IMG/VR virus record: IMGVR_UViG_3300005466_000013
Coordinates: 1 to 48,148 of that record
DNA from: a virus
DNA: 48,148 nt
Reading direction: 5' to 3' (one strand)
The notes beneath the pieces were generated by a model. The model worked only from the letters and a program-made list of their open reading frames with translations. It searched no databases and had not been told where the DNA came from. The translations under genes and the position numbers were made by a program. Position 1 is the first letter of the stretch; each line of letters begins with the position of its first letter. This document shows positions 1 to 48,148 of the stretch, one piece after another.

Positions 1-50
1 TATTTGGAATATCACTATCCTTTGTCGAGTGCAAACCCCTTACCCTTGCT
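1..50. repeat. Exact 50-bp terminal direct repeat (circular overlap)
   Basis: Bases 1-50 are identical to bases 48099-48148. A minus-strand gene starting at 337 reads without interruption through the join and stops at 48091. The repeat is therefore best read as the overlap left when a circular molecule was assembled, not as a biological repeat. The unique circle is about 48,098 bp. A short terminal redundancy in a linear virion genome is a less likely alternative. Confidence 0.93.
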
Positions 51-337
51 GTTTCAAACTCAATGAAGTCATCATAAAAAACGATTGCATCAATCTTAAC
101 ACTTGCGCCTCCATTCTTTTCATTATACCAGCTTGCAACGTCATAGTGCATGAAAATATCGGGATTGCCTTTCATTATTACAAAATGGCGGGCCTCCTCG
201 CAAAAGTCTTTGATGTGCTTGCTTCTAAATAAAACATTCGCTGTATGGTTTGGAACGGAATGAATTTTTAAAATATGTTCATAGACCTTTCTAAATACAG
301 GGTCTTTTTTAAATTCTTCCCTTGAAATCTCTATCAT
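1..337 (-). CDS. Hypothetical protein spanning the circular junction (114 aa)
   Basis: An ATG at 337-335 opens a minus-strand frame that runs to base 1. After circularisation it continues from 48098 to a TAA at 48093-48091, giving 114 residues. It is truncated here only because the circle was cut. It overlaps the gene before it by four bases (ATGA) and ends directly before the ATG of the next gene at 48090, so it is in the same leftward operon. The protein is soluble and of mixed charge, and I recognise no domain. Confidence 0.75.
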   Translation of the reverse strand, partial: MIEISREEFKKDPVFRKVYEHILKIHSVPNHTANVLFRSKHIKDFCEEARHFVIMKGNPDIFMHYDVASWYNEKNGGASVKIDAIVFYDDFIEFETARVRGLHSTKDSDIPN

Positions 338-543
338 AACAAATCTATTAGGTCATCTTCCTTTAAAATTACGTAATGTGTAATCTCGCAATCGAAGACA
401 CATATCCAATTTAGAGCGGGTTTTCCATCTCGATACATGCCTATTTGAATACCATACTTTGCAGTTTTGAAAAGGTGAGTATTAAAGCGGCCTCTTTTTG
501 TTTCTTTCGGAGGGTTTTCGTTTATGTCGATCCATTCTACCAT
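334..543 (-). CDS. DUF551-like small phage protein (69 aa)
   Basis: The start has the pattern W-I-x-I-N-E-N-P-P and the end has I-T-H-Y, which resembles the W-I...P-P / V-T-H-W-M layout of DUF551 proteins common in phage accessory regions. Function in that family is unknown. It overlaps the next gene in an ATGA stop/start, suggesting translational coupling. The family call is by eye; the coding call is firmer. Confidence 0.6.
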   Translation of the reverse strand: MVEWIDINENPPKETKRGRFNTHLFKTAKYGIQIGMYRDGKPALNWICVFDCEITHYVILKEDDLIDLL

Positions 544-650
544 ATAACTATAGTTAATTTCTAATTCTTTTGGGCTAAGGTTGATTTGTTTTACTTTCGG
601 TGTAGTCTTTTATGCTTTGCAAACTTAGAGAGGCTTAAAAGGGCTTATTT

Positions 651-746
651 TTATTTATCTATTGTTTTCTTTAAGTACAAAAGATAGAGAAGAAAGGCAA
701 AACAAGCCGACCAAATCATTAGAACAAAAATATCTTCAAGCGTCAT
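651..746 (-). CDS. 31-aa single-pass membrane microprotein
   Basis: The ATG at 746-744 overlaps the TGA of the preceding gene (ATGA). The frame codes a short acidic N-terminus, about 18 hydrophobic residues (roughly residues 6-24) and a Lys-rich tail ending KKTIDK, then TAA. This is a plausible inner-membrane microprotein. It matches in length and layout the 31-aa membrane protein at 5138-5233, though the sequences differ. Function unknown. The coupled start and clean membrane topology are the reasons to accept so short a gene. Confidence 0.5.
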   Translation of the reverse strand: MTLEDIFVLMIWSACFAFLLYLLYLKKTIDK

Positions 747-946
747 AATTCAAAATGTTTTTCACTGAACTCAAAGCTAAATTTAAGCTCTTTGTATTTT
801 TCAGGCGACAATTCCTTCAAAAGAGAGACAAAAGCGTCGTAGCTCCCTGAATAATAATCGAACATTTTTTCATTGTTTTTTGCCTTGTATCGCTTCATTA
901 CCCTAAGTGCTGAATCAAGTTCGCGCAGTATCGTCTTTTCCATCAT
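743..946 (-). CDS. Small helical protein (67 aa)
   Basis: The frame is open from 973, but that codon is GTG inside the upstream HNH gene. The tandem ATG-ATG at 946/943 just after the HNH stop is the better start. The product is charged and alpha-helical with no membrane segment or known motif. It sits between the HNH gene and a coupled 31-aa membrane protein. Function unknown. Confidence 0.6.
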   Translation of the reverse strand: MMEKTILRELDSALRVMKRYKAKNNEKMFDYYSGSYDAFVSLLKELSPEKYKELKFSFEFSEKHFEL

Positions 947-951
947 ATTTT

Positions 952-1254
952 TTAGTCTGCAAAATGAAACCACCTTTGCCCGGCTTTTCTAATTCTTTTA
1001 ATCCAATTTGAAACTCTAAAACGCACATCGTAACGGCTGTGACAACCGAGGCACGCGACCTTTAAATTATCCAAATTGTCATTTTTCTTATCCTGGTCGA
1101 GATGAATAGTACTTAAAATCACTTTTTTGCCTGTTTTAGGATGTAAGGTTTTGTGCTCTAATCCGCATATTTGACATTTCCAATCTGCTAGGATTTTAAG
1201 CTCTCTGGATATTTGTTTGAAGTTCTCGTTGTAGTCTCGGTAATTAATCGGCAT
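952..1254 (-). CDS. HNH endonuclease-like protein (100 aa)
   Basis: A zinc knuckle Cys27-x2-Cys30 is followed by an I-H-L-D-Q-D-K-K-N-D-N-L-D-N-L run (His51, Asn60) and Cys68-x2-Cys71-His72. This is the layout of a small Cys4 HNH (His-Me finger) nuclease. The expected catalytic double histidine is here Ile-His51-Leu, so the active site is recognisable but slightly divergent. Such free-standing genes in phages can nick or cut DNA and sometimes aid packaging, but here the gene is far from the terminase, so an accessory or homing-type role is more likely. Confidence 0.75.
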   Translation of the reverse strand: MPINYRDYNENFKQISRELKILADWKCQICGLEHKTLHPKTGKKVILSTIHLDQDKKNDNLDNLKVACLGCHSRYDVRFRVSNWIKRIRKAGQRWFHFAD

Positions 1255-1579
1255 TCTCTTTTTCTTCGTCTGTAAACTTATGTTCCTTGGTATAAATTGA
1301 AAAATCGACGCTTTCCGTTGCTTCGGATTTGTATTTTTTCAATACGTATTCTATTATTTTGGCCTGTCCTTCAAAAGAAAACTGCGTTGAAAACATTTTG
1401 TAAAAAGAATCGACACGAATGAAAATACTTGTTTGACTTGCTAATAATTCATCCCAGTTAAATTTAAACTCTTTGTCTTCGCATAAAATATCTATGTCTT
1501 TTTGCTTCCAGTTGTAAAAAAAGAGATGTAAAGCCCGAAGTACTACAAGCTCTGTTTTGTATTTTTCTATTATGTTCAT
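1244..1579 (-). CDS. Hypothetical protein (111 aa)
   Basis: The ATG at 1579-1577 overlaps the upstream TGA in an ATGA, and the extension to 1675 is not needed. The protein begins M-N-I-I-E-K-Y, is helical with several aromatic residues and ends in an acidic Asp/Glu-rich tail. No family recognised. It overlaps the HNH gene by 11 bases. Confidence 0.65.
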   Translation of the reverse strand: MNIIEKYKTELVVLRALHLFFYNWKQKDIDILCEDKEFKFNWDELLASQTSIFIRVDSFYKMFSTQFSFEGQAKIIEYVLKKYKSEATESVDFSIYTKEHKFTDEEKENAD

Positions 1580-2028
1580 TGGTTTCTCTGTTTCAAAAAC
1601 GATCTTATGATATATTGAAAAAGTCTTTTGTCGTCTTCGGATGCTTCGCTCTCTCCTGTTAAAATCCTTCCACACAGGTTTATTTTTTCATCCAATTCAT
1701 TGCATACTTTCTCGACATTAAAAGCGAGATATTCGCGTATCTCATCAATAGCCCCTTGAAGCCGGAAAAAGTACCTGGGAAAAGCATCTGAAAAATCAAC
1801 TGTAATGAGCCTGACGTCTTTGGATTCTACCCAGAAATCATATCGGCCTCGATCGCAGTAAATAGGACGTTTAGATATTCTTACTATGATGTTTGGAAGG
1901 TCAATAACTATCATATTATGTTCTTGCTCATAGGTATAGGCTCCCAGTCCGTCCGAAATCATTTTAAGTTCCTCAGGGGTAAATGGAGAGAATCCCATTA
2001 CTTGGTTTAATAGCTCTTTTTCTGTCAT
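1576..2028 (-). CDS. Hypothetical protein (150 aa)
   Basis: A soluble alpha/beta protein with a central stretch of alternating beta strands (I-V-I-D-L-P...I-I-V-R-I) and a helical C-terminus. No catalytic motif seen. It is followed with ATGA overlap by the 111-aa gene, so the two are probably made together. Function unknown. Confidence 0.65.
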   Translation of the reverse strand: MTEKELLNQVMGFSPFTPEELKMISDGLGAYTYEQEHNMIVIDLPNIIVRISKRPIYCDRGRYDFWVESKDVRLITVDFSDAFPRYFFRLQGAIDEIREYLAFNVEKVCNELDEKINLCGRILTGESEASEDDKRLFQYIIRSFLKQRNQ

Positions 2029-2031
2029 AAT

Positions 2032-2217
2032 CTAGATTGAACTTTTTCCATAATTCATTTTTCTTTCCTGTTCCTCAATTAAATCATACATAAGAAAAAA
2101 CCCAATATCTTGAAGGGCTATTTTAACAACTGTTCCACCTCTCTCTTTTTCCAGGATTTTACCTGAAACAAGCGTTTTAAAATCGTTTTCGTCTAGTATT
2201 ATTCTTATTTCTTCCAT
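2032..2217 (-). CDS. Small conserved-type phage protein (61 aa)
   Basis: The protein has the pattern I-x-L-D-E-x-D-F-K-x-L-V-S-G-K-I followed by V-K-I-A-L-Q-D-I-G-F. I associate this layout with a widespread small Bacteroidetes phage/plasmid protein of unknown function. The ATG overlaps the upstream TAA (TAATG). Function unknown. Confidence 0.6.
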   Translation of the reverse strand: MEEIRIILDENDFKTLVSGKILEKERGGTVVKIALQDIGFFLMYDLIEEQERKMNYGKSSI

Positions 2218-2432
2218 TATTCAACTATTATATCAAATTCATCTCCTATTTCTCTTAAAGTTTTGGCAAGAACCAAAGCGAGGCTTTCAACCCATTCGCG
2301 GGTTCTTCCCTCTAACATTTTCTTTTGATCGTCTTCCGGCAGGTCTTCGAAAGTCCTATTTTCCATCTCGTTTGTCTCGGTATTTTTGAACCGGAAGTAA
2401 ACGCCTGATAGGTTTCTTTTTTCTTTTATCAT
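2217..2432 (-). CDS. Hypothetical acidic protein (71 aa)
   Basis: Helical acidic protein beginning M-I-K-E-K-R and ending in an I-I-V-E tail. It is chained to its neighbours by an ATGA overlap upstream and TAATG downstream. No motif recognised. Confidence 0.6.
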   Translation of the reverse strand: MIKEKRNLSGVYFRFKNTETNEMENRTFEDLPEDDQKKMLEGRTREWVESLALVLAKTLREIGDEFDIIVE

Positions 2433-2638
2433 ATCGTTTCTAAATCTTTTCTTACTGAAAATTCAACCAGTGTAATTTTTGTGTCAGTGCCTTTTGTTAA
2501 CTCTTTAGCAAGAGCCTTTAAAGAATCTACCCGCGCCCAATCTGCTCCAACCAAAGGAAACCAACTTCCAGACTTGGTATCCAACCAAGCCGGGATACCT
2601 TCGTCGCCGTTTTTATCTTTTGCTATAAAGGCGAACAT
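2429..2638 (-). CDS. Hypothetical small protein (69 aa)
   Basis: The frame opens at a TTG (2644), but the ATG at 2638 (M-F-A-F-I-A-K) is the likelier start. It is a short beta-rich protein with a W-F-P-L motif. No family recognised. It is part of the leftward small-gene chain downstream of the par operon. Confidence 0.55.
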   Translation of the reverse strand: MFAFIAKDKNGDEGIPAWLDTKSGSWFPLVGADWARVDSLKALAKELTKGTDTKITLVEFSVRKDLETI

Positions 2639-2661
2639 CTTCAATTTTTAATAAGTGGTTT

Positions 2662-2973
2662 TTAGTTTCCATTGATCTTAGGCGGTAAAGGTTTGAGTAA
2701 ATCGGCGTGTTTTACAAAAAGGTCTGTTAATGCGATTTCTATAACTTCCTTCCTGGTTCCTATCCTACCCCAATAGATTAGCTTTTGTATATTTTCCTCC
2801 ATCGAAACCTTTAAATCTAAAGAGGTTTTTATAATAGGCTCTTTTTCCTTTTTTGGTTCTTCAATAAAACTGGCGGCGGTGTTTATGTTTACATCTTCGC
2901 CCCTTTCATTAGCCTTTACAAGCCCGCCCAACAATTTGCTAGGGCTTCTTTTTGGTGTTGTCTCGTTTTTCAT
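2662..2973 (-). CDS. Putative partition partner / ribbon-helix-helix protein downstream of parA (103 aa)
   Basis: The ATG at 2973-2971 overlaps the parA TGA (ATGA), so the two are coupled. The N-terminal ~45 residues are basic and disordered-looking. The C-terminal half (about residues 46-95) has one beta strand (I-K-T-S-L-D-L-K-V) followed by two helices, consistent with a ribbon-helix-helix DNA-binding domain. Small RHH proteins next to a short ParA are the usual centromere-binding partners of plasmid type Ib partition systems. The assignment rests on position and secondary-structure pattern, not on a recognised family. Confidence 0.6.
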   Translation of the reverse strand: MKNETTPKRSPSKLLGGLVKANERGEDVNINTAASFIEEPKKEKEPIIKTSLDLKVSMEENIQKLIYWGRIGTRKEVIEIALTDLFVKHADLLKPLPPKINGN

Positions 2974-3650
2974 ATTTCGCATTTGTGTAAAAATTCTTTA
3001 TAGAAAATGTTGTATTCGTCTTTCTGTCTTTTTGCTGGCACTATGTCCTTAATCGTAGATGGAAATCTTTTATATCTTACTAAATCCGATAGATCATTTT
3101 TAAACAGTTGCAGCCCCTTAAAACCGTCGAACTCGTAAAGCTCGTTGTATTCTAGTGTTCCATCGTTTTTATTCACCACCCCGAATAATTTAAAACCAAA
3201 GCCCTGAGCGCGTCTTTTGGCTGCGATTGGCGGTATTACTTCTAAAAAAGTGATAGTGCTTCTAAGGTCTTTCTTTGAGGCTATTAGGGGAACTATTACA
3301 ACATCTGAAACCATAACAACGGAAGGAACGCCCTGCCCTTCTAACCTCCCTTGCGTATCTATTAGAATTACGTCGTATAAATCTTCCTTTTCTGCAATGA
3401 GCTTGCAAAACCTTTCGACGGGGTTATCCTTTTTATCTTGAGGCTCCCACTTAAAAGGTGAAATATCGTAAGCATTTACGCCCTCGGTTTGTTCGTCGCG
3501 CCTTTCTTCGTAAATACTTAATTGTTCGTCGGCGTCAACTACAAGTACCCGAATCTTTTTTCGAGCATGGAGGGAACCAGCTAATAAAGTGCAAAGCGTT
3601 GATTTTCCTACGCCTCCTTTCCTGTTCATAAATGAAATAATTTTAGCCAT
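2970..3650 (-). CDS. parA: ParA-type partition ATPase (226 aa)
   Basis: The deviant Walker A box is R-K-G-G-V-G-K-S-T (Lys11 signature lysine, Lys16 P-loop lysine), followed by V-V-D-A-D-E-Q (Walker A') and V-I-L-I-D-T-Q-G (Walker B). The length and absence of an N-terminal HTH fit the short type Ib ParA family, which moves plasmid copies over the nucleoid using ATP. It is first in a two-gene operon with the probable centromere-binding protein. The AT-rich repeat region 3651-3780 upstream is a natural place for the operator and parS-like site. Confidence 0.9.
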   Translation of the reverse strand: MAKIISFMNRKGGVGKSTLCTLLAGSLHARKKIRVLVVDADEQLSIYEERRDEQTEGVNAYDISPFKWEPQDKKDNPVERFCKLIAEKEDLYDVILIDTQGRLEGQGVPSVVMVSDVVIVPLIASKKDLRSTITFLEVIPPIAAKRRAQGFGFKLFGVVNKNDGTLEYNELYEFDGFKGLQLFKNDLSDLVRYKRFPSTIKDIVPAKRQKDEYNIFYKEFLHKCEI

Positions 3651-3780
3651 ATTGCATTATTACAAATGTTGTGTATGTAATAATGTAAAATATGTGATAA
3701 TATTCCAAATAACATGTATGAAATAATTTAATATATGTTATGTGTATTAAATAGATCACATTATAATATACATGATAAAT
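3651..3780. promoter_or_regulatory. Candidate par promoter/operator and centromere region
   Basis: A very AT-rich 130 bp directly upstream of parA. It holds a perfect 9-bp inverted repeat, CATTATTAC (3655-3663) and GTAATAATG (3677-3685), abutting the start codon. Several related words follow (TGTATGTAATA, TGTATGAAATA, TGTGTATTAAATA). Small RHH partition proteins typically bind such repeats and autoregulate the operon. The role is inferred from position; I could not place a convincing TTTG/TAnnTTTG pair here. Confidence 0.45.
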
Positions 3781-3781
3781 A

Positions 3782-3812
3782 AAAAAAACCTCCCGTTTTC
3801 AGGAGGCTTTTC
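3782..3812 (-). terminator. Rho-independent terminator
   Basis: On the minus strand a GCCTCC...GGGAGG stem (with one G-U pair) is followed by eight T residues. It ends the operon that runs from 4962 leftward and insulates the par operon, which starts just beyond it. Confidence 0.8.
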
Positions 3813-3867
3813 TAGGTTTAAGGTATAAAATGAGTTAATTAATTATACGTCCTTTCAAAGTAATTCG

Positions 3868-4038
3868 TCATAAACTTTTAAAATCTTGATGTCCTTTTTT
3901 ATCGTCTTCTATTCTGTTTTGTGGTAATGATTTGAGGTGATCTAGTCTTTTTTGTTCTTCCTCTGTTAGTCCTTGCGTTTCTTTTACAACTTCTAAAAGA
4001 GCTTGTTCAATGCCTCCGTTTTTAATTATTGTTTTCAT
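3868..4038 (-). CDS. Hypothetical 56-aa protein
   Basis: The ATG at 4038 opens a frame to a TGA at 3868, five bases after the previous gene's stop. The product is charged and helical, beginning M-K-T-I-I-K-N-G-G, with a central T-E-E-E-Q-K-R motif and no hydrophobic segment. It lies in the operon ended by the terminator at 3782-3812. It is too short for automatic ORF thresholds but well placed. Function unknown. Confidence 0.55.
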   Translation of the reverse strand: MKTIIKNGGIEQALLEVVKETQGLTEEEQKRLDHLKSLPQNRIEDDKKGHQDFKSL

Positions 4039-4043
4039 AAGTT

Positions 4044-4301
4044 TTATTTTTTATTGGTCAGATAAGGGAGCTTTTTATATTCATCCTCCCATGTTTCGAA
4101 GTCATCTATCAAGTTAATTTTGTCGATAGCGTCGAGCAAATCATGAACTTCGTTTAAATAATCTTCATAGATTGAAGACCATTCACCGTCGGGCGAATCT
4201 TCCTGATTCCAAAAGATAGACTTTCGAATTTCTCTTGATGCTTCCCTAACAAGCTTAATGGCTTCGTTTAACTTTTCGCGCTCCTTTAGTTCTCTTTTCA
4301 T
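4044..4301 (-). CDS. Hypothetical helical protein (85 aa)
   Basis: Two charged helices joined by an S-P-D-G-E-W turn, acidic overall, with no membrane segment. It overlaps the upstream gene by ATGA. Nothing identifies a family. Confidence 0.6.
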   Translation of the reverse strand: MKRELKEREKLNEAIKLVREASREIRKSIFWNQEDSPDGEWSSIYEDYLNEVHDLLDAIDKINLIDDFETWEDEYKKLPYLTNKK

Positions 4302-4558
4302 AGTATCTCTTTTTTATTAGATGAATTCTTTTTAAACATCGGCGGGTTATTTTCCCTTACGTCATTAGTCGATAGGGCTTGAAATTTCTCTATTCTACAA
4401 CCTGAATGCTCGAATGGATAGCCTGATTTAGCTAGTCTGGAAAAGTGTCTTGCCGTGCAATCTATCGGAATTTCAACGTCTTGCAATATTCCGGCGATTG
4501 AAAGCCTATAGAATGTTTCGCCTGATAAAAGGTCTGTTACTTTGTATACTGTTATCAT
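4298..4558 (-). CDS. Hypothetical protein (86 aa)
   Basis: The likely start is the ATG at 4558, just after the upstream stop at 4564. The longer frame to 4624 would overlap that gene by 61 bases. The protein starts M-I-T-V-Y-K-V-T-D-L-L-S-G-E-T-F and ends in an Asn/Lys-rich tail. No motif recognised. Confidence 0.6.
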   Translation of the reverse strand: MITVYKVTDLLSGETFYRLSIAGILQDVEIPIDCTARHFSRLAKSGYPFEHSGCRIEKFQALSTNDVRENNPPMFKKNSSNKKEIL

Positions 4559-4563
4559 AAAAA

Positions 4564-4962
4564 TTAGCCTCGGTTTTCGACCTCTTCTATAAAGTCTGTA
4601 TAACTTGGTTCGTATTCCTCCCATTCTTCTGGATTGTCGCTATTTGTTTGCATGATGCTTACAAAGTTGTTCTCATAACAAAAGTCTCTTTGCTCTTCGG
4701 TCAAACCTTCCTGAACCATTGAGTGATAACTATCCTTATCCTGGGTCTCAATAGACCAGATATAAACAATGTCATCGTCCCGATATTCAATTGAGCCAAA
4801 GTAGTTGTGTGTTCTTATTGTCCCGTCCTTTTCGAGTATCACATCAGTGTTATAATTGCTCCCTCGTGGATTAAGGCAATAGCTTGTGTATACTTCCATA
4901 ATTGCTTCAGCTATTTCATTGGTTTTTTCCTCGATCAATTGATTAATTTCTCTTAGTTCCAT
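4564..4962 (-). CDS. Hypothetical acidic protein (132 aa)
   Basis: First gene of a short leftward operon behind the promoter-like site at 5000-5029. It is strongly acidic, with an N-terminal helix, a beta-rich middle and a Glu-rich end (E-E-W-E-E-Y-E-P). A DNA-mimic or inhibitor role would suit such charge but is not shown. No family recognised. Confidence 0.65.
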   Translation of the reverse strand: MELREINQLIEEKTNEIAEAIMEVYTSYCLNPRGSNYNTDVILEKDGTIRTHNYFGSIEYRDDDIVYIWSIETQDKDSYHSMVQEGLTEEQRDFCYENNFVSIMQTNSDNPEEWEEYEPSYTDFIEEVENRG

Positions 4963-4999
4963 GTTTTTTCGTGTCTAATATGATGTAAAGATAGACATA

Positions 5000-5029
5000 T
5001 AAATCTAATATGCAAGCATCTTAGACAAA
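5000..5029 (-). promoter_or_regulatory. Bacteroidetes-type promoter candidate for the 4962 operon
   Basis: On the minus strand TTTG (5029-5026) is followed after 18 bp by TAGATTTA (5007-5000), 7 of 8 matches to TAnnTTTG. Direct repeats TCTAATATG occur at about 4974 and 5004 and could be operator words. Spacing is one base shorter than the usual 19-21, hence moderate confidence. Confidence 0.45.
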
Positions 5030-5082
5030 AGTTCGACAAACCAACCAAAATAAAAGACAAACCTCTATCTCTTAGACATAAA

Positions 5083-5118
5083 AAAAGCCCTGAAAAATCA
5101 ATCAGAGCCTTTAATATT
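5083..5118 (-). terminator. Terminator at the end of the late operon
   Basis: On the minus strand an 11-bp stem (AAAGGCTCTGA with TCAGGGCTTTT, two G-U pairs) is followed by a run of T. It lies just after the 31-aa membrane gene, so it ends the whole leftward virion operon. Confidence 0.8.
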
Positions 5119-5137
5119 TACCTTCTGTGATTAGGTC

Positions 5138-5233
5138 TTAATCTTTTCTGGCTTGGTAAATCCAAACTAATATCACGCATACAATTGCTACTACCGCAAC
5201 TACCCAACCTACTAAAAGAGCTGTTTCATTCAT
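5138..5233 (-). CDS. 31-aa single-pass membrane microprotein at the end of the late operon
   Basis: The ATG at 5233-5231 overlaps the TGA of the 172-aa gene (ATGA). The frame encodes a short polar N-terminus (MNETA), about 21 hydrophobic residues and a basic end (YQARKD), then TAA at 5138. It could be a small holin-like or membrane accessory protein, but one membrane pass and no neighbouring lysin leave that open. It is followed by the operon terminator. Confidence 0.55.
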   Translation of the reverse strand: MNETALLVGWVVAVVAIVCVILVWIYQARKD

Positions 5234-5748
5234 TCGGGTAAGGCAAACATATCATTAAGAAAGTTTTGATCTTTTACTTTTCTATCAGCGTCCCCGTCTA
5301 TATATCCTTCGTCATAACTTCCGCCTCCGCCACTTCCGGAAGGTTCCCCGATCAAAAGAGCATCATAAGCACTAAAAGCCGCCGACACTTTCAGCTTCAT
5401 TATTTTTTCCACTTTTTCGTCTATCGAAATAGTACCATTTAAGTAGCCCATCCAAGCCCCTCCGAAAATATCCGGTTTCCATTCGGGAGGTCGGCTTTGG
5501 TCTAAGGTTAAAGGAATTCCAGAGCCGTCAAATTCAAGGGCGTAGGAGGCAACCATATTAGTCGAACTTCCGCTATCGCCCGTGCGCACGTGTAAGGAAA
5601 CTGTACGCGCTCCAAAAGTGTCCGCAGTAATCTTAAATTCTTGCACCGAATTACCCGCCTTCGCCCAAAATCCTTTCCCGCCTTTGAAATAGGCGTTTGA
5701 GTCTATGCCCCAAATATTTTCGTCTACTAATTGGAAATTATAAACCAT
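5230..5748 (-). CDS. Putative virion surface / tail-tip protein (172 aa)
   Basis: Beta-rich protein with a Gly/Ser-rich linker near the end (P-S-G-S-G-G-G-G-S) followed by an acidic D-E-G-Y-I-D-G-D-A-D segment. It is last in the tail-fibre cluster and overlaps the lyase-like gene by 22 bases. Composition and position suggest a virion appendage protein. No family recognised. Confidence 0.6.
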   Translation of the reverse strand: MVYNFQLVDENIWGIDSNAYFKGGKGFWAKAGNSVQEFKITADTFGARTVSLHVRTGDSGSSTNMVASYALEFDGSGIPLTLDQSRPPEWKPDIFGGAWMGYLNGTISIDEKVEKIMKLKVSAAFSAYDALLIGEPSGSGGGGSYDEGYIDGDADRKVKDQNFLNDMFALPE

Positions 5749-7106
5749 GACAGTAGTATTTTAAGAATGATCCCTATGATTATACCCAACAATAAGAAGA
5801 GTAATTTTTGATGCAAAGTCAGGTCTTTTCTGACTACTACCCGACCAGGATAAACATCGACCTTGCCTTCCAAATCAAAGTACATAATCTTGACACTCGG
5901 CAACATGCCCCAAACGCCGCTATAAGAATTATGACCTCCCGCCGTTGCTACGTTGTTTGTCGGGAAATTTCTCTTATAGCCCTCTTTAATTTGTTGATCT
6001 TCATACCAGATATTTCCTTGACTGTACCAAGTATCAAAAGAAGCGTTCCAGTCGCTATTAAAAGGGCTTATTTTTTTGCCTTGTATTGTCCTATTAGTTC
6101 TCCCGGCAGCGTAACTGATTTGATGCTTTATAACTGTGAGAATAGATTTGTCTCCCCCTGCCGTTCCTGCCGATCCTTTCGAAGTATGGAAACCAAATAA
6201 ACTTGCATCTCCTGACCTTGCTAGTGCATCTGCCAGCATAATAGCATTGTGAGGGCTGTAAGAAGCATAAGCCCAACCTAAATACGGCGTAGAGCTGCCC
6301 CAACGCTCGAACTCTGAGGTAGTGCCGTCTGGAAAGGTCGCAAACATTAGCCACTCTTTCACGAAATTTACCCCTGAATCAATCAACTCTTTTTCCCCTG
6401 TTAGCAGTCCCGCCAAGGTGGCAAAAGTCAACATTTGGCCGCGTCTGTTGTTATACCAAAGCGCGTTCTCTGGGACTTTCGGCCCTCCGTCATACATAAT
6501 TTCCCCGGATAGATTTTCTGATTTTAAGACATAATTAGCCTTATCAGAATACAACCCATTGAGCCGGGGAACGGTATTATCTACAAAAAACTTACCGCTG
6601 TTGAAAAACCACCTTTTTGCTTCTACTCTTTCGTCCTCATTGAAAAGGTTCATCGAATAGACGTAAGCATATAAGAGACGTTGAAGCCACTCAGAAACTA
6701 TAAAGCCGGGATTAATGTCGTTTACAGCGGTCGTCCACCTTGTTCTGTTACTAAAGTCAACTTTCGGATCACGAAACTGCTTTTGAAGTTGCTTTTTTAC
6801 CGCCGCTCCTATAGCTGCATCCTGGTTCAACATAAACATAAAAGCGGCTGCAAGGATTTTTGTTCCTTCGAACTGCGGCTCGGGTGTACTCCATTGAACT
6901 ACAACCTCCGAGCTCGGGCCTGAATAGTAATCGTCTTCGGGGTCTGCTAGAAATGAATTTGCATTACTGTTTACCCTCTGAAATTCGCTCGAATAATAAG
7001 AATCTGTTTGTCTGGCTTTCCAAATAATAATCTCTTCCTCAGAAACGAACTTTCCAGACGGTAATCCGGTAGAGGTTTTGGGCTTAATTACAAGGGTAGT
7101 AAACAT
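5727..7106 (-). CDS. Polysaccharide-lyase-like protein with C-terminal membrane segment (459 aa)
   Basis: The middle (about residues 75-390) is rich in paired helices with W-Y-N-N-R-R-G-Q and Y-S-P-H-N-A motifs, reminiscent of alginate-lyase-type (alpha/alpha) toroid enzymes. The last 30 residues form a strong hydrophobic helix (L-L-F-L-L-L-G-I-I-I-G) and a polar end, unusual for a virion enzyme. Its place just after the tail fibre and lectin genes suggests a capsule- or slime-degrading virion enzyme, or an enzyme anchored in the cell envelope. The fold call is from pattern only and the catalytic residues were not verified. Confidence 0.5.
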   Translation of the reverse strand: MFTTLVIKPKTSTGLPSGKFVSEEEIIIWKARQTDSYYSSEFQRVNSNANSFLADPEDDYYSGPSSEVVVQWSTPEPQFEGTKILAAAFMFMLNQDAAIGAAVKKQLQKQFRDPKVDFSNRTRWTTAVNDINPGFIVSEWLQRLLYAYVYSMNLFNEDERVEAKRWFFNSGKFFVDNTVPRLNGLYSDKANYVLKSENLSGEIMYDGGPKVPENALWYNNRRGQMLTFATLAGLLTGEKELIDSGVNFVKEWLMFATFPDGTTSEFERWGSSTPYLGWAYASYSPHNAIMLADALARSGDASLFGFHTSKGSAGTAGGDKSILTVIKHQISYAAGRTNRTIQGKKISPFNSDWNASFDTWYSQGNIWYEDQQIKEGYKRNFPTNNVATAGGHNSYSGVWGMLPSVKIMYFDLEGKVDVYPGRVVVRKDLTLHQKLLFLLLGIIIGIILKILLSWFIISN

Positions 7107-7119
7107 AATTTTAAGGGTT

Positions 7120-7443
7120 TTATTCTTCTGCTACTGGTTTCTCGCTCATCATTACCCCGGCTTGAGCATCAAAAATTGAATTGACTGTAAATTGTATATC
7201 TGAGTCCGACGAGGCCTCAGTGAGTAACCCGTTAGCAGTTGATCCATAACTATAAGAGTCCACATAATTTTGAGGGCCGCTTAAAATATTGTGCGCGTGA
7301 GTACTTCTCTTTGTATGGTAAGAAATATGAACAAGGTCGACGGCCTCGCTTGAAACGTTTTGCGCGGCGTTGACCATTGCGACCTTTACTTTCTTTCTGA
7401 AATCTTCGTTTTGCGCTAATGCGTCTGACTCTATAAATCCCAT
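7120..7443 (-). CDS. Conserved-type phage virion-region protein (107 aa)
   Basis: Begins M-G-F-I-E-S-D-A-L-A-Q-N-E-D-F and contains S-D-S-D-I-Q-F-T-V-N-S near the end. This matches a recurring small protein I associate with Bacteroidetes phage tail regions; its role is unknown. It lies between the lectin and lyase-like genes. Confidence 0.65.
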   Translation of the reverse strand: MGFIESDALAQNEDFRKKVKVAMVNAAQNVSSEAVDLVHISYHTKRSTHAHNILSGPQNYVDSYSYGSTANGLLTEASSDSDIQFTVNSIFDAQAGVMMSEKPVAEE

Positions 7444-7447
7444 AATT

Positions 7448-8182
7448 TTAACGTTTAATAAATTTGATATTTAAAGGGCTTTCCTGTATTGTTCTTGTAA
7501 TTGTTGAGGTACTTGTCCCGTGGTTGCCATTGCCTGACGAATCATCCAGTACAGTAGTGGAAGAATCATCAAACTTATAAAGCGCAACAAGTCCAGTAAT
7601 TGGGCCAGTCAGAGATTCAAACATTGATTCTTGTATTTGCGCCTGTGTTCGAGCTACGTTCCAGATTCTTACCTCAGAGAAATACCCTCTTATTGCGTTG
7701 TTAACTACTGTAGCAATTCTTACATCTGCCGAAGTTGCTCCGCTAAATGTGGCCTTTGGTGCATTGTTAGATCCAATTACAAACCCGTTAAAATATAAAT
7801 ACATTTCATCTGTAACAGTGTCTACAGTTAAAGCGAGGTGCGACCAGTAACCTACTCTTAAAATACCTCCTGATCCTGTAATAACTATTGCCGGGGCTGC
7901 GTCATCTGTTGGCCTGAAACCACCTTGTATTACCCCTCCCGAAAGTTGCGTAATTCCGAATCTCAAAGCTCCATAAGTCACCGACGTTGATTCCATTAAA
8001 AGCGGCTCGGTTGAAGTAGGTATTGAGTCGGGCTTGTACCAAAATTCATACGTTGCCGCAGTTTGTCCTTTTATTGTAGCAGTTAAAGGAAGTACTGCAA
8101 CCTGATTATCTGCCGTAAAGCGAATAGACTTAAAGTTGTTCCTTCTAATTACCAGTTTTCCGCTTTTCTGTAATAAGTCCAT
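7448..8182 (-). CDS. LamG-type concanavalin A-like lectin domain protein (244 aa)
   Basis: Residues ~30-225 show a typical LamG/Con A-like jelly roll: T-Y-E-F-W-Y-K-P, W-S-H-L-A-L-T-V-D, Y-L-Y-F-N-G, F-S-E-V-R-I-W-N-V-A-R-T and L-V-A-L-Y-K-F-D-D with D-S-S-G-N-G-N-H-G. Such domains bind sugars. Next to the tail fibre it is best seen as a receptor-binding or tail-tip adhesin. Its start overlaps the end of the tail fibre gene (TAATG). No signal peptide is visible, as expected for a virion protein. Confidence 0.8.
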   Translation of the reverse strand: MDLLQKSGKLVIRRNNFKSIRFTADNQVAVLPLTATIKGQTAATYEFWYKPDSIPTSTEPLLMESTSVTYGALRFGITQLSGGVIQGGFRPTDDAAPAIVITGSGGILRVGYWSHLALTVDTVTDEMYLYFNGFVIGSNNAPKATFSGATSADVRIATVVNNAIRGYFSEVRIWNVARTQAQIQESMFESLTGPITGLVALYKFDDSSTTVLDDSSGNGNHGTSTSTITRTIQESPLNIKFIKR

Positions 8183-10134
8183 TACCCTTTGAATTTAATT
8201 TGCCACTTGTTAGCTGTTTTGTTTGCATAAAGGCACACGTAACCGAAGTTAGTAGCAATCGACGTTCCTCCTGTCTCGATTGTATCTGTCGACAAAGGAG
8301 CGATAGTGATATTATTTGTTCCTGCCCCCCCTGACTCATCTTTAAAAAATATCTCGTGGCCGTCTGTGACTGTGGATATTAAAAACCCAATTTGATTTGT
8401 TCTTGCCGCTGCTGTGCTTGTTGTAACTACCTTTCTATCTGTAGCTAAAACAGTGTAGTTTGTAGCTGTTGCTGTTCTTGTAAATTCATCGGCCACACTC
8501 CAATCTGAAGGATCAGCCGTTACAAGTGTTGGGTTTCCTATAACTGTTTGTGCTAAACTTTGGGACATTTTAGCCCTTGTGACAGCATTTGCAGCTAAGT
8601 GACCTGTTCCAATTGCCAAAGCAGCAATATAATTTGCTGTAAGCTGAAGGAAAGCCAATGTATTCGATGCTGTCCTTACAAAAACCCTTTCTGCCACAGA
8701 CGCAACAACAGCTGTAGGTTTTGCTGTTGCGTTAGTTGCGTTGGCAAGAATCGTTAACGCTCCCATATCGGGCAAGTCCGTTGTTAATAAATCCCCGCTT
8801 ACTACATCTTTGTTTGTATCGGTTTTAAGAATCTTAGATGCCGTTGTAGAATTTAATCTTATAGCCTGAGTAAAAGTTTGTTTTCCCGCCCAAGTCCAAG
8901 CCTGAGTAAGAACGAAAGTAAACCAAGCCCAAAGTTTAGGGATAGATACAAATAACCGCGCCCCTGTTTCGCCGGTTCCGGTATTTACTGAATCATTTAC
9001 TTGCGCTGTCGTTCCTTCCTCTGTCTTTCCTGCTACTGTTTCTGAAGCGTTAGCGATTGTAACAGAATCTAACTTAGATTTTATTAAAGAAGGAGGAACA
9101 AAAAGAGGTGCGCCTGTTTCGCCTGTATCAGTTCCCGCGTCAAATTGTGAAGGTGTTGCCTGTTCTACTACTCCCTTTACTGTTTCGGAGGCATTTGGAA
9201 CTATTACTGTTATTGCGTCAAATTTTGCCTTTATTAAGGAAGGAGGAACAAACAAAGGTGCTCCTGATCCTCCTACGTCTGTACCTGTATTAAATTCGCT
9301 TTCGGTAGCTTGTTCTACTATTCCCGGCACTGTTTCGGATGCAAAAGGCACTGAATCGGTCGTTCCTGCTTTCCACTGCGTATCTGAATCGTCCCATACG
9401 TATCTTATCACGTCGATTCCAGGCCCTTCGTCAACATCTGAAAAGTCACCTGGGGAAGCTGAAGGATGCTCAGAAATTAAATCATATAAAGAAGGGTAAA
9501 CGCCTAAAAAATGAGGGTCGCCACCTCCACCACCACCTGCAGCGTGAATAGTGAGCGTTTTTGTCGTTTCGTTAGTCTGAAAAGTAATGTTATCTCCTTC
9601 CTTAAGAACAGACTTTAAGGCGGCCCAAAAAGGAGTAAGAAATTCGGAGGTAAGAACATAAAAAGAAAGAATTTCCTGTAACCATGTTTCAGAAGGTGAG
9701 TGCCCATGCCCTACGTCAGATTTTCCAGCTAATTTTTCAAACGTGCCGCCCGAACTTGGAACCTTGTCAAAATTTCCGTCGGTCGGATAGGGGTCTACTT
9801 CGGGAGGCGTTACTACTTGCCCTGTGTCTACCCATTCATTTAGCGGATTTCCGTAAACATCTAAGGCGATATAAATCCAAAAATGGTTATCAACTAAATT
9901 TACTGCCCCGTCTCCGTCTTTTGGGTTTGGTATGGCTTGAATTGCCGCCTCATTCTCTTTATAGCCCCGAAACTTCGAATCAGTTGAACCCGCTTCGATT
10001 GCTGCTATTAAGTTTTCAATTAAAACCCCGTGCCTTGCAAATTTCGAAACGCCGTCACTGGTAACGATGTAATATTTGTCGTTATCATTAAAAGCCGTGT
10101 GCTCTGTTAATTCGGTAAGTTTTTTATCTGCCAC
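8182..10134 (-). CDS. Tail fibre protein with repeated modules (650 aa)
   Basis: The frame is open to 10209, but the overlap with the upstream gene is avoided by a GTG at 10134 (V-A-D-K-K-L-T-E-L), a typical fibre N-terminus. Three repeats near residues 265-395 carry A-S-E-T-V-x-G-x-V-E-Q-A-T and G-A-P-L-F-V-P-P-S-L-I-K, a fibre-repeat pattern. A Gly-rich hinge (G-G-G-G-G-D-P-H-F) lies just before them. The C-terminus is beta-rich and Thr/Ala-rich. It probably forms a trimeric host-recognition fibre with the LamG protein next door. Confidence 0.8.
   Translation of the reverse strand: MADKKLTELTEHTAFNDNDKYYIVTSDGVSKFARHGVLIENLIAAIEAGSTDSKFRGYKENEAAIQAIPNPKDGDGAVNLVDNHFWIYIALDVYGNPLNEWVDTGQVVTPPEVDPYPTDGNFDKVPSSGGTFEKLAGKSDVGHGHSPSETWLQEILSFYVLTSEFLTPFWAALKSVLKEGDNITFQTNETTKTLTIHAAGGGGGGDPHFLGVYPSLYDLISEHPSASPGDFSDVDEGPGIDVIRYVWDDSDTQWKAGTTDSVPFASETVPGIVEQATESEFNTGTDVGGSGAPLFVPPSLIKAKFDAITVIVPNASETVKGVVEQATPSQFDAGTDTGETGAPLFVPPSLIKSKLDSVTIANASETVAGKTEEGTTAQVNDSVNTGTGETGARLFVSIPKLWAWFTFVLTQAWTWAGKQTFTQAIRLNSTTASKILKTDTNKDVVSGDLLTTDLPDMGALTILANATNATAKPTAVVASVAERVFVRTASNTLAFLQLTANYIAALAIGTGHLAANAVTRAKMSQSLAQTVIGNPTLVTADPSDWSVADEFTRTATATNYTVLATDRKVVTTSTAAARTNQIGFLISTVTDGHEIFFKDESGGAGTNNITIAPLSTDTIETGGTSIATNFGYVCLYANKTANKWQIKFKG
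9055..9345. repeat. Internal DNA repeats coding for tail fibre modules
   Basis: Near-repeats such as TTTATTAA(A/G)GAAGGAGGAACA and CTGTTTCGGA(G/T)GCA recur about every 140 bp, matching the protein repeats of the fibre. They could drive module gain or loss by recombination. Confidence 0.65.
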
Positions 10135-10138
10135 CTGT

Positions 10139-10732
10139 TCAAATGAAAACAGCACCGCCGTTTTCAAATGCACGTATGTACTCCGATTCTGTAGGCGGGT
10201 CACACGCACCCTTGCAAGAGACGGTGCTTAGTGTGTAGTTTACTTCGAAGACAAAAAATTTGCATTTATGTTTCGAGTAATCAATTTTTTTCCACTCTCG
10301 ATTCACTATACTATCGTGGTCGAAAATGACAGAATTAGAAGTTTTAGAAATATATATAGGGGCTTTCTCTTCAGGAATATAGATTTTAGGAGGAAGCGAA
10401 AAGGATTCAGAAGAATAAAGCGGATTGATATATAAAGCATCATTTTTAACGATTACTATCATTTTTGCCGCAATAGTAGTTTCATAAGTGGAATTTCTAC
10501 CGAAGGAATATGTTTCGCTTTCACTGTAAGAAATACTAACTAGTCTGTGATAGACCTGTACATCTATTTTATCATTAGGGCAAATTTTTACTAGTTTTCC
10601 ATCTATAATCGTAACCGGGTAAGTTTCTCCGTTAACATTTACAACCATTGTAAGACCATAAAAAATAGCGTTTTCAATGTCTAAACACTGGGCTAATCTT
10701 TCATTGATCTTATCGATTGTTTCCTGTATCAT
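10139..10732 (-). CDS. Putative tail-completion / baseplate-region protein (197 aa)
   Basis: A beta-rich protein with a short N-terminal helix and a Cys pair near the end (S-C-K-G-A-C-D-P-P). It is linked to the 43-aa gene by ATGA and lies directly before the fibre. I know no family for it; a tail-tip or chaperone role is inferred from order. Confidence 0.6.
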   Translation of the reverse strand: MIQETIDKINERLAQCLDIENAIFYGLTMVVNVNGETYPVTIIDGKLVKICPNDKIDVQVYHRLVSISYSESETYSFGRNSTYETTIAAKMIVIVKNDALYINPLYSSESFSLPPKIYIPEEKAPIYISKTSNSVIFDHDSIVNREWKKIDYSKHKCKFFVFEVNYTLSTVSCKGACDPPTESEYIRAFENGGAVFI

Positions 10733-10860
10733 TTTTTTGCCTTTGCTTTTTCAACTATTTGCTGAATGATCCAATCATCTATTCTCTTTTCAACATCTTT
10801 GATTTGCTTTTTTGAGGGCTTAAAATCAAAAAGTTCGCCCTCTATTTTTACCTTTCTCAT
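10729..10860 (-). CDS. Small basic helical protein (43 aa)
   Basis: The ATG at 10860 overlaps the upstream TGA, and its own TGA overlaps the next ATG at 10732. It is linked by ATGA on both sides and so is almost certainly translated. It is Lys-rich and begins M-R-K-V-K-I-E-G-E-L-F-D-F. Function unknown. Confidence 0.6.
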   Translation of the reverse strand: MRKVKIEGELFDFKPSKKQIKDVEKRIDDWIIQQIVEKAKAKK

Positions 10861-11339
10861 TTGAAAATCATATCTAATTCGGTTTGTAGTGCTTTATCGA
10901 AGACCTTGTCATCATTAGGCGAATGTGCAAAGATCGGCTTTCCAAAATGCTTCTCTTGTCCATCTGCTTTTTCTCCGTTCAGCTCGTTTTTGAAACCCAT
11001 TCCATAGGTCTTTAATCCTTGAGGAATTACTGACCAATCGTCGCGCATTTGGCCCGTGTTTACTAAGTTCACCTTACTATTATCAAATCCGGCTTTCCCC
11101 TTATACTCTTTATATCCACCGGGAAAATAGGTCTGACCTGTGTTTCTTGCCTGGTTTTTTTTGCTGATTGAAATAGGTTCGGTCGAATAACTACCTATGG
11201 GTTGGTCGTTTCCGTCTAGTCCATTGTCGAAAATTCGGGTAATCTGTTCGGCCCTCACTGATTCAAGAGCTGATAACATGGCTCTATCGGAGTTTTTCAA
11301 TTCATTTAATTCGTCAATAAATTCTAGATAAGGGTTCAT
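10857..11339 (-). CDS. Virion morphogenesis / tail-completion-like protein (160 aa)
   Basis: It shows I-F-D-N-G-L-D-G-N-D-Q-P-I-G near the middle and L-V-N-T-G-Q-M-R-D-D-W further on. This pattern recurs in Mu gpG / HK97 gp10-like head-tail completion proteins. Placement between connector-type genes supports that. Confidence in the exact family is moderate. Confidence 0.6.
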   Translation of the reverse strand: MNPYLEFIDELNELKNSDRAMLSALESVRAEQITRIFDNGLDGNDQPIGSYSTEPISISKKNQARNTGQTYFPGGYKEYKGKAGFDNSKVNLVNTGQMRDDWSVIPQGLKTYGMGFKNELNGEKADGQEKHFGKPIFAHSPNDDKVFDKALQTELDMIFK

Positions 11340-11608
11340 TGATGTAAGAATTTCAACCAGACTTTTCTTAGGTCTTCATATTCAACTATTAATGCAGATT
11401 CTTTGCCGTTTTTCATAGCTACCCACGTTTCGGGCGTTCCTTCTTCTGTCCAATCTTCTTTGTGAACGGGCCTGATTTCTCTAACTTCGCTGAGAAGCAA
11501 TGTAAGTTTTGACCTCCAATAAGGTCTATTTTTTATATCGATTTGATCTTTCCAGACATAAAAACACTCAAATTCTTGAGCGTCTTCTATTTTTTTGTCT
11601 GTGTTCAT
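11336..11608 (-). CDS. Hypothetical virion-region protein (90 aa)
   Basis: The start at ATG 11608 overlaps the TGA of the 26-aa gene. The longer frame to 11626 is unnecessary. The protein is Trp-rich with V-R-E-I-R-P-V-H and a final K-V-W-L-K-F-L-H-Q. It is overlapped by the 160-aa gene (ATGA). Possibly a head-tail joining component; not recognised. Confidence 0.6.
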   Translation of the reverse strand: MNTDKKIEDAQEFECFYVWKDQIDIKNRPYWRSKLTLLLSEVREIRPVHKEDWTEEGTPETWVAMKNGKESALIVEYEDLRKVWLKFLHQ

Positions 11609-11685
11609 TTTCCACCTCCGCAACAAGACGAACCGCCGCCTTTTTTACCGCCTTTCGGCTTACTTGGATATACAATTTTTGTCAT
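11605..11685 (-). CDS. 26-aa Gly/Lys/Cys microprotein
   Basis: Linked by ATGA on both sides (start 11685, stop 11605). It has a basic N-terminus followed by a GGKKGGGSSCCGGGK tail with a Cys-Cys pair. Composition suggests a flexible peptide, perhaps nucleic-acid or metal binding, but that is a guess. The double coupling is the evidence that it is translated. Confidence 0.5.
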   Translation of the reverse strand: MTKIVYPSKPKGGKKGGGSSCCGGGK

Positions 11686-12635
11686 GGTAGTACTGTTACT
11701 TTAGATATAGTTCCTTTGCAGTTAAAACAAGTCCAATCGTCATTAATCTTAAGATGATTGATTGCATTATTGAGCTTCTTATCAATTTCGCTCCAAAAAT
11801 AATCTCTTAATCTTTCGGCTTCTTCTCTGTCTATAGTAAAACAATTCACGTTTTTAGAATGAATTGCGTCGATCATTAATTCATAGCCTATATAGTACCA
11901 AAGTGCCCCTTTAAATCTTGATAATTGAGAACAGACAAAAAGATCAATAGAGCATTTGGTAAGAAAGTCTACTATTAACCCGCCGCCGTTTAATTGAGTG
12001 ACTTTTGTCTCCTGATAAGTACACGGATCACAAATTTTAGTTGATCCGTAGTAAGAATTGTCATCTTTGTACCTGACTGTCTGATAAGAGTAAACTTGAT
12101 CGGTATCGTAAACTACTCTTAACCTTTGACAATCAAAATTTTCAAAAACATCTACCGTATTTACTTCTACAAGCAAATCGACCACCTTAGACCAAAGAAC
12201 CTGATTTGTTTCATCATCAATTATTCGAAGTTTGGCCTTTGAAGCCGGAGAACCTACAGAAAAAATGTCTATCGTTTGAATTTCGGTTGTACTATAGCGG
12301 GTTTTTATCACCTCGATCAATACCCCGGCTTGAATTTCTTCTGTTAGATTGACTTCTACAGGTTTTATTACAACGCCTGACCTCTGGGAGTCTATCACTT
12401 TATCGACATAAAACTCCTGGTTCATTCGAATAGAAACCTCATCGATAAAATTGGCTACTGATCGCCTGTAAAGACTTTCCCAGTATTCTTCTATGTCGGA
12501 TTGGTCTTCGTCCATTAAACCTGTAAACATAGCTAAGGTAACGCCGGGAAGATCATTAATATATAGCTTAGAACGGGGAGGTATTTCCGGGCTTAATCCT
12601 TCGAGGGTAATATAGTTTTCAAAGCATTTATTCAT
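11682..12635 (-). CDS. Head-tail region structural protein (317 aa)
   Basis: It starts with L-E-G-L-S-P-E-I-P-P-R-S-K-L-Y-I-N-D-L-P-G-V, a motif I associate with Bacteroidetes phage virion proteins near the capsid. Scattered Cys pairs (C-D-P-C, C-F-N-C) are present. It is the first late gene after the sugar island and leads a chain of ATGA-coupled genes. Likely a connector or adaptor protein; function not proven. Confidence 0.65.
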   Translation of the reverse strand: MNKCFENYITLEGLSPEIPPRSKLYINDLPGVTLAMFTGLMDEDQSDIEEYWESLYRRSVANFIDEVSIRMNQEFYVDKVIDSQRSGVVIKPVEVNLTEEIQAGVLIEVIKTRYSTTEIQTIDIFSVGSPASKAKLRIIDDETNQVLWSKVVDLLVEVNTVDVFENFDCQRLRVVYDTDQVYSYQTVRYKDDNSYYGSTKICDPCTYQETKVTQLNGGGLIVDFLTKCSIDLFVCSQLSRFKGALWYYIGYELMIDAIHSKNVNCFTIDREEAERLRDYFWSEIDKKLNNAINHLKINDDWTCFNCKGTISKVTVLP

Positions 12636-12639
12636 TAGA

Positions 12640-12670
12640 TTTGATTGATACGAAGCTTCAAGTAAATATA
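12640..12670 (+). promoter_or_regulatory. Weak promoter candidate for the plus-strand gene at 12689
   Basis: TTTG (12640-12643), 19 bp, then TAAATATA (12663-12670), 6 of 8 matches to TAnnTTTG. Spacing is right and the gene starts just downstream. It is consistent with independent, lysogen-time expression but unproven. Confidence 0.35.
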
Positions 12671-12688
12671 AGTGAATTAATTAGTTGA

Positions 12689-13285
12689 ATGAAAACTATT
12701 TTTGTGCTCGGCCTAGGGGAAACTCTTAAATTTTTTCGTGATTTTGACGCTCCTAAAATAGGAGTTAATGACGTTTGGGCCAAAGTAAAAACTGAAATGG
12801 TAGTCTGTGTTGATCCACCGAGAAGATTTACCGCCTCAAGGCTTGCAGTTATTAAGAATTGTACTCCTAAAATGTTTTACTCAAATATCGACGATTGGAA
12901 AGAGTTTAAGGATTGCTTTTATTGGAAAACTGCAACGCATGGGATAATAAAAGATCAACCGTTTAACGAAAATCATATCTATCATTCTGTTAACTCTCCT
13001 TTTATAGCCTGTAACCTTGCCTATCATTTAGGAGCCAAGCAAATTATAATGTACGGCGTTGATTTTCTCTCACATTCCAAACTAAAAGGAACGCTTATAA
13101 TGGAAAAGATTCTAAAAGATTTCTCCTGGTTAAATGAGAACTACAAAAAGAGAGGAGTTACTTTATATGTAGGTCATGCAGGAAGTCGATTAGCGGAAAT
13201 TTTACCGCTTTGGTCTGATAAAACCTCTCTGAACCTCCCGCAAGCAACGCCGCTTGCGGATATTGCCAATTTTGAAAATAACTGA
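12689..13285 (+). CDS. Rossmann-like DUF115/MptE- or sialyltransferase-like protein (198 aa)
   Basis: The only rightward gene in the sugar island. It shows V-L-G-L-G-E-T at residue ~5, G-V-N-D-V-W, then S-V-N-S-P-F-I-A-C-N-L-A-Y-H-L-G-A-K-Q-I-I-M-Y-G-V-D-F. That combination recurs in small phage proteins related to DUF115 (MptE-like) and CST-type sugar transferases. It probably works with the neighbouring glycan genes. Its last 128 bp overlap the end of the opposite-strand glycosyltransferase. Confidence 0.6.
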   Translation: MKTIFVLGLGETLKFFRDFDAPKIGVNDVWAKVKTEMVVCVDPPRRFTASRLAVIKNCTPKMFYSNIDDWKEFKDCFYWKTATHGIIKDQPFNENHIYHSVNSPFIACNLAYHLGAKQIIMYGVDFLSHSKLKGTLIMEKILKDFSWLNENYKKRGVTLYVGHAGSRLAEILPLWSDKTSLNLPQATPLADIANFENN

Positions 13286-13919
13286 CTACTTTATCAAGAT
13301 TATTCCAATTTCCACGCGCTGTCGAGTTTTCAAGCTTTTGCCGGATATCATTTCGCACGTAAGATAAATGGTGCATTTGCAATTCATTACGAGGGAATAA
13401 ATGTATTTTCCCGGCTTTTAATTTCCGGGTAGGGTCTGCCATAACAGGAAAATACATGTTTCTAGAAAATTCTCTATTGTCTAACTTATAAATAAATGGC
13501 ACATAATAAGCCTCCGGAGGGTCTAAAATGTATTCAGGAGTCTTATAATAGGTCAACATCTGACAAGCGGAAGAATCAAAATTAAACGCTATTTCTTTAG
13601 CTCGTTTAAATTCTTCGGGTAGGTAAAATTCATCTGCGTCGATTGTCATAAAGTGAGTACACCCGGCGGCCTTGCACATTTCCCGTCCTATGTTTCTTTT
13701 TCGTATTTCGTTCCAGGCGGGGCTAAGTGAAAGATTAGGACTGTAGTAATGAATCTCAAGGTTTGAGAATTCATAATTAGTTTTAACAGGGTTCCCATAG
13801 TTGGAAACAGATTGTAGAATTACGCAAACATAATCGACATTATCACGAATTGAATTAATCGAAGCCTCCAAAAGCTCCAACCCGTCGAAGACATTGTAAG
13901 CAGCTCCTAGCCTTGGCAT
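13158..13919 (-). CDS. Glycosyltransferase family 2-like protein (253 aa)
   Basis: An N-terminal nucleotide-sugar fold is followed by M-T-I-D-A-D-E-F-Y, with the DxD metal site at Asp94/Asp96, and later an H-H-L-S-Y motif. This resembles small GT2-like enzymes that transfer sugars from nucleotide donors. It is last in a five-gene leftward cassette and overlaps the FkbM gene by 13 bases. The acceptor is unknown: virion protein or host surface glycan. Confidence 0.75.
   Translation of the reverse strand: MPRLGAAYNVFDGLELLEASINSIRDNVDYVCVILQSVSNYGNPVKTNYEFSNLEIHYYSPNLSLSPAWNEIRKRNIGREMCKAAGCTHFMTIDADEFYLPEEFKRAKEIAFNFDSSACQMLTYYKTPEYILDPPEAYYVPFIYKLDNREFSRNMYFPVMADPTRKLKAGKIHLFPRNELQMHHLSYVRNDIRQKLENSTARGNWNNLDKVVSYFQNWQYPQAALLAGGSERFYQTKAVKFPLIDFLHDLHIK
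13238..13259. other. 8-bp hairpin inside the convergent gene overlap
   Basis: CCGCAAGC (13238-13245) and GCTTGCGG (13252-13259) form a perfect stem with a 6-base loop. It sits where two genes converge and could slow both polymerases. No T-run follows, so it is not a standard terminator. Confidence 0.5.
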
Positions 13920-14518
13920 ATTAAAAGATTTTCGCCGGAAGTATAGAGAATTTTATTCATTTTGAATTTAGAAGTATAATCTAAGATTGCCTTTTTTGTT
14001 TCCTCAATTGAGTTCCATTCGATGCAAAGGAGTTTTGTATATGTTAGATCAATTTGCCGTAATATTTCGAGGTCGTAACCTTCTGCGTCAATAGAAATAA
14101 AATCCCATATAGGGCAATCTGCATAATTAGAAAGGTCATTTATTGTCATGGTTCCCACTTTGGTCTTTTTAAAGTCTATTTTTGACCATCTTTCCAACTC
14201 TGTTTTTTTCACTGAAGAAACGAGGGCAATATCTTTGCTACTGATTAGCGGCCCCGATTCATAAAACTCTGATTCACCTGTTTTCTCTGTTATAGCACAA
14301 TTCCAGACAAAAACTTTATGATTCCCCCAATAAAGCTTTTCAAGTTTCTTATAAGCTTTTGGAGAAGGTTCCACAAGGTCAGCCGTCCAGTCCCTTTCAA
14401 TCAACGCCATCGAATTAGAGAAAGTAAACCCGTCATTCGCCCCGATATCAAGCAATCCTCCGACAAAGTCCCCGAAAAACTGCAAAATATATTTTTCCTC
14501 CTGGTTCTGTGAATACAT
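13907..14518 (-). CDS. FkbM-family SAM-dependent methyltransferase (203 aa)
   Basis: The SAM motif D-I-G-A-N-D-G (residues 24-30) and the late F-I-S-I-D-A-E-G-Y-D-L-E-I-L motif are diagnostic of the FkbM family, which often O-methylates sugars. It begins with a motif-I variant common in phage cassettes (Y-S-Q-N-Q-E-E-K-Y-I). Placed among glycosyltransferases, it probably caps or decorates the transferred glycan. Confidence 0.88.
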   Translation of the reverse strand: MYSQNQEEKYILQFFGDFVGGLLDIGANDGFTFSNSMALIERDWTADLVEPSPKAYKKLEKLYWGNHKVFVWNCAITEKTGESEFYESGPLISSKDIALVSSVKKTELERWSKIDFKKTKVGTMTINDLSNYADCPIWDFISIDAEGYDLEILRQIDLTYTKLLCIEWNSIEETKKAILDYTSKFKMNKILYTSGENLLICQG

Positions 14519-15063
14519 TAGTATTTATGAGTTAAAAATCTATAATGATAAAGGTCCTTTTCAATAATATACTGAGTTTTTAGTACATCCGAATCTTTTA
14601 CTTTCGCACTCCAAATAAAATCTTCCCTTTTTGAGACATTAGGAAAATGAATGTCTTTCACAAGTGACCTTTTAAAGGCACAAAGATGATTCGGATACCT
14701 GTAATATACTCCGTTTCTCATTTCGTACGCCTCCCCTAAACGAATCACAAAATTTACTCTATTTTTCCCGTTTGTAGTCATGTAACCGTTAAAGACTATG
14801 ACATCTGCCCCGGATTCACACCCTTTTAAGATTTCAGATATATACTCGTGGTAAATTTGGTCATCGTCATCAATAAAAACAATATATTCGCCTTTCGCCC
14901 TTGCCTTTAAGCGGTTTCTTTTCTCTCCTGTTGTTTTCTTTTCATCTTCATCAATAATAATTTCCACCGCCTTGCCTTGCATTTGTCTTTGAAGCTCCCA
15001 GACTAAAGAATCAAGTAACCGTTTTCGCCTCTTAACGGTTGGAATAAGGATTGATAAAATCAT
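14518..15063 (-). CDS. Glycosyltransferase family 2 (181 aa)
   Basis: It begins M-I-L-S-I-L-I-P-T-V and has G-E-K-R-N-R-L...G-E-Y-I-V-F-I-D-D-D-D at residues ~47-68, the GT-A nucleotide-sugar site with its DxD. It is short, so it is a catalytic domain with little C-terminal extension. Linked by TAATG to the FkbM gene. Confidence 0.85.
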   Translation of the reverse strand: MILSILIPTVKRRKRLLDSLVWELQRQMQGKAVEIIIDEDEKKTTGEKRNRLKARAKGEYIVFIDDDDQIYHEYISEILKGCESGADVIVFNGYMTTNGKNRVNFVIRLGEAYEMRNGVYYRYPNHLCAFKRSLVKDIHFPNVSKREDFIWSAKVKDSDVLKTQYIIEKDLYHYRFLTHKY

Positions 15064-15683
15064 ACAGGGAAATTTTTAGATTTTCGCCTCTGAAATACGG
15101 CTTTACCTTGTCCCCAATTCTTTGCGCTCCTTCTGTAGGTTTCGTCGTTTTTTGCTTTTCCGTTGGCCGGGTGTAAATGTGGAAACTTTAAGGAAGGGGC
15201 TTCAATTAACCACTGCTTACAAGTCCAGTAAAGGTCTTCATCCACAAACATAGATTTATATAACGGATGCCAAAAATAACCCAAATGCTTATAAACAGAC
15301 CGCGACATTATCGGGATAGTAAGAATCGGAACCGAAAACTTTTGCAAACAGTCGTCTACTTTCAGAACCCAATTTTTAAATCCTAAAGTTTTAGCTAAAA
15401 TCAAAGAGTCCCAGTTTTCCGGACAGTCGAAATCATCTGATAAGTAAACTAAAATATCACCTTTTGATTCTTGAGCTGCGAGATTTGCAGCTTCCACCAT
15501 ACATGTGTTATAATTTACTATGTAGTGAGTAAAAAGGCTTCTATACTCATCCAAATAAGGGTCGTCCATATCTAAAGATAGAATATGCTCTAAATCGACA
15601 GTTGATTTTTTCGACCAATTTAATAAGGTTTCGTAGGCTTTTTGGGGTCTTCCCCTGCTAGGATGTATAAGAGAGATTAACAT
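15060..15683 (-). CDS. Glycosyltransferase-like protein (207 aa)
   Basis: It starts M-L-I-S-L-I-H-P-S-R-G-R-P and has V-E-A-A-N-L-A-A then I-L-V-Y-L-S-D-D-F-D (Asp83-Asp86), a GT-A core with DxD. The C-terminus carries a W-x-C-K-Q-W and H-L-H-P pattern. Start and end overlap its neighbours, so it is one transcription unit with them. Confidence 0.8.
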   Translation of the reverse strand: MLISLIHPSRGRPQKAYETLLNWSKKSTVDLEHILSLDMDDPYLDEYRSLFTHYIVNYNTCMVEAANLAAQESKGDILVYLSDDFDCPENWDSLILAKTLGFKNWVLKVDDCLQKFSVPILTIPIMSRSVYKHLGYFWHPLYKSMFVDEDLYWTCKQWLIEAPSLKFPHLHPANGKAKNDETYRRSAKNWGQGKAVFQRRKSKNFPV

Positions 15684-16299
15684 AAAAATCTAAGCTTTTT
15701 TTATCTACATGAGAGGCCAACCACTTCATTTGCGGGTCTTCGTTTTTGTACCACATTGTCCGGTGGTGACCACCTCCACCGCATAGTCCTAAACCATGCT
15801 TTATTCCGATACTTTTAATAGTCGAATCTACTGCCCTTCCTTTCATTTCTTTCCAGAGAATGAGGTCTAAAAAGCTCTCTGAATCGTCAGGCCAAGAGAA
15901 ATCAACTATATTTTTAGTCACAAGCGTATTCATTGCCGAAGCCCGACCTTCATGGTTTTGTCTTAACCATTTTCTGATTTTCAGATGGTAATAGATCGTA
16001 TAGTTTATGCCGAAAATATGAGGTTGCGCGCATGCTGACCAAGATTGCAGCATGCTTTGAATGTAGGTATTGGAATAAAAATCGTCATCTTCCCAGAATA
16101 ATATCACATCGGCCCCTTTCGATACTAATCTTTCACATCCTAAACGATATCTATATGTAATATCCTTTTGATTTGATAACGGTTTATCGTTCACAACCTC
16201 GATTATATCGGGCTTCTGTGTTTGCTTTGAAACCAGATATAACGCATGTTCTAAGAATTGCGGCCTATCTCGTGTAGGAATTAAGAGTGCTATTTTCAT
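15658..16299 (-). CDS. Glycosyltransferase family 2-like protein (213 aa)
   Basis: It begins M-K-I-A-L-L-I-P-T-R-D-R-P and has L-F-W-E-D-D-D-F-Y (Glu70-Asp73), a clear GT-A DxD region. A G-L-C-G-G-G-G-H-H-R-T loop near residue 180 may be part of the acceptor site. It is the first gene of the leftward sugar cassette, directly downstream of the capsid terminator. Confidence 0.82.
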   Translation of the reverse strand: MKIALLIPTRDRPQFLEHALYLVSKQTQKPDIIEVVNDKPLSNQKDITYRYRLGCERLVSKGADVILFWEDDDFYSNTYIQSMLQSWSACAQPHIFGINYTIYYHLKIRKWLRQNHEGRASAMNTLVTKNIVDFSWPDDSESFLDLILWKEMKGRAVDSTIKSIGIKHGLGLCGGGGHHRTMWYKNEDPQMKWLASHVDKKSLDFYVNLSYTS

Positions 16300-16304
16300 A
16301 TAAA

Positions 16305-16330
16305 GAAGGGAGGCTTAAAAAACCTCCCCT
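16305..16330 (-). terminator. Terminator-like hairpin between capsid gene and sugar island
   Basis: GGGAGG (16308-16313) pairs with CCTCCC (16323-16328). On the minus strand it is followed by TTCTTTA. It would reduce read-through from the strongly expressed capsid gene into the sugar genes. The T-run is short, so it may be partial. Confidence 0.6.
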
Positions 16331-16362
16331 ATTGACTTTTTCCAGAAGAACAATTAATATTT

Positions 16363-17454
16363 TTATGCAGCCGTAGCGATATATTTGAATATTCCGGTCA
16401 TACCGCAAAGCCTGTCTGCAACGCCTGAGCAGTTGAAAGAATCGTCTTGGAAAGTATTGTACAGTTTGAACCAAACACTTAAGAAAGTATTCCAAGCTTT
16501 GTCACACTCGTTCCATCTGAAATCAACATCCCATTTCAAACCAGGGTAAAGAGGGTCTTGAACTACTATGTGCCTGTTCGTCTCGGTATTGATTCCTATA
16601 TTAACGTTTTCATTGTAAGTGAGTAGAATCTGAGAGCCTGGAGCGATAACCAAAAACTCGTTGTTGCCCATTACAGCATTTACATTTTGATCAAGAAAAT
16701 AAGCGTAACCGGCCAAGGCAACTGCGTCGTCAAAAGGAATAGCCGAATTACAGCAAGACCAACGGGCCAACTGCATGAACTCATAAGAAATGCCCTGACC
16801 AATTATAGCAGGGGTTCCGTTCAATTCCATGTTGGTATAGTCGAGCCCCACAGTTCCCCAAGGGCCAAATAAAGGTTTTCTATCTCCTTCTGTAGTTACC
16901 GCAATCAATTTAATTGGTTTTCCGGCTCCCGCGCCTGGGTCTGCTGTTATTGTTCCGTCATGGCCTATAATTTTACCTGCCGCCGCGTCAGTTTCAGCAA
17001 GTAGAACTTTGTCAAGCTTCTCGCGTCCTGCTTGCATTTCTTGGAAAATATACTTGTCCATAAATGCCCTCGGATTTTCGCAAATCTCATTTAATTGCTC
17101 ATTTGAGAAGCTTAAAACACGCGTTGCAATTCTATTGTCTATCTCAACGATATCGTTTTTTTCTTCGAAAGTTTCGACGTTATCGCATAGGCTTGCGTCC
17201 ATTGCCGCCTGACCTGTTTTTATTACATCGTCTTTCGTTCTTTGAGAGTAGATTAATTCCACGCGCTTAATCTTGCCGTTGGATTTCATTTGCGTCATTG
17301 TCGGGTTTGTCATGCTTATATTAAGGCCCGAGGTGATATAGTCGAGATAACCGAGTTTTTTACCTAAAGTAAAAGCGTAATTTGGGGCTTGAACATCAGC
17401 CATATATCCTAGAATGGAGTTACAAGCTCCAACCAAATTATTAAGTAAAGGCAT
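16363..17454 (-). CDS. Major capsid protein (363 aa)
   Basis: Order and size support this: it directly follows a coiled-coil scaffold-like gene. The N-terminal region, an E-loop-like stretch (E-E-K-N-D-I-V-E-I-D-N-R) and a long helical spine fit an HK97-fold coat protein. It has an unusual number of cysteines near the C-terminus (C-D-K-A-W, F-N-C-S-G, R-L-C-G), so disulphides or metal binding are possible. I do not recognise the exact family. Confidence 0.75.
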   Translation of the reverse strand: MPLLNNLVGACNSILGYMADVQAPNYAFTLGKKLGYLDYITSGLNISMTNPTMTQMKSNGKIKRVELIYSQRTKDDVIKTGQAAMDASLCDNVETFEEKNDIVEIDNRIATRVLSFSNEQLNEICENPRAFMDKYIFQEMQAGREKLDKVLLAETDAAAGKIIGHDGTITADPGAGAGKPIKLIAVTTEGDRKPLFGPWGTVGLDYTNMELNGTPAIIGQGISYEFMQLARWSCCNSAIPFDDAVALAGYAYFLDQNVNAVMGNNEFLVIAPGSQILLTYNENVNIGINTETNRHIVVQDPLYPGLKWDVDFRWNECDKAWNTFLSVWFKLYNTFQDDSFNCSGVADRLCGMTGIFKYIATAA

Positions 17455-17475
17455 AGTGATAAGGAATTAAAAAAA

Positions 17476-18393
17476 TTAACCTTTGTATTGGTTCGCTAAT
17501 TTCGCAGCTTCTGCTTGTACTGCGATCCTGTTTAGTTCCTGCAAGGACAATTTGCCGACAGGTTTTTCAGTCACAGTAAAAGGAGATTTGTTATTAATTC
17601 CATTGCCTTCAGCATCGGATTTCTTAACATAATCTTTAAGCTTTTCATTTAGCACAGTTTCAAGAGTAATTTTGTCGCTCTTGATGTATACATCTTTTTC
17701 CGGGTCATCTTTTTGACGAAGATGGACTCCGACACCTTTCTGATAAACTAATGAGTACTCGTCGGAAATCTCGCTTATAATTCCAGTAGCCGCGCGATCT
17801 TTGCCTCCGGGTATTTTATCCATCAGGTTATAAGAAAATATTTTTTGTTTGATAAAACTTCCAATTTGTTCGGATTCGACCTCCCGGTCTTTAGCCTTTA
17901 GTTTTTCAGTCCATTCTTTTTCAACTGCCTCTTTTGTTTCTTTCAGTTTCTTATTATAGTCTTCCTCCAATCTCCTTTTTTCTTCCTCTGAAGTGTGTTT
18001 TGTGGCAGGAACTTTAATTTTTTCCTGAATAGAACCAGGTAAATATTTATTAATAAGATCAAATTTTGTAGGAGTATCAACGGCTTTTGTGATCTCGTTT
18101 TTCTGATCGTCTGTTAAGTAATCCCCGAAAAAGGTTAGAAATTGACCTACTTTATTGTCGAGTATTCCATAAAACTTACCTCGTGCTGTTCTCTCGTGCT
18201 CATCGAAAATATCTTTATCGTTTTTTGCTGCATCTCTTGTAAGAAAATGTTTGTGAAATTCAGCGACAAAAGCCGGAGGAAGTTCAATTTCTTTCAATCC
18301 TGAAGCCCCTATAACCGTCGCAAAATCGGGGTTTGTCGGGTCTATTTTTGCCTTAGTAGCTACATCTTTTAGAAACTCCTGAACGTTTGGCAT
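17476..18393 (-). CDS. Capsid scaffolding-like protein (305 aa)
   Basis: A central coiled coil rich in Lys/Glu (S-E-E-E-K-R-R-L-E-E-D-Y and following, residues ~134-185) lies between two folded regions, the classic layout of a phage scaffold. It lies directly before the capsid gene. The N-terminal part (residues 1-110) is a helical domain of its own. No protease motif seen. Confidence 0.72.
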   Translation of the reverse strand: MPNVQEFLKDVATKAKIDPTNPDFATVIGASGLKEIELPPAFVAEFHKHFLTRDAAKNDKDIFDEHERTARGKFYGILDNKVGQFLTFFGDYLTDDQKNEITKAVDTPTKFDLINKYLPGSIQEKIKVPATKHTSEEEKRRLEEDYNKKLKETKEAVEKEWTEKLKAKDREVESEQIGSFIKQKIFSYNLMDKIPGGKDRAATGIISEISDEYSLVYQKGVGVHLRQKDDPEKDVYIKSDKITLETVLNEKLKDYVKKSDAEGNGINNKSPFTVTEKPVGKLSLQELNRIAVQAEAAKLANQYKG

Positions 18394-18398
18394 AAATT

Positions 18399-18635
18399 TT
18401 ACTCTTCGTCTTTATGTTTTTTACTCTTTTTCGGCTCCACTGTCTCTTCCCAAACTTCTTTTGCTTTTTCTATGTCACCCTCCACAACATCTTCTTTTTT
18501 TTTCGTCTTCGGGATTACTGCGCTGCTTTCTTCTCCTTCGGGGACATAGGAGTCTTTCATTAAGGAATAAGCTTGATCATTTAGATAAACTACTTTTCCT
18601 GTTTTTATGTGGCGGTAAGGCTTTTTGTCAGACAT
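18399..18635 (-). CDS. Small head-associated protein (78 aa)
   Basis: A short N-terminal beta segment (P-Y-R-H-I-K-T-G-K-V-V-Y-L) is followed by a low-complexity Lys/Glu tail. It sits directly before the scaffold gene with a 5-bp gap. It could be a head-tail or decoration protein; function unknown. Confidence 0.6.
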   Translation of the reverse strand: MSDKKPYRHIKTGKVVYLNDQAYSLMKDSYVPEGEESSAVIPKTKKKEDVVEGDIEKAKEVWEETVEPKKSKKHKDEE

Positions 18636-18692
18636 AAAATAAAGCTTTTGATAAAGGTAATTAAGGGGCTAAAAACAAGGTGTTTAAATTGC

Positions 18693-18710
18693 TATTTTTG
18701 GATATTTTTG
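18693..18710 (+). promoter_or_regulatory. Tandem TAnnTTTG boxes upstream of the 18725 operon
   Basis: TATTTTTG occurs twice, at 18693-18700 and 18703-18710. Each fits the -7 element TAnnTTTG of Bacteroidetes promoters on the plus strand, 15-25 bp before the ATG at 18725. No clear TTTG -33 box was seen. Confidence 0.4.
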
Positions 18711-18724
18711 GATAAATTTCATTT

Positions 18725-18886
18725 ATGAACAATCCCGAGACTATAAAATATCAAACGCTTGTTTGGGGTGATCTTAAAACCAAGCTAGAAAAACATAGGC
18801 AAGATTTACAAGTATCGAAAGGATCTTTAATGAAGATTATTTTGAAAGAATATTATTCTAAAGTGAATACTGATTATAATAAATGA
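18725..18886 (+). CDS. 53-aa protein, possible ribbon-helix-helix regulator
   Basis: ATG 18725 to TGA 18886, overlapping the next gene by ATGA. Two helices separated by a short turn (L-K-T-K-L-E-K-H...S-K-G-S-L-M-K-I-I-L-K-E-Y-Y) resemble the second half of RHH proteins. Rightward and out of register with the late operon, it may be a lysogen-time gene. The regulator call is weak. Confidence 0.5.
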   Translation: MNNPETIKYQTLVWGDLKTKLEKHRQDLQVSKGSLMKIILKEYYSKVNTDYNK

Positions 18887-19218
18887 GGCATTCAGTAGAA
18901 AATAAACTTCTTAAGGCGATTGCACTACAAGACGGTGACCAAGAACCAGCGGCGATAAAAGTATGTGATCTTAACTTAAGAATGAATCAATTTAATTTAA
19001 GAATGAGATTTACTTTAGATTGGAGGCCAAGCGGCCCACCTTATTACAAAGGAGAGGTTTTTGACATATATCACAAACCACTTTTTAGGACTAAAGGATA
19101 TGATATGAATTTTTTATTACATGAGTTGCTAAGGTGGACAGAAGAAACATTTGTTTTAAATAAATCAGAGCTAAATCCTTATACTCATAATCTGCACGAT
19201 CAAAAAGACAATAAATAA
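18883..19218 (+). CDS. Hypothetical protein (111 aa)
   Basis: Coupled to the 53-aa gene by ATGA and ended by a strong terminator. It is a mixed alpha/beta protein with F-T-L-D-W-R-P-S-G-P-P-Y-Y-K-G-E-V-F-D-I-Y and L-L-H-E-L-L-R-W-T-E-E. Unknown family. The pair forms a small self-contained cassette within the late region. Confidence 0.6.
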   Translation: MRHSVENKLLKAIALQDGDQEPAAIKVCDLNLRMNQFNLRMRFTLDWRPSGPPYYKGEVFDIYHKPLFRTKGYDMNFLLHELLRWTEETFVLNKSELNPYTHNLHDQKDNK

Positions 19219-19245
19219 AAAAGCCTCATGTTTAGTGAGGCTTTT
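19219..19245. terminator. Bidirectional terminator
   Basis: AAAAGCCTCA (19219-19228) and TGAGGCTTTT (19236-19245) form a perfect 10-bp stem, with A/T tracts on both sides. It ends the rightward 18725-19218 pair and the leftward nuclease gene. Confidence 0.88.
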
Positions 19246-19257
19246 AACTCTGTTTTT

Positions 19258-19735
19258 TCATGCTGCCCGTGGCAAAGGCCAACCAGCCAAACCAATGTCA
19301 TCTTTGCTATCAAATTCTATTGGAATAGTCCCGTTTCTATGCATCCTGTCATCAATCGGAGGTGTAAACCTTGTTAGATTTTGTGCTCTAATCCATAATG
19401 GATCATGTTCGACGTGCCAATTATGAAGGCTATTTTTTTTGATTGTTAAACAAGTGGTAGGAGACATCAATAAAACTGAGTGCCTGTTAAAATTTACCTC
19501 TTTATATTTTTCGGTGTTGAACATCTCAAAGACGGGCTTTACTTCTACCAACGCCTCGCTTTTATTTCCTCTTCTGACTAAAAAGTCAGGGGAACCAACT
19601 GGAAAACTCAAAAGGCTCATATACATGAAACCAGTTTTTAAGATCAAAATAACAAGCTACGCGAGCTTCTAACCTCGACCGATACAAAATTCCTTTGTAT
19701 TCGGTTTCGATTGGTTTGATTGAGTAATTAATCAT
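19258..19735 (-). CDS. PD-(D/E)XK phage nuclease split by a +1 frameshift (about 159 aa if joined)
   Basis: Two frames together make one nuclease. The first, from ATG 19735, gives Y-R-S-R-L-E-A-R and ends at W-F-P-stop (TGA 19588-19586). The second continues as P-D-F-L...L-V-E-V-K-P and ends at 19258. Joined, the fold has an E, PD and ExK set typical of small phage PD-(D/E)XK nucleases. The join is at TTC-CCC-TGA-C, where a +1 slip on CCC restores the frame. This matches known programmed +1 sites, but a one-base insertion in a run of four C would look the same. If the shift does not occur, the gene is broken. Confidence 0.7.
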
Positions 19736-19878
19736 ATAGTTATAGTTAAAAAGTTGAATAAGCGTGAATATTAAAGTCAAACCTTTTTCTAGTCTTTGGA
19801 ATAGTTGAGAACGTTTTTAAAAATCTTGTTAAATTACAAAGTCGTTGATTTTCAGTATAAAAGTATGTAATATAATCT

Positions 19879-19886
19879 TATATTTG
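19879..19886 (+). promoter_or_regulatory. TAnnTTTG box upstream of the HTH gene
   Basis: TATATTTG fits the -7 element on the plus strand, 56 bp before the ATG at 19942. The expected TTTG about 20 bp further upstream is missing, so this is a weak call. The 206-bp region 19736-19941 holds no gene and separates two divergent genes. Confidence 0.3.
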
Positions 19887-19941
19887 ATAATAAAAATTCT
19901 GATTTTTTTTAACTACCCAAAAACTTTTAGAAATAGATAAC

Positions 19942-20346
19942 ATGAAAAACTTAGAAGAAAACATGTTGCCAGAGGAAAAGTACCTACTAAATACATTTAG
20001 CGGAGAATTCCTATTAAAGCTTGTTGACGAATCTATATATAACATGATTCAGCGCGCCGTGGATAAATATACACTGGAAAGTCATGGGGGGCCGTGGATT
20101 TGCATTAAACAGGCCGCTAAGATTTACGGTGTAAGTGTTAGATTTCTATATGGTCTTCAACAAAAACGACTAATAGGAACAAAAAAACTGGGAAACAAAA
20201 GAATGGTTTCTATGCGTGATCTTGACTGCATTAGTAGTCCTTTTGACTCCAATGGGAATTATCGGGCCGATTTAGCAGATCTTAACCTCTATAAACCGGA
20301 ATGGAAAGAGGAAATGGAAAGGAATCAAAAAGATAAGGAATCATAA
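19942..20346 (+). CDS. Excisionase-like helix-turn-helix DNA-binding protein (134 aa)
   Basis: Residues ~52-95 show W-I-C-I-K-Q-A-A-K-I-Y-G-V-S-V-R-F-L-Y, then K-K-L-G-N-K-R-M-V-S-M-R-D-L-D, a winged HTH of the MerR/excisionase type common in Bacteroidetes mobile elements. With no integrase here it is more likely a regulator than an excisionase. It is rightward and overlaps the end of the MuF-like gene by six bases. Confidence 0.68.
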   Translation: MKNLEENMLPEEKYLLNTFSGEFLLKLVDESIYNMIQRAVDKYTLESHGGPWICIKQAAKIYGVSVRFLYGLQQKRLIGTKKLGNKRMVSMRDLDCISSPFDSNGNYRADLADLNLYKPEWKEEMERNQKDKES

Positions 20347-21258
20347 ATACCCCTTTTCCCGCGCCCTCTTAACTACTTCATCGGGCACAATTCCCTCACT
20401 AACTGCAACAAATTGATGATTACAAGCATAACCGCCCCTATTGATTAAAATGTTATTTTCATTCGTTCCTTTTCGCATCCCGTCCCAATAAGCAACTCCG
20501 TTTCTTTTCTGAGGCCAAAGCAGACCGCAACATCTATCGCCGTTTCCCCACGCTTTTACTTCTTCTATATGGAAAAACTTCTTATTTCTTTCCTCACAAA
20601 AAGCCCTCGAAGTATCTTTTAGCCCTCCAACATATCTATAAAACTGTAATCCTAAATCAGTGGCTATTGAATGATTATAATTTGCATTATAAGACTTGAT
20701 AGAGTCGGAAGTAATAGTTTTAGTGTGTTTCAAAAAAGCTCCGTCTACATCTTCAGAACCAATTACAAAAGTTCTTAATTGCTCGGTCATAGTTCCGTAA
20801 CTCCCGCCTGTAGTAATGTTTTGAATCAGAATATCTTTTATCGGTTGGGTAAAAGCTTGATTTAAGCCTGACTGCATTAAAGATTGAATGGTATTATTAA
20901 CGCTGAAAGTTTTAACGGCGGCAAGCATCGGATTGACTTCGAATCCTTTTTTAATTACATTAAAATAAAGTGCTTGTTCGGCTTCTACCAGATCAAAAGA
21001 GCCTAAATACTTACTCACTCTCTTTTTATAAGCATCGGTTAATAAAGTATCTTCTATTGACTTTGAGAGCGTTTTTAATACTTTGACATTTTCGGCAGTT
21101 CGTTTGATGTTGCCTAAAGAATCTAGTTTTAGCTCTTTAACAAGTCCTAAAAGCTTTGAATAGGCATTCACCTGGGAGATTTCCAACCCCTGATTGAAGT
21201 CGTTAACGGCTGTTAAGATTATATCTTCAATGTTGGAGGCTAGGACTTCAGGCGACAT
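20341..21258 (-). CDS. MuF-like minor head protein (305 aa)
   Basis: The C-terminal region shows R-A-F-C-E-E-R-N...W...W-D-G-M-R-K-G-T-N...I-N-R-G-G-Y-A-C-N-H-Q-F, the conserved pattern of phage Mu gpF / SPP1 gp7-like proteins involved in head assembly. The N-terminal two thirds are helical. It directly follows the portal gene (11-bp overlap), the usual position. Confidence 0.8.
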   Translation of the reverse strand: MSPEVLASNIEDIILTAVNDFNQGLEISQVNAYSKLLGLVKELKLDSLGNIKRTAENVKVLKTLSKSIEDTLLTDAYKKRVSKYLGSFDLVEAEQALYFNVIKKGFEVNPMLAAVKTFSVNNTIQSLMQSGLNQAFTQPIKDILIQNITTGGSYGTMTEQLRTFVIGSEDVDGAFLKHTKTITSDSIKSYNANYNHSIATDLGLQFYRYVGGLKDTSRAFCEERNKKFFHIEEVKAWGNGDRCCGLLWPQKRNGVAYWDGMRKGTNENNILINRGGYACNHQFVAVSEGIVPDEVVKRAREKGYL

Positions 21259-23083
21259 CTAAAGGATTGTTTGACGGTGCAAGCTGTTTTGTCTTCGGAG
21301 CTGGTAAAACTGGGACTATATCTTCTATTTTCGGCTCGTTTCCCTTTATCAGACTTTGCGCATATCCTTTCATTATTTCGTTTTGTTCTTCGCGCTCCAT
21401 CTCTAAAAAGCCGTCATGTTCTTCAAGGGCCGTTTTAACGAATTTGACCACATTGTCAGATATCACTAAGTCTTCCTGTAGTACTGTCTGATTTAGTTTC
21501 ATGTTCATTTTATCTTCGATTGATCGACCTGGGAAAGGGTCTAAGTCAATGCAGAGAATTGCCCTCGCGCGTATTTCTTCATTTGTTCCAAACCTCTTAT
21601 CTATCAAATCTCTCTCAAGGGCTTCCAGGTAAATAGGGCTTGAATTGTTTTCTTTGGCTTTGGCGAGTTCTTCTGTTACATCCTGGATGGTTAAGATATC
21701 GAAGCTTGTAGGTTTTGAGATAATAGGTAAATACTCATCAACACGGGAACCGAAAAGAGTTTCGTATCTGTAGCGGTTAATAAAATAAAAGACGTTTAAA
21801 ACGTGATTATCATACATGTAATCTGAAATTCTCTGTAAGAAAGAGTTTAATTCAGTTCTATCTATTTCTTTTGCCCTTCCTGATTGGTTTTCGCCTATTT
21901 TATTGACAATATCCATGCAGATAGCAGATAAAGCGCGTTCTAAATTGTGTTGAATTTTTTCGTCTAAGACTGTGAGTATTTCAGTCGGCACGTTAATATA
22001 TCCGGCGGGAGGTACTATTTGACTTTTCCCTTCCATACTTGCCAACTTATCTGTATTAATCTGATAAACATCGAAAGGAGATTTTACAGAAATCTTTCCC
22101 GAGCCGTTACATTTTGAGCATGTAACATGCTTGTTTATTTTCTGTATGTAGATTTTACCGTCCTGGCAGTGCTGACCATCTTGGACGTTCTCACAATCCA
22201 AGGTCATTTCCCATTTTTGCGGGTGCAAATGATTAATAATCGCCCCGTCCAAATCGCTTTCTAATCTTACGGCTTTATTCCAGTAAGGAAGGGCAGCATT
22301 AAAGAAAGAAAGGTAATAATAAGGATAGGTGCGTGAATCTACCACGCCTCCTAAATTCCAAGCGGGTAAAACTCCGAAGTTGTGATCATATCTATTAAAC
22401 TCTATAAACTCCTTATTTTGATTAGAGCTTTCAGTCTCGTAAAAAGTAATTATTGAATTGATTGTAAACAGGTGAAATATTGCGCCCTCCCTGTTGTTTT
22501 TTAGTTTTACTGTATTCTGATCTTTAAAAAGGAAGAAAACGCCCTCTTTTTTATCCATTACTTGAGCTGAATTAAAAAGGACAATGTGAGGCGTTTGTAA
22601 ATCTGCTTGCGGTAGTTCGTATTTCGTCGGAACTACACAAATTGCCCCGTTAGGGTCTGCAATTTGTTGCCTTAATAGAACTTCAGAAAAATAATTAAAA
22701 ACGTTATCAAAAAGAGGAAAATTCTTAGTTGTGTAAACTTCTAAAGTTTCATTTTCTGCCAGTTTTACCCCTTGAGGTTGGGGAGGAAAATTAATAGAGT
22801 AAAGTTTCGGGTTGAAAATTTTCTGACCAATATAAACGGCCTTATCAAAGTCGGACAAAGTGATAGATTCCCAAGAATCAATACGATACTGCTTGACGGC
22901 GGCTTCTTCTCTGGGTCTTGCCTTATTGAGTATGTCTACAGGGTCTTCTCCCCATGCATGCACACCCATTTCTTTAGCATGGCTTACCGTTTTTTCATAA
23001 TTGGCATGCTTATACTTGTCGTCCTTAAGGATGTTAGTTAAATACTCTGAAAACTCTTTCCCCTCTAATTTATCTGGCAGCAT
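21248..23083 (-). CDS. Portal protein with a zinc-ribbon-like insertion (611 aa)
   Basis: Size, position before the MuF-like gene and the long C-terminal helix with V-L-P-A-P-K support a portal. Residues ~300-340 carry four cysteines (D-C-E-N...H-C-Q-D-G and C-S-K-C-N-G-S-G-K), an apparent zinc ribbon with a DnaJ-like G-S-G ending, in the part that would sit in the clip or stem region. The insertion may bind the terminase or DNA; that is inference. Confidence 0.78.
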   Translation of the reverse strand: MLPDKLEGKEFSEYLTNILKDDKYKHANYEKTVSHAKEMGVHAWGEDPVDILNKARPREEAAVKQYRIDSWESITLSDFDKAVYIGQKIFNPKLYSINFPPQPQGVKLAENETLEVYTTKNFPLFDNVFNYFSEVLLRQQIADPNGAICVVPTKYELPQADLQTPHIVLFNSAQVMDKKEGVFFLFKDQNTVKLKNNREGAIFHLFTINSIITFYETESSNQNKEFIEFNRYDHNFGVLPAWNLGGVVDSRTYPYYYLSFFNAALPYWNKAVRLESDLDGAIINHLHPQKWEMTLDCENVQDGQHCQDGKIYIQKINKHVTCSKCNGSGKISVKSPFDVYQINTDKLASMEGKSQIVPPAGYINVPTEILTVLDEKIQHNLERALSAICMDIVNKIGENQSGRAKEIDRTELNSFLQRISDYMYDNHVLNVFYFINRYRYETLFGSRVDEYLPIISKPTSFDILTIQDVTEELAKAKENNSSPIYLEALERDLIDKRFGTNEEIRARAILCIDLDPFPGRSIEDKMNMKLNQTVLQEDLVISDNVVKFVKTALEEHDGFLEMEREEQNEIMKGYAQSLIKGNEPKIEDIVPVLPAPKTKQLAPSNNPLDVA

Positions 23084-23097
23084 GGTAATAAAGGTTT

Positions 23098-23117
23098 AAG
23101 GGAGGTTTCCCCCCCTT
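23098..23117 (-). other. GAAA-tetraloop hairpin just upstream of the portal start
   Basis: On the minus strand AAGGGGGG pairs with CCTCCCTT (one G-U) around a GAAA loop, 15 bp before the portal ATG at 23083. No T-run follows. It may block or regulate portal translation or mark an mRNA processing site. Confidence 0.5.
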
Positions 23118-23119
23118 GG

Positions 23120-23659
23120 TTATTCAAAAATTCCATCGGGTGCGTCTTCCACAATAGGCAAATCGAAGTCAGACCATTTAACAGTCACGGCGAAGAATTC
23201 CCATGCTTTTATATCTCTGTCGATTTGGATTCCTGCATCAATACTTACAGGCACTTTTACATAGTGAATCAAATCACCGTTTGTTACAAAAGAAAAGAGT
23301 AGGTCAGTCCTTCGATTAATCCTGTTAAAAAAGACTACGTTGTCTTTAATTCCGGGCACTTCAAAAGTTACCTCGTGGTCGCGTCCTGTCACTTGAGTTG
23401 ATTTTCTTCCGAATCCTTCCGATTCAGTTACAGCCGCTTTTGGATATTCGCCCCGCGTATTCTTAATAATGTAAGCTTGTTTAGGGCTGGCATCTACAAG
23501 AGACTGCCAGAAAGCAGCGTCTGAAAGTTGGTCAGGCGATCCGTTAAAATTAACTTCAGGTTCTAAGAATCCAACTCCGATTATCCCGGCTTCATCCCCG
23601 CCGCAATCTATTGCGACAAATTCAGGTAATTCTTCCTGGGTACAATATAAATCAGCCAT
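23120..23659 (-). CDS. Putative major tail tube protein (179 aa)
   Basis: A compact beta-rich protein of tube-protein size ending in W-S-D-F-D-L-P-I-V-E. It lies upstream of the portal and after the large tail proteins. The order is unusual for siphophages, so the name rests on size and fold pattern only. It could also be a head-tail adaptor. Confidence 0.5.
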   Translation of the reverse strand: MADLYCTQEELPEFVAIDCGGDEAGIIGVGFLEPEVNFNGSPDQLSDAAFWQSLVDASPKQAYIIKNTRGEYPKAAVTESEGFGRKSTQVTGRDHEVTFEVPGIKDNVVFFNRINRRTDLLFSFVTNGDLIHYVKVPVSIDAGIQIDRDIKAWEFFAVTVKWSDFDLPIVEDAPDGIFE

Positions 23660-23719
23660 TTTATTGAGTTTTGGCGTGAATTAATGGCATTGTTTCCCCA
23701 ATTGACTTGAGACAGCATT

Positions 23720-25351
23720 TTAGTAAACTAAGTTTTTAGATTGGTACGTTTTCTTTGAGAGTTTCCCGATTCCGCGTCGAAGTGCGTATTTCGGTACTCT
23801 CTCAAAGGTATATGGTTCCTCTTTCACATATTCCCGGCCTTCGATCGAAACATGTTGGTGAGACAAGGCTACTGTAATTATCTTATGTAAGTAGTATGGA
23901 ACGTAAGAAACATCTATATTCCAGACTTCTTTAATAGTTTCATAAAGTGGTACGATATACCCGTTAGACTTCGTGTAAACTTCGATTTCTTGAGGTAAAT
24001 TTTCTTCATCAAATATCGCCTCTAATCGCAAATGATTTATATATCCTGTTCCTTCATACTTTATCCCTTCGTAATCTGCATCATTCCAGTACTTAATCAG
24101 GATGTTACAGTCTAACCAATTGCTTGCTCTAATCGCCTCGCTCCTGGCATGAGTAAAGTACTCTGTATCATTATAAGCGAGGTAAGATTTGACCTCTAAA
24201 TATACTGTTTTGTTGCAAATCAATGGCAGTTCGCTTACGTTTTTGGCTATCGAGTAATAGCCGCCTCCCAAGTCAATAAATGGGAGAGAATAGAGCACTG
24301 ACTTAGTAGTCATGTCTATTACTGAAAGCTTCGGGATAGTCGAAAACTCTTCCTCTAAGTAATAGAGCTGAAGCGTTAGAACATCGGTACACTTAAGAGG
24401 TTGTGCGTAACAAGGTTGGTAAACTCCGCAAAGGTCAGACTCGAAATAGAGCTTATCTAAATCGTCCAATTCATTACAATGCTTCAGAACAAAACGATAA
24501 GGAATAGCCTCTGCAATAACGAGTGCCGGGTTAAAACATTCTTCAGGGATTGGTGGTACTTCGTCAACAAATTCAAGTATTTCGAAGTTATTAAAAGTAT
24601 AACAGAGGGCTGCGTCTCTGACTGCGATTGAATGAACTCCCGGTGCGATCCCTGTAAAAAAGCCGCTAGATTGAAAAATCCCGCCGTCTAAAGAAAACAC
24701 TATTCCTGTCTGAATGCTTGTAGCCGCAATGGTGGCAGTTCCATCGTTTAGGTCTGTTCCTGTTTCGTTTGTGTAAGTAAAAGACGATATTCGAATATTA
24801 CACGCCTGATTTGCTATGTCTACATTTGCCGCCCCAAAACATCCGTTATAATCTCTTAAAACTACAGTATAATTTCCTGAATTCAACCCGGAAAATACAT
24901 TACTGGTTTGCCACGCTCCGTCGGGGTTTAGTCTGTATTCTATTGTAAATGATGAAGTTGCGTTAACTGTGATCTTTCCAACTCCTGACGCATTGGTATC
25001 ATTTGCAACAACAACACTCGAGATAGCTAAATCGCATGGAGGTACAGGATTATAATAGATGTTAATATTAGAACCATTACTATTTACAATAATAGGGTAG
25101 CCGATATTCCAAGTCGCTCCGTCGGCTAAAGCTAGAATTGTGGTCGCGCTGCCACTCGCAGTAACTGAGTAATTAGTTAGTCCGACATTAGAAGTCCACC
25201 AAGATACTAAGGCGGCGGCGGCAGTTGGCCCGTCCATTCCGGAGGGAAAGGTAAACTTTTTCGATGTTCCTGCCCCGTCTACAGATGGAAAAGTAATACT
25301 ATCCGTAACGGCAGCGTTAACAAATTCAACAACCAAGTGAGACTTTGCCAT
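23720..25351 (-). CDS. Tail protein with SprB-like repeats (543 aa)
   Basis: Residues ~105-255 hold two copies of a repeat with the pattern Y-R-L-N-P-D-G-A-W-Q...F-S-G-L-N-S-G-N-Y-T-V-V-L-R-D-Y-N-G-C. This closely resembles the SprB repeat of Bacteroidetes gliding adhesins. The C-terminal half is a different beta-rich domain. It sits between two other large tail proteins and so is probably a tail-tip adhesin. Confidence 0.72.
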   Translation of the reverse strand: MAKSHLVVEFVNAAVTDSITFPSVDGAGTSKKFTFPSGMDGPTAAAALVSWWTSNVGLTNYSVTASGSATTILALADGATWNIGYPIIVNSNGSNINIYYNPVPPCDLAISSVVVANDTNASGVGKITVNATSSFTIEYRLNPDGAWQTSNVFSGLNSGNYTVVLRDYNGCFGAANVDIANQACNIRISSFTYTNETGTDLNDGTATIAATSIQTGIVFSLDGGIFQSSGFFTGIAPGVHSIAVRDAALCYTFNNFEILEFVDEVPPIPEECFNPALVIAEAIPYRFVLKHCNELDDLDKLYFESDLCGVYQPCYAQPLKCTDVLTLQLYYLEEEFSTIPKLSVIDMTTKSVLYSLPFIDLGGGYYSIAKNVSELPLICNKTVYLEVKSYLAYNDTEYFTHARSEAIRASNWLDCNILIKYWNDADYEGIKYEGTGYINHLRLEAIFDEENLPQEIEVYTKSNGYIVPLYETIKEVWNIDVSYVPYYLHKIITVALSHQHVSIEGREYVKEEPYTFERVPKYALRRGIGKLSKKTYQSKNLVY

Positions 25352-27774
25352 TATAATAAAATTAAATCACCATTTTCCATCAGTAAATCAAATCCATCTT
25401 GCAAAAGAAGTGTTTCCGCGTCTTCGGGCACGTAGTTAAATGGAAGTTCATTTGCTGCTATCATTTTAAACTTTCCTATTCCCCTTGTGACTTCCGCTTC
25501 TACCTCTAAGATAAAGGCTTCTATTCCTCCTTCAGGAAACAAATCACCTGATATAAAAATTGACTTGTTTCGATTAGCCTTAAGTACATTCAACTCTCTT
25601 AGAGAGAATGGATACTCGAAAATATATTCGTTTGGACTCCAAAGCGGTTCCACTTCCGGTAACTCTGCATAGGCCCAAAGTATACTTTCCCCTCCTTTTA
25701 AAAGTTCGGCATTGTAAGAGCCTGGGTAAACTATCTCGCTTACTTTTTGCTCCATTTGGACTATATAATTTCCTTCGCCTGATTGAAAATTATATTTAGT
25801 CCCGAGTTTTTTAAGCAAACCTCCGTTTATTTTGTTTCCTTGCCTCAAAAGGTTATAAGCCGTCCAAAGTCGTAAGTTGTAGGCTGTTTCAGGAGATAAG
25901 AGGTTATTGACAGTATCAAAATATTCATTTCTCTCGGATTTGGTCGGGTCTGTATGAAGGACGGCGACAATAAATAGTAAGTTATCGTACGCCGTATCTG
26001 TAGTCAATGTCGCATTATACTGCGCCCTTCGTGTTACTTCAATTAGTGAACCTGAAGCGATGACTTGAGAAACTAAGTTTAAAGTCTCTCCTATTGTTTT
26101 AAGATCGGTAGTGTAGTTGTGGATAGTACAAAACTCATCCAGGCCGTTTATGTCTTCGGGCAAAGATTTTTCATAGCCGATCCTTATTTGATTGTAAAAC
26201 TTATCCTTTGAAATATTCCTTTTCATCTTCGATATGAAAGTGAAAGAGAGAATATTTTCCTTAGTGTAGGCGTAGTTTAAAGATTCGATTCTTAGCCGTT
26301 GAACTCCTTCGATTTCTTCTAAGGAAAGAGAAAGACAGAATATTGCGTCTAAGCTTTCATAGATCGTTTTGAAATCCAACTGTAAGGGACGGTCTACATA
26401 GGGAAAATTGCGAATATTGAAACCGTTTTGGATTACATAATCAGCGTAAACTCCATTTTCTACATAAGAGTGATAGGGCGCGCCGATATAACCGAAAGTT
26501 TCAGAGTAAAAGGAGTCGTTTCGATTAGTGAGTTTATTACATAGGTTCTGTAAAACATCGTGAATCCGCATTGCTGGAGCTGTGGAAGGCAGAGTAAACG
26601 TTTTGCCTGTTATTTTTAGATAAGAGCCTTCGTTTAATAAAAAACCTGCCCAAAGCGCGTTAATAGCGTTAATTGCAACAAATCTTTCATATTCAGCCTC
26701 AATTGCGACGGCAGTATATAAAAAGACTTTGTCTCCTACTTGTAATTGGAATTCAGATAATAAAAAAATAATTTGCGGCCCTGTTATATCTGCATACATC
26801 GTTCCGCAATGGTTTGAGCTTCCCCAATCAACTGAGCTTTGATATTTTTCTACATCGTCCTTATCTCTGATTATAAAGAAAGTTTTTATTTTAACAATAT
26901 CTAAGGTTCCGTCATTTAGTCCGCATTGCGCTTTAGATGTTACTAAAGTTGATACGTGCTTAACTGAAACCATTGCAGTCAAATCTATTTTTATATCAAA
27001 GGTGTGTAAACCTTCCTCTTTTGCCGTGTAGATCGGCGGCGGCTCGTTGTCGCTTGCGCCTCCGGCTACTTCCCAATAATCTGTAAGTTCTTTTATTCCT
27101 GCCGGGAATCCATATTGAAGGTAAGCGGTTCTTTCTATAGGCGTTGTGTCGGGTTGATTTGGAAAAATCCCAGTTCTTCCTGCATCCGGCCAACCGGGAG
27201 CTCCCGCCGGAATTGTGAAATGCAAAACATCTCTAAGCGGTGCAATCGGTTGTTCTCCTGTCTTTACTTCACTTCTTACCTGTTTGACCAATACTTTCGA
27301 ATGCATACTCAAAGCATAAGGAGTATAAGTCTGCAACGCCACTCCGTCAACGCTCTTATTATCTTTAAAACTTACTTGTAATCCTGTTCTTTGGTCGAAA
27401 GTAGTCCAAAAATCTTCCTGCTCTGAAATACAGGTAACGCCTTTTTCAGTTTCAATTAAATCTTCGAGGTTCAATTTGCCTAAATAAACTACTTCCCATT
27501 CGCGCCCGTGGTCACTGATTTCGACCTGGATATTTACAATAGCGTCAGGCCCGTATTTGCTTTCGATATAAAGCAAGAACTCAGCGCCGCCGTTATATCC
27601 GTTATTTGCCCTCCTAAATTCCAGTTGGGTCGAGTATTCAAATAAAATAGAGTGGTACTTCTTATCTCTTTCGAGCTTAAATTTTACGCCGCTCCAACCT
27701 ACAGGCTCATCGATTAACAAATTGCCCTCGATAGCGTGAATAAGCATAAATCTAAACTCTATAGCTTTTCTCAT
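25351..27774 (-). CDS. Large tail protein (807 aa)
   Basis: It directly follows the tape measure gene, where distal-tail or baseplate hub proteins lie. The N-terminus (M-R-K-A-I-E-F-R-F-M-L-I-H-A-I-E-G) and a long beta-rich body suit a tail-tip hub. Its end overlaps the next start by one base. No catalytic motif seen. I do not recognise the family. Confidence 0.65.
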   Translation of the reverse strand: MRKAIEFRFMLIHAIEGNLLIDEPVGWSGVKFKLERDKKYHSILFEYSTQLEFRRANNGYNGGAEFLLYIESKYGPDAIVNIQVEISDHGREWEVVYLGKLNLEDLIETEKGVTCISEQEDFWTTFDQRTGLQVSFKDNKSVDGVALQTYTPYALSMHSKVLVKQVRSEVKTGEQPIAPLRDVLHFTIPAGAPGWPDAGRTGIFPNQPDTTPIERTAYLQYGFPAGIKELTDYWEVAGGASDNEPPPIYTAKEEGLHTFDIKIDLTAMVSVKHVSTLVTSKAQCGLNDGTLDIVKIKTFFIIRDKDDVEKYQSSVDWGSSNHCGTMYADITGPQIIFLLSEFQLQVGDKVFLYTAVAIEAEYERFVAINAINALWAGFLLNEGSYLKITGKTFTLPSTAPAMRIHDVLQNLCNKLTNRNDSFYSETFGYIGAPYHSYVENGVYADYVIQNGFNIRNFPYVDRPLQLDFKTIYESLDAIFCLSLSLEEIEGVQRLRIESLNYAYTKENILSFTFISKMKRNISKDKFYNQIRIGYEKSLPEDINGLDEFCTIHNYTTDLKTIGETLNLVSQVIASGSLIEVTRRAQYNATLTTDTAYDNLLFIVAVLHTDPTKSERNEYFDTVNNLLSPETAYNLRLWTAYNLLRQGNKINGGLLKKLGTKYNFQSGEGNYIVQMEQKVSEIVYPGSYNAELLKGGESILWAYAELPEVEPLWSPNEYIFEYPFSLRELNVLKANRNKSIFISGDLFPEGGIEAFILEVEAEVTRGIGKFKMIAANELPFNYVPEDAETLLLQDGFDLLMENGDLILL

Positions 27775-30095
27775 TTTGCTCTATATTTTCTCTCTAAGTA
27801 CTTAGTCCTTGAGGCTCCTTTTTCTTGATAGCGGGTAAATCCATCTTCATCGAAAGAGAATTTATTTACCTGGATTTTCTTTAGTTCTTCTATCAGCTCC
27901 TTATTTTCATTAATTATTAATTGGGAGCCTCCAAATCTTCCGGCTGCTATATCATTTAAGATTTTAGGATCGATTTTATGATCGAAAATCGCGTTTAGGA
28001 TAGGGTTGTACTTCTTTTTGGTGGCAAGGGGAATTACCATCTCTCCCGGCGTTAAGAATGCTGCCTCTGAATCTTTATTCCCGGTTCCTTTTACTCCTTT
28101 GGTTCCTTTAGCGTAAGCGGGGACTTGTTGCGAAGAAATGGCTGCGATTTGAACAGCTCCGGCGGCGGCTACTAATACCGCGAGAACGATACCGGGCAAT
28201 CCCATACTCAAGGCTGCAGTAATTCCTTGAGCTACATTTATTATCGCGTTGAAAATAGCTAACCTCTTTTCTCTTTCGGCTTGTTTTCTTCTTATTTCGC
28301 GTTGCTTACGGTCGAATTCTAGTTCGATTTTATTACGCTCAACGGCGTTAGTTCCTGCCAGGGCCAATTCAACTTCTTTATTGGCTGTTAATTGTTCTAA
28401 TCTCTGGTCGTCGAGTTGATTTTGATAATTTACTACTTCTGAATATAGGTTTTGAACCGCACTAGTATAGTCTTGCGCGAGTTGTAGGTTTCTCTCATAT
28501 CGTTCTTTTGTTCTCAGGTCTTCAAATTCATCTTGGGTTTTTTTGACGTTGTACTCTGTAGCTCTTGCGTTGATCCTTTTATCTATTTCAGAAACAAACT
28601 TATTTGAACTATCTTCAACGGCCTTCGATACCTCATGCTCTCCGGTAATAGTTTGACCGTAAACCTTTTTGTAATAGGCTTCGAAGAACTTGCGGCCGTT
28701 TTCCAATTTTTCTTGAATAAGATCGAGCGTTTTGGCTGTTTTTCCTGTGCCAAAGTCTACAGAGGCCAATTTTTCGAGGGCTATTTTTGCCCTCTCAGCG
28801 GCTTTTCCTACTCCAATCAAAGCGTCTATTTCCGCTTGCTTTTGTTTTATTCTCCTGTTATAATCTTTGATTTCATTAACTGAGGTAGCGGCCTCTCTTT
28901 CTTCGTTAAGCTCTTTTAGTTCTTTTCTTAACTTTTGAAGAATTCCAAGTTCTCCTTCCGTTACGCCCTCTAGCTTTTCCCTTTTTTTGATAAGGTCCTC
29001 TAGAATATGTATTTCCTCGGTCAAAGAATGTAGCATTCCTCCGGCGTTGTTATCCATTATAGCGCCAAGCCTTGCCCGTTGCTTAGTTTTTTCAATATAT
29101 TTTAACTGCTCTAAGTTTAATTTTTCCCATTCTGTAACCTGATCGGCTAAAGCCTTATTGTCTGCCTCTATTTGTCTGGTTGCATCGGTTTTAATTAATT
29201 CTGTGAGTTGATTTAGGTATCTGGTCAGCTCCGAAGTAGCAAAACCCATTACCCCTGATCCTTCTTTTCCAATCGTATTAAACAACTGGTCAAAAGCATC
29301 ATTCATATTTGATACTTTGCCGCCTAAAGTTTCTGAAACGGCAGCCATTCCACCCGCTACGCCTTTCATTTCTCCGAAAGCTTCAACAAGCTTTAATGCT
29401 CCGGCCTCTGACTTTTCGGCCTCTACTGTCATGCCCCTGAAAGTTCCTATTATCTTATCTCCGTTGACTTTTACTTTTACTCCTAGCTCTGTCCATCTTT
29501 CCGAGTTTGTTACATCCAAAATTGCTTCATTGACTTGAGAAAGAGGTTTGCCTAATGCACTGGCTAAATCTCCCATTTTAGTGAGAGAAGCCATAGACGG
29601 CTTTATTCCTCGATTTGCTAACTGTACATATGCCTCAGTTAACTCTCGGACTGAAAAAGGCGTTTTTGCTGCAAACTCTTGTATTTGAACTAAGGCGGCT
29701 TGTGCGAGGGAAGAACTTCCCAGAGAGTTAGTCAATACGGCTTCAAACTTTTGGAACTCGGCAGTAACATCAAAAATCTTTTTACCGAGATTTAAAACTG
29801 CATCAATGGTGAAAGCCGCCACGGCGGCCCCTGCAATCTTTTTAAAGGTATTTCCCAGTCCATCCACCGCAGACGAGGCCCCTTTTGTTGCCTTGCTTAG
29901 TTTATCTGCCTCTTTTGCAGATTCTTTAAAGGCGTTAGTAGTTGTGGCTCCTGCTTTCTTAGCATCCTTACCTAATTCTTCAACTTCTTTATCTGCTTTA
30001 TCGGTACTCTTAGCGATCTTTTGAAAGATAGCGTTAGCGGCTTCAATATCCGTAGTTTCTACACTGTAGACAATTTTGATATTCTTATCAGCCAA
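27771..30095 (-). CDS. Tape measure protein (774 aa)
   Basis: Long helical protein with coiled coils at about residues 20-75 and 300-620, a hydrophobic stretch near residue 650 (G-I-V-L-A-V-L-V-A-A-A-G-A) and the typical C-terminal L-T-P-G-E-M-V-I-P motif. The length fits a tail of roughly 115 nm if about 1.5 angstrom per residue holds. The initiation codon is TTG (30095), with no better ATG nearby. It is followed with a 4-bp overlap by the large tail protein. Confidence 0.88.
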   Translation of the reverse strand: MADKNIKIVYSVETTDIEAANAIFQKIAKSTDKADKEVEELGKDAKKAGATTTNAFKESAKEADKLSKATKGASSAVDGLGNTFKKIAGAAVAAFTIDAVLNLGKKIFDVTAEFQKFEAVLTNSLGSSSLAQAALVQIQEFAAKTPFSVRELTEAYVQLANRGIKPSMASLTKMGDLASALGKPLSQVNEAILDVTNSERWTELGVKVKVNGDKIIGTFRGMTVEAEKSEAGALKLVEAFGEMKGVAGGMAAVSETLGGKVSNMNDAFDQLFNTIGKEGSGVMGFATSELTRYLNQLTELIKTDATRQIEADNKALADQVTEWEKLNLEQLKYIEKTKQRARLGAIMDNNAGGMLHSLTEEIHILEDLIKKREKLEGVTEGELGILQKLRKELKELNEEREAATSVNEIKDYNRRIKQKQAEIDALIGVGKAAERAKIALEKLASVDFGTGKTAKTLDLIQEKLENGRKFFEAYYKKVYGQTITGEHEVSKAVEDSSNKFVSEIDKRINARATEYNVKKTQDEFEDLRTKERYERNLQLAQDYTSAVQNLYSEVVNYQNQLDDQRLEQLTANKEVELALAGTNAVERNKIELEFDRKQREIRRKQAEREKRLAIFNAIINVAQGITAALSMGLPGIVLAVLVAAAGAVQIAAISSQQVPAYAKGTKGVKGTGNKDSEAAFLTPGEMVIPLATKKKYNPILNAIFDHKIDPKILNDIAAGRFGGSQLIINENKELIEELKKIQVNKFSFDEDGFTRYQEKGASRTKYLERKYRAK

Positions 30096-30238
30096 CGCAG
30101 TACATAGAAAGACGGGGTTTTAATGTTTTTCGGCAAGATTGCCACAAGTAAAATATAAATATAGTTGATTTTTAGCTAGATTAGTTCAATATAAAGGGCA
30201 TCCGAATTCGAAAAGTTTTAAGTATTGTGAGTCATTAG

Positions 30239-30270
30239 AGCATCTTACGTTTAAGATGCTTTATTTTTTT
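30239..30270 (+). terminator. Rightward terminator with no obvious upstream gene
   Basis: AGCATCTTA and TAAGATGCT form a 9-bp stem with a CGTT loop followed by TTATTTTTTT on the plus strand. No plus-strand gene precedes it in 30096-30238. It may end a small RNA. Confidence 0.72.
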
Positions 30271-30309
30271 GTAACTTCCCACTTATACACTTTTTACGAT
30301 ATACGTTTT

Positions 30310-30343
30310 AAAACACTTCTTTATTGAGGTGTTTTATTTTTTT
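30310..30343 (+). terminator. Second rightward terminator
   Basis: AAAACACTTC and GAGGTGTTTT form a 10-bp stem (one G-U) followed by ATTTTTTT on the plus strand. It overlaps the stop of the leftward 62-aa gene. It lies 70 bp after the first rightward terminator, with no plus-strand gene between them. Confidence 0.72.
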
Positions 30344-30522
30344 GGCGGGTGTTTAAGGCAAGAAACGTATAAATTAAAGGCAAATTCAAACTGAGTGCCA
30401 GGATAAGCTTTACAACAATCTTCACAACCTTTTTCTACCTCTTTTAAGTTCTGTCTATTGAGCATAAGCCACCAAACTGCGCCTCTTAAACTACTTGTCC
30501 TAGCTCCATGTCTTTTTTCCAT
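30334..30522 (-). CDS. Small Cys-rich protein before the tape measure (62 aa)
   Basis: The best start is ATG 30522, which overlaps the end of the frameshifted chaperone. It contains R-G-A-V-W-W-L-M-L, then C-E-D-C-C and an F-E-F-A-F-N-L-Y-V-S-C pattern. I associate similar small proteins with the tail-chaperone to tape-measure gap in Bacteroidetes phages. Function unknown. Confidence 0.6.
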   Translation of the reverse strand: MEKRHGARTSSLRGAVWWLMLNRQNLKEVEKGCEDCCKAYPGTQFEFAFNLYVSCLKHPPKK

Positions 30523-31260
30523 TTGGAGGTGTGGCCGCGTTAGATTTAGCCGAAGCTTTGTGTAAGCCTTCCAAATGAAAATAAAAATCATAGACAGATA
30601 GCGAAAGCAACCTTTTTTCTTCATCAATATCAAAATTGGAAATCTTTTTAAGTTCGTGGAATTTATCGTCTATGATCCGTTGTCCGAGGGACGAAGGAAG
30701 AGTGAATCTATCTCGTTTATTATCTCTTCGGCTGCCCTGACCTTGTTCAAAAAGGCTCCTGAATCTGACACGAATGAATTCAGTAAAGGAAAGATATTTA
30801 TCATAGGCGAGGTTAAAAAAAAAGCGTGTTCTTTTGATTTTCTGAAGGTTTTGAGCTTGTCAGCGTTCTCGGAAGGATAGAAATTCTCTAAATCTTCGTC
30901 ATCTGTGAAATAAACGACCGTGGCAATTTTATATAAGAGTCCTAGTTCCTGATTTATCTTTATTCGCTCTCTAAGGGCTTTGATTGTATAGGATGCATCT
31001 CCGATTTTCCCTCTTTCTACCTGATCTTGTATTTTTTCCAGGTAAGATTCTAAAGGTTCGAACTCCATACCGTTTCGATACTGATCTATATAAAAATTCA
31101 TATAGAACATTCTTAAATGAGGCGTTTTAGATGTTTCCTTAAATCGGTAATATGAAACATTATCTATTTTAAACGCTAGTTCTATTTTGTCCCTGTAATC
31201 AACGTGGTAGATGTTACGCTTTTCGCGGACTTTCTTTAAAAAGTATCGGAGGAGATTCAA
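30500..31260 (-). CDS. Tail assembly chaperone, -1 frameshift fusion (about 253 aa)
   Basis: Frame 0 is read from TTG 31260 to the T9 tract at 30823-30815. A -1 slip at T-TTT-TTT then continues N-L-A-Y-D-K-Y-L-S-F-T-E-F and ends at the TAG at 30502-30500, adding 105 residues to the first 148. The extension looks fully coding (D-K-F-H-E-L-K-K-I-S-N-F-D) although it overlaps the frame-0 tail. This is the gpG/gpGT arrangement of long-tailed phages, just upstream of the tape measure. Confidence 0.75.
30670..31260 (-). CDS. Tail assembly chaperone, frame-0 product (196 aa)
   Basis: The unshifted product, likely the more abundant form. There is no ATG in frame: the TTG at 31260 is the only upstream initiator after a stop at 31269-31267. 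The protein is helical with basic N-terminal residues (L-K-K-V-R-E-K-R). Its position before the tape measure and the T9 slip site define the role. Identity by sequence alone is weak. Confidence 0.7.
   Translation of the reverse strand: MNLLRYFLKKVREKRNIYHVDYRDKIELAFKIDNVSYYRFKETSKTPHLRMFYMNFYIDQYRNGMEFEPLESYLEKIQDQVERGKIGDASYTIKALRERIKINQELGLLYKIATVVYFTDDEDLENFYPSENADKLKTFRKSKEHAFFLTSPMINIFPLLNSFVSDSGAFLNKVRAAEEIINEIDSLFLRPSDNGS
30815..30823 (-). other. Nine-T slippery site for -1 frameshifting
   Basis: On the minus strand frame 0 reads GCT-TTT-TTT-TTA. The T-TTT-TTT heptamer fits X-XXY-YYZ. Slipping back one base leads into the 105-residue open frame. No stem-loop stimulator was identified by eye within the next 20 bases. 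Confidence 0.7.
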
Positions 31261-31326
31261 TCTTCTTCATATTGATGGTTTGTTTGGTTTTTTCGGCGAT
31301 ATGCCACAATAAAGAAGGAATTTAAT

Positions 31327-31357
31327 AAAAAAAAGCCTGAATTTCTTCAAGCCTTTA
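31327..31357 (-). terminator. Rho-independent terminator with GAAA loop
   Basis: On the minus strand an 11-bp stem (AAAGGCTTGAA with TTCAGGCTTTT, two G-U pairs) closes a GAAA loop and is followed by more T. It sits after the 59-aa membrane gene and before the tail chaperone. Confidence 0.82.
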
Positions 31358-31384
31358 GTTACGAATCAGTCACATTTATAGTCC

Positions 31385-31564
31385 TTATGGGTTTCGGTAG
31401 GATACAATGAAATAAACTAGTGCCGTTCCAAGATTTACAAAAATAAGTGTCATTGCTGCCGTGTTTCTTGGAACCGGATACATGAGGTTAAAAAAGAAGA
31501 TACAAGCGATTGCCGCCACATTGACGATGATCATTAATATGAAGAAATTCCAAGCTTTGTTCAT
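31385..31564 (-). CDS. 59-aa two-pass membrane protein
   Basis: The ATG at 31564-31562 overlaps the TGA of the lipoprotein gene. Two hydrophobic segments (about residues 7-25 and 35-55) flank a short polar loop (Y-P-V-P-R-N). It is a holin-sized protein, but no endolysin is beside it. It may work with the lipoprotein as an exclusion or envelope module. It is ended by the terminator at 31327-31357. Confidence 0.6.
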   Translation of the reverse strand: MNKAWNFFILMIIVNVAAIACIFFFNLMYPVPRNTAAMTLIFVNLGTALVYFIVSYRNP

Positions 31565-31962
31565 GGTTTTTTATAGAATGGGTCATATATGGCCCAAGCT
31601 TTAAGTTTTCCTGCGTTTTCTGATCCCATTGTTAGCCCGTCTTTGTTTAATGTAAATCGAGCCATAAAATCTCCATCTCCCTTTTTTCTATAAGCATACG
31701 CATACATTACGCCTTGAATTTCAAACGTTCTTTCAAATACTCCCGTTGCTGGAAATGCTGTTAATATGGGAGTTTTCAATGTTGATTTTTGCGAAGGAGA
31801 GGAATAAACATCTATCAGCATTGTTTTATCAATTGTGGATTTGTTTTCAAATTTAACATAAAACTTTCCTGGTGACTGATAATCATTGCCTTTACCGATT
31901 TCTTCAAGCTGTTCGCAACTAAAAAGCGAACCTATAACGAGTATTAATAATAACTTTTTCAT
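31561..31962 (-). CDS. Phage-encoded lipoprotein (133 aa)
   Basis: M-K-K-L-L-L-I-L-V-I-G-S-L-F-S-C is a type II signal peptide with the lipobox ending at Cys16, so the mature protein is lipidated. The rest (about 117 residues) is a beta-rich domain of unknown family. Phage lipoproteins are often lysogenic conversion or superinfection exclusion factors. A TAnnTTTG box lies 18 bp upstream and a terminator follows the coupled membrane gene, so this pair may be expressed alone. Confidence 0.75.
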   Translation of the reverse strand: MKKLLLILVIGSLFSCEQLEEIGKGNDYQSPGKFYVKFENKSTIDKTMLIDVYSSPSQKSTLKTPILTAFPATGVFERTFEIQGVMYAYAYRKKGDGDFMARFTLNKDGLTMGSENAGKLKAWAIYDPFYKKP

Positions 31963-31979
31963 GTTTAGAGTTTTTTTAC

Positions 31980-31987
31980 CAAATGTA
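31980..31987 (-). promoter_or_regulatory. TAnnTTTG box before the lipoprotein gene
   Basis: TACATTTG on the minus strand (31987-31980), 18 bp from the ATG at 31962, is a perfect -7 match. No good TTTG lies 19-21 bp upstream. Confidence 0.38.
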
Positions 31988-31994
31988 AAAGGCT

Positions 31995-32231
31995 CTAATC
32001 AATAATCCCGTTAATAAAATTCTGAATTTGAACTAAGGTAAGATTTTCGACAAAGAAGCGATCTCCTGAATTCATAACTAACTCTAAGCCGTCTGCACTA
32101 TCGTATATAAATTGAATTTCTGTTAGTTTAATTAAACCTATTCCCCTGCTTAATTTGGTTCTTACTCCTTCTGAGGTCAGGGAAGTTTTAACCGTGGCAA
32201 TTTTCATTAGTTTGAAATGGGTTTTATTCAT
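31995..32231 (-). CDS. Hypothetical protein (78 aa)
   Basis: Beta-rich small protein with I-K-L-T-E-I-Q-F-I-Y and G-D-R-F-F-V-E-N-L-T-L patterns. It is joined to the 89-aa gene by ATGA. Part of the leading late genes after the terminase; function unknown. Confidence 0.6.
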   Translation of the reverse strand: MNKTHFKLMKIATVKTSLTSEGVRTKLSRGIGLIKLTEIQFIYDSADGLELVMNSGDRFFVENLTLVQIQNFINGIID

Positions 32232-32497
32232 TTTTTAAGTATTATTTCGTCTGAAACTCCATTTACAATTCCTCCCTTCGGGAATTTTGGCGGCATCGGC
32301 ATATCTTCAATAACTTTTAACTCCCATTGAGCCCTTCTTACAATGATTGTAATAATAAGTATTAATTTAAATTGTTGGGCTGTCTTTTTGATGGTCGAAG
32401 GTTTGTATTTTACAACTTTTTCAAGCCTTTTTACATACTTCACTCCTAAGTCATAAACTCGCTTCATTTCGGCGGCTTTTTCCTCGCGCGTGGTCAT
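32228..32497 (-). CDS. Small protein with one hydrophobic segment (89 aa)
   Basis: Charged N-terminal helix, then a hydrophobic stretch F-K-L-I-L-I-I-T-I-I-V near residues 43-53, followed by a Pro/Met-rich P-M-P-P-K-F-P segment. It might be a weak membrane anchor. Linked to both neighbours by ATGA. No family recognised. Confidence 0.58.
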   Translation of the reverse strand: MTTREEKAAEMKRVYDLGVKYVKRLEKVVKYKPSTIKKTAQQFKLILIITIIVRRAQWELKVIEDMPMPPKFPKGGIVNGVSDEIILKK

Positions 32498-32883
32498 TCA
32501 CTGTCTATCGTTATATGTTTTGAAATTGCTTGACTTATAATATAGTTTGCTCCTACCATTGAGATTACATAGATAGGCCAAAAGTAAAGAGGCTGGTCAA
32601 CAAATATAAGAAATCCTGCACTTCCCCAAATTGAAGGCATGCAAATAGCACATTTATAAAAAGGTTTTAGCCAGTAATCAACGCTTTCCGTGGCATTTTT
32701 CCATCTTCGGTAATGACTAACGGTAAAATAATTAACGCCTTCGGGCCATATTTCCGGCTTTACTCTCTGATATAAATAAGCTCTTATTCCTCTGTCTATA
32801 TTTTCGAAAATCATTCCCTCGGTCATGCTTGCGTAGATAGCCCAAATTATAAGATCATTTATTACCCAGGTTTCAAGCATCAT
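32494..32883 (-). CDS. Membrane protein, possibly DUF1360-like (129 aa)
   Basis: The start is likely ATG 32883 (or 32880), after the metallopeptidase frame; the longer frame lies inside that gene. Hydrophobic segments occur near residues 5-20 and 90-120, with L-K-P-F-Y-K-C-A-I-C-M-P-S-I-W-G between them, a Cys-x2-Cys pattern seen in small phage membrane proteins. Function unknown. Confidence 0.6.
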   Translation of the reverse strand: MMLETWVINDLIIWAIYASMTEGMIFENIDRGIRAYLYQRVKPEIWPEGVNYFTVSHYRRWKNATESVDYWLKPFYKCAICMPSIWGSAGFLIFVDQPLYFWPIYVISMVGANYIISQAISKHITIDSE

Positions 32884-33193
32884 ATTTAAATGTTTTGATA
32901 GCTTGGTGTAAAAGGGCTGCGAAGTTTTCGACAAAATGCTCTTTTTCTTCGTGCTTGTCTTTAAATAAAGATCTTTGCCACCCTGATTTTTCTAATATCA
33001 TATGCACAAGCTCATGGAAGAAAGTTTGCTCTAAGGCTGTTTCATTTACTGGTTCATTGTTCCAAAAATCAGCTAGTTTAATTGTATTTGTCAGATAATC
33101 GGCGTATGCTACATCACCTATACTACTTAGCTCTTTGTTTCCAATCTCTACTTTTATAGATTGCCCGTAAATTTGAAATTCTTTTGGTATCAT
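32873..33193 (-). CDS. ImmA/IrrE-like HExxH metallopeptidase (106 aa)
   Basis: F-F-H-E-L-V-H-M-I-L-E contains H60-E61-x2-H64, the zinc site of gluzincin proteases such as ImmA and IrrE, with a later Glu (E-N-F-A-A) as candidate third ligand. The protein is short (no HTH). It sits between the terminase and small membrane genes, not next to the repressor, so cleaving the repressor is possible but not implied by position. Confidence 0.78.
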   Translation of the reverse strand: MIPKEFQIYGQSIKVEIGNKELSSIGDVAYADYLTNTIKLADFWNNEPVNETALEQTFFHELVHMILEKSGWQRSLFKDKHEEKEHFVENFAALLHQAIKTFKYDA

Positions 33194-33201
33194 ATTTTGT
33201 A

Positions 33202-34521
33202 TTATTTTGCGTTTTGTCCCGCGCTGAGACTTTGCGGTTTGTACTTTTTCGGGTTATCTATAAAGTCAGGAAAATTAGCATCAAGCAGATAGCGAAACCA
33301 ATCTAAATGGTGATTTCCGTTTGATAAACTATCCTTAATCAACTCCCCTTTTTCATCCACTGCCGCCTTTCCGCAATCTCTTATTACTCCTTTACAGTTT
33401 TCCCCGATTTCAATATTTGCATTAGTTAAAATTGAATTACAAAGCGTTCTACTGTCATCTAAATATAGGTTCTTTCCTCTTACTTGCATTTGCTCATCTC
33501 TTAGTTTGAGAGTAGACCTTACTACCTTCCAACTGGTAAGACCTGACTTTGCAGCCACGCGATTATTCCCCGACGCATCACCTGTTACCTTGAGGTTTGA
33601 AGTCATTTGAGGATATTTAGCGATTATTTGTTTACATACTTCCTCCGGGTCACTGTTTGCAATAGAAAATTCATCTATAATTTTCAGGGTTAAGAGGTTA
33701 TACCTTTGAGCTACGCCACAGGTCATAGGATTAACGTTAAAATCCAGGCTAATCCAGAGCGGAAGATTAGGATTAAGTTCAATAGGTTTGGTTTTATGTT
33801 TAAGCTCAGAAAAGGCGTATAAATAAGGCTTGTCATTAGCGTTTACAAATTCCCCGTCAATCTCTTGAAGGCGGTTCAATTCGTCAAGCTGTTCGGCTAG
33901 TTCGTCAATTTGGTGACGTGGAATAAAAGGATTGTCGTATGAGGTATATTTTAATCTTCGAAAGTTCTTGTCTCCGTCTTCGGCTCTTTTTGCCAAAGTG
34001 TAGAATTTATGCTCCCCGTCCTTATGATATTTGCCTTTAGGAACCCCGGCGGCTATGAGTTGACTATCTGAGTAATCTGTGAGCATCGGTAAAACTGCGT
34101 TGTCATAGAGGTAATTGTCTTTAAGAATAATCCCGGCCTCATTTAGGAAAATTTTCTTATATCCGAATCCTTCCCAGTTTTCGGGCCTGTCAGAGCTTCG
34201 AAAATCTATAACTGAATCTAAAATTTTTAATTCTCTTCTTTGTTGATGCCATGAGTAATTGTCTGAGCCTAGTATTTTAAGGACAGGAAGGAAGTATCTC
34301 TCAAAATATCTATCTATGTTGCCGTTTATTGTATCACCCCACAACATAGGGGTAATTCCATCTAAGGCGTATTCTATGTAAGCCTGTGCGGCTCCCCTGG
34401 TCAATCCAAATCTTCGACCTTTGGTTACGATAGTATATTTTTTAAACTGATCGTCAGGAGGAAAAAATATTTCCATTTGCGCCCGCGAGTAATCAAGATC
34501 AAGATTTATTATCGTTTCCAC
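33202..34521 (-). CDS. terL: Terminase large subunit (439 aa)
   Basis: ATPase half: T-K-G-R-R-F-G-L-T-R-G (Walker A, residues 33-43) and K-I-F-L-N-E-A-G (Walker B with Glu128). Nuclease half: S-L-D-F-N-V-N-P-M, T-G-D-A-S-G and H-H-L-D-W-F-R-Y supply the acidic residues of the RNase H-like cutting site. The start is GTG 34521. It overlaps the small subunit by 23 bases. It packages DNA into heads using ATP. Confidence 0.9.
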   Translation of the reverse strand: METIINLDLDYSRAQMEIFFPPDDQFKKYTIVTKGRRFGLTRGAAQAYIEYALDGITPMLWGDTINGNIDRYFERYFLPVLKILGSDNYSWHQQRRELKILDSVIDFRSSDRPENWEGFGYKKIFLNEAGIILKDNYLYDNAVLPMLTDYSDSQLIAAGVPKGKYHKDGEHKFYTLAKRAEDGDKNFRRLKYTSYDNPFIPRHQIDELAEQLDELNRLQEIDGEFVNANDKPYLYAFSELKHKTKPIELNPNLPLWISLDFNVNPMTCGVAQRYNLLTLKIIDEFSIANSDPEEVCKQIIAKYPQMTSNLKVTGDASGNNRVAAKSGLTSWKVVRSTLKLRDEQMQVRGKNLYLDDSRTLCNSILTNANIEIGENCKGVIRDCGKAAVDEKGELIKDSLSNGNHHLDWFRYLLDANFPDFIDNPKKYKPQSLSAGQNAK

Positions 34522-34792
34522 CGATCACGTTTTTGGTAATATTTATTTTAACTCCTTCTTTAGGGATGAATATATCTAGTTTACGAGGGATGAAATAAGG
34601 GAAGAATTTGACTAAGACTTCCAAGTATCGGGTTTTATTTTTTTTTCGGATAGATTGAAGGGCATCTTTTATGTTATCCACCTCCCCTTCCATTATATCA
34701 ACAAATAGCTCTTTGGCTGCCTTGGTTGTTTTACTTTCAGCCCCCTTCGGCTTTGTTGGTTTATGTCCTTTTTCAAATGGTCTGCCGCGCAT
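34499..34792 (-). CDS. terS: Terminase small subunit (97 aa)
   Basis: It begins R-G-R-P-F-E-K-G-H-K-P, a DNA-binding start often seen in small terminases, followed by a helical oligomer region. It is directly upstream of the large subunit, as expected. First gene of the late operon. Confidence 0.75.
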   Translation of the reverse strand: MRGRPFEKGHKPTKPKGAESKTTKAAKELFVDIMEGEVDNIKDALQSIRKKNKTRYLEVLVKFFPYFIPRKLDIFIPKEGVKINITKNVIGGNDNKS

Positions 34793-34814
34793 ATTTTTGC
34801 AATATTATTGCGAA

Positions 34815-34904
34815 TTATGAGTAAAATATATCAACTCTCATCTTACTTCCATCTAGCAAAGTGATAAATACAGTTAATCCGGTTTTATGGAAGTAAAAAA
34901 GCAT
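34815..34904 (-). CDS. Possible 29-aa microprotein at the early/late boundary
   Basis: ATG 34904 overlaps the TAA of the upstream gene (TAATG) and runs to TAA 34815. The product (F-I-T-L-L-D-G-S-K-M-R-V-D-I) has a beta-hairpin pattern. The same bases contain an inverted repeat that may be regulatory, so this could instead be non-coding. Confidence 0.3.
   Translation of the reverse strand: MLFYFHKTGLTVFITLLDGSKMRVDIFYS
34843..34896. promoter_or_regulatory. 10-bp inverted repeat upstream of the terminase operon
   Basis: TTACTTCCAT (34843-34852) and ATGGAAGTAA (34887-34896) are perfect inverted copies 34 bp apart. They lie in the gap before the late operon and could be an operator for the late switch. 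No TTTG/TAnnTTTG promoter was found with correct spacing. Confidence 0.42.
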
Positions 34905-35389
34905 TATTTGATAAAGTTTTCGTACCACTCATCGAAGGTGATAGGTCTGTTTGTTATAGTCATTATCCCCGCGTAAAAAGCTTGTCTAAGATTTTCCTTA
35001 TACATTTCGATGGGCATAACAATTGCTCCCTCATTTTCAACGCGATCGGGAAAAAAGCTGGCTTCAATGGCTTTTAGTTCTTTCTTTTCTTGTGGTGTGA
35101 GCTTATCAAAATATCCTTCTGAGTCTATGTCAACGCCAATGGAAACCATTATCTGATTTAGTGTCTCTTGCGCCGGGGAAATATTAATTTTTATTTTTCT
35201 GTCAACATCTTCTAAAAATGCGAATTCGATACCGTTTTCAGAGAATGTTTTTACCCGGTTGTCATCTATTTGGATTGGGTCGGTATAATCGGGGAAAGAA
35301 TTTTTTACGTCCGATTCATTTAAAAACTTATAACTTACTCCATCTTTTCGATAGAAAAACTCTCCGCTTACTTTTCTGATTGTTCCCAT
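34904..35389 (-). CDS. Hypothetical protein (161 aa)
   Basis: Last long gene of the early operon. The N-terminal half is beta-rich (G-E-F-F-Y-R-K-D-G-V-S-Y-K-F) and the C-terminal half helical. No motif recognised. It overlaps the upstream 83-aa gene by 22 bases. Confidence 0.62.
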   Translation of the reverse strand: MGTIRKVSGEFFYRKDGVSYKFLNESDVKNSFPDYTDPIQIDDNRVKTFSENGIEFAFLEDVDRKIKINISPAQETLNQIMVSIGVDIDSEGYFDKLTPQEKKELKAIEASFFPDRVENEGAIVMPIEMYKENLRQAFYAGIMTITNRPITFDEWYENFIK

Positions 35390-35619
35390 AGGTTTGCTTT
35401 TATTAGTTTATCGTAATCCAATTCAAGTTTACTTATTCTAGATTGAATCCATTTAAAAAGCTCATAATCTTTGATTTCGTCCTGAATTTTTTGACTTTCT
35501 TCAATTTTGGCCTCTAAAATAACTAAGCTGTCATATGTTTTTTTGAACAACTCAGGGCTTGTAAACAGTGGTGTATTTGGCTGCGAACCTTTAATCCAAT
35601 ATTTTTCAGAGGCTTTCAT
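35368..35619 (-). CDS. Hypothetical coiled-coil protein (83 aa)
   Basis: Mostly a single long charged helix (I-E-E-S-Q-K-I-Q-D-E-I-K-D-Y-E) likely to form a coiled coil. Unknown function in the early operon. Confidence 0.58.
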   Translation of the reverse strand: MKASEKYWIKGSQPNTPLFTSPELFKKTYDSLVILEAKIEESQKIQDEIKDYELFKWIQSRISKLELDYDKLIKANLWEQSEK

Positions 35620-35627
35620 ATCTCTTT

Positions 35628-35894
35628 TTATTTTTGATATTCAAGTAATTCGAAAACATGCCAAACGAAGCCTTCTGATTGAACCGTTCCTAAAAAGATA
35701 CCTTCTGATTTATGAGGCTTTCCGGTTGGAATTATTCCAAAAGTCCTTCTTACTTTCTCTTGTCTTTCCTGCTCTATCTGCCAAAAAACTATATTTCCTC
35801 TTTGGGTCTGACAAGAGAGAAAAACCCCTCTCGGAATATACAAAGTTTGAATCTCAATTAAGTCCAATTCATATTTGTAAATTATGTCTTTCAT
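35628..35894 (-). CDS. DUF7352-like phage protein (88 aa)
   Basis: The start at ATG 35894 overlaps the upstream TGA. I-Y-K-Y-E-L near the start, Y-I-P-R-G-V-F-L-S-C-Q-T-Q in the middle and L-G-T-V-Q-S-E-G-F-V-W-H-V-F-E at the end match the DUF7352 pattern of small phage proteins. Function unknown. Confidence 0.7.
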   Translation of the reverse strand: MKDIIYKYELDLIEIQTLYIPRGVFLSCQTQRGNIVFWQIEQERQEKVRRTFGIIPTGKPHKSEGIFLGTVQSEGFVWHVFELLEYQK

Positions 35895-36121
35895 ATCTCT
35901 TCGACCTCCCAACCGCTAACCGTTTGCATGAGCGTAATAACTTCCTCCACTTCCTCCTGAGTTTTAAAATGCTCCCCTTTTGCAACTATCTTAATCCCGT
36001 ACCAGACCATGAAAGACCACTTTTCACCTGTGGTAGTGTGAACTTTTACGATTTCATAATAAAAATTTTTGTTCATGGTCTTTTTTTCTAACAATTCAAT
36101 AAAATCTTTCTCTTCTTTCAT
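35891..36121 (-). CDS. Hypothetical protein (76 aa)
   Basis: It has F-Y-Y-E-I-V-K-V-H-T-T-T-G-E-K-W-S-F-M-V-W-Y-G, a beta-sheet pattern, and a Glu-rich end. Linked by ATGA to the DUF7352-like gene. No family recognised. Confidence 0.58.
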   Translation of the reverse strand: MKEEKDFIELLEKKTMNKNFYYEIVKVHTTTGEKWSFMVWYGIKIVAKGEHFKTQEEVEEVITLMQTVSGWEVEEI

Positions 36122-36172
36122 TCAAACTATTTAAAAACTTTAGACAAATATTATGATTATATCGATACTCGC

Positions 36173-36391
36173 TTATTTTTTTGTCCATTTCTTTTTAGCT
36201 CGGCGGCTTTTATAGCTTTCGGTACTGGGAATTTCGGCGGGTACAAGTTGGATAATAAGCCCGTCGGGAAATTCAAGGTAATATTTTCCTTTTAGTTCAA
36301 AAAAACGCTTGGTCGCTCCTACCTCTTCGACAAGTTTTGCCTTTTTAAGCTTCAGGTACTTTTGTTCGAATTTCTGCCAAACCTTTTTCAT
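36173..36391 (-). CDS. Small basic protein (72 aa)
   Basis: The frame opens at TTG 36397 (overlapping the NinG-like stop), with an ATG at 36391. A Lys-rich N-terminal helix, a central E-L-K-G-K-Y-Y-L-E-F-P-D-G beta part and a basic R-R-A-K-K-K-W-T-K-K tail suggest nucleic-acid binding. Function unknown. Confidence 0.55.
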   Translation of the reverse strand: MKKVWQKFEQKYLKLKKAKLVEEVGATKRFFELKGKYYLEFPDGLIIQLVPAEIPSTESYKSRRAKKKWTKK

Positions 36392-36393
36392 TT

Positions 36394-36873
36394 TCAACCA
36401 TGAATCAAATTTTGATAGTGTTTAATCAATAATTTAAGATTGAAAGGCTCTAATTTGAAAATTCTATGCTTCAAAATCTCCAAATTATGTAAATAAAGGA
36501 TTCCAAACTCGTCTATTAATCTCAGTGCAAAGGCGGGTTTATTACCCTCGGTAAATAAATTGCATTTCTTACACTGAGGTCGGCAATTTTCTGGAGTCCA
36601 TCGGGTAGAATAATGACTACGGCTTAAATAATGGCCGCATTGAAGCGAAGTCCAGTGATAAACCTTTCCGCACGTATAGCAACGGTTTAAACCTCTTTCA
36701 TCCATGCCCCTTTGACGTATGAAAATACTGAAAACCTTATCTAAATCCAAAATGAGTTGTTTTACCTGGGTTTCTTTATCTAGGTTCTTAGTCGAGATTC
36801 TTTTTACTCTCCTGTATTTGGGTTTTTCCTGTTTCACTGGTTTGGGGTCGGGGCCGTTTGGTTTTCGGTACAT
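36394..36873 (-). CDS. ninG: NinG/Rap-like recombination nuclease (159 aa)
   Basis: Start ATG 36873. The zinc module C-Y-T-C-G-K (Cys65, Cys68), then L-Q-C-G-H-Y-L-S-R (Cys79-His81) and C-R-P-Q-C-K-K-C-N (Cys101, Cys104) is the signature of lambda NinG/Rap, an endonuclease that acts on recombination intermediates. The N-terminus is basic. It works naturally with the RecE/RecT-like and NinB-like genes of this operon. Confidence 0.87.
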   Translation of the reverse strand: MYRKPNGPDPKPVKQEKPKYRRVKRISTKNLDKETQVKQLILDLDKVFSIFIRQRGMDERGLNRCYTCGKVYHWTSLQCGHYLSRSHYSTRWTPENCRPQCKKCNLFTEGNKPAFALRLIDEFGILYLHNLEILKHRIFKLEPFNLKLLIKHYQNLIHG

Positions 36874-36897
36874 AATTTTTCTCTTCAAAATGATGTT

Positions 36898-37086
36898 TCA
36901 TGGAAAGGCCTTTGCAATTTTTTCAACTATTTCGTCGTATTCCTCAAGATCAATGTCATTTTTCTCTCTGAATTTTTCAATCCTTCGTCGAATGCTTTCA
37001 TTTTCTTTCTCAGATAGAAAACCAGTTATCCGAAGATATGCCCTGAAATAATTGGCCCTGACAAATTTATTCTTTGAGTCTTCCAT
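36898..37086 (-). CDS. Hypothetical helical protein (62 aa)
   Basis: Charged helical protein with R-I-E-K-F-R-E-K-N-D-I-D-L-E-E-Y-D-E. Not recognised. It lies directly upstream of the NinG-like gene. Confidence 0.55.
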   Translation of the reverse strand: MEDSKNKFVRANYFRAYLRITGFLSEKENESIRRRIEKFREKNDIDLEEYDEIVEKIAKAFP

Positions 37087-37097
37087 CTTTTAGTTTT

Positions 37098-37265
37098 TTA
37101 GTGAATCCAAGCGGGAAAAAGTCGCTTTCTAATATCTATAATACTTTCCCCGTTGTAATATTTATGAAAGATTCGCCTTGCTTCGCCTTCTGTTTCAGCT
37201 TCAACAATTGAGCCGTGAAAAGTTCCGGTTACGGCCCATGCAATATGGGTTCTTTTTTCTTCCAT
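37098..37265 (-). CDS. Hypothetical protein (55 aa)
   Basis: ATG 37265 to TAA 37098. It has I-A-W-A-V-T-G-T-F-H-G-S-I-V-E-A-E-T-E-G-E-A-R-R-I-F, a short beta-beta-alpha pattern of a very small domain. It fills the gap between two other small genes in the same operon. Function unknown. Confidence 0.58.
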   Translation of the reverse strand: MEEKRTHIAWAVTGTFHGSIVEAETEGEARRIFHKYYNGESIIDIRKRLFPAWIH

Positions 37266-37266
37266 C

Positions 37267-37425
37267 TTACCAAAAATTTCTTAATCTACTTTTTCTCTCA
37301 CTTTTTGCTTTATCTCGAGGCTTTCGACACTCTTTACAGATATTTTCGTGACCATCTCGGTTACCTGGTTGTCGGTGAAAGTCTTCTAAGGGCTTGGATT
37401 CGTTACAGGTGTTACAGGTTTTCAT
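37267..37425 (-). CDS. Small zinc-finger protein (52 aa)
   Basis: ATG 37425, TAA 37267. Cys4-x2-Cys7 and Cys30-x2-Cys33 (C-N-T-C, C-K-E-C) form a four-Cys zinc site, with D-G-H-E-N-I-C-K-E-C resembling the zinc half of endonuclease VII-like HNH proteins but without the catalytic half. Probably DNA binding. It overlaps the upstream gene by 14 bases. Confidence 0.62.
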   Translation of the reverse strand: MKTCNTCNESKPLEDFHRQPGNRDGHENICKECRKPRDKAKSERKSRLRNFW

Positions 37426-37807
37426 AAACAGCGGTTTTGCGGTTAAAATCCTTTTCAGAAGGATAAAGAGGAAATAAATTCAACTGATTTGGGTCGATCG
37501 GATCAGGCAAAACGGGATCGTTCCAATTATCGTCGTCGCCCCTTTCCCAGTCCCATTTTACCCATTCAGTGCAAACTGGCCAACCGTCCGAATCAAAAAT
37601 CCATTCTTTTTGCGGGTCAGGTGCATTAAGTAAAACTCTATCCAGCACGGGACATTTTTTGTCACTTAAAATTCCAGTATGAGTGAATTTTTCATGGATG
37701 CAGCATGAACAAAAAGCATCCTCGAATATCATTCCTTCCGTTCCGTTGCTTGGCATAAATGAACTTCCGGCCATTTCTGGATAATTGTAAAGTACTTTCG
37801 GTGTCAT
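37412..37807 (-). CDS. Conserved-type phage protein with clamp-binding-like motif (131 aa)
   Basis: The start is ATG 37807 (the frame opens at TTG 37813). It has F-C-S-C-C-I-H-E and C-P-V-L-D-R-V-L, a Cys-rich pattern, then D-P-N-Q-L-N-L-F-P near the C-terminus. QLNLF matches the QLxLF sliding-clamp-binding consensus. It might recruit the host beta clamp to phage replication. Otherwise unknown. Confidence 0.62.
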   Translation of the reverse strand: MTPKVLYNYPEMAGSSFMPSNGTEGMIFEDAFCSCCIHEKFTHTGILSDKKCPVLDRVLLNAPDPQKEWIFDSDGWPVCTEWVKWDWERGDDDNWNDPVLPDPIDPNQLNLFPLYPSEKDFNRKTAVYENL

Positions 37808-37809
37808 AA

Positions 37810-38850
37810 TCAAAAAGGGGCTACTTCCGGTTTATCTTTTTCATAAAAATTAATAGGCTGTTGTGCCACTGGTATTTCCCAACCGTTAAGCGGGGAGTCT
37901 CCATTTTCTTCGTTATATCGATTGGTTTTCCTGTCGAAAGTCAATTCAATTACTCCCGGTATTCCTACAAGCTTCTGATTTTTGACCTTATGGACATGGA
38001 GTTGTACTGCTTGGTCTGTTTTGTCTGCATGAAAATTAGGTCTATGGGCTGCCACTATTACGTCCATAGCGTTAAGCCACATTGCGCCGCCTCTCAAGTT
38101 GTAACCGTCAGGAACTGGTAATGAACCGTCTTTGTTTTTTACAATCCCGCCTCTTGGATGCTCCACGAAGTTAAAAACCAAACCTTTTCTAATCGCAAAA
38201 TCTTTGATCATTGCGAATTTTGAGGCCAAATATTCATCCAAAAGGCCGCTATAGTTGTGGATAACTTTATTCCAAGGGTCTAAAATGCAACCGTCTGCGC
38301 CTTCAGTGCCTACCACATAATCGAAATATTTTAAAACTACATCGGCTGTTTTTAATTCTTCTGGATAGATGACAGTAAAGTACTTATCAACGAATTCTAT
38401 TCCCCGGTTATATTCGGCCTCCGACATTTGCAAAAGTCCGTAATACGGGTCTGTAGTTTTTCCGATGTAGGAGTGTATCAAAGTATCATAAATTTCCTCC
38501 GGCGTAAGGTTCCCTTTCTCATCTGAACCCATATTTTCAGGGCAGAAGATTACCCATTTTTTCTTCGCATAAATGGAACGAGCCAAAGCCAATTGTAAAA
38601 TCATTTCGGTTTTCCCGTGGTTTGGAAATCCTGTCCAAGCATACAAAAAACCTCTTTTCCATGTCATGTGTGGATCAATCGACCGGAAATAAGTTGTTTC
38701 TCCTCTCGGTTTTCCTTTCTTGAAGGAAAGTTTCATGCTGTCGGCATAATCTGAGGCTTTGTAAATTCCCTTTTTGTAGGTCTTTTTTTCATCGGGGTTA
38801 CTGTCCAAAACTTTCATTATTTCGCCGGAAAATTCAGTGCCGTAAGTCAT
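37810..38850 (-). CDS. DnaB-like replicative helicase (346 aa)
   Basis: RecA-type motor: G-F-P-N-H-G-K-T (residues 74-81, Walker A), G-C-I-L-D-P-W-N (Walker B) and F-V-E-H-P-R-G-G. It lacks the N-terminal DnaB domain, so it is a short Twinkle/gp4-like helicase core. Placed after the replisome-organiser-like gene, it is probably loaded by it at the phage origin. Confidence 0.82.
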   Translation of the reverse strand: MTYGTEFSGEIMKVLDSNPDEKKTYKKGIYKASDYADSMKLSFKKGKPRGETTYFRSIDPHMTWKRGFLYAWTGFPNHGKTEMILQLALARSIYAKKKWVIFCPENMGSDEKGNLTPEEIYDTLIHSYIGKTTDPYYGLLQMSEAEYNRGIEFVDKYFTVIYPEELKTADVVLKYFDYVVGTEGADGCILDPWNKVIHNYSGLLDEYLASKFAMIKDFAIRKGLVFNFVEHPRGGIVKNKDGSLPVPDGYNLRGGAMWLNAMDVIVAAHRPNFHADKTDQAVQLHVHKVKNQKLVGIPGVIELTFDRKTNRYNEENGDSPLNGWEIPVAQQPINFYEKDKPEVAPF

Positions 38851-39197
38851 TTAAGTTTTTTATATTTTGCAATGATTGATTCTACAAACTGACGGTTAGA
38901 TTCTACTTCCCTCATCCATTCATCATGCCAAAGGATTTGATCTTCTTTTTTGTTTAAGAGCTGATCAATCATTAAGTTAATGACGTGGTTGGAGTTGTCT
39001 ATAAATTCACTTACAACCTTGAGGTGTTTTTCTTCAATTTGGGCGCGTTTTAGCTGGTCTGCTGTAAGGTTGTCTCTCTGGTATATCCAGGCTACTTTTT
39101 TACCTCTTTCGATTAGATCGGCCTTCAATTTCTCTAAGGATTCATTGTAAACCCTGTTAAAGATACTAAATTCTAAATTGCTATCCAACTGAAACAT
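38847..39197 (-). CDS. Hypothetical helical protein between replication genes (116 aa)
   Basis: All-helical and charged. Placed between the replisome-organiser-like gene and the helicase, it could be a helicase loader by analogy with lambda P, but no AAA+ motif is present. The role is inferred only from position. Confidence 0.58.
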   Translation of the reverse strand: MFQLDSNLEFSIFNRVYNESLEKLKADLIERGKKVAWIYQRDNLTADQLKRAQIEEKHLKVVSEFIDNSNHVINLMIDQLLNKKEDQILWHDEWMREVESNRQFVESIIAKYKKLK

Positions 39198-39203
39198 AAC
39201 GCG

Positions 39204-39938
39204 TTACCCTCCAAACAGCTTATCTTTTTCCTCTACTGTGTATTTCTTTTTTGTAATCGCAAGCACTGGCGCGGGTTCTTTGTTTTCTTCGTCAAACCAA
39301 ACTGAAATCATTTTTTGTTTCCAGTTATGGACTTTGTTTCCAAATGAATCATGCCAATCTGAAGCCTCATAATAATCAAAAGCTTTTTGAGCTGATCTTT
39401 TTGTATATCCTTTTTCTTTAAAGAAAGAAACTACTTCATTAAGGGAAGGGTGATTAGTATTACTACTCTTCTCTTCTTCTTTATCTTCTTCTTTATCTCT
39501 CTCTTCTTCTTGCCATGCTTCGCTATTTTTTTTATGGCGGTCGTTATGCTTCGCTATACTTTTTTTAACGGTCGTTATAGTGTCGCTATCGGTCGCTATT
39601 TTTTTCTTATTTTCCCATCGTTTTTTTGCTCCCAATTTTCCAGCTTCGGAGGCTTGAGCTTTTGTTTTTTCCAGGCTAATCGTATAATCTTTCACTTGAT
39701 GATCCAAAAAAGAAACATGCAAAAAATCCCCTTCCTGTTTTACAAAACCTAAATCTTTAAGTTTTTGAAGGTATTTTTTTCCGATCCTGTAATCAATGTC
39801 GGAGTCTTTCATTTTTCCTTCTAACTTCCAGTATAAACAACAAGCTTGTAAAAACGCCCCTTGTATGTCTAGCTTTTGAAAGGAAATCCTGCCGATTAGC
39901 CACCTTGCTACATCGAATTTAAAATAAGGTAGTTCCAT
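39204..39938 (-). CDS. Replisome-organiser-like replication initiator (244 aa)
   Basis: The N-terminal ~85 residues (F-K-F-D-V-A-R-W-L-I-G-R-I-S-F...G-A-F-L-Q-A-C-C-L-Y) fit the DUF4373 / Lin1244-type winged-helix domain of phage initiators. A charged linker follows, then a C-terminal domain (S-F-F-K-E-K-G-Y-T) common to phage replication proteins. The linker DNA holds six phased TCGYTAT words, so the gene may carry its own origin, as lambda O does. Followed by the helicase region. Confidence 0.75.
   Translation of the reverse strand: MELPYFKFDVARWLIGRISFQKLDIQGAFLQACCLYWKLEGKMKDSDIDYRIGKKYLQKLKDLGFVKQEGDFLHVSFLDHQVKDYTISLEKTKAQASEAGKLGAKKRWENKKKIATDSDTITTVKKSIAKHNDRHKKNSEAWQEEERDKEEDKEEEKSSNTNHPSLNEVVSFFKEKGYTKRSAQKAFDYYEASDWHDSFGNKVHNWKQKMISVWFDEENKEPAPVLAITKKKYTVEEKDKLFGG
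39520..39599. repeat. Six phased TCGYTAT repeats: candidate lytic origin
   Basis: TCGCTAT or TCGTTAT occurs at 39520, 39541, 39551, 39572, 39583 and 39593. Spacings are 21, 10, 21, 11 and 10 bp, nearly whole helical turns, so all sites face one side of the DNA. T-runs separate them, and a pyrimidine-rich stretch flanks them. Such an array inside an initiator gene resembles the lambda origin. Confidence 0.62.
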
Positions 39939-39950
39939 AATCCTTTCCGT

Positions 39951-40133
39951 TTACAAAAACATTTCTTCCTCATCTTCGGTTTTATGCAATCTCGGTCTGA
40001 AAAACTCCACTTCCCTATCCTCTTCCTCTTTAGAGAGAAATTTTGTAGATCGTCTGATAAAATGGACGGCGATATAAACAGCTCCAACAAGCCCGGCGGC
40101 AACTCCGCAAACAGTCAATAACAGTTCTGCCAT
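39951..40133 (-). CDS. 60-aa single-pass membrane protein
   Basis: The start is ATG 40133, after the upstream stop. A membrane helix at residues ~3-25 (L-L-L-T-V-C-G-V-A-A-G-L-V-G-A) is followed by a basic segment R-R-S-T-K and an acidic end. An early membrane protein of unknown role. Confidence 0.62.
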   Translation of the reverse strand: MAELLLTVCGVAAGLVGAVYIAVHFIRRSTKFLSKEEEDREVEFFRPRLHKTEDEEEMFL

Positions 40134-40137
40134 AACT

Positions 40138-40659
40138 TTAAGCTTTAGCAGTTTCAAAAAGTTGTAATTGAGGATTAACAGCGTGTTTTCCTTCAAGAAA
40201 AGCTTTTATTTCATCGATACATGTATCTATAGCGGCCTGTAATTCTTCCAAATATTCGTATTGTCCTGCGTCAGTATCTGGCTCAAAACGGGTAAAAGGA
40301 GTATTGAGGGAAATTACCTTATTGCCGTTTAATGTTCTTACGCCTGAGATTACACAACCCCTATGCTCATCATTTCCACCAATTGAAAAGGAACGGGCTT
40401 CAAAGTTTTTAAACCTTACATCTTTTGATACATCGTCGAGGCTTTTACCCTCTATTGATTCTGTTAATAAAATGAGGTGCGGTATAAGTTCTTTAAAAGC
40501 TCTTACTAAATCTTGGTGTGCTCTTCTGGGGCTCATTACTACTACTTCGGTATTTGTAGATTCGTCGCCATCATGCTCCAAGAGGGTATACTCGGTTCTT
40601 AAGCCCTTACTTTCATCGTATTTTCCTTTCTTGATAGTGTAAAACTTTTCATTTAGCAT
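40138..40659 (-). CDS. Hypothetical early protein with clamp-binding-like C-terminus (173 aa)
   Basis: Alpha/beta protein with I-S-G-V-R-T-L-N-G-N-K-V-I and a final N-P-Q-L-Q-L-F-E. QLQLF matches the QLxLF beta-clamp consensus, as in the gene at 37412. No family recognised. Confidence 0.62.
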   Translation of the reverse strand: MLNEKFYTIKKGKYDESKGLRTEYTLLEHDGDESTNTEVVVMSPRRAHQDLVRAFKELIPHLILLTESIEGKSLDDVSKDVRFKNFEARSFSIGGNDEHRGCVISGVRTLNGNKVISLNTPFTRFEPDTDAGQYEYLEELQAAIDTCIDEIKAFLEGKHAVNPQLQLFETAKA

Positions 40660-40678
40660 AGTTGTAACAGGTTAAAAG

Positions 40679-41344
40679 TTAAAAAATCTTTATTTGTTCG
40701 GGGGCGATTTGCTCCGGGGTAAATATTTTAGGTTGTCTTTTATAAGTTTCTATTCTTTTTAATCCGTTGTTAAAATATTCCTCGTCAATCTCAAAGGCGA
40801 TATATTCAAAACCCATATCTAAACAGGCAATTACAGAGGAAAAAGAACCGCCGTGAGTGTCTAATATTTTATCGCCGGGTTTGGCGTAGTTTTTTAAAAG
40901 CCATTTGTATAAAGCCTCTGGTTTTTGAGTCGGGTGAAACCTCAAAGAATCTTTGGGATCTTTATCAAACTTTTTACAAACGCCCTTAAAAGAACACCAA
41001 GCAAGCTCATATTGGGCAAAGCTCACATCTTCAGAAAACTTTTTATCCCACATTAACCAACAGCTGGCATCAAAAGGCATTCTGCTAATAAAGTGATTTG
41101 CGCCCCAAACTATCTGATTTATTGAAATTCTAAACAACTCAATAAAATATTGTTTTGTCGGCGGCTTACTATCCCAGTCTGCAGGTTTATAATTACTTTT
41201 TTTATTGCCTTTTCTTCTTCCCATACTATGATTAACCCCTATTCCATAAGGCGGGTCAACTATAGCCAACTCAAAATACTTATCTGGAAAGTCTTTCATT
41301 CCTTCCATGCAATCCATATGATAGATATTATTGAGAGCTAACAT
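40679..41344 (-). CDS. Orphan DNA N6-adenine/N4-cytosine methyltransferase (221 aa)
   Basis: V-D-P-P-Y-G-I-G (residues 29-36, motif IV) and I-L-D-T-H-G-G-S-F-S-S (~160, SAM motif) in the order of beta-class enzymes. It is short with a modest target region. No restriction partner is present. It probably modifies phage DNA against host restriction or alters regulation. Confidence 0.88.
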   Translation of the reverse strand: MLALNNIYHMDCMEGMKDFPDKYFELAIVDPPYGIGVNHSMGRRKGNKKSNYKPADWDSKPPTKQYFIELFRISINQIVWGANHFISRMPFDASCWLMWDKKFSEDVSFAQYELAWCSFKGVCKKFDKDPKDSLRFHPTQKPEALYKWLLKNYAKPGDKILDTHGGSFSSVIACLDMGFEYIAFEIDEEYFNNGLKRIETYKRQPKIFTPEQIAPEQIKIF

Positions 41345-41544
41345 TATATTCCATCAAACTTTTTTAATATTTCGATCTTTTCTAACTGCAAGGCTTTTAG
41401 CTCTTTTAATAATCTTTGCCGCTTTTCGTGCATGTACGGAGACATACCCGGAGTACCTTTAATTTCCGAACATTTCCTTAAAATCTTGCCTTCGATCTTT
41501 GCCAATTCCTTTTCTAGTTTTTCGGTGTTTATTGTGTCGTCCAT
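41344..41544 (-). CDS. Hypothetical coiled-coil protein (66 aa)
   Basis: A charged helical hairpin with G-T-P-G-M-S-P-Y at the turn. It overlaps the methyltransferase start by one base. Role unknown. Confidence 0.58.
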   Translation of the reverse strand: MDDTINTEKLEKELAKIEGKILRKCSEIKGTPGMSPYMHEKRQRLLKELKALQLEKIEILKKFDGI

Positions 41545-41668
41545 AGATTTTTATTTTCGTTAACTTTACTTATGAATATTACATGCAAACACTTGTTAAA
41601 CCATACCGACCGCGTATCTGCAAAAAACTGTCTATTCAAACAGCTTTAAGGGCGGGAACTTGTGTTAA

Positions 41669-41809
41669 TTAAAAATTTGGGAGTCTTTCCTCCCTGTCAA
41701 ATCGGCATTTTATGAACAAAATCCATTCGTTCAAGGGTGACCTCAAGGTTTGCTGCCTCCGCCAATTGTAACCCCTGGCATGTCTCCAATAAGTTTTATC
41801 AATATTCAT
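41669..41809 (-). CDS. Possible 46-aa basic protein
   Basis: ATG 41809 lies within the last codons of the upstream gene and runs to TAA 41669. It is Arg/Trp-rich (Y-W-R-H-A-R-G-Y-N-W-R-R). A GGGAG/CTCCC hairpin at 41679-41694 near its end, then A/T, may be a weak leftward terminator. Coding is plausible but unproven. The gap 41545-41668 shows no other gene. Confidence 0.42.
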   Translation of the reverse strand: MNIDKTYWRHARGYNWRRQQTLRSPLNEWILFIKCRFDREERLPNF

Positions 41810-42164
41810 TAGGTAGCTTAATTAAAAAGTCCAACTCAGTTAATGCCCAAATTCTTATTTGATCCTGGTAATGCTCCATTTCGGCGGTGTCTAAAAGAGT
41901 AGTTGAACCGCCTATTACCATTTGTTCCCCTGTTTGTCGGTTGGTCAAATACTTCGGGTTAAATTTTAACTTCAAAACTTCGTGCATTTCGTCTTTGGTA
42001 TAGCCTAAAAACAGTGCGAGAGGTTCAACGATACAAGCGTGATAGTAATTATTTTGATTTATCGATCTTCTTAACCTGTATTGCTTTATATCAAAAATAT
42101 AGCGCGTTGGTTTTAGCTTTTTGAGTATGCCAAAAAGCTTTTGTTTTTCGGGGACGCTAGCCAT
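41799..42164 (-). CDS. ninB: NinB-like recombination mediator (121 aa)
   Basis: The pattern R-R-S-I-N-Q-N-N-Y-Y...F-L-G-Y-T-K-D-E-M-H-E-V-L-K...I-G-G-S-T-T-L-L...I-W-A-L-T-E-L matches phage NinB / lambda Orf-like proteins, which load or assist recombinases on single-stranded DNA. ATG 42164 is used here; a TTG at 42182 would add six residues. It is near the exonuclease/annealing pair. Confidence 0.75.
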   Translation of the reverse strand: MASVPEKQKLFGILKKLKPTRYIFDIKQYRLRRSINQNNYYHACIVEPLALFLGYTKDEMHEVLKLKFNPKYLTNRQTGEQMVIGGSTTLLDTAEMEHYQDQIRIWALTELDFLIKLPNEY

Positions 42165-42178
42165 GTCAATGATTAGGT

Positions 42179-42361
42179 TCAATTTTCTTCCTCTGGTTCT
42201 TGGTCGTCGGCATTACAAACAAAATCAAAACACTTTTCACATAGGCCGGAAATCTTCGTTTCCGCTTTTCCGGCCTCAGTAAAGACATTTTTCTCTGAAA
42301 ATTCTTCACCACATCTTTGACACTCCGTAAAGGTTTGATCAAAATTAAAAAACGGGTTCAT
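42179..42361 (-). CDS. Small zinc-ribbon protein (60 aa)
   Basis: C-Q-R-C-G-E-E-F...G-L-C-E-K-C-F-D gives two Cys-x2-Cys knuckles, a zinc ribbon, followed by an acidic tail. It is linked to the exonuclease by ATGA. Role unknown. Confidence 0.65.
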   Translation of the reverse strand: MNPFFNFDQTFTECQRCGEEFSEKNVFTEAGKAETKISGLCEKCFDFVCNADDQEPEEEN

Positions 42362-43122
42362 ATCCTTAAATATGTAGGTAACTCCACCTCGAAAGCATCA
42401 AAATACTTCGTTTCGTACCCCGGCCAATAATTATTTGCTCTACATTGCGCGCATTTTTCAAGCAAAGATTTGTATTCCTTCCTCCCGTATTCGAGTACTT
42501 CCTCCGATAGTCTTAAAATGGAAAATTCGTGAGGTGCATCTTTTTCAATCGCGATTATGTAGTAGGGTAAAACCTCTTGAGTTGCATCTATATACATGCC
42601 GCCTTGCCTATGGTAAGCGTACTTAAAAATAGACCGGTGAAAGGTTTCAGGATCGGCACTTTCTGTTGTCTTAATGTCAACAACTCTTACCCCTCGATTA
42701 TAAACATCGAGCTTTGATTTGCAGTCTATCCCGGTTTGCTCATCTGTCCAATAAAATTCTTGCTCATATTCACCTTGCAGGAGTTCGCAAACTGCCGGAG
42801 AAGATAGCAGTTTTTTGCTCATGGTCAGTATCTTATCAAATTCATCTTGTCCGAGAAAGCATTTTCCCATATTGCGTTCTATGAAGTCAGAAAAAAGGGC
42901 TTTGCCTTCTTTTGTTCGCTTATCTACCTGGGGTAAAGCCATGTAAGAAGAAAGAAATTTGTCAGGTTCCAGGATAGCACAATGGAAAGCCCGTCCGAAT
43001 TCTAACGCTTCAGTTTCTTTAAATCCTACTTCCTCAAGGTGTTTGAAATGGGCAGGAGATTTCGCCAAGTAGGTCAATTTTGAGTTACTTATAGCGGTAT
43101 TTTCGTAGTAATTACTTTCCAT
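42358..43122 (-). CDS. RecE-like PD-(D/E)XK exonuclease (254 aa)
   Basis: E-F-G-R-A-F-H-C-A-I-L-E-P-D near residue 42 and D-V-Y-N-R-G-V-R-V-V-D-I-K-T-T-E with Y-H-R-Q-G-G-M-Y-I-D fit the DUF3799/RecE exonuclease core (Asp, then D-I-K). It would chew duplex ends to make single strands for the annealing protein of the preceding gene. They overlap by 11 bases. Confidence 0.83.
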   Translation of the reverse strand: MESNYYENTAISNSKLTYLAKSPAHFKHLEEVGFKETEALEFGRAFHCAILEPDKFLSSYMALPQVDKRTKEGKALFSDFIERNMGKCFLGQDEFDKILTMSKKLLSSPAVCELLQGEYEQEFYWTDEQTGIDCKSKLDVYNRGVRVVDIKTTESADPETFHRSIFKYAYHRQGGMYIDATQEVLPYYIIAIEKDAPHEFSILRLSEEVLEYGRKEYKSLLEKCAQCRANNYWPGYETKYFDAFEVELPTYLRI

Positions 43123-43759
43123 TTAACTTAATTTTTTGGTTAGTAAAATGAGATAGGACTTCTTTATCTTTTTGAAGCTCTTTTGGTAAGTTATTCCAAA
43201 TAACAGTCAAATCTTTTAGACTTCCGCATTCTTGAACGCTTTGAATTATTGGCTCTATTTCTACGGTTTCCAAAGTTACTTCTTTAGTATCGGCAATTGT
43301 TTCAAGCTCGGTAGAATCCAACATTCCCAGACCGCAAATTGATAGAGTTACGCGGCGTTTCGCCTTGGTTTCACATTTCATCAAGGCGTTGGCTAATGCA
43401 TCCCCTTTTAGCCCTTCGATTGTTACAGCTCCTGTAGATGTATCAGTTTTTCCAAGCCTGTCTTTTGCCTTTGCTGTTACCACATAAACGCCGTTGATTT
43501 CTTGCGACGTTACATCTGTGATACTTACCCCGTGAATCTTTCGGAGCTGCTCGGTTGCGTCCCGCGTCGCATACATGCGTTGTTTGCCCTGAAAAGCGAT
43601 TAGCTGGAATGGTTGGGTTAAAGGGTTAAGACCTAATGATTCACAGAAAGACTTATAATACTGAGTTTTTTGGGTCGCCGTCATTTTCGATAGGTCGCCG
43701 TCTAAAACCAGCTTACTTATTATTTCTTCGTTGTTGCTGTATACTGCTATATTCTCCAT
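43112..43759 (-). CDS. RecT/Bet-like single-strand annealing protein (215 aa)
   Basis: Y-K-S-F-C-E-S-L-G-L-N-P-L-T-Q-P-F and A-L-M-K-C-E-T-K-A-K-R-R-V-T-L-S-I-C-G-L-G match annealing proteins of the RecT/Redbeta superfamily. It is paired with the RecE-like exonuclease, so the two make a recombination pair for replication and repair. Confidence 0.83.
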   Translation of the reverse strand: MENIAVYSNNEEIISKLVLDGDLSKMTATQKTQYYKSFCESLGLNPLTQPFQLIAFQGKQRMYATRDATEQLRKIHGVSITDVTSQEINGVYVVTAKAKDRLGKTDTSTGAVTIEGLKGDALANALMKCETKAKRRVTLSICGLGMLDSTELETIADTKEVTLETVEIEPIIQSVQECGSLKDLTVIWNNLPKELQKDKEVLSHFTNQKIKLNGK

Positions 43760-43815
43760 ATTTTCTTAAATTCCGTTTATATTTTTGCTTTCTATTTCTC
43801 TTTTTTTCTGGGTTT

Positions 43816-43841
43816 AAAAGAGCCTTTTAGGAGGCTCTTTT
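43816..43841. terminator. Bidirectional terminator after the leftward early gene
   Basis: AAAAGAGCCT (43816-43825) and AGGCTCTTTT (43832-43841) form a perfect 10-bp stem flanked by T/A runs. The stop of the 43827 gene lies in the loop. It separates the first early gene from the recombination operon. Confidence 0.85.
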
Positions 43842-44297
43842 TATTTTCGGGTTCAAGGCTTGGTATAATTCTTTTTCCATTTCTCTTATTTTCGCTTCGA
43901 AACTCATTCTCTCTTGATTCATTTGAGCGAAATATTTTACATTCAACTCCCTCGCTTCTGCTAAATCCTGGAGGTGCAAAACATCGGCGGCGATATCCAT
44001 TACAAACCCATCAAACTCTTGTCTATATTCGTCGTATTCCTCAAACTCTGCGAAGGTTAATTCATGCATTTTTTCGTTCTCGTCGTCTGATCCGTAGTAA
44101 AAGCTTTGCACCATTCTATTTTTACCCCTGTGATAAAATTCCTGCTCTAAAAGAGTTCTTTGAACCGGGAGCATATAAGAAAGGGGCGCGCCGTAAACTT
44201 TTATGTTTTCGTCAGTAACGGGAACAGTATAGAAATCTCTGTCCTGTTCGATATCTGTTCCTATTGTGATTTTTCCTATTGTCTTTTCTTCTAACAT
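43827..44297 (-). CDS. First leftward early gene, unknown function (156 aa)
   Basis: ATG 44297; the longer frame starts with TTG 44306. Acidic N-terminal half, tyrosine-rich middle (Y-Y-G-S-D-D-E-N-E-K) and a helical C-terminus. It is directly under the operator region facing the repressor, so it is the cro-side gene of the switch, but it has no HTH and is not a Cro. Confidence 0.65.
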   Translation of the reverse strand: MLEEKTIGKITIGTDIEQDRDFYTVPVTDENIKVYGAPLSYMLPVQRTLLEQEFYHRGKNRMVQSFYYGSDDENEKMHELTFAEFEEYDEYRQEFDGFVMDIAADVLHLQDLAEARELNVKYFAQMNQERMSFEAKIREMEKELYQALNPKIKRAS

Positions 44298-44308
44298 GGT
44301 ATTCAAAT

Positions 44309-44376
44309 TTTGATTAATGAATAATTGCGTATAAATTTGCTACACAATATTACTAATTACGTATAATATACGCAAA
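44309..44376. promoter_or_regulatory. Divergent promoters and operators of the lysogeny switch
   Basis: Rightward: TTTG (44309-44312), 19 bp, TAAATTTG (44332-44339), a perfect match to the Bacteroidetes promoter. Leftward: TTTG (44376-44373), 20 bp, TAATATTG (44352-44345), 7 of 8. Operators: TGCGTATA (44326-44333) with its inverted copy TATACGCA (44367-44374), and the palindrome CGTATAATATACG (44360-44372). They overlap both promoters, so the repressor probably autoregulates and shuts the early gene. Confidence 0.72.
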
Positions 44377-44399
44377 CAAAATCTAAAATTTATTTTTAA

Positions 44400-44780
44400 A
44401 TGGATATAAATCAACGCGTTCAATACTCGATAATTTCGAGCAAAAAAAAACTAGGTGATTTAGCTAAACTGCTTGGAGTTTCACAACCTTCTGTTACAAG
44501 ATATCTTAACGGATCGCAAAAACCAGGAGATGAAATACTATTAAAGCTGGCAAATGTTACCGACCAGAATTACGAGTGGTTAAAAACTGGATCGGGGAAA
44601 GTTCCTTTAGGATTTAAAGATTTCATAGGTTCGACCGGGTTATCTAAAGAGGAACTAGTACAAAAAATACACAGCTTAGAAAGTAAGGTGGAAAAACTTC
44701 AATCTGAAGTAAAGAGGCTCAAACGGGAAAATGAATTATTGGAAAGACTTACGGAGAAAGAGAGTGCAAAATCGACATAA
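44400..44780 (+). CDS. XRE-family phage repressor (126 aa)
   Basis: HTH at residues ~17-42: L-G-D-L-A-K-L-L-G-V-S-Q-P-S-V-T-R-Y-L-N-G. C-terminal coiled coil (V-Q-K-I-H-S-L-E-S-K-V-E-K-L-Q and following) likely dimerises it. It lacks a LexA-like peptidase domain, so induction needs another signal. It reads away from the operator region and is the likely lysogeny regulator. Confidence 0.8.
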   Translation: MDINQRVQYSIISSKKKLGDLAKLLGVSQPSVTRYLNGSQKPGDEILLKLANVTDQNYEWLKTGSGKVPLGFKDFIGSTGLSKEELVQKIHSLESKVEKLQSEVKRLKRENELLERLTEKESAKST

Positions 44781-44896
44781 GCAAAAAGTTTAAGTATTTA
44801 ACGGGAAGGAAAGGTATTTATTGGCATAGCTAAACCGTTAGGACAGATTATCTGATTTTCGGTATTTTTTTCGGAATTTAAAATATTTATTTTTTT

Positions 44897-45160
44897 ATGT
44901 TAATAAAAGACAAATTTAATCTCCATGCTCAATGGTTAGAGTATTTGAGATTAATAGGGATTAGCGAGGATATACTTTCGCCTATTCAAAAACAGGAAAT
45001 GAAACGCTCCTTTTTTGCTGCTTGCGGTCAAATGCTTATTTTATTTCGTGATGGAATAGGAGCCATTGAAAGCGAAGAAAAAGCGGTTAAACAGATGGAA
45101 AACCTCTTAAATCAAGTCTCTGATTTTTGGGAGAATGAAAACATACACGGGTTAAGATAA
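44897..45160 (+). CDS. Hypothetical protein in the rightward cassette (87 aa)
   Basis: Helical protein (H-A-Q-W-L-E-Y-L-R-L, F-F-A-A-C-G-Q-M) resembling small phage proteins of unknown role. First gene after the repressor, following a 116-bp gap without a recognised gene or promoter. Linked to the next gene by TAATG. Confidence 0.62.
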   Translation: MLIKDKFNLHAQWLEYLRLIGISEDILSPIQKQEMKRSFFAACGQMLILFRDGIGAIESEEKAVKQMENLLNQVSDFWENENIHGLR

Positions 45161-45408
45161 TGGAAATAGACCTAAATAACGCAAGAATTACCCTTTGTAA
45201 TGAATACAATTCTTTGGTTTATGTTATACAGGCGATAATAGACAGTGGTGATGTAGAAATAGAGGAATATTACGTGAAGAATTTAAAAGAACGATTAAGG
45301 TCTTTGCGAATGACTATTGCCGGGATAGCTTGCTCTTATGATGAAGGAAACCCCGATTTTAAAGACATTATCGACCAATTGCCTTATTTATTATCGTTGA
45401 GAGTATGA
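45160..45408 (+). CDS. Hypothetical protein (82 aa)
   Basis: Small acidic helical protein. It overlaps the next gene by ATGA. Together with its neighbours it forms a rightward three-gene set likely expressed in the lysogen. Confidence 0.6.
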   Translation: MEIDLNNARITLCNEYNSLVYVIQAIIDSGDVEIEEYYVKNLKERLRSLRMTIAGIACSYDEGNPDFKDIIDQLPYLLSLRV

Positions 45409-45713
45409 GAGAAGCCCTTTGGTATGTACTGATTGATAAAACACCTTACCCGGTTAGAGATATCTGGCAATGGTCAAACTTCTATGCGAATTTCGACAAT
45501 AGAAAGGTAGCTTTTGATTCTATCGGAGGCATTGACATTTCAACTGTCTTTTTGGGACTTGATCACGGATGGAGTAATGAAAAGCCTGTTCTATTTGAAA
45601 CTATGATCTTTGGAGGTGATGACAATGAAAAGTGTTTTAGGTGTTGCACCTGGGAGGAAGCTGAATTGATGCATAAAAAAGCGGTAGAAATGGTTAGGGC
45701 TAGTTTTGGTTAA
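45405..45713 (+). CDS. Conserved-type phage protein (102 aa)
   Basis: W-S-N-F-Y-A-N-F-D-N-R-K-V-A followed by I-S-T-V-F-L-G-L-D-H and P-V-L-F-E-T-M-I-F-G-G, then T-W-E-E-A-E near the end. This is a recurring phage/plasmid protein of unknown function. Three Cys (C-F-R-C-C) near residue 80. Followed by the hairpin at 45719-45743. Confidence 0.7.
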   Translation: MREALWYVLIDKTPYPVRDIWQWSNFYANFDNRKVAFDSIGGIDISTVFLGLDHGWSNEKPVLFETMIFGGDDNEKCFRCCTWEEAELMHKKAVEMVRASFG

Positions 45714-45718
45714 ACTCA

Positions 45719-45743
45719 AACTTGTGCATTTTTTGCACAAGTT
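45719..45743. terminator. 10-bp hairpin between convergent genes
   Basis: AACTTGTGCA (45719-45728) and TGCACAAGTT (45734-45743) form a perfect stem with a five-T loop between the rightward 45405 gene and the leftward rep gene. It probably stops both, although the following T-runs are weak. Confidence 0.62.
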
Positions 45744-45777
45744 CAGTCTAAAAATTATATACAGAAACTGGCCCAAA

Positions 45778-47040
45778 TTATTTTTTATTCAATTGTCTCA
45801 TTTTGCGCGCGTAGGCTGCAATATATTCATCGTCTGATACTGTCTCTTCATTTTTGCTAAACAATTCACCTACGGCGGCCTTTGCTCCTTCTGGAGTATC
45901 TACATTAACGACCTCGTGAGGATCAAAAGATAATTCAGGTTGAATCTTTTTTAACAGTTTATTCCTTTCGGCTGATACCTGGGTAATCCATTGACCAATA
46001 TTTAAACCATTATACAACCATGATGCAAGGTTTTTAACAGGCTGCTTGTTCTTCTGCTTTTTTAGGTACTCTTTTCGGGCCGCTTCTATTGAAAGTTGAA
46101 CATAATCAACCGACCATTGAAACCCGTTAGGGCTTACGCTCTGAGCATTTATTTTCTGTCTTATTTCTTTCACATAGTGAGGATGAAAACCGGCCCTTAA
46201 TAGAGATTTTTCCCAATCGTTTTGGCCCGCTGGCAAATCGTTTTCATCTTCCGGGCCTTTCCTGAATGTGAAAATTATTTCTTTAACCTTTTTCCCTTTC
46301 TCTTTTGGAAAATAGTCATAAGAAAATTCTGTCCATGTGTTGTCAAAGTCTTCTTTTCCGGCTTCTATTACTCTGTCCCTTAAATCAATCCATCTTTTGT
46401 AATTGTCTGGTACATTTAATTCACTCCTGAAGTTGTCAGGAGATATTTTAACGACTTTCTTCCACGCTTGATTTTTTCGAATCCACCAATAAAACGGGCC
46501 AGAGATAGCATACTTCAACTTCCTCAGTGCCTCAATATCTCCTTTTGTGAAATTAGTAGGAGGCGGCAATACTGGAATCTCTTTTATGGCAAGCTTTAAA
46601 GATTCTTCTAACTCTTCATCTTTCTTACCTATAAGTTCCTTTTGGATCATAATTAAAACCCATTTAAAACGAGCGTAAAGCCTTACTGTAAAAGTTCCGT
46701 CTGCAATATTTATTTCAGGAAAAGGAACCATTGAAGAGTCCGAGTCCTCCTTAAAATATTTCAACATAAATTTTCTATCGAAGTAGAATGATGCTGATTG
46801 CAGTCTTTGAGCTAACAGCTCTTTATTTCGCTGCAAATTGGACGGGTCGCCAGTACAAATGTGCTCATCCTTGATAGTATAGGTTAATTGGGTCGGGTTG
46901 TCCCTGTGATTAAGATTAATAATCTCATGGTAAAAATGATGATCACTAATTGTTGATAGGCTGTTTTTGTCTGCATCTCTCAAATGGTTATTAACAAATG
47001 CAGTGTAAAGGCTTGGGTGTTTTATCTCTTCTTCTTTCAT
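45778..47040 (-). CDS. rep: Rep_3-type plasmid replication initiator (420 aa)
   Basis: The conserved Rep_3 second winged helix is at about residues 172-262: L-R-K-L-K-Y-A-I-S...I-S-P-D-N-F-R-S-E-L-N-V-P-D-N-Y-K-R-W-I-D-L-R-D-R-V-I-E and G-K-K-V-K-E-I-I-F-T-F. Long N- and C-terminal extensions make it larger than common RepA/RepB. Five ACCTAACGC iterons lie directly upstream, starting 11 bp from the ATG, which supports iteron binding and autoregulation. Confidence 0.85.
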   Translation of the reverse strand: MKEEEIKHPSLYTAFVNNHLRDADKNSLSTISDHHFYHEIINLNHRDNPTQLTYTIKDEHICTGDPSNLQRNKELLAQRLQSASFYFDRKFMLKYFKEDSDSSMVPFPEINIADGTFTVRLYARFKWVLIMIQKELIGKKDEELEESLKLAIKEIPVLPPPTNFTKGDIEALRKLKYAISGPFYWWIRKNQAWKKVVKISPDNFRSELNVPDNYKRWIDLRDRVIEAGKEDFDNTWTEFSYDYFPKEKGKKVKEIIFTFRKGPEDENDLPAGQNDWEKSLLRAGFHPHYVKEIRQKINAQSVSPNGFQWSVDYVQLSIEAARKEYLKKQKNKQPVKNLASWLYNGLNIGQWITQVSAERNKLLKKIQPELSFDPHEVVNVDTPEGAKAAVGELFSKNEETVSDDEYIAAYARKMRQLNKK

Positions 47041-47050
47041 TTTTTTAAAA

Positions 47051-47177
47051 TCATTGCTGCGTTAGGTTCTTCATTGCTGCGTTAGGTATATATAGTACCG
47101 TTCGTCTTTCCGGCGTTAGGTATATATAGTACCGTTCGTCTTTCCGGCGTTAGGTTTTCGTCATTGCTGCGTTAGGT
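47051..47177. repeat. Iteron array upstream of rep (plasmid origin)
   Basis: GCGTTAGGT on the plus strand occurs at 47059, 47079, 47113, 47147 and 47169. Three copies sit in TCATTGCTGCGTTAGGT, and two follow TTCCG. The unit 47081-47114 (34 bp) is repeated exactly at 47115-47148. This five-iteron set next to the rep gene is the pattern of an iteron-controlled theta origin. Confidence 0.83.
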
Positions 47178-47398
47178 TTGCCTCTGAAACCCTTTACTGT
47201 TGCGGCTTTCCATTTCCTTAAGTAGTATAGTAGTTAAATAAGTAGTAAAAAAGATGCTTTGCATTAATTTTTTTTCTTTTCAATAAGGGTAAAAAAAGAG
47301 GCTTCGCATTTAAAATTTTTAACTCAGACAAAACAAAAAACAAAAAGCTGCAAACCGGAAAAGAGAAAGAAGCACACCGGGGGCGGCGATTTTTTCCC
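47178..47398. other. AT-rich origin region with imperfect repeats
   Basis: No credible gene. AGTAGT words at 47219-47246 are followed by two imperfect copies of an AAAAAAGAxGCTTxGCATT unit (about 47247 and 47292) and T-runs. This suits the DNA-unwinding part of the iteron origin. No DnaA box was recognised with confidence. A GC-rich patch (47376-47390) precedes the hairpin at 47399. Confidence 0.5.
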
Positions 47399-47424
47399 AC
47401 TCGACGACATCAACGCCGTCGAGT
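47399..47424. terminator. 8-bp hairpin at the end of the 47426 gene
   Basis: ACTCGACG (47399-47406) pairs with CGTCGAGT (47417-47424) around a 10-base loop, one base from the stop of the leftward gene. The T-run is on the plus-strand side (TTTT), so it may insulate rather than terminate leftward transcription. Confidence 0.5.
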
Positions 47425-47425
47425 T

Positions 47426-47767
47426 TTAATAATTAACCCCCTCCACAATATCGAAAACCTTCAAAGCGTTAATCTGATCCTCCCTAATCACCTTTTTAAA
47501 TCCCCTCTTTTCAATCAGATGTTTTAAAAATCGCTTATTCCATACTTCCAAGAACAAAAGATTATAATTATCCCGACGACATGAGTTTTCAAACCATTCC
47601 AAAACATCTTCGAAGTGTCCGTTACCTGGGTTACTGTTAAGAATAGTTAGGATTTGATAGTGTCCGGAACATGCGTTATACAATCCGCTTACAGTTCCGA
47701 CTTTATACCGCCTCCATTCGGGATTTTTCCACGGAGCTACTAGAAAGGGGAGATTGTGAGAGGTCAT
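47426..47767 (-). CDS. GNAT-like acetyltransferase protein (113 aa)
   Basis: Y-N-L-L-F-L-E-V-W-N-K-R-F-L-K-H-L-I-E-K-R-G-F-K near residues 67-91 is the motif B end of GNAT proteins (small phage type), with H-Y-Q-I-L-T-I-L-N near residue 37. The acetyl-CoA loop is not typical, so it may be a degenerate relative. Last of the leftward accessory operon. Confidence 0.55.
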   Translation of the reverse strand: MTSHNLPFLVAPWKNPEWRRYKVGTVSGLYNACSGHYQILTILNSNPGNGHFEDVLEWFENSCRRDNYNLLFLEVWNKRFLKHLIEKRGFKKVIREDQINALKVFDIVEGVNY

Positions 47768-48090
47768 TTTAATAATTGATCTTCCATTTCTTTTATTCTG
47801 TCCTTATCAGCTTCGACAAACAAAGGATCATTATGACTTGTCCAAATAACTAACCCATGTCCCATTCTCTTGCATTGTTCGCCTCCTATTTCGATTCCAA
47901 ATGTGTTTCTTTCCAACTCTTCTACTATCGAAGATTTGTCCCAATCACATCCCAATAAAATACCTGTGAGGCTTCTAAAAGTGTGAATCCTTTCGCTGTC
48001 TGCTAATAGCGTTTTAGCTTGTTCGGGTGTAATGCGCAGTTTTTTTTCTGAGTCCATGTTATAGATGTCTGTATATTTGTGAGAGGTCAT
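47764..48090 (-). CDS. Conserved-type phage protein (108 aa)
   Basis: R-I-T-P-E-Q-A-K-T-L-L...F-G-I-E-I-G-G-E-Q-C-K-R-M-G-H-G-L-V-I-W-T-S-H-N-D-P-L-F-V-E is a pattern of small phage proteins. An internal ATG (residue 12) could also start it. It is overlapped by ATGA with the GNAT-like gene and preceded by the junction-spanning gene. Confidence 0.62.
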   Translation of the reverse strand: MTSHKYTDIYNMDSEKKLRITPEQAKTLLADSERIHTFRSLTGILLGCDWDKSSIVEELERNTFGIEIGGEQCKRMGHGLVIWTSHNDPLFVEADKDRIKEMEDQLLK

Positions 48091-48098
48091 TTAGTTAA

Positions 48099-48148
48099 TA
48101 TTTGGAATATCACTATCCTTTGTCGAGTGCAAACCCCTTACCCTTGCT
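48099..48148. repeat. Second copy of the 50-bp terminal repeat
   Basis: This is the same 50 bases as positions 1-50. It should be removed once to circularise the sequence. It contains the internal part of the junction-spanning gene whose stop lies at 48091-48093. Confidence 0.93.

Follow-up and report, generated by a model that had tools for sequence, protein, structure and literature searches.

A phased word array inside a phage initiator-like gene: a probable origin of replication, most likely lytic

Where does a phage that probably also persists as a plasmid begin to replicate its DNA, and does it use one origin or two? The question is raised by a virus record from IMG/VR (IMGVR_UViG_3300005466_000013, positions 1 to 48,148), the whole 48,148-base stretch of which is called the window below. 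Positions 1-50 and 48099-48148 are an identical 50-bp direct terminal repeat, so the record is assembled as a circle and the genome is probably complete. An earlier reading of the letters alone (the original prediction) had drawn attention to a cluster of short repeats inside a gene for a likely replication initiator. These repeats and the purine tract beside them can be read with good confidence, from sequence and by analogy, as a replication origin embedded in the phage's own initiator gene, most likely one that serves lytic growth.

The array consists of six copies of the word TCGYTAT (ATARCGA on the coding strand), located by word search between positions 39520 and 39599, and they are candidate iterons for the binding of an initiator. 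On the plus strand the words read TCGCTAT (39520-39526), TCGTTAT (39541-39547), TCGCTAT (39551-39557), TCGTTAT (39572-39578), and TCGCTAT twice more (39583-39589 and 39593-39599). Each is 7 bp long and asymmetric, and no inverted repeats were found. The start-to-start spacings are 21, 10, 21, 11 and 10 bp. A lattice of about 10.4-10.5 bp fits all six words within half a base, with residuals of 0, 0, -0.5, -0.5, 0 and -0.5 at 10.5 bp, and only 14 of 200,000 random placements were phased as well. Runs of seven to eight T lie at 39526, 39560 and 39599, and two of these A/T-tracts occupy empty slots of the lattice. What the original prediction had said of the array itself is thus borne out: six helically phased words in 80 bp at these spacings, all on one face of the helix, with T-runs between them.

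The word itself is not rare, since the window holds 15 copies where 12.9 are expected. With that count and no second cluster, a role for TCGYTAT as a genome-wide regulatory word was ruled out, and the genome-wide count called for at the outset leaves the array as the only such cluster on the plus strand, where no second 7-mer with a single two-fold position has five or more copies within 90 bp. Local dinucleotide shuffles gave a cluster of a comparable word in none of 20 trials. Inside the gene, the six copies compare with a mean of 1.13 over 20,000 synonymous-codon shuffles, two of which reached six; when any comparable word was allowed, synonymous shuffles equalled the array once in 3,000. 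A repeat in the protein was also considered as the cause and rejected, both on these shuffles and because the words occupy two reading frames of the gene at 10- and 11-bp spacings, not multiples of three, so that an amino-acid repeat cannot be their source.

On the coding strand the words take up nucleotides 340-419 of the gene, and directly 3' of them stands a 54-bp purine tract (isolated T allowed; positions 39458-39511, minus strand, coding nucleotides 428-481), a candidate AT-rich unwinding element, asymmetric between the strands, in surroundings of 29-36% GC. The duplex-stability profile of the gene dips at 380-440 bp, but sinks no deeper there than at about 180-200 bp and so does not decide the matter. 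In the relatives described below a purine tract likewise lies directly 3' of the arrays on the coding strand, often as ATAAGAGAAGATAAGA with a 10-bp period, and the longest purine run (isolated T again allowed) has a median length of 42 bp, compared with 15 in control stretches. The codons of the motif encoded by the tract are nearly fixed, with ATA for Ile in 20 of 21 cases (47% overall), AGA for all 29 Arg and GAA for all 20 Glu, which points to selection on the DNA.

The gene that carries both elements (39204-39938, minus strand) encodes a protein of 244 aa whose likeness to replication initiators was judged from the open reading frame, PHROG matches, an AlphaFold2 model and annotated relatives. 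An N-domain (aa 1-112) is followed by a linker, whose DNA contains the array and the purine tract, and by a C-terminal domain (aa ~160-225) common to many phage replication proteins, this part matching phrog_15768. The N-domain matches phrog_29280, of unknown function; when it is set against the DnaD-like and DUF1376-type replisome organisers its matches are weak, with phrog_9327 ('primosomal protein') at E 1e-4 and the winged-helix Pfam model HTH_45 below its cut-off. Residues 1-112 were modelled from 47 sequences (pLDDT 87), and the order of helices and hairpin is that of a winged helix followed by a long helix. Fold comparisons placed the DnaD N-domain in the top Foldseek row (weak, E 0.12) and gave the best Z to the ORC2 winged helix (weak, Z 6.9). 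No match to Phage_rep_O, the mark of lambda O homology, or to RepL, the P1 family, was found in the protein, and NCBIfam gave no useful match. Model and matches together suggest that the protein is likely a winged-helix, initiator-like one. Two genes downstream lies the gene for a 346-aa DnaB/RecA-type ATPase, primase/helicase-like (37810-38850, minus strand), which matches phrog_239 (DNA primase/helicase, E 2.7e-16) and phrog_19 (DnaB-like helicase, E 5.9e-7). An 18.9-kb contig from another sample (L009, IMGVR_UViG_3300046824_000067) encodes a helicase-like protein 100% identical to that of the window; the contig stops before the array region.

No near-identical DNA was present in the phage collection, and no relatives were found in plasmids. 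Relatives of the N-domain occur in Flavobacterium phage morran9-1, Leeuwenhoekiella phage Arctus_1 and Cellulophaga phages phi19:1 and Nekkels; those of the C-domain occur in Elemovirus, Lillamyvirus and the IMG/VR locus L001. The homologous gene is annotated as 'replication protein' or hypothetical, precedes a primase/helicase gene in most cases, and matches replication-initiation PHROGs. A search with the N-domain alignment returned 80 IMG/VR loci which, with the known relatives, gave 58 non-redundant genes; in 84,980 prokaryote genomes the same alignment found two weak relatives, in Lutibacter and Bacteroidia MAGs. When viral contigs were scanned for TCGYTAT words in exactly this arrangement, the six matches were unrelated, about as numerous as a rough chance estimate, and in no case in an initiator gene; no close relative with the exact array was found in this way.

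The layout of the array is nonetheless a property of the family. Self-matches of 8-mers (one mismatch allowed, low complexity removed) at lags of 10, 11, 20, 22 and 32 bp amount to 10.57 per locus between 300 and 400 bp from the start codon, roughly 30-fold above the level of about 0.35 in the 3-kb flanks on either side; control lags in the same interval give 0.34. Nucleotides 280-440 of 56 non-redundant N-domain genes were compared with synonymous shuffles: lag 11 appears in 39 of the 56 (10.9 +/- 2.4 in shuffles, z 11.7), lag 10 in 31 (8.6, z 8.9), lag 22 in 24 (8.3, z 7.7) and lag 20 in 15 (6.4, z 4.2), with no excess at lags 13, 14, 16, 17 or 19. A second N-domain search supplied a held-out set of 13 new non-redundant genes, 10 of which have lag 11 against 2.5 expected from shuffles. 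The pattern extends to 49 non-redundant genes drawn from a tight C-domain alignment, five with and 44 without the LPYF-type N-domain, where lag 11 is seen in 37 (14.3, z 8.2) and lag 22 in 27 (9.1). Here too the arrays lie in the linker before the C-domain, and the N-domains match DUF1376, DUF6291 and Lin1244_N as well as PHROGs named replication initiation protein or DnaD-like helicase loader.

In relatives the arrays hold four to six words, one every 11 bp, examples being AAAGCGAAACG, CAACCATGTAA, ACCCAACTGAA and GACCGTTCAAC; in phi19:1 AACCGAAA recurs at intervals of 22 and 11 bp, and the linker of L001 holds at least five copies of the 11-bp unit TAACAACYRTG. The closest relative (L027, 47% identity) carries another word, and in the second-closest (L028, 43%) ATAGCGA occurs twice, both times in the array and nowhere else in the 3.65-kb locus. 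Of the expectation that the array would be kept in relatives, layout, place and phasing thus hold family-wide, and the word itself generally changes. Relatives with the protein and no clear array, the outcome named beforehand as counting against an origin, form a minority, mainly short N-domain-only proteins (L084, L091, L099); the layout rule is therefore common, not universal.

Several individual loci depart from the usual plan. In morran9-1 (L012) a 31-bp segment of the array has a second, 94% identical copy (6161-6191 and 6341-6371), the extra copy lying 180 bp upstream, within the part of the gene that codes for the N-domain. Stand-alone N-domain proteins of 127-145 aa (L029, L038, L054, L070, L091, L099 and similar ones) would be initiators that became separated from a C-domain or were never joined to one, and several of their genes have words and a purine tract near the 3' end. 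In Flavobacterium elemo phages the replication gene (Elemovirus, L014, 5509-6243), whose N-domain is of another type, has TCGCAWA words about every 20 bp (5826-5920) in its linker and after them an AT-rich GATAGTGTTAGTG repeat; this may be the same layout with a period of two turns. A human-gut phage contig (L026, MT836154.1) has several CGACTAT words at about nucleotides 2648-2870, downstream of a weakly related gene and outside the coding linker, which may mean that here the origin follows the gene.

Which part of the protein goes with the word was examined by partial correlation over 24 genes with a clear array as well as the C-domain. Similarity of the arrays follows N-domain similarity when the C-domain is given (partial r 0.47, equalled in 0 of 2,000 permutations), but not C-domain similarity when the N-domain is given (partial r 0.07, 349 of 2,000). 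That the word follows the N-domain and not the C-domain fits binding by the N-domain, though neighbouring DNA shares ancestry.

The window also contains a second set of replication elements. A Rep3-type plasmid replication initiator of 420 aa is encoded at 45778-47040 (minus strand; Rep3_C E 5.1e-7, above the gathering score; phrog_4402, replication initiation protein, E 2.7e-9), and just upstream of it five plasmid-type iterons with the core KGCGTTAGGT (47051-47178, plus strand) form a presumed plasmid origin. Replicons of this type use a winged-helix initiator that binds direct repeats beside an AT-rich region, and as a rule they have their iterons outside the rep gene. The gene is intact, the iterons are clean, their core differs from the array word, and the whole replicon (45.8-47.2 kb) is separate, about 7.5 kb from the array. 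A ParA-like partition protein is encoded at 2970-3650 (minus strand; phrog_164, E 3.6e-30), and on the circular map this gene and the Rep3 gene with its iterons (45778-47178) are near each other. ParA, Rep3 and iterons probably constitute a plasmid maintenance module, and the phage is probably a phage-plasmid. GC skew was tried as an origin marker and proved uninformative, since it follows gene orientation and leaves no mark at the array site.

A close precedent for the array is ori-lambda, where direct repeats sit inside the initiator gene O. In lambdoid O genes the iterons are followed by an A-rich tract (PMC7466680). The O gene of phage 434, used as a positive control, has iterons from about nucleotide 350 with the A-rich tract after them, and lambdoid repeats occupy about nucleotides 340-430. 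The AT-rich tract 3' of the lambda iterons has its counterpart in the 54-bp purine tract of 29-36% GC, and in lambdoid phages, as in the window, replication functions lie downstream. The words themselves are built differently: lambda iterons are about 18-20 bp, internally symmetric and about 20-23 bp (two turns) apart, whereas those of the family are 7-8 bp, asymmetric and spaced every 10-11 bp, and those of the window are 7 bp, asymmetric and 10-21 bp apart. The comparison with lambda O made in the original prediction therefore stands for the fixed intragenic array, the 3' tract and the downstream helicase, with a protein that is not an O homologue by Phage_rep_O. Its view of the gene as the likely initiator gains strong comparative support from the family-wide array at a fixed place, the purine tract and the downstream helicase, and so does its proposal of a second candidate origin apart from the plasmid origin, the Rep3 gene and five iterons being real and separate.

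Could the array serve some other purpose? An autoregulatory operator or roadblock on transcription of the replication genes would also bind protein at the words; repressors too use arrays of phased sites, and the array lies inside an operon that could be regulated. A promoter would be the more usual place for an operator, and the fixed intragenic position beside a purine/AT tract, the several initiator types and the lambda O precedent favour an origin, leaving this account quite improbable as a substitute, while both functions could coexist. Neutral slippage, in which a disordered linker tolerates any sequence and tandem 11-bp duplications pile up, would suit a low-complexity linker, words that shift reading frame and the near-perfect tandem 11-mers of some arrays. 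It also predicts many unit lengths, yet the out-of-frame lags 13, 14, 16, 17 and 19 are flat in both large sets; the words follow the N-domain, the adjoining tract has codon bias, and no tandem repeat is formed in the window, where spacings of 10, 11 and 21 bp combine with A-tracts in the vacant slots. We regard slippage as very improbable. Hardly any weight falls on a parS-like partition site or a packaging site of the phage-plasmid, even with a ParA-like gene in the genome and some centromere sites that resemble phased repeats: the arrays are always in the replication gene of many relatives, cultured Cellulophaga phages included, and neither the ParA nor the terminase gene is adjacent to the array.

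It is also unlikely, if less so, that the array is the only or main origin in all phases, with the Rep3 replicon vestigial or reserved for another state. The intact Rep3 gene, the five clean iterons and the ParA gene speak against a single origin, as does phage P1, which divides the labour between two origins (PMC9948254). In P1, also a phage-plasmid, the lytic origin has been postulated within repL, the gene of the lytic initiator, and replication is inhibited when an AT-rich region of that gene is altered synonymously; the abstract gives this region, and not a phased word array, as the key element. Both P1 and the window have a separate iteron plasmid replicon beside a candidate intragenic lytic origin, and the window agrees with a two-origin phage-plasmid of the P1 type in its Rep3_C gene, five iterons, ParA-like gene and circular assembly. 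By this analogy the intragenic origin is likely the lytic one: with a Rep3/iteron/ParA replicon 7.5 kb away, the array origin would most likely be lytic and the Rep3 origin that of the lysogenic plasmid.

For the intragenic origin we infer a scheme of word binding, unwinding, helicase loading and lytic timing. The 244-aa protein would use its winged-helix N-domain to bind the TCGYTAT words side by side along one face of the DNA, with the A/T-tracts in the empty lattice slots aiding bending. The resulting strain would open the adjacent AT-rich purine tract, and the C-terminal domain, with the neighbouring 116-aa and helicase-like products, would load the replisome. Lytic replication would start here, and the lysogenic plasmid would replicate from the Rep3 origin. 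Such an origin would function like ori-lambda and P1 oriL without homology to O or RepL, and with a different word grammar of short asymmetric words at each turn.

The same arrangement of a DNA-binding-type N-domain, linker and C-domain, followed by helicase/primase genes, recurs in the DUF1376, DUF6291, Lin1244_N, phrog_9327 and phrog_2514 families, which are matched by relatives sharing the C-domain and for which no origin arrays were reported in the literature searched; nor was a description of phased arrays in phages of Bacteroidota found there, in a search of incomplete coverage. We lean somewhat towards a general, undescribed class, in which unrelated N-domains (DUF1376, DUF6291, Lin1244_N and others) would each have their own word at every helical turn of the linker beside a 10-bp-periodic purine unwinding tract, N-domain and origin forming a swappable specificity cassette on a common C-domain.

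From sequence alone, the analysis narrows a probable origin down to about 150 bp. The rule behind it, that words repeat every 10-11 bp in the linker of the initiator gene with a purine tract beside them, seems valid for more than 100 phage genes, many of unknown function, for which no description of the layout was found. Several 'unknown' N-terminal families would thereby gain a likely function in sequence-specific origin recognition, and because the word tracks the N-domain, co-evolution of initiator and origin becomes directly testable. Beyond the enterobacterial model P1, the window itself would be a further case in which a phage-plasmid has two separate presumed origins.

Follow-up and report, generated by a model that had tools for sequence, protein, structure and literature searches.

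A temperate phage-plasmid candidate with a Rep_3-type initiator, iterons and ParA beside siphovirus-like virion genes, from a probable Bacteroidota host

P1 is a phage-plasmid with an iteron-dependent initiator, a par operon and separate lytic replication. Phage-plasmids typically lack an integrase (PMC12977533), and P1-like members can become integrative prophages or plasmids (PMC10879196). A 2015 study reported ParA/ParB for 13% of 1,756 viral contigs that came from microbial genomes and were circular or large (PMC4533152). The human gut crAssphage Carjivirus communis is reported to be a linear phage-plasmid, and related elements were sought via repL homologs (PMC11652158, PMC12977533). A 2026 survey names Bacteroida as one of the host groups predicted most often for phage-plasmid-like elements (PMC13221032). 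The statement in the preliminary description of the DNA analysed here that this lifestyle is known mainly from Proteobacteria and Firmicutes therefore has to be corrected, as Bacteroidota cases (crAssphage and those in PMC13221032) have already been published.

Here we analysed the complete virus record IMGVR_UViG_3300005466_000013 (48,148 nt), referred to as the window. Virion genes and plasmid replication and partition genes were found on this one molecule, and no integrase was recognised. We therefore think it very likely that the window represents a temperate, siphovirus-like phage-plasmid that is kept in the lysogen as a low-copy iteron circle. Like P1, it combines virion genes, a repressor, a plasmid initiator with iterons and ParA-type partition in the absence of an integrase. 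It differs from P1 in a siphovirus-like virion with no recognised sheath gene and no detected sequence relationship, in its size of 48 kb, in its probable Bacteroidota host, and in its small ParF-like ParA. With crAssphage it shares the phage-plasmid character and, if the probable host assignment is right, the Bacteroidota host, but crAssphage was reported to be linear, whereas the window is apparently a circle that carries ParA and a Rep_3/iteron origin. Thus, the lifestyle is already known, whereas the lineage appears to be new; what the window adds is the occurrence of the Rep_3/iteron type in a virion lineage that is unfamiliar, together with an integrase-bearing relative. The coordinates of the features are listed in Table 1.

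Table 1. Predicted features of the window and the matches on which their assignment is based.
Feature	Coordinates	Strand	Description
Small ParA partner	2662..2982	-	106 aa; overlaps the parA end; by position and size a candidate centromere-binding protein
parA	2970..3650	-	small ParA/ParF-like partition ATPase, 226 aa
AT-rich degenerate inverted repeats	3651..3779	.	upstream of parA; candidate partition site/operator
Tail fibre (collar-fibre-like)	8182..10209	-	phrog_910, E 7e-7
Probable major capsid protein	16363..17454	-	synteny with 381-389-aa proteins of L010 and L012, ~19% identity
Probable scaffold	17476..18393	-	located after Mu-F; L012 equivalent 25% identical, E 1e-7
Head maturation protease/Mu-F-like head protein	20341..21258	-	phrog_595, E 2.8e-8; homologs in relatives
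Portal	21248..23083	-	phrog_7376, E 3.2e-15; homologs in G001, G003, G005, G006, G008, G010, G011
Virion structural (tail) protein	25351..27774	-	phrog_15220, E 5.9e-94
Tail tape measure protein	27771..30095	-	774 aa; phrog_5062, E 2.9e-32; PF20155 (TMP_3) just below cut-off
Terminase large subunit	33202..34521	-	phrog_2, E 2.1e-27; homologs in virion relatives
DnaB/primase-helicase-like ATPase	37810..38850	-	putative phage replication module; phrog_239, E 2.7e-16; near-identical relative in G001
Primosomal/replication-initiation-like winged-helix protein	39204..39938	-	putative phage replication module; phrog_9327, E 1.3e-4, other weak matches
Exonuclease VIII-like/DUF3799 PDDEXK nuclease	42358..43122	-	recombination; phrog_412, E 8.7e-70; PF12684, E 2.7e-34
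First leftward early gene	43827..44306	-	divergent from repressor
Repressor	44400..44780	+	Cro/CI-type HTH, coiled-coil C-terminus; PF01381, 37 bits; phrog_8, phrog_4
rep	45778..47040	-	iteron-binding replication initiator of the Rep_3 type; 420 aa with two winged-helix domains
Five iterons, TCNTTNCNGCGTTAGGT	47051..47178	+	direct repeats just upstream of rep
AT-rich stretch	47201..47350	.	lies past the iterons, 70-76% AT; candidate for the unwinding element

Replication initiator and candidate origin

The rep product scored 30.3 bits with the Pfam family Rep3_C (PF21205; curated cut-off, 21.1 bits), and in a six-frame search of the window Rep3_C reached 35.2 bits; Rep3_N (PF01051) was not reported in the Pfam scan of Rep at E ≤ 1. 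In PHROGs the protein matched a replication initiation family (phrog_4402, E 2.7e-9), and a PDB search with a profile made from Rep and four Bacteroidota relatives retrieved RepE of the F plasmid (1rep/2z9o) at E ~6e-6. For fold searches an AlphaFold2 model of modest confidence was used (pLDDT 61.5, pTM 0.31). With this model, the first 45 Foldseek rows were all RepE, and pi was also listed in the fold searches. When residues 32-264 of the model, comprising both winged-helix domains, were compared by VIA-align, Z scores of 8-10.8 were obtained for RepE54 and of 8.9 for pi (2nra). The rmsd to RepE and pi was high over both domains jointly and ~3 Å for the second domain alone, suggesting that the angle between the domains is uncertain in the model.

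As the Pfam, PHROGs, PDB profile and fold searches agree, a chance match was rejected as the source of the similarity. The assignment of Rep to the Rep_3 family, based on profiles and the predicted fold, is thus well supported, and the Rep_3-like initiator proposed in the preliminary description was upheld by profile search. The identity of Rep to the Rep proteins of Bacteroidota plasmids and metagenome-assembled genome (MAG) contigs was about 25-35%. An insertion of ~28 residues between the winged-helix domains (residues about 135-162) is absent from these plasmid and MAG relatives. Single-protein and alignment scans of viral contigs, among which close relatives of the window may be missing, revealed no relatives of Rep, and hence no second phage with this protein was found; the six-row Rep alignment contained no stretch conserved enough for scanning.

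The iterons start at positions 47051, 47071, 47105, 47139, and 47161, corresponding to a start spacing of 20, 34, 34, and 22 nt. Their core, GCGTTAGGT, is present in five copies on the plus strand and nowhere else on either strand of the genome. Low-complexity AT words made an unrestricted 9-mer shuffle test uninformative; the test was therefore limited to 9-mers with at least four G/C. Under this restriction, comparable 9-mers reached at most three copies in 5000 shuffles of the region 47041-47425, compared to the five iterons, and at most two copies per 150 bp in 20 shuffles of the whole genome. The five iterons noted previously beside rep are thus unique to the array and far above chance. 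Arrays of ~20-nt repeats were present directly upstream of rep in five of six relatives (L002, L003, L026, L027, and L028); the record of the sixth, L029, starts inside rep, so that the upstream region lies outside the record. By analogy to iteron-plasmid origins in general, the AT-rich stretch beyond the iterons is a candidate for the unwinding element. No DnaA box was found close to the iterons. For environmental Bacteroidota, the rep-iteron cassette might be of use as a vector origin.

Partition genes, genome ends and composition

The ParA protein matched the phage ParA-like family phrog_164 (E 3.6e-30) and Pfam AAA_31/CbiA, and its best PDB match was ParF (4dzz). The ParA operon that had been described at positions 2662-3650 was thereby confirmed with respect to parA, and a small downstream partner gene is indeed present. 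The partner had no match in Pfam and PHROGs searches, including ribbon-helix-helix profiles. With respect to type Ib (ParF-like) systems, the window thus has a small, ParF-like ParA and a partner without a ribbon-helix-helix profile match. Small open reading frames (ORFs) also adjoin parA in L002, L003, L026, and L027, but they aligned poorly with the partner.

The first 50 nt of the record are identical to the last 50 nt, and based on this terminal direct repeat the window is probably a circle of 48,098 bp. Of the earlier statement that the DNA is a circle, the end overlap was thus verified, while circularity itself is deduced from an overlap that is short. This shortness, and the lack of a second contig across the rep-virion junctions, would be compatible with an assembly chimera of a phage and a plasmid segment. 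However, GC content, tetranucleotide composition, and GC3 show no step across rep and parA, both of which match the virion genes in these respects; the two genes flank the contig join from opposite sides, ~3.6 kb apart on the circle; and the gene order is collinear with that of an integrase-bearing relative (G003, see below) on both sides. We therefore regard a chimera as extremely unlikely, and it was rejected as the leading explanation because of the uniform composition.

A compositional outlier was observed at positions 5230-8182 (GC 0.42, largest tetranucleotide distance). This region encodes two proteins, one containing a LamG-type lectin domain (7448-8182) and one of 459 aa that matched nothing, and is possibly a host-recognition region.

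Phage genes and an integrase-bearing relative

The virion genes listed in the preliminary description were recovered, with terminase, portal, tape measure protein, and fibre identified by profile and the capsid protein assigned by gene order and weak similarity. In addition, a Mu-F-like protein was identified by profile, and a scaffold protein was assigned in the same way as the capsid protein. The structure model of the probable capsid protein (pLDDT 29) was too poor for a fold search. As no sheath gene was recognised, a siphovirus-like tail is likely. Homologs of the tail protein encoded at 25351..27774 occur in Cellulophaga, Polaribacter, and Leeuwenhoekiella phages. Endolysin, holin, and spanin genes were not recognised in the whole window by Pfam and PHROGs searches; in G003, by contrast, a lysozyme-like ORF is present (L030 1956-2372). 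Between the probable capsid gene and a 317-aa head/tail gene, the region 13158-16299 contains genes for an FkbM-type methyltransferase and two to three glycosyltransferase-like proteins, homologs of which are located elsewhere in G005 and G011.

The HTH domain of the previously noted repressor was confirmed by Pfam and PHROGs; an S24 peptidase domain was not found by Pfam. Separate from rep, the window carries a putative second replication module composed of the helicase-like ATPase, the primosomal-like protein, and the exonuclease VIII-like nuclease.

Seven virion-related records, five of them long, were compared with the window. In G003 (IMGVR_UViG_3300010383_000115; 47 kb, GC 0.415), positions 1-1269 encode a tyrosine integrase and positions 45,678-46,403 an S24-like HTH repressor, and no match to Rep_3 or ParA was found. 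As the contig begins at the integrase start codon, G003 might be a trimmed provirus. Its terminase, portal, Mu-F, and tail proteins and some early genes are homologous to and collinear with those of the window. On circle maps, both show early genes (minus strand), a repressor gene (plus strand), a variable interval, and then fibre genes (minus strand). The interval after the repressor contains the integrase in G003 and rep, the iterons, small ORFs, and parA in the window. The two repressors share no detectable homology and correspond in position alone. This shared layout, with integrase or rep/par in the same interval, supports an exchange of modules. A plausible but tentative scenario is that in an integrative family of Bacteroidota siphophages a rep-iteron-par cassette from plasmids of the Cytophagales type took the place of the integrase/attachment interval next to the immunity region, while virion and early genes were kept. 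Phage-plasmids act as vehicles of gene exchange between phages and plasmids, and the window and its integrase-bearing relative of similar layout offer a testable case of interconversion between integrative and plasmid lysogeny outside the well-studied groups of Proteobacteria.

In the other long records G005, G008, G010, and G011, which may be partial, no match to integrase, Rep_3, or ParA was found. G001 is the only near-identical relative and covers 18.9-38.9 kb of the window, outside the rep region. In an 18.9-kb contig (L004/L044, IMGVR_UViG_3300046824_000067), most proteins are nearly identical to those of this same part of the window, the tape measure protein shows 83% identity, and small genes are divergent or replaced (e.g., 34904-35389 at 51%).

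In agreement with the earlier statement that an integrase is missing, profiles for tyrosine integrases, serine resolvases, and rve were all silent in the window, yet they matched in most control genomes. The phage could in principle integrate by an unrecognised or a host recombinase, e.g., of the XerCD type, with rep and par as accessory genes; phages using XerCD encode no integrase, and many small ORFs of the window have no profile match. Besides the silent profiles, the lack of a tRNA gene or a tRNA-like att remnant in the window, which also gave no Rfam match, argues against such a hidden integration, and Rep and the iterons would make it unnecessary, so that we consider it very unlikely. 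A replication origin and a partition operon at the place where G003 has its integrase rather indicate that the phage most likely persists as a plasmid and not as a chromosomal insert.

Lysogeny, host and plasmid relatives

The earlier interpretation as a temperate long-tailed phage-plasmid is supported by the Rep_3 assignment, the absence of a recognised recombinase, and the presence of virion genes on the same molecule; we infer from these features extrachromosomal lysogeny, copy control, and a division of labour between two replication modules. In the lysogen, early and late genes would be kept silent by the repressor, with the 48,098-bp circle replicating as a low-copy iteron plasmid. Rep is expected to bind the iterons, to open the adjacent AT-rich DNA, and to recruit host replication proteins, with excess Rep bound to the iterons limiting the copy number, and ParA with its small partner would segregate the copies of the circle. 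Upon loss of repression, the phage module would amplify the DNA for packaging and lysis.

As no peptidase domain is present in the repressor, which also has no detectable kinship to that of G003, the assumption of temperance relies on its HTH similarity, and HTH regulators occur in many lytic phages. Neither a lysogen nor a host plasmid carrying the window was found in the sampled genomes and the plasmid and phage collections. These observations would also fit a virulent or pseudotemperate phage in which Rep and the iterons form a lytic origin and ParA has another role or is a relic. Such a phage would, however, possess a second, phage-type replication module, as well as ParA and a small partner of no obvious use in the lytic cycle, and the integrative G003 shares the layout of the window. 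A virulent phage is therefore unlikely, and we favour the temperate phage-plasmid.

A search of 395 genomes sampled from one phylum did not detect the portal, which also had no match in collections of plasmid and phage records, and nothing was found when genome contigs were scanned with an alignment of the tail protein; no host match was obtained for the window. The relatives of rep and parA in Cytophagales and the structural relative in phages of Flavobacteriia point to the Bacteroidota as the probable host.

The nearest relatives of Rep are encoded by plasmids of Pontibacter sp. G13, Tunicatimonas, and Hymenobacter (Cytophagales) and by contigs of Bacteroidetes MAGs, and those of ParA by Cytophagales plasmids of Hymenobacter, Tunicatimonas, and Persicobacter; the Tunicatimonas plasmid NZ_CP120684 carries relatives of both genes. 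These Rep_3 iteron plasmids resemble the window in the Rep family and in having iterons upstream of rep, and in the two plasmids examined ParA is likewise encoded on the same replicon as rep. Unlike the window, these two had no portal match, and the Tunicatimonas plasmid has conjugation genes. Rep is 31% identical to the Pontibacter protein and 25% identical to that of Tunicatimonas. Identities of ~25-35% argue against a recent transfer of the rep/par cassette from any of the sampled plasmids.
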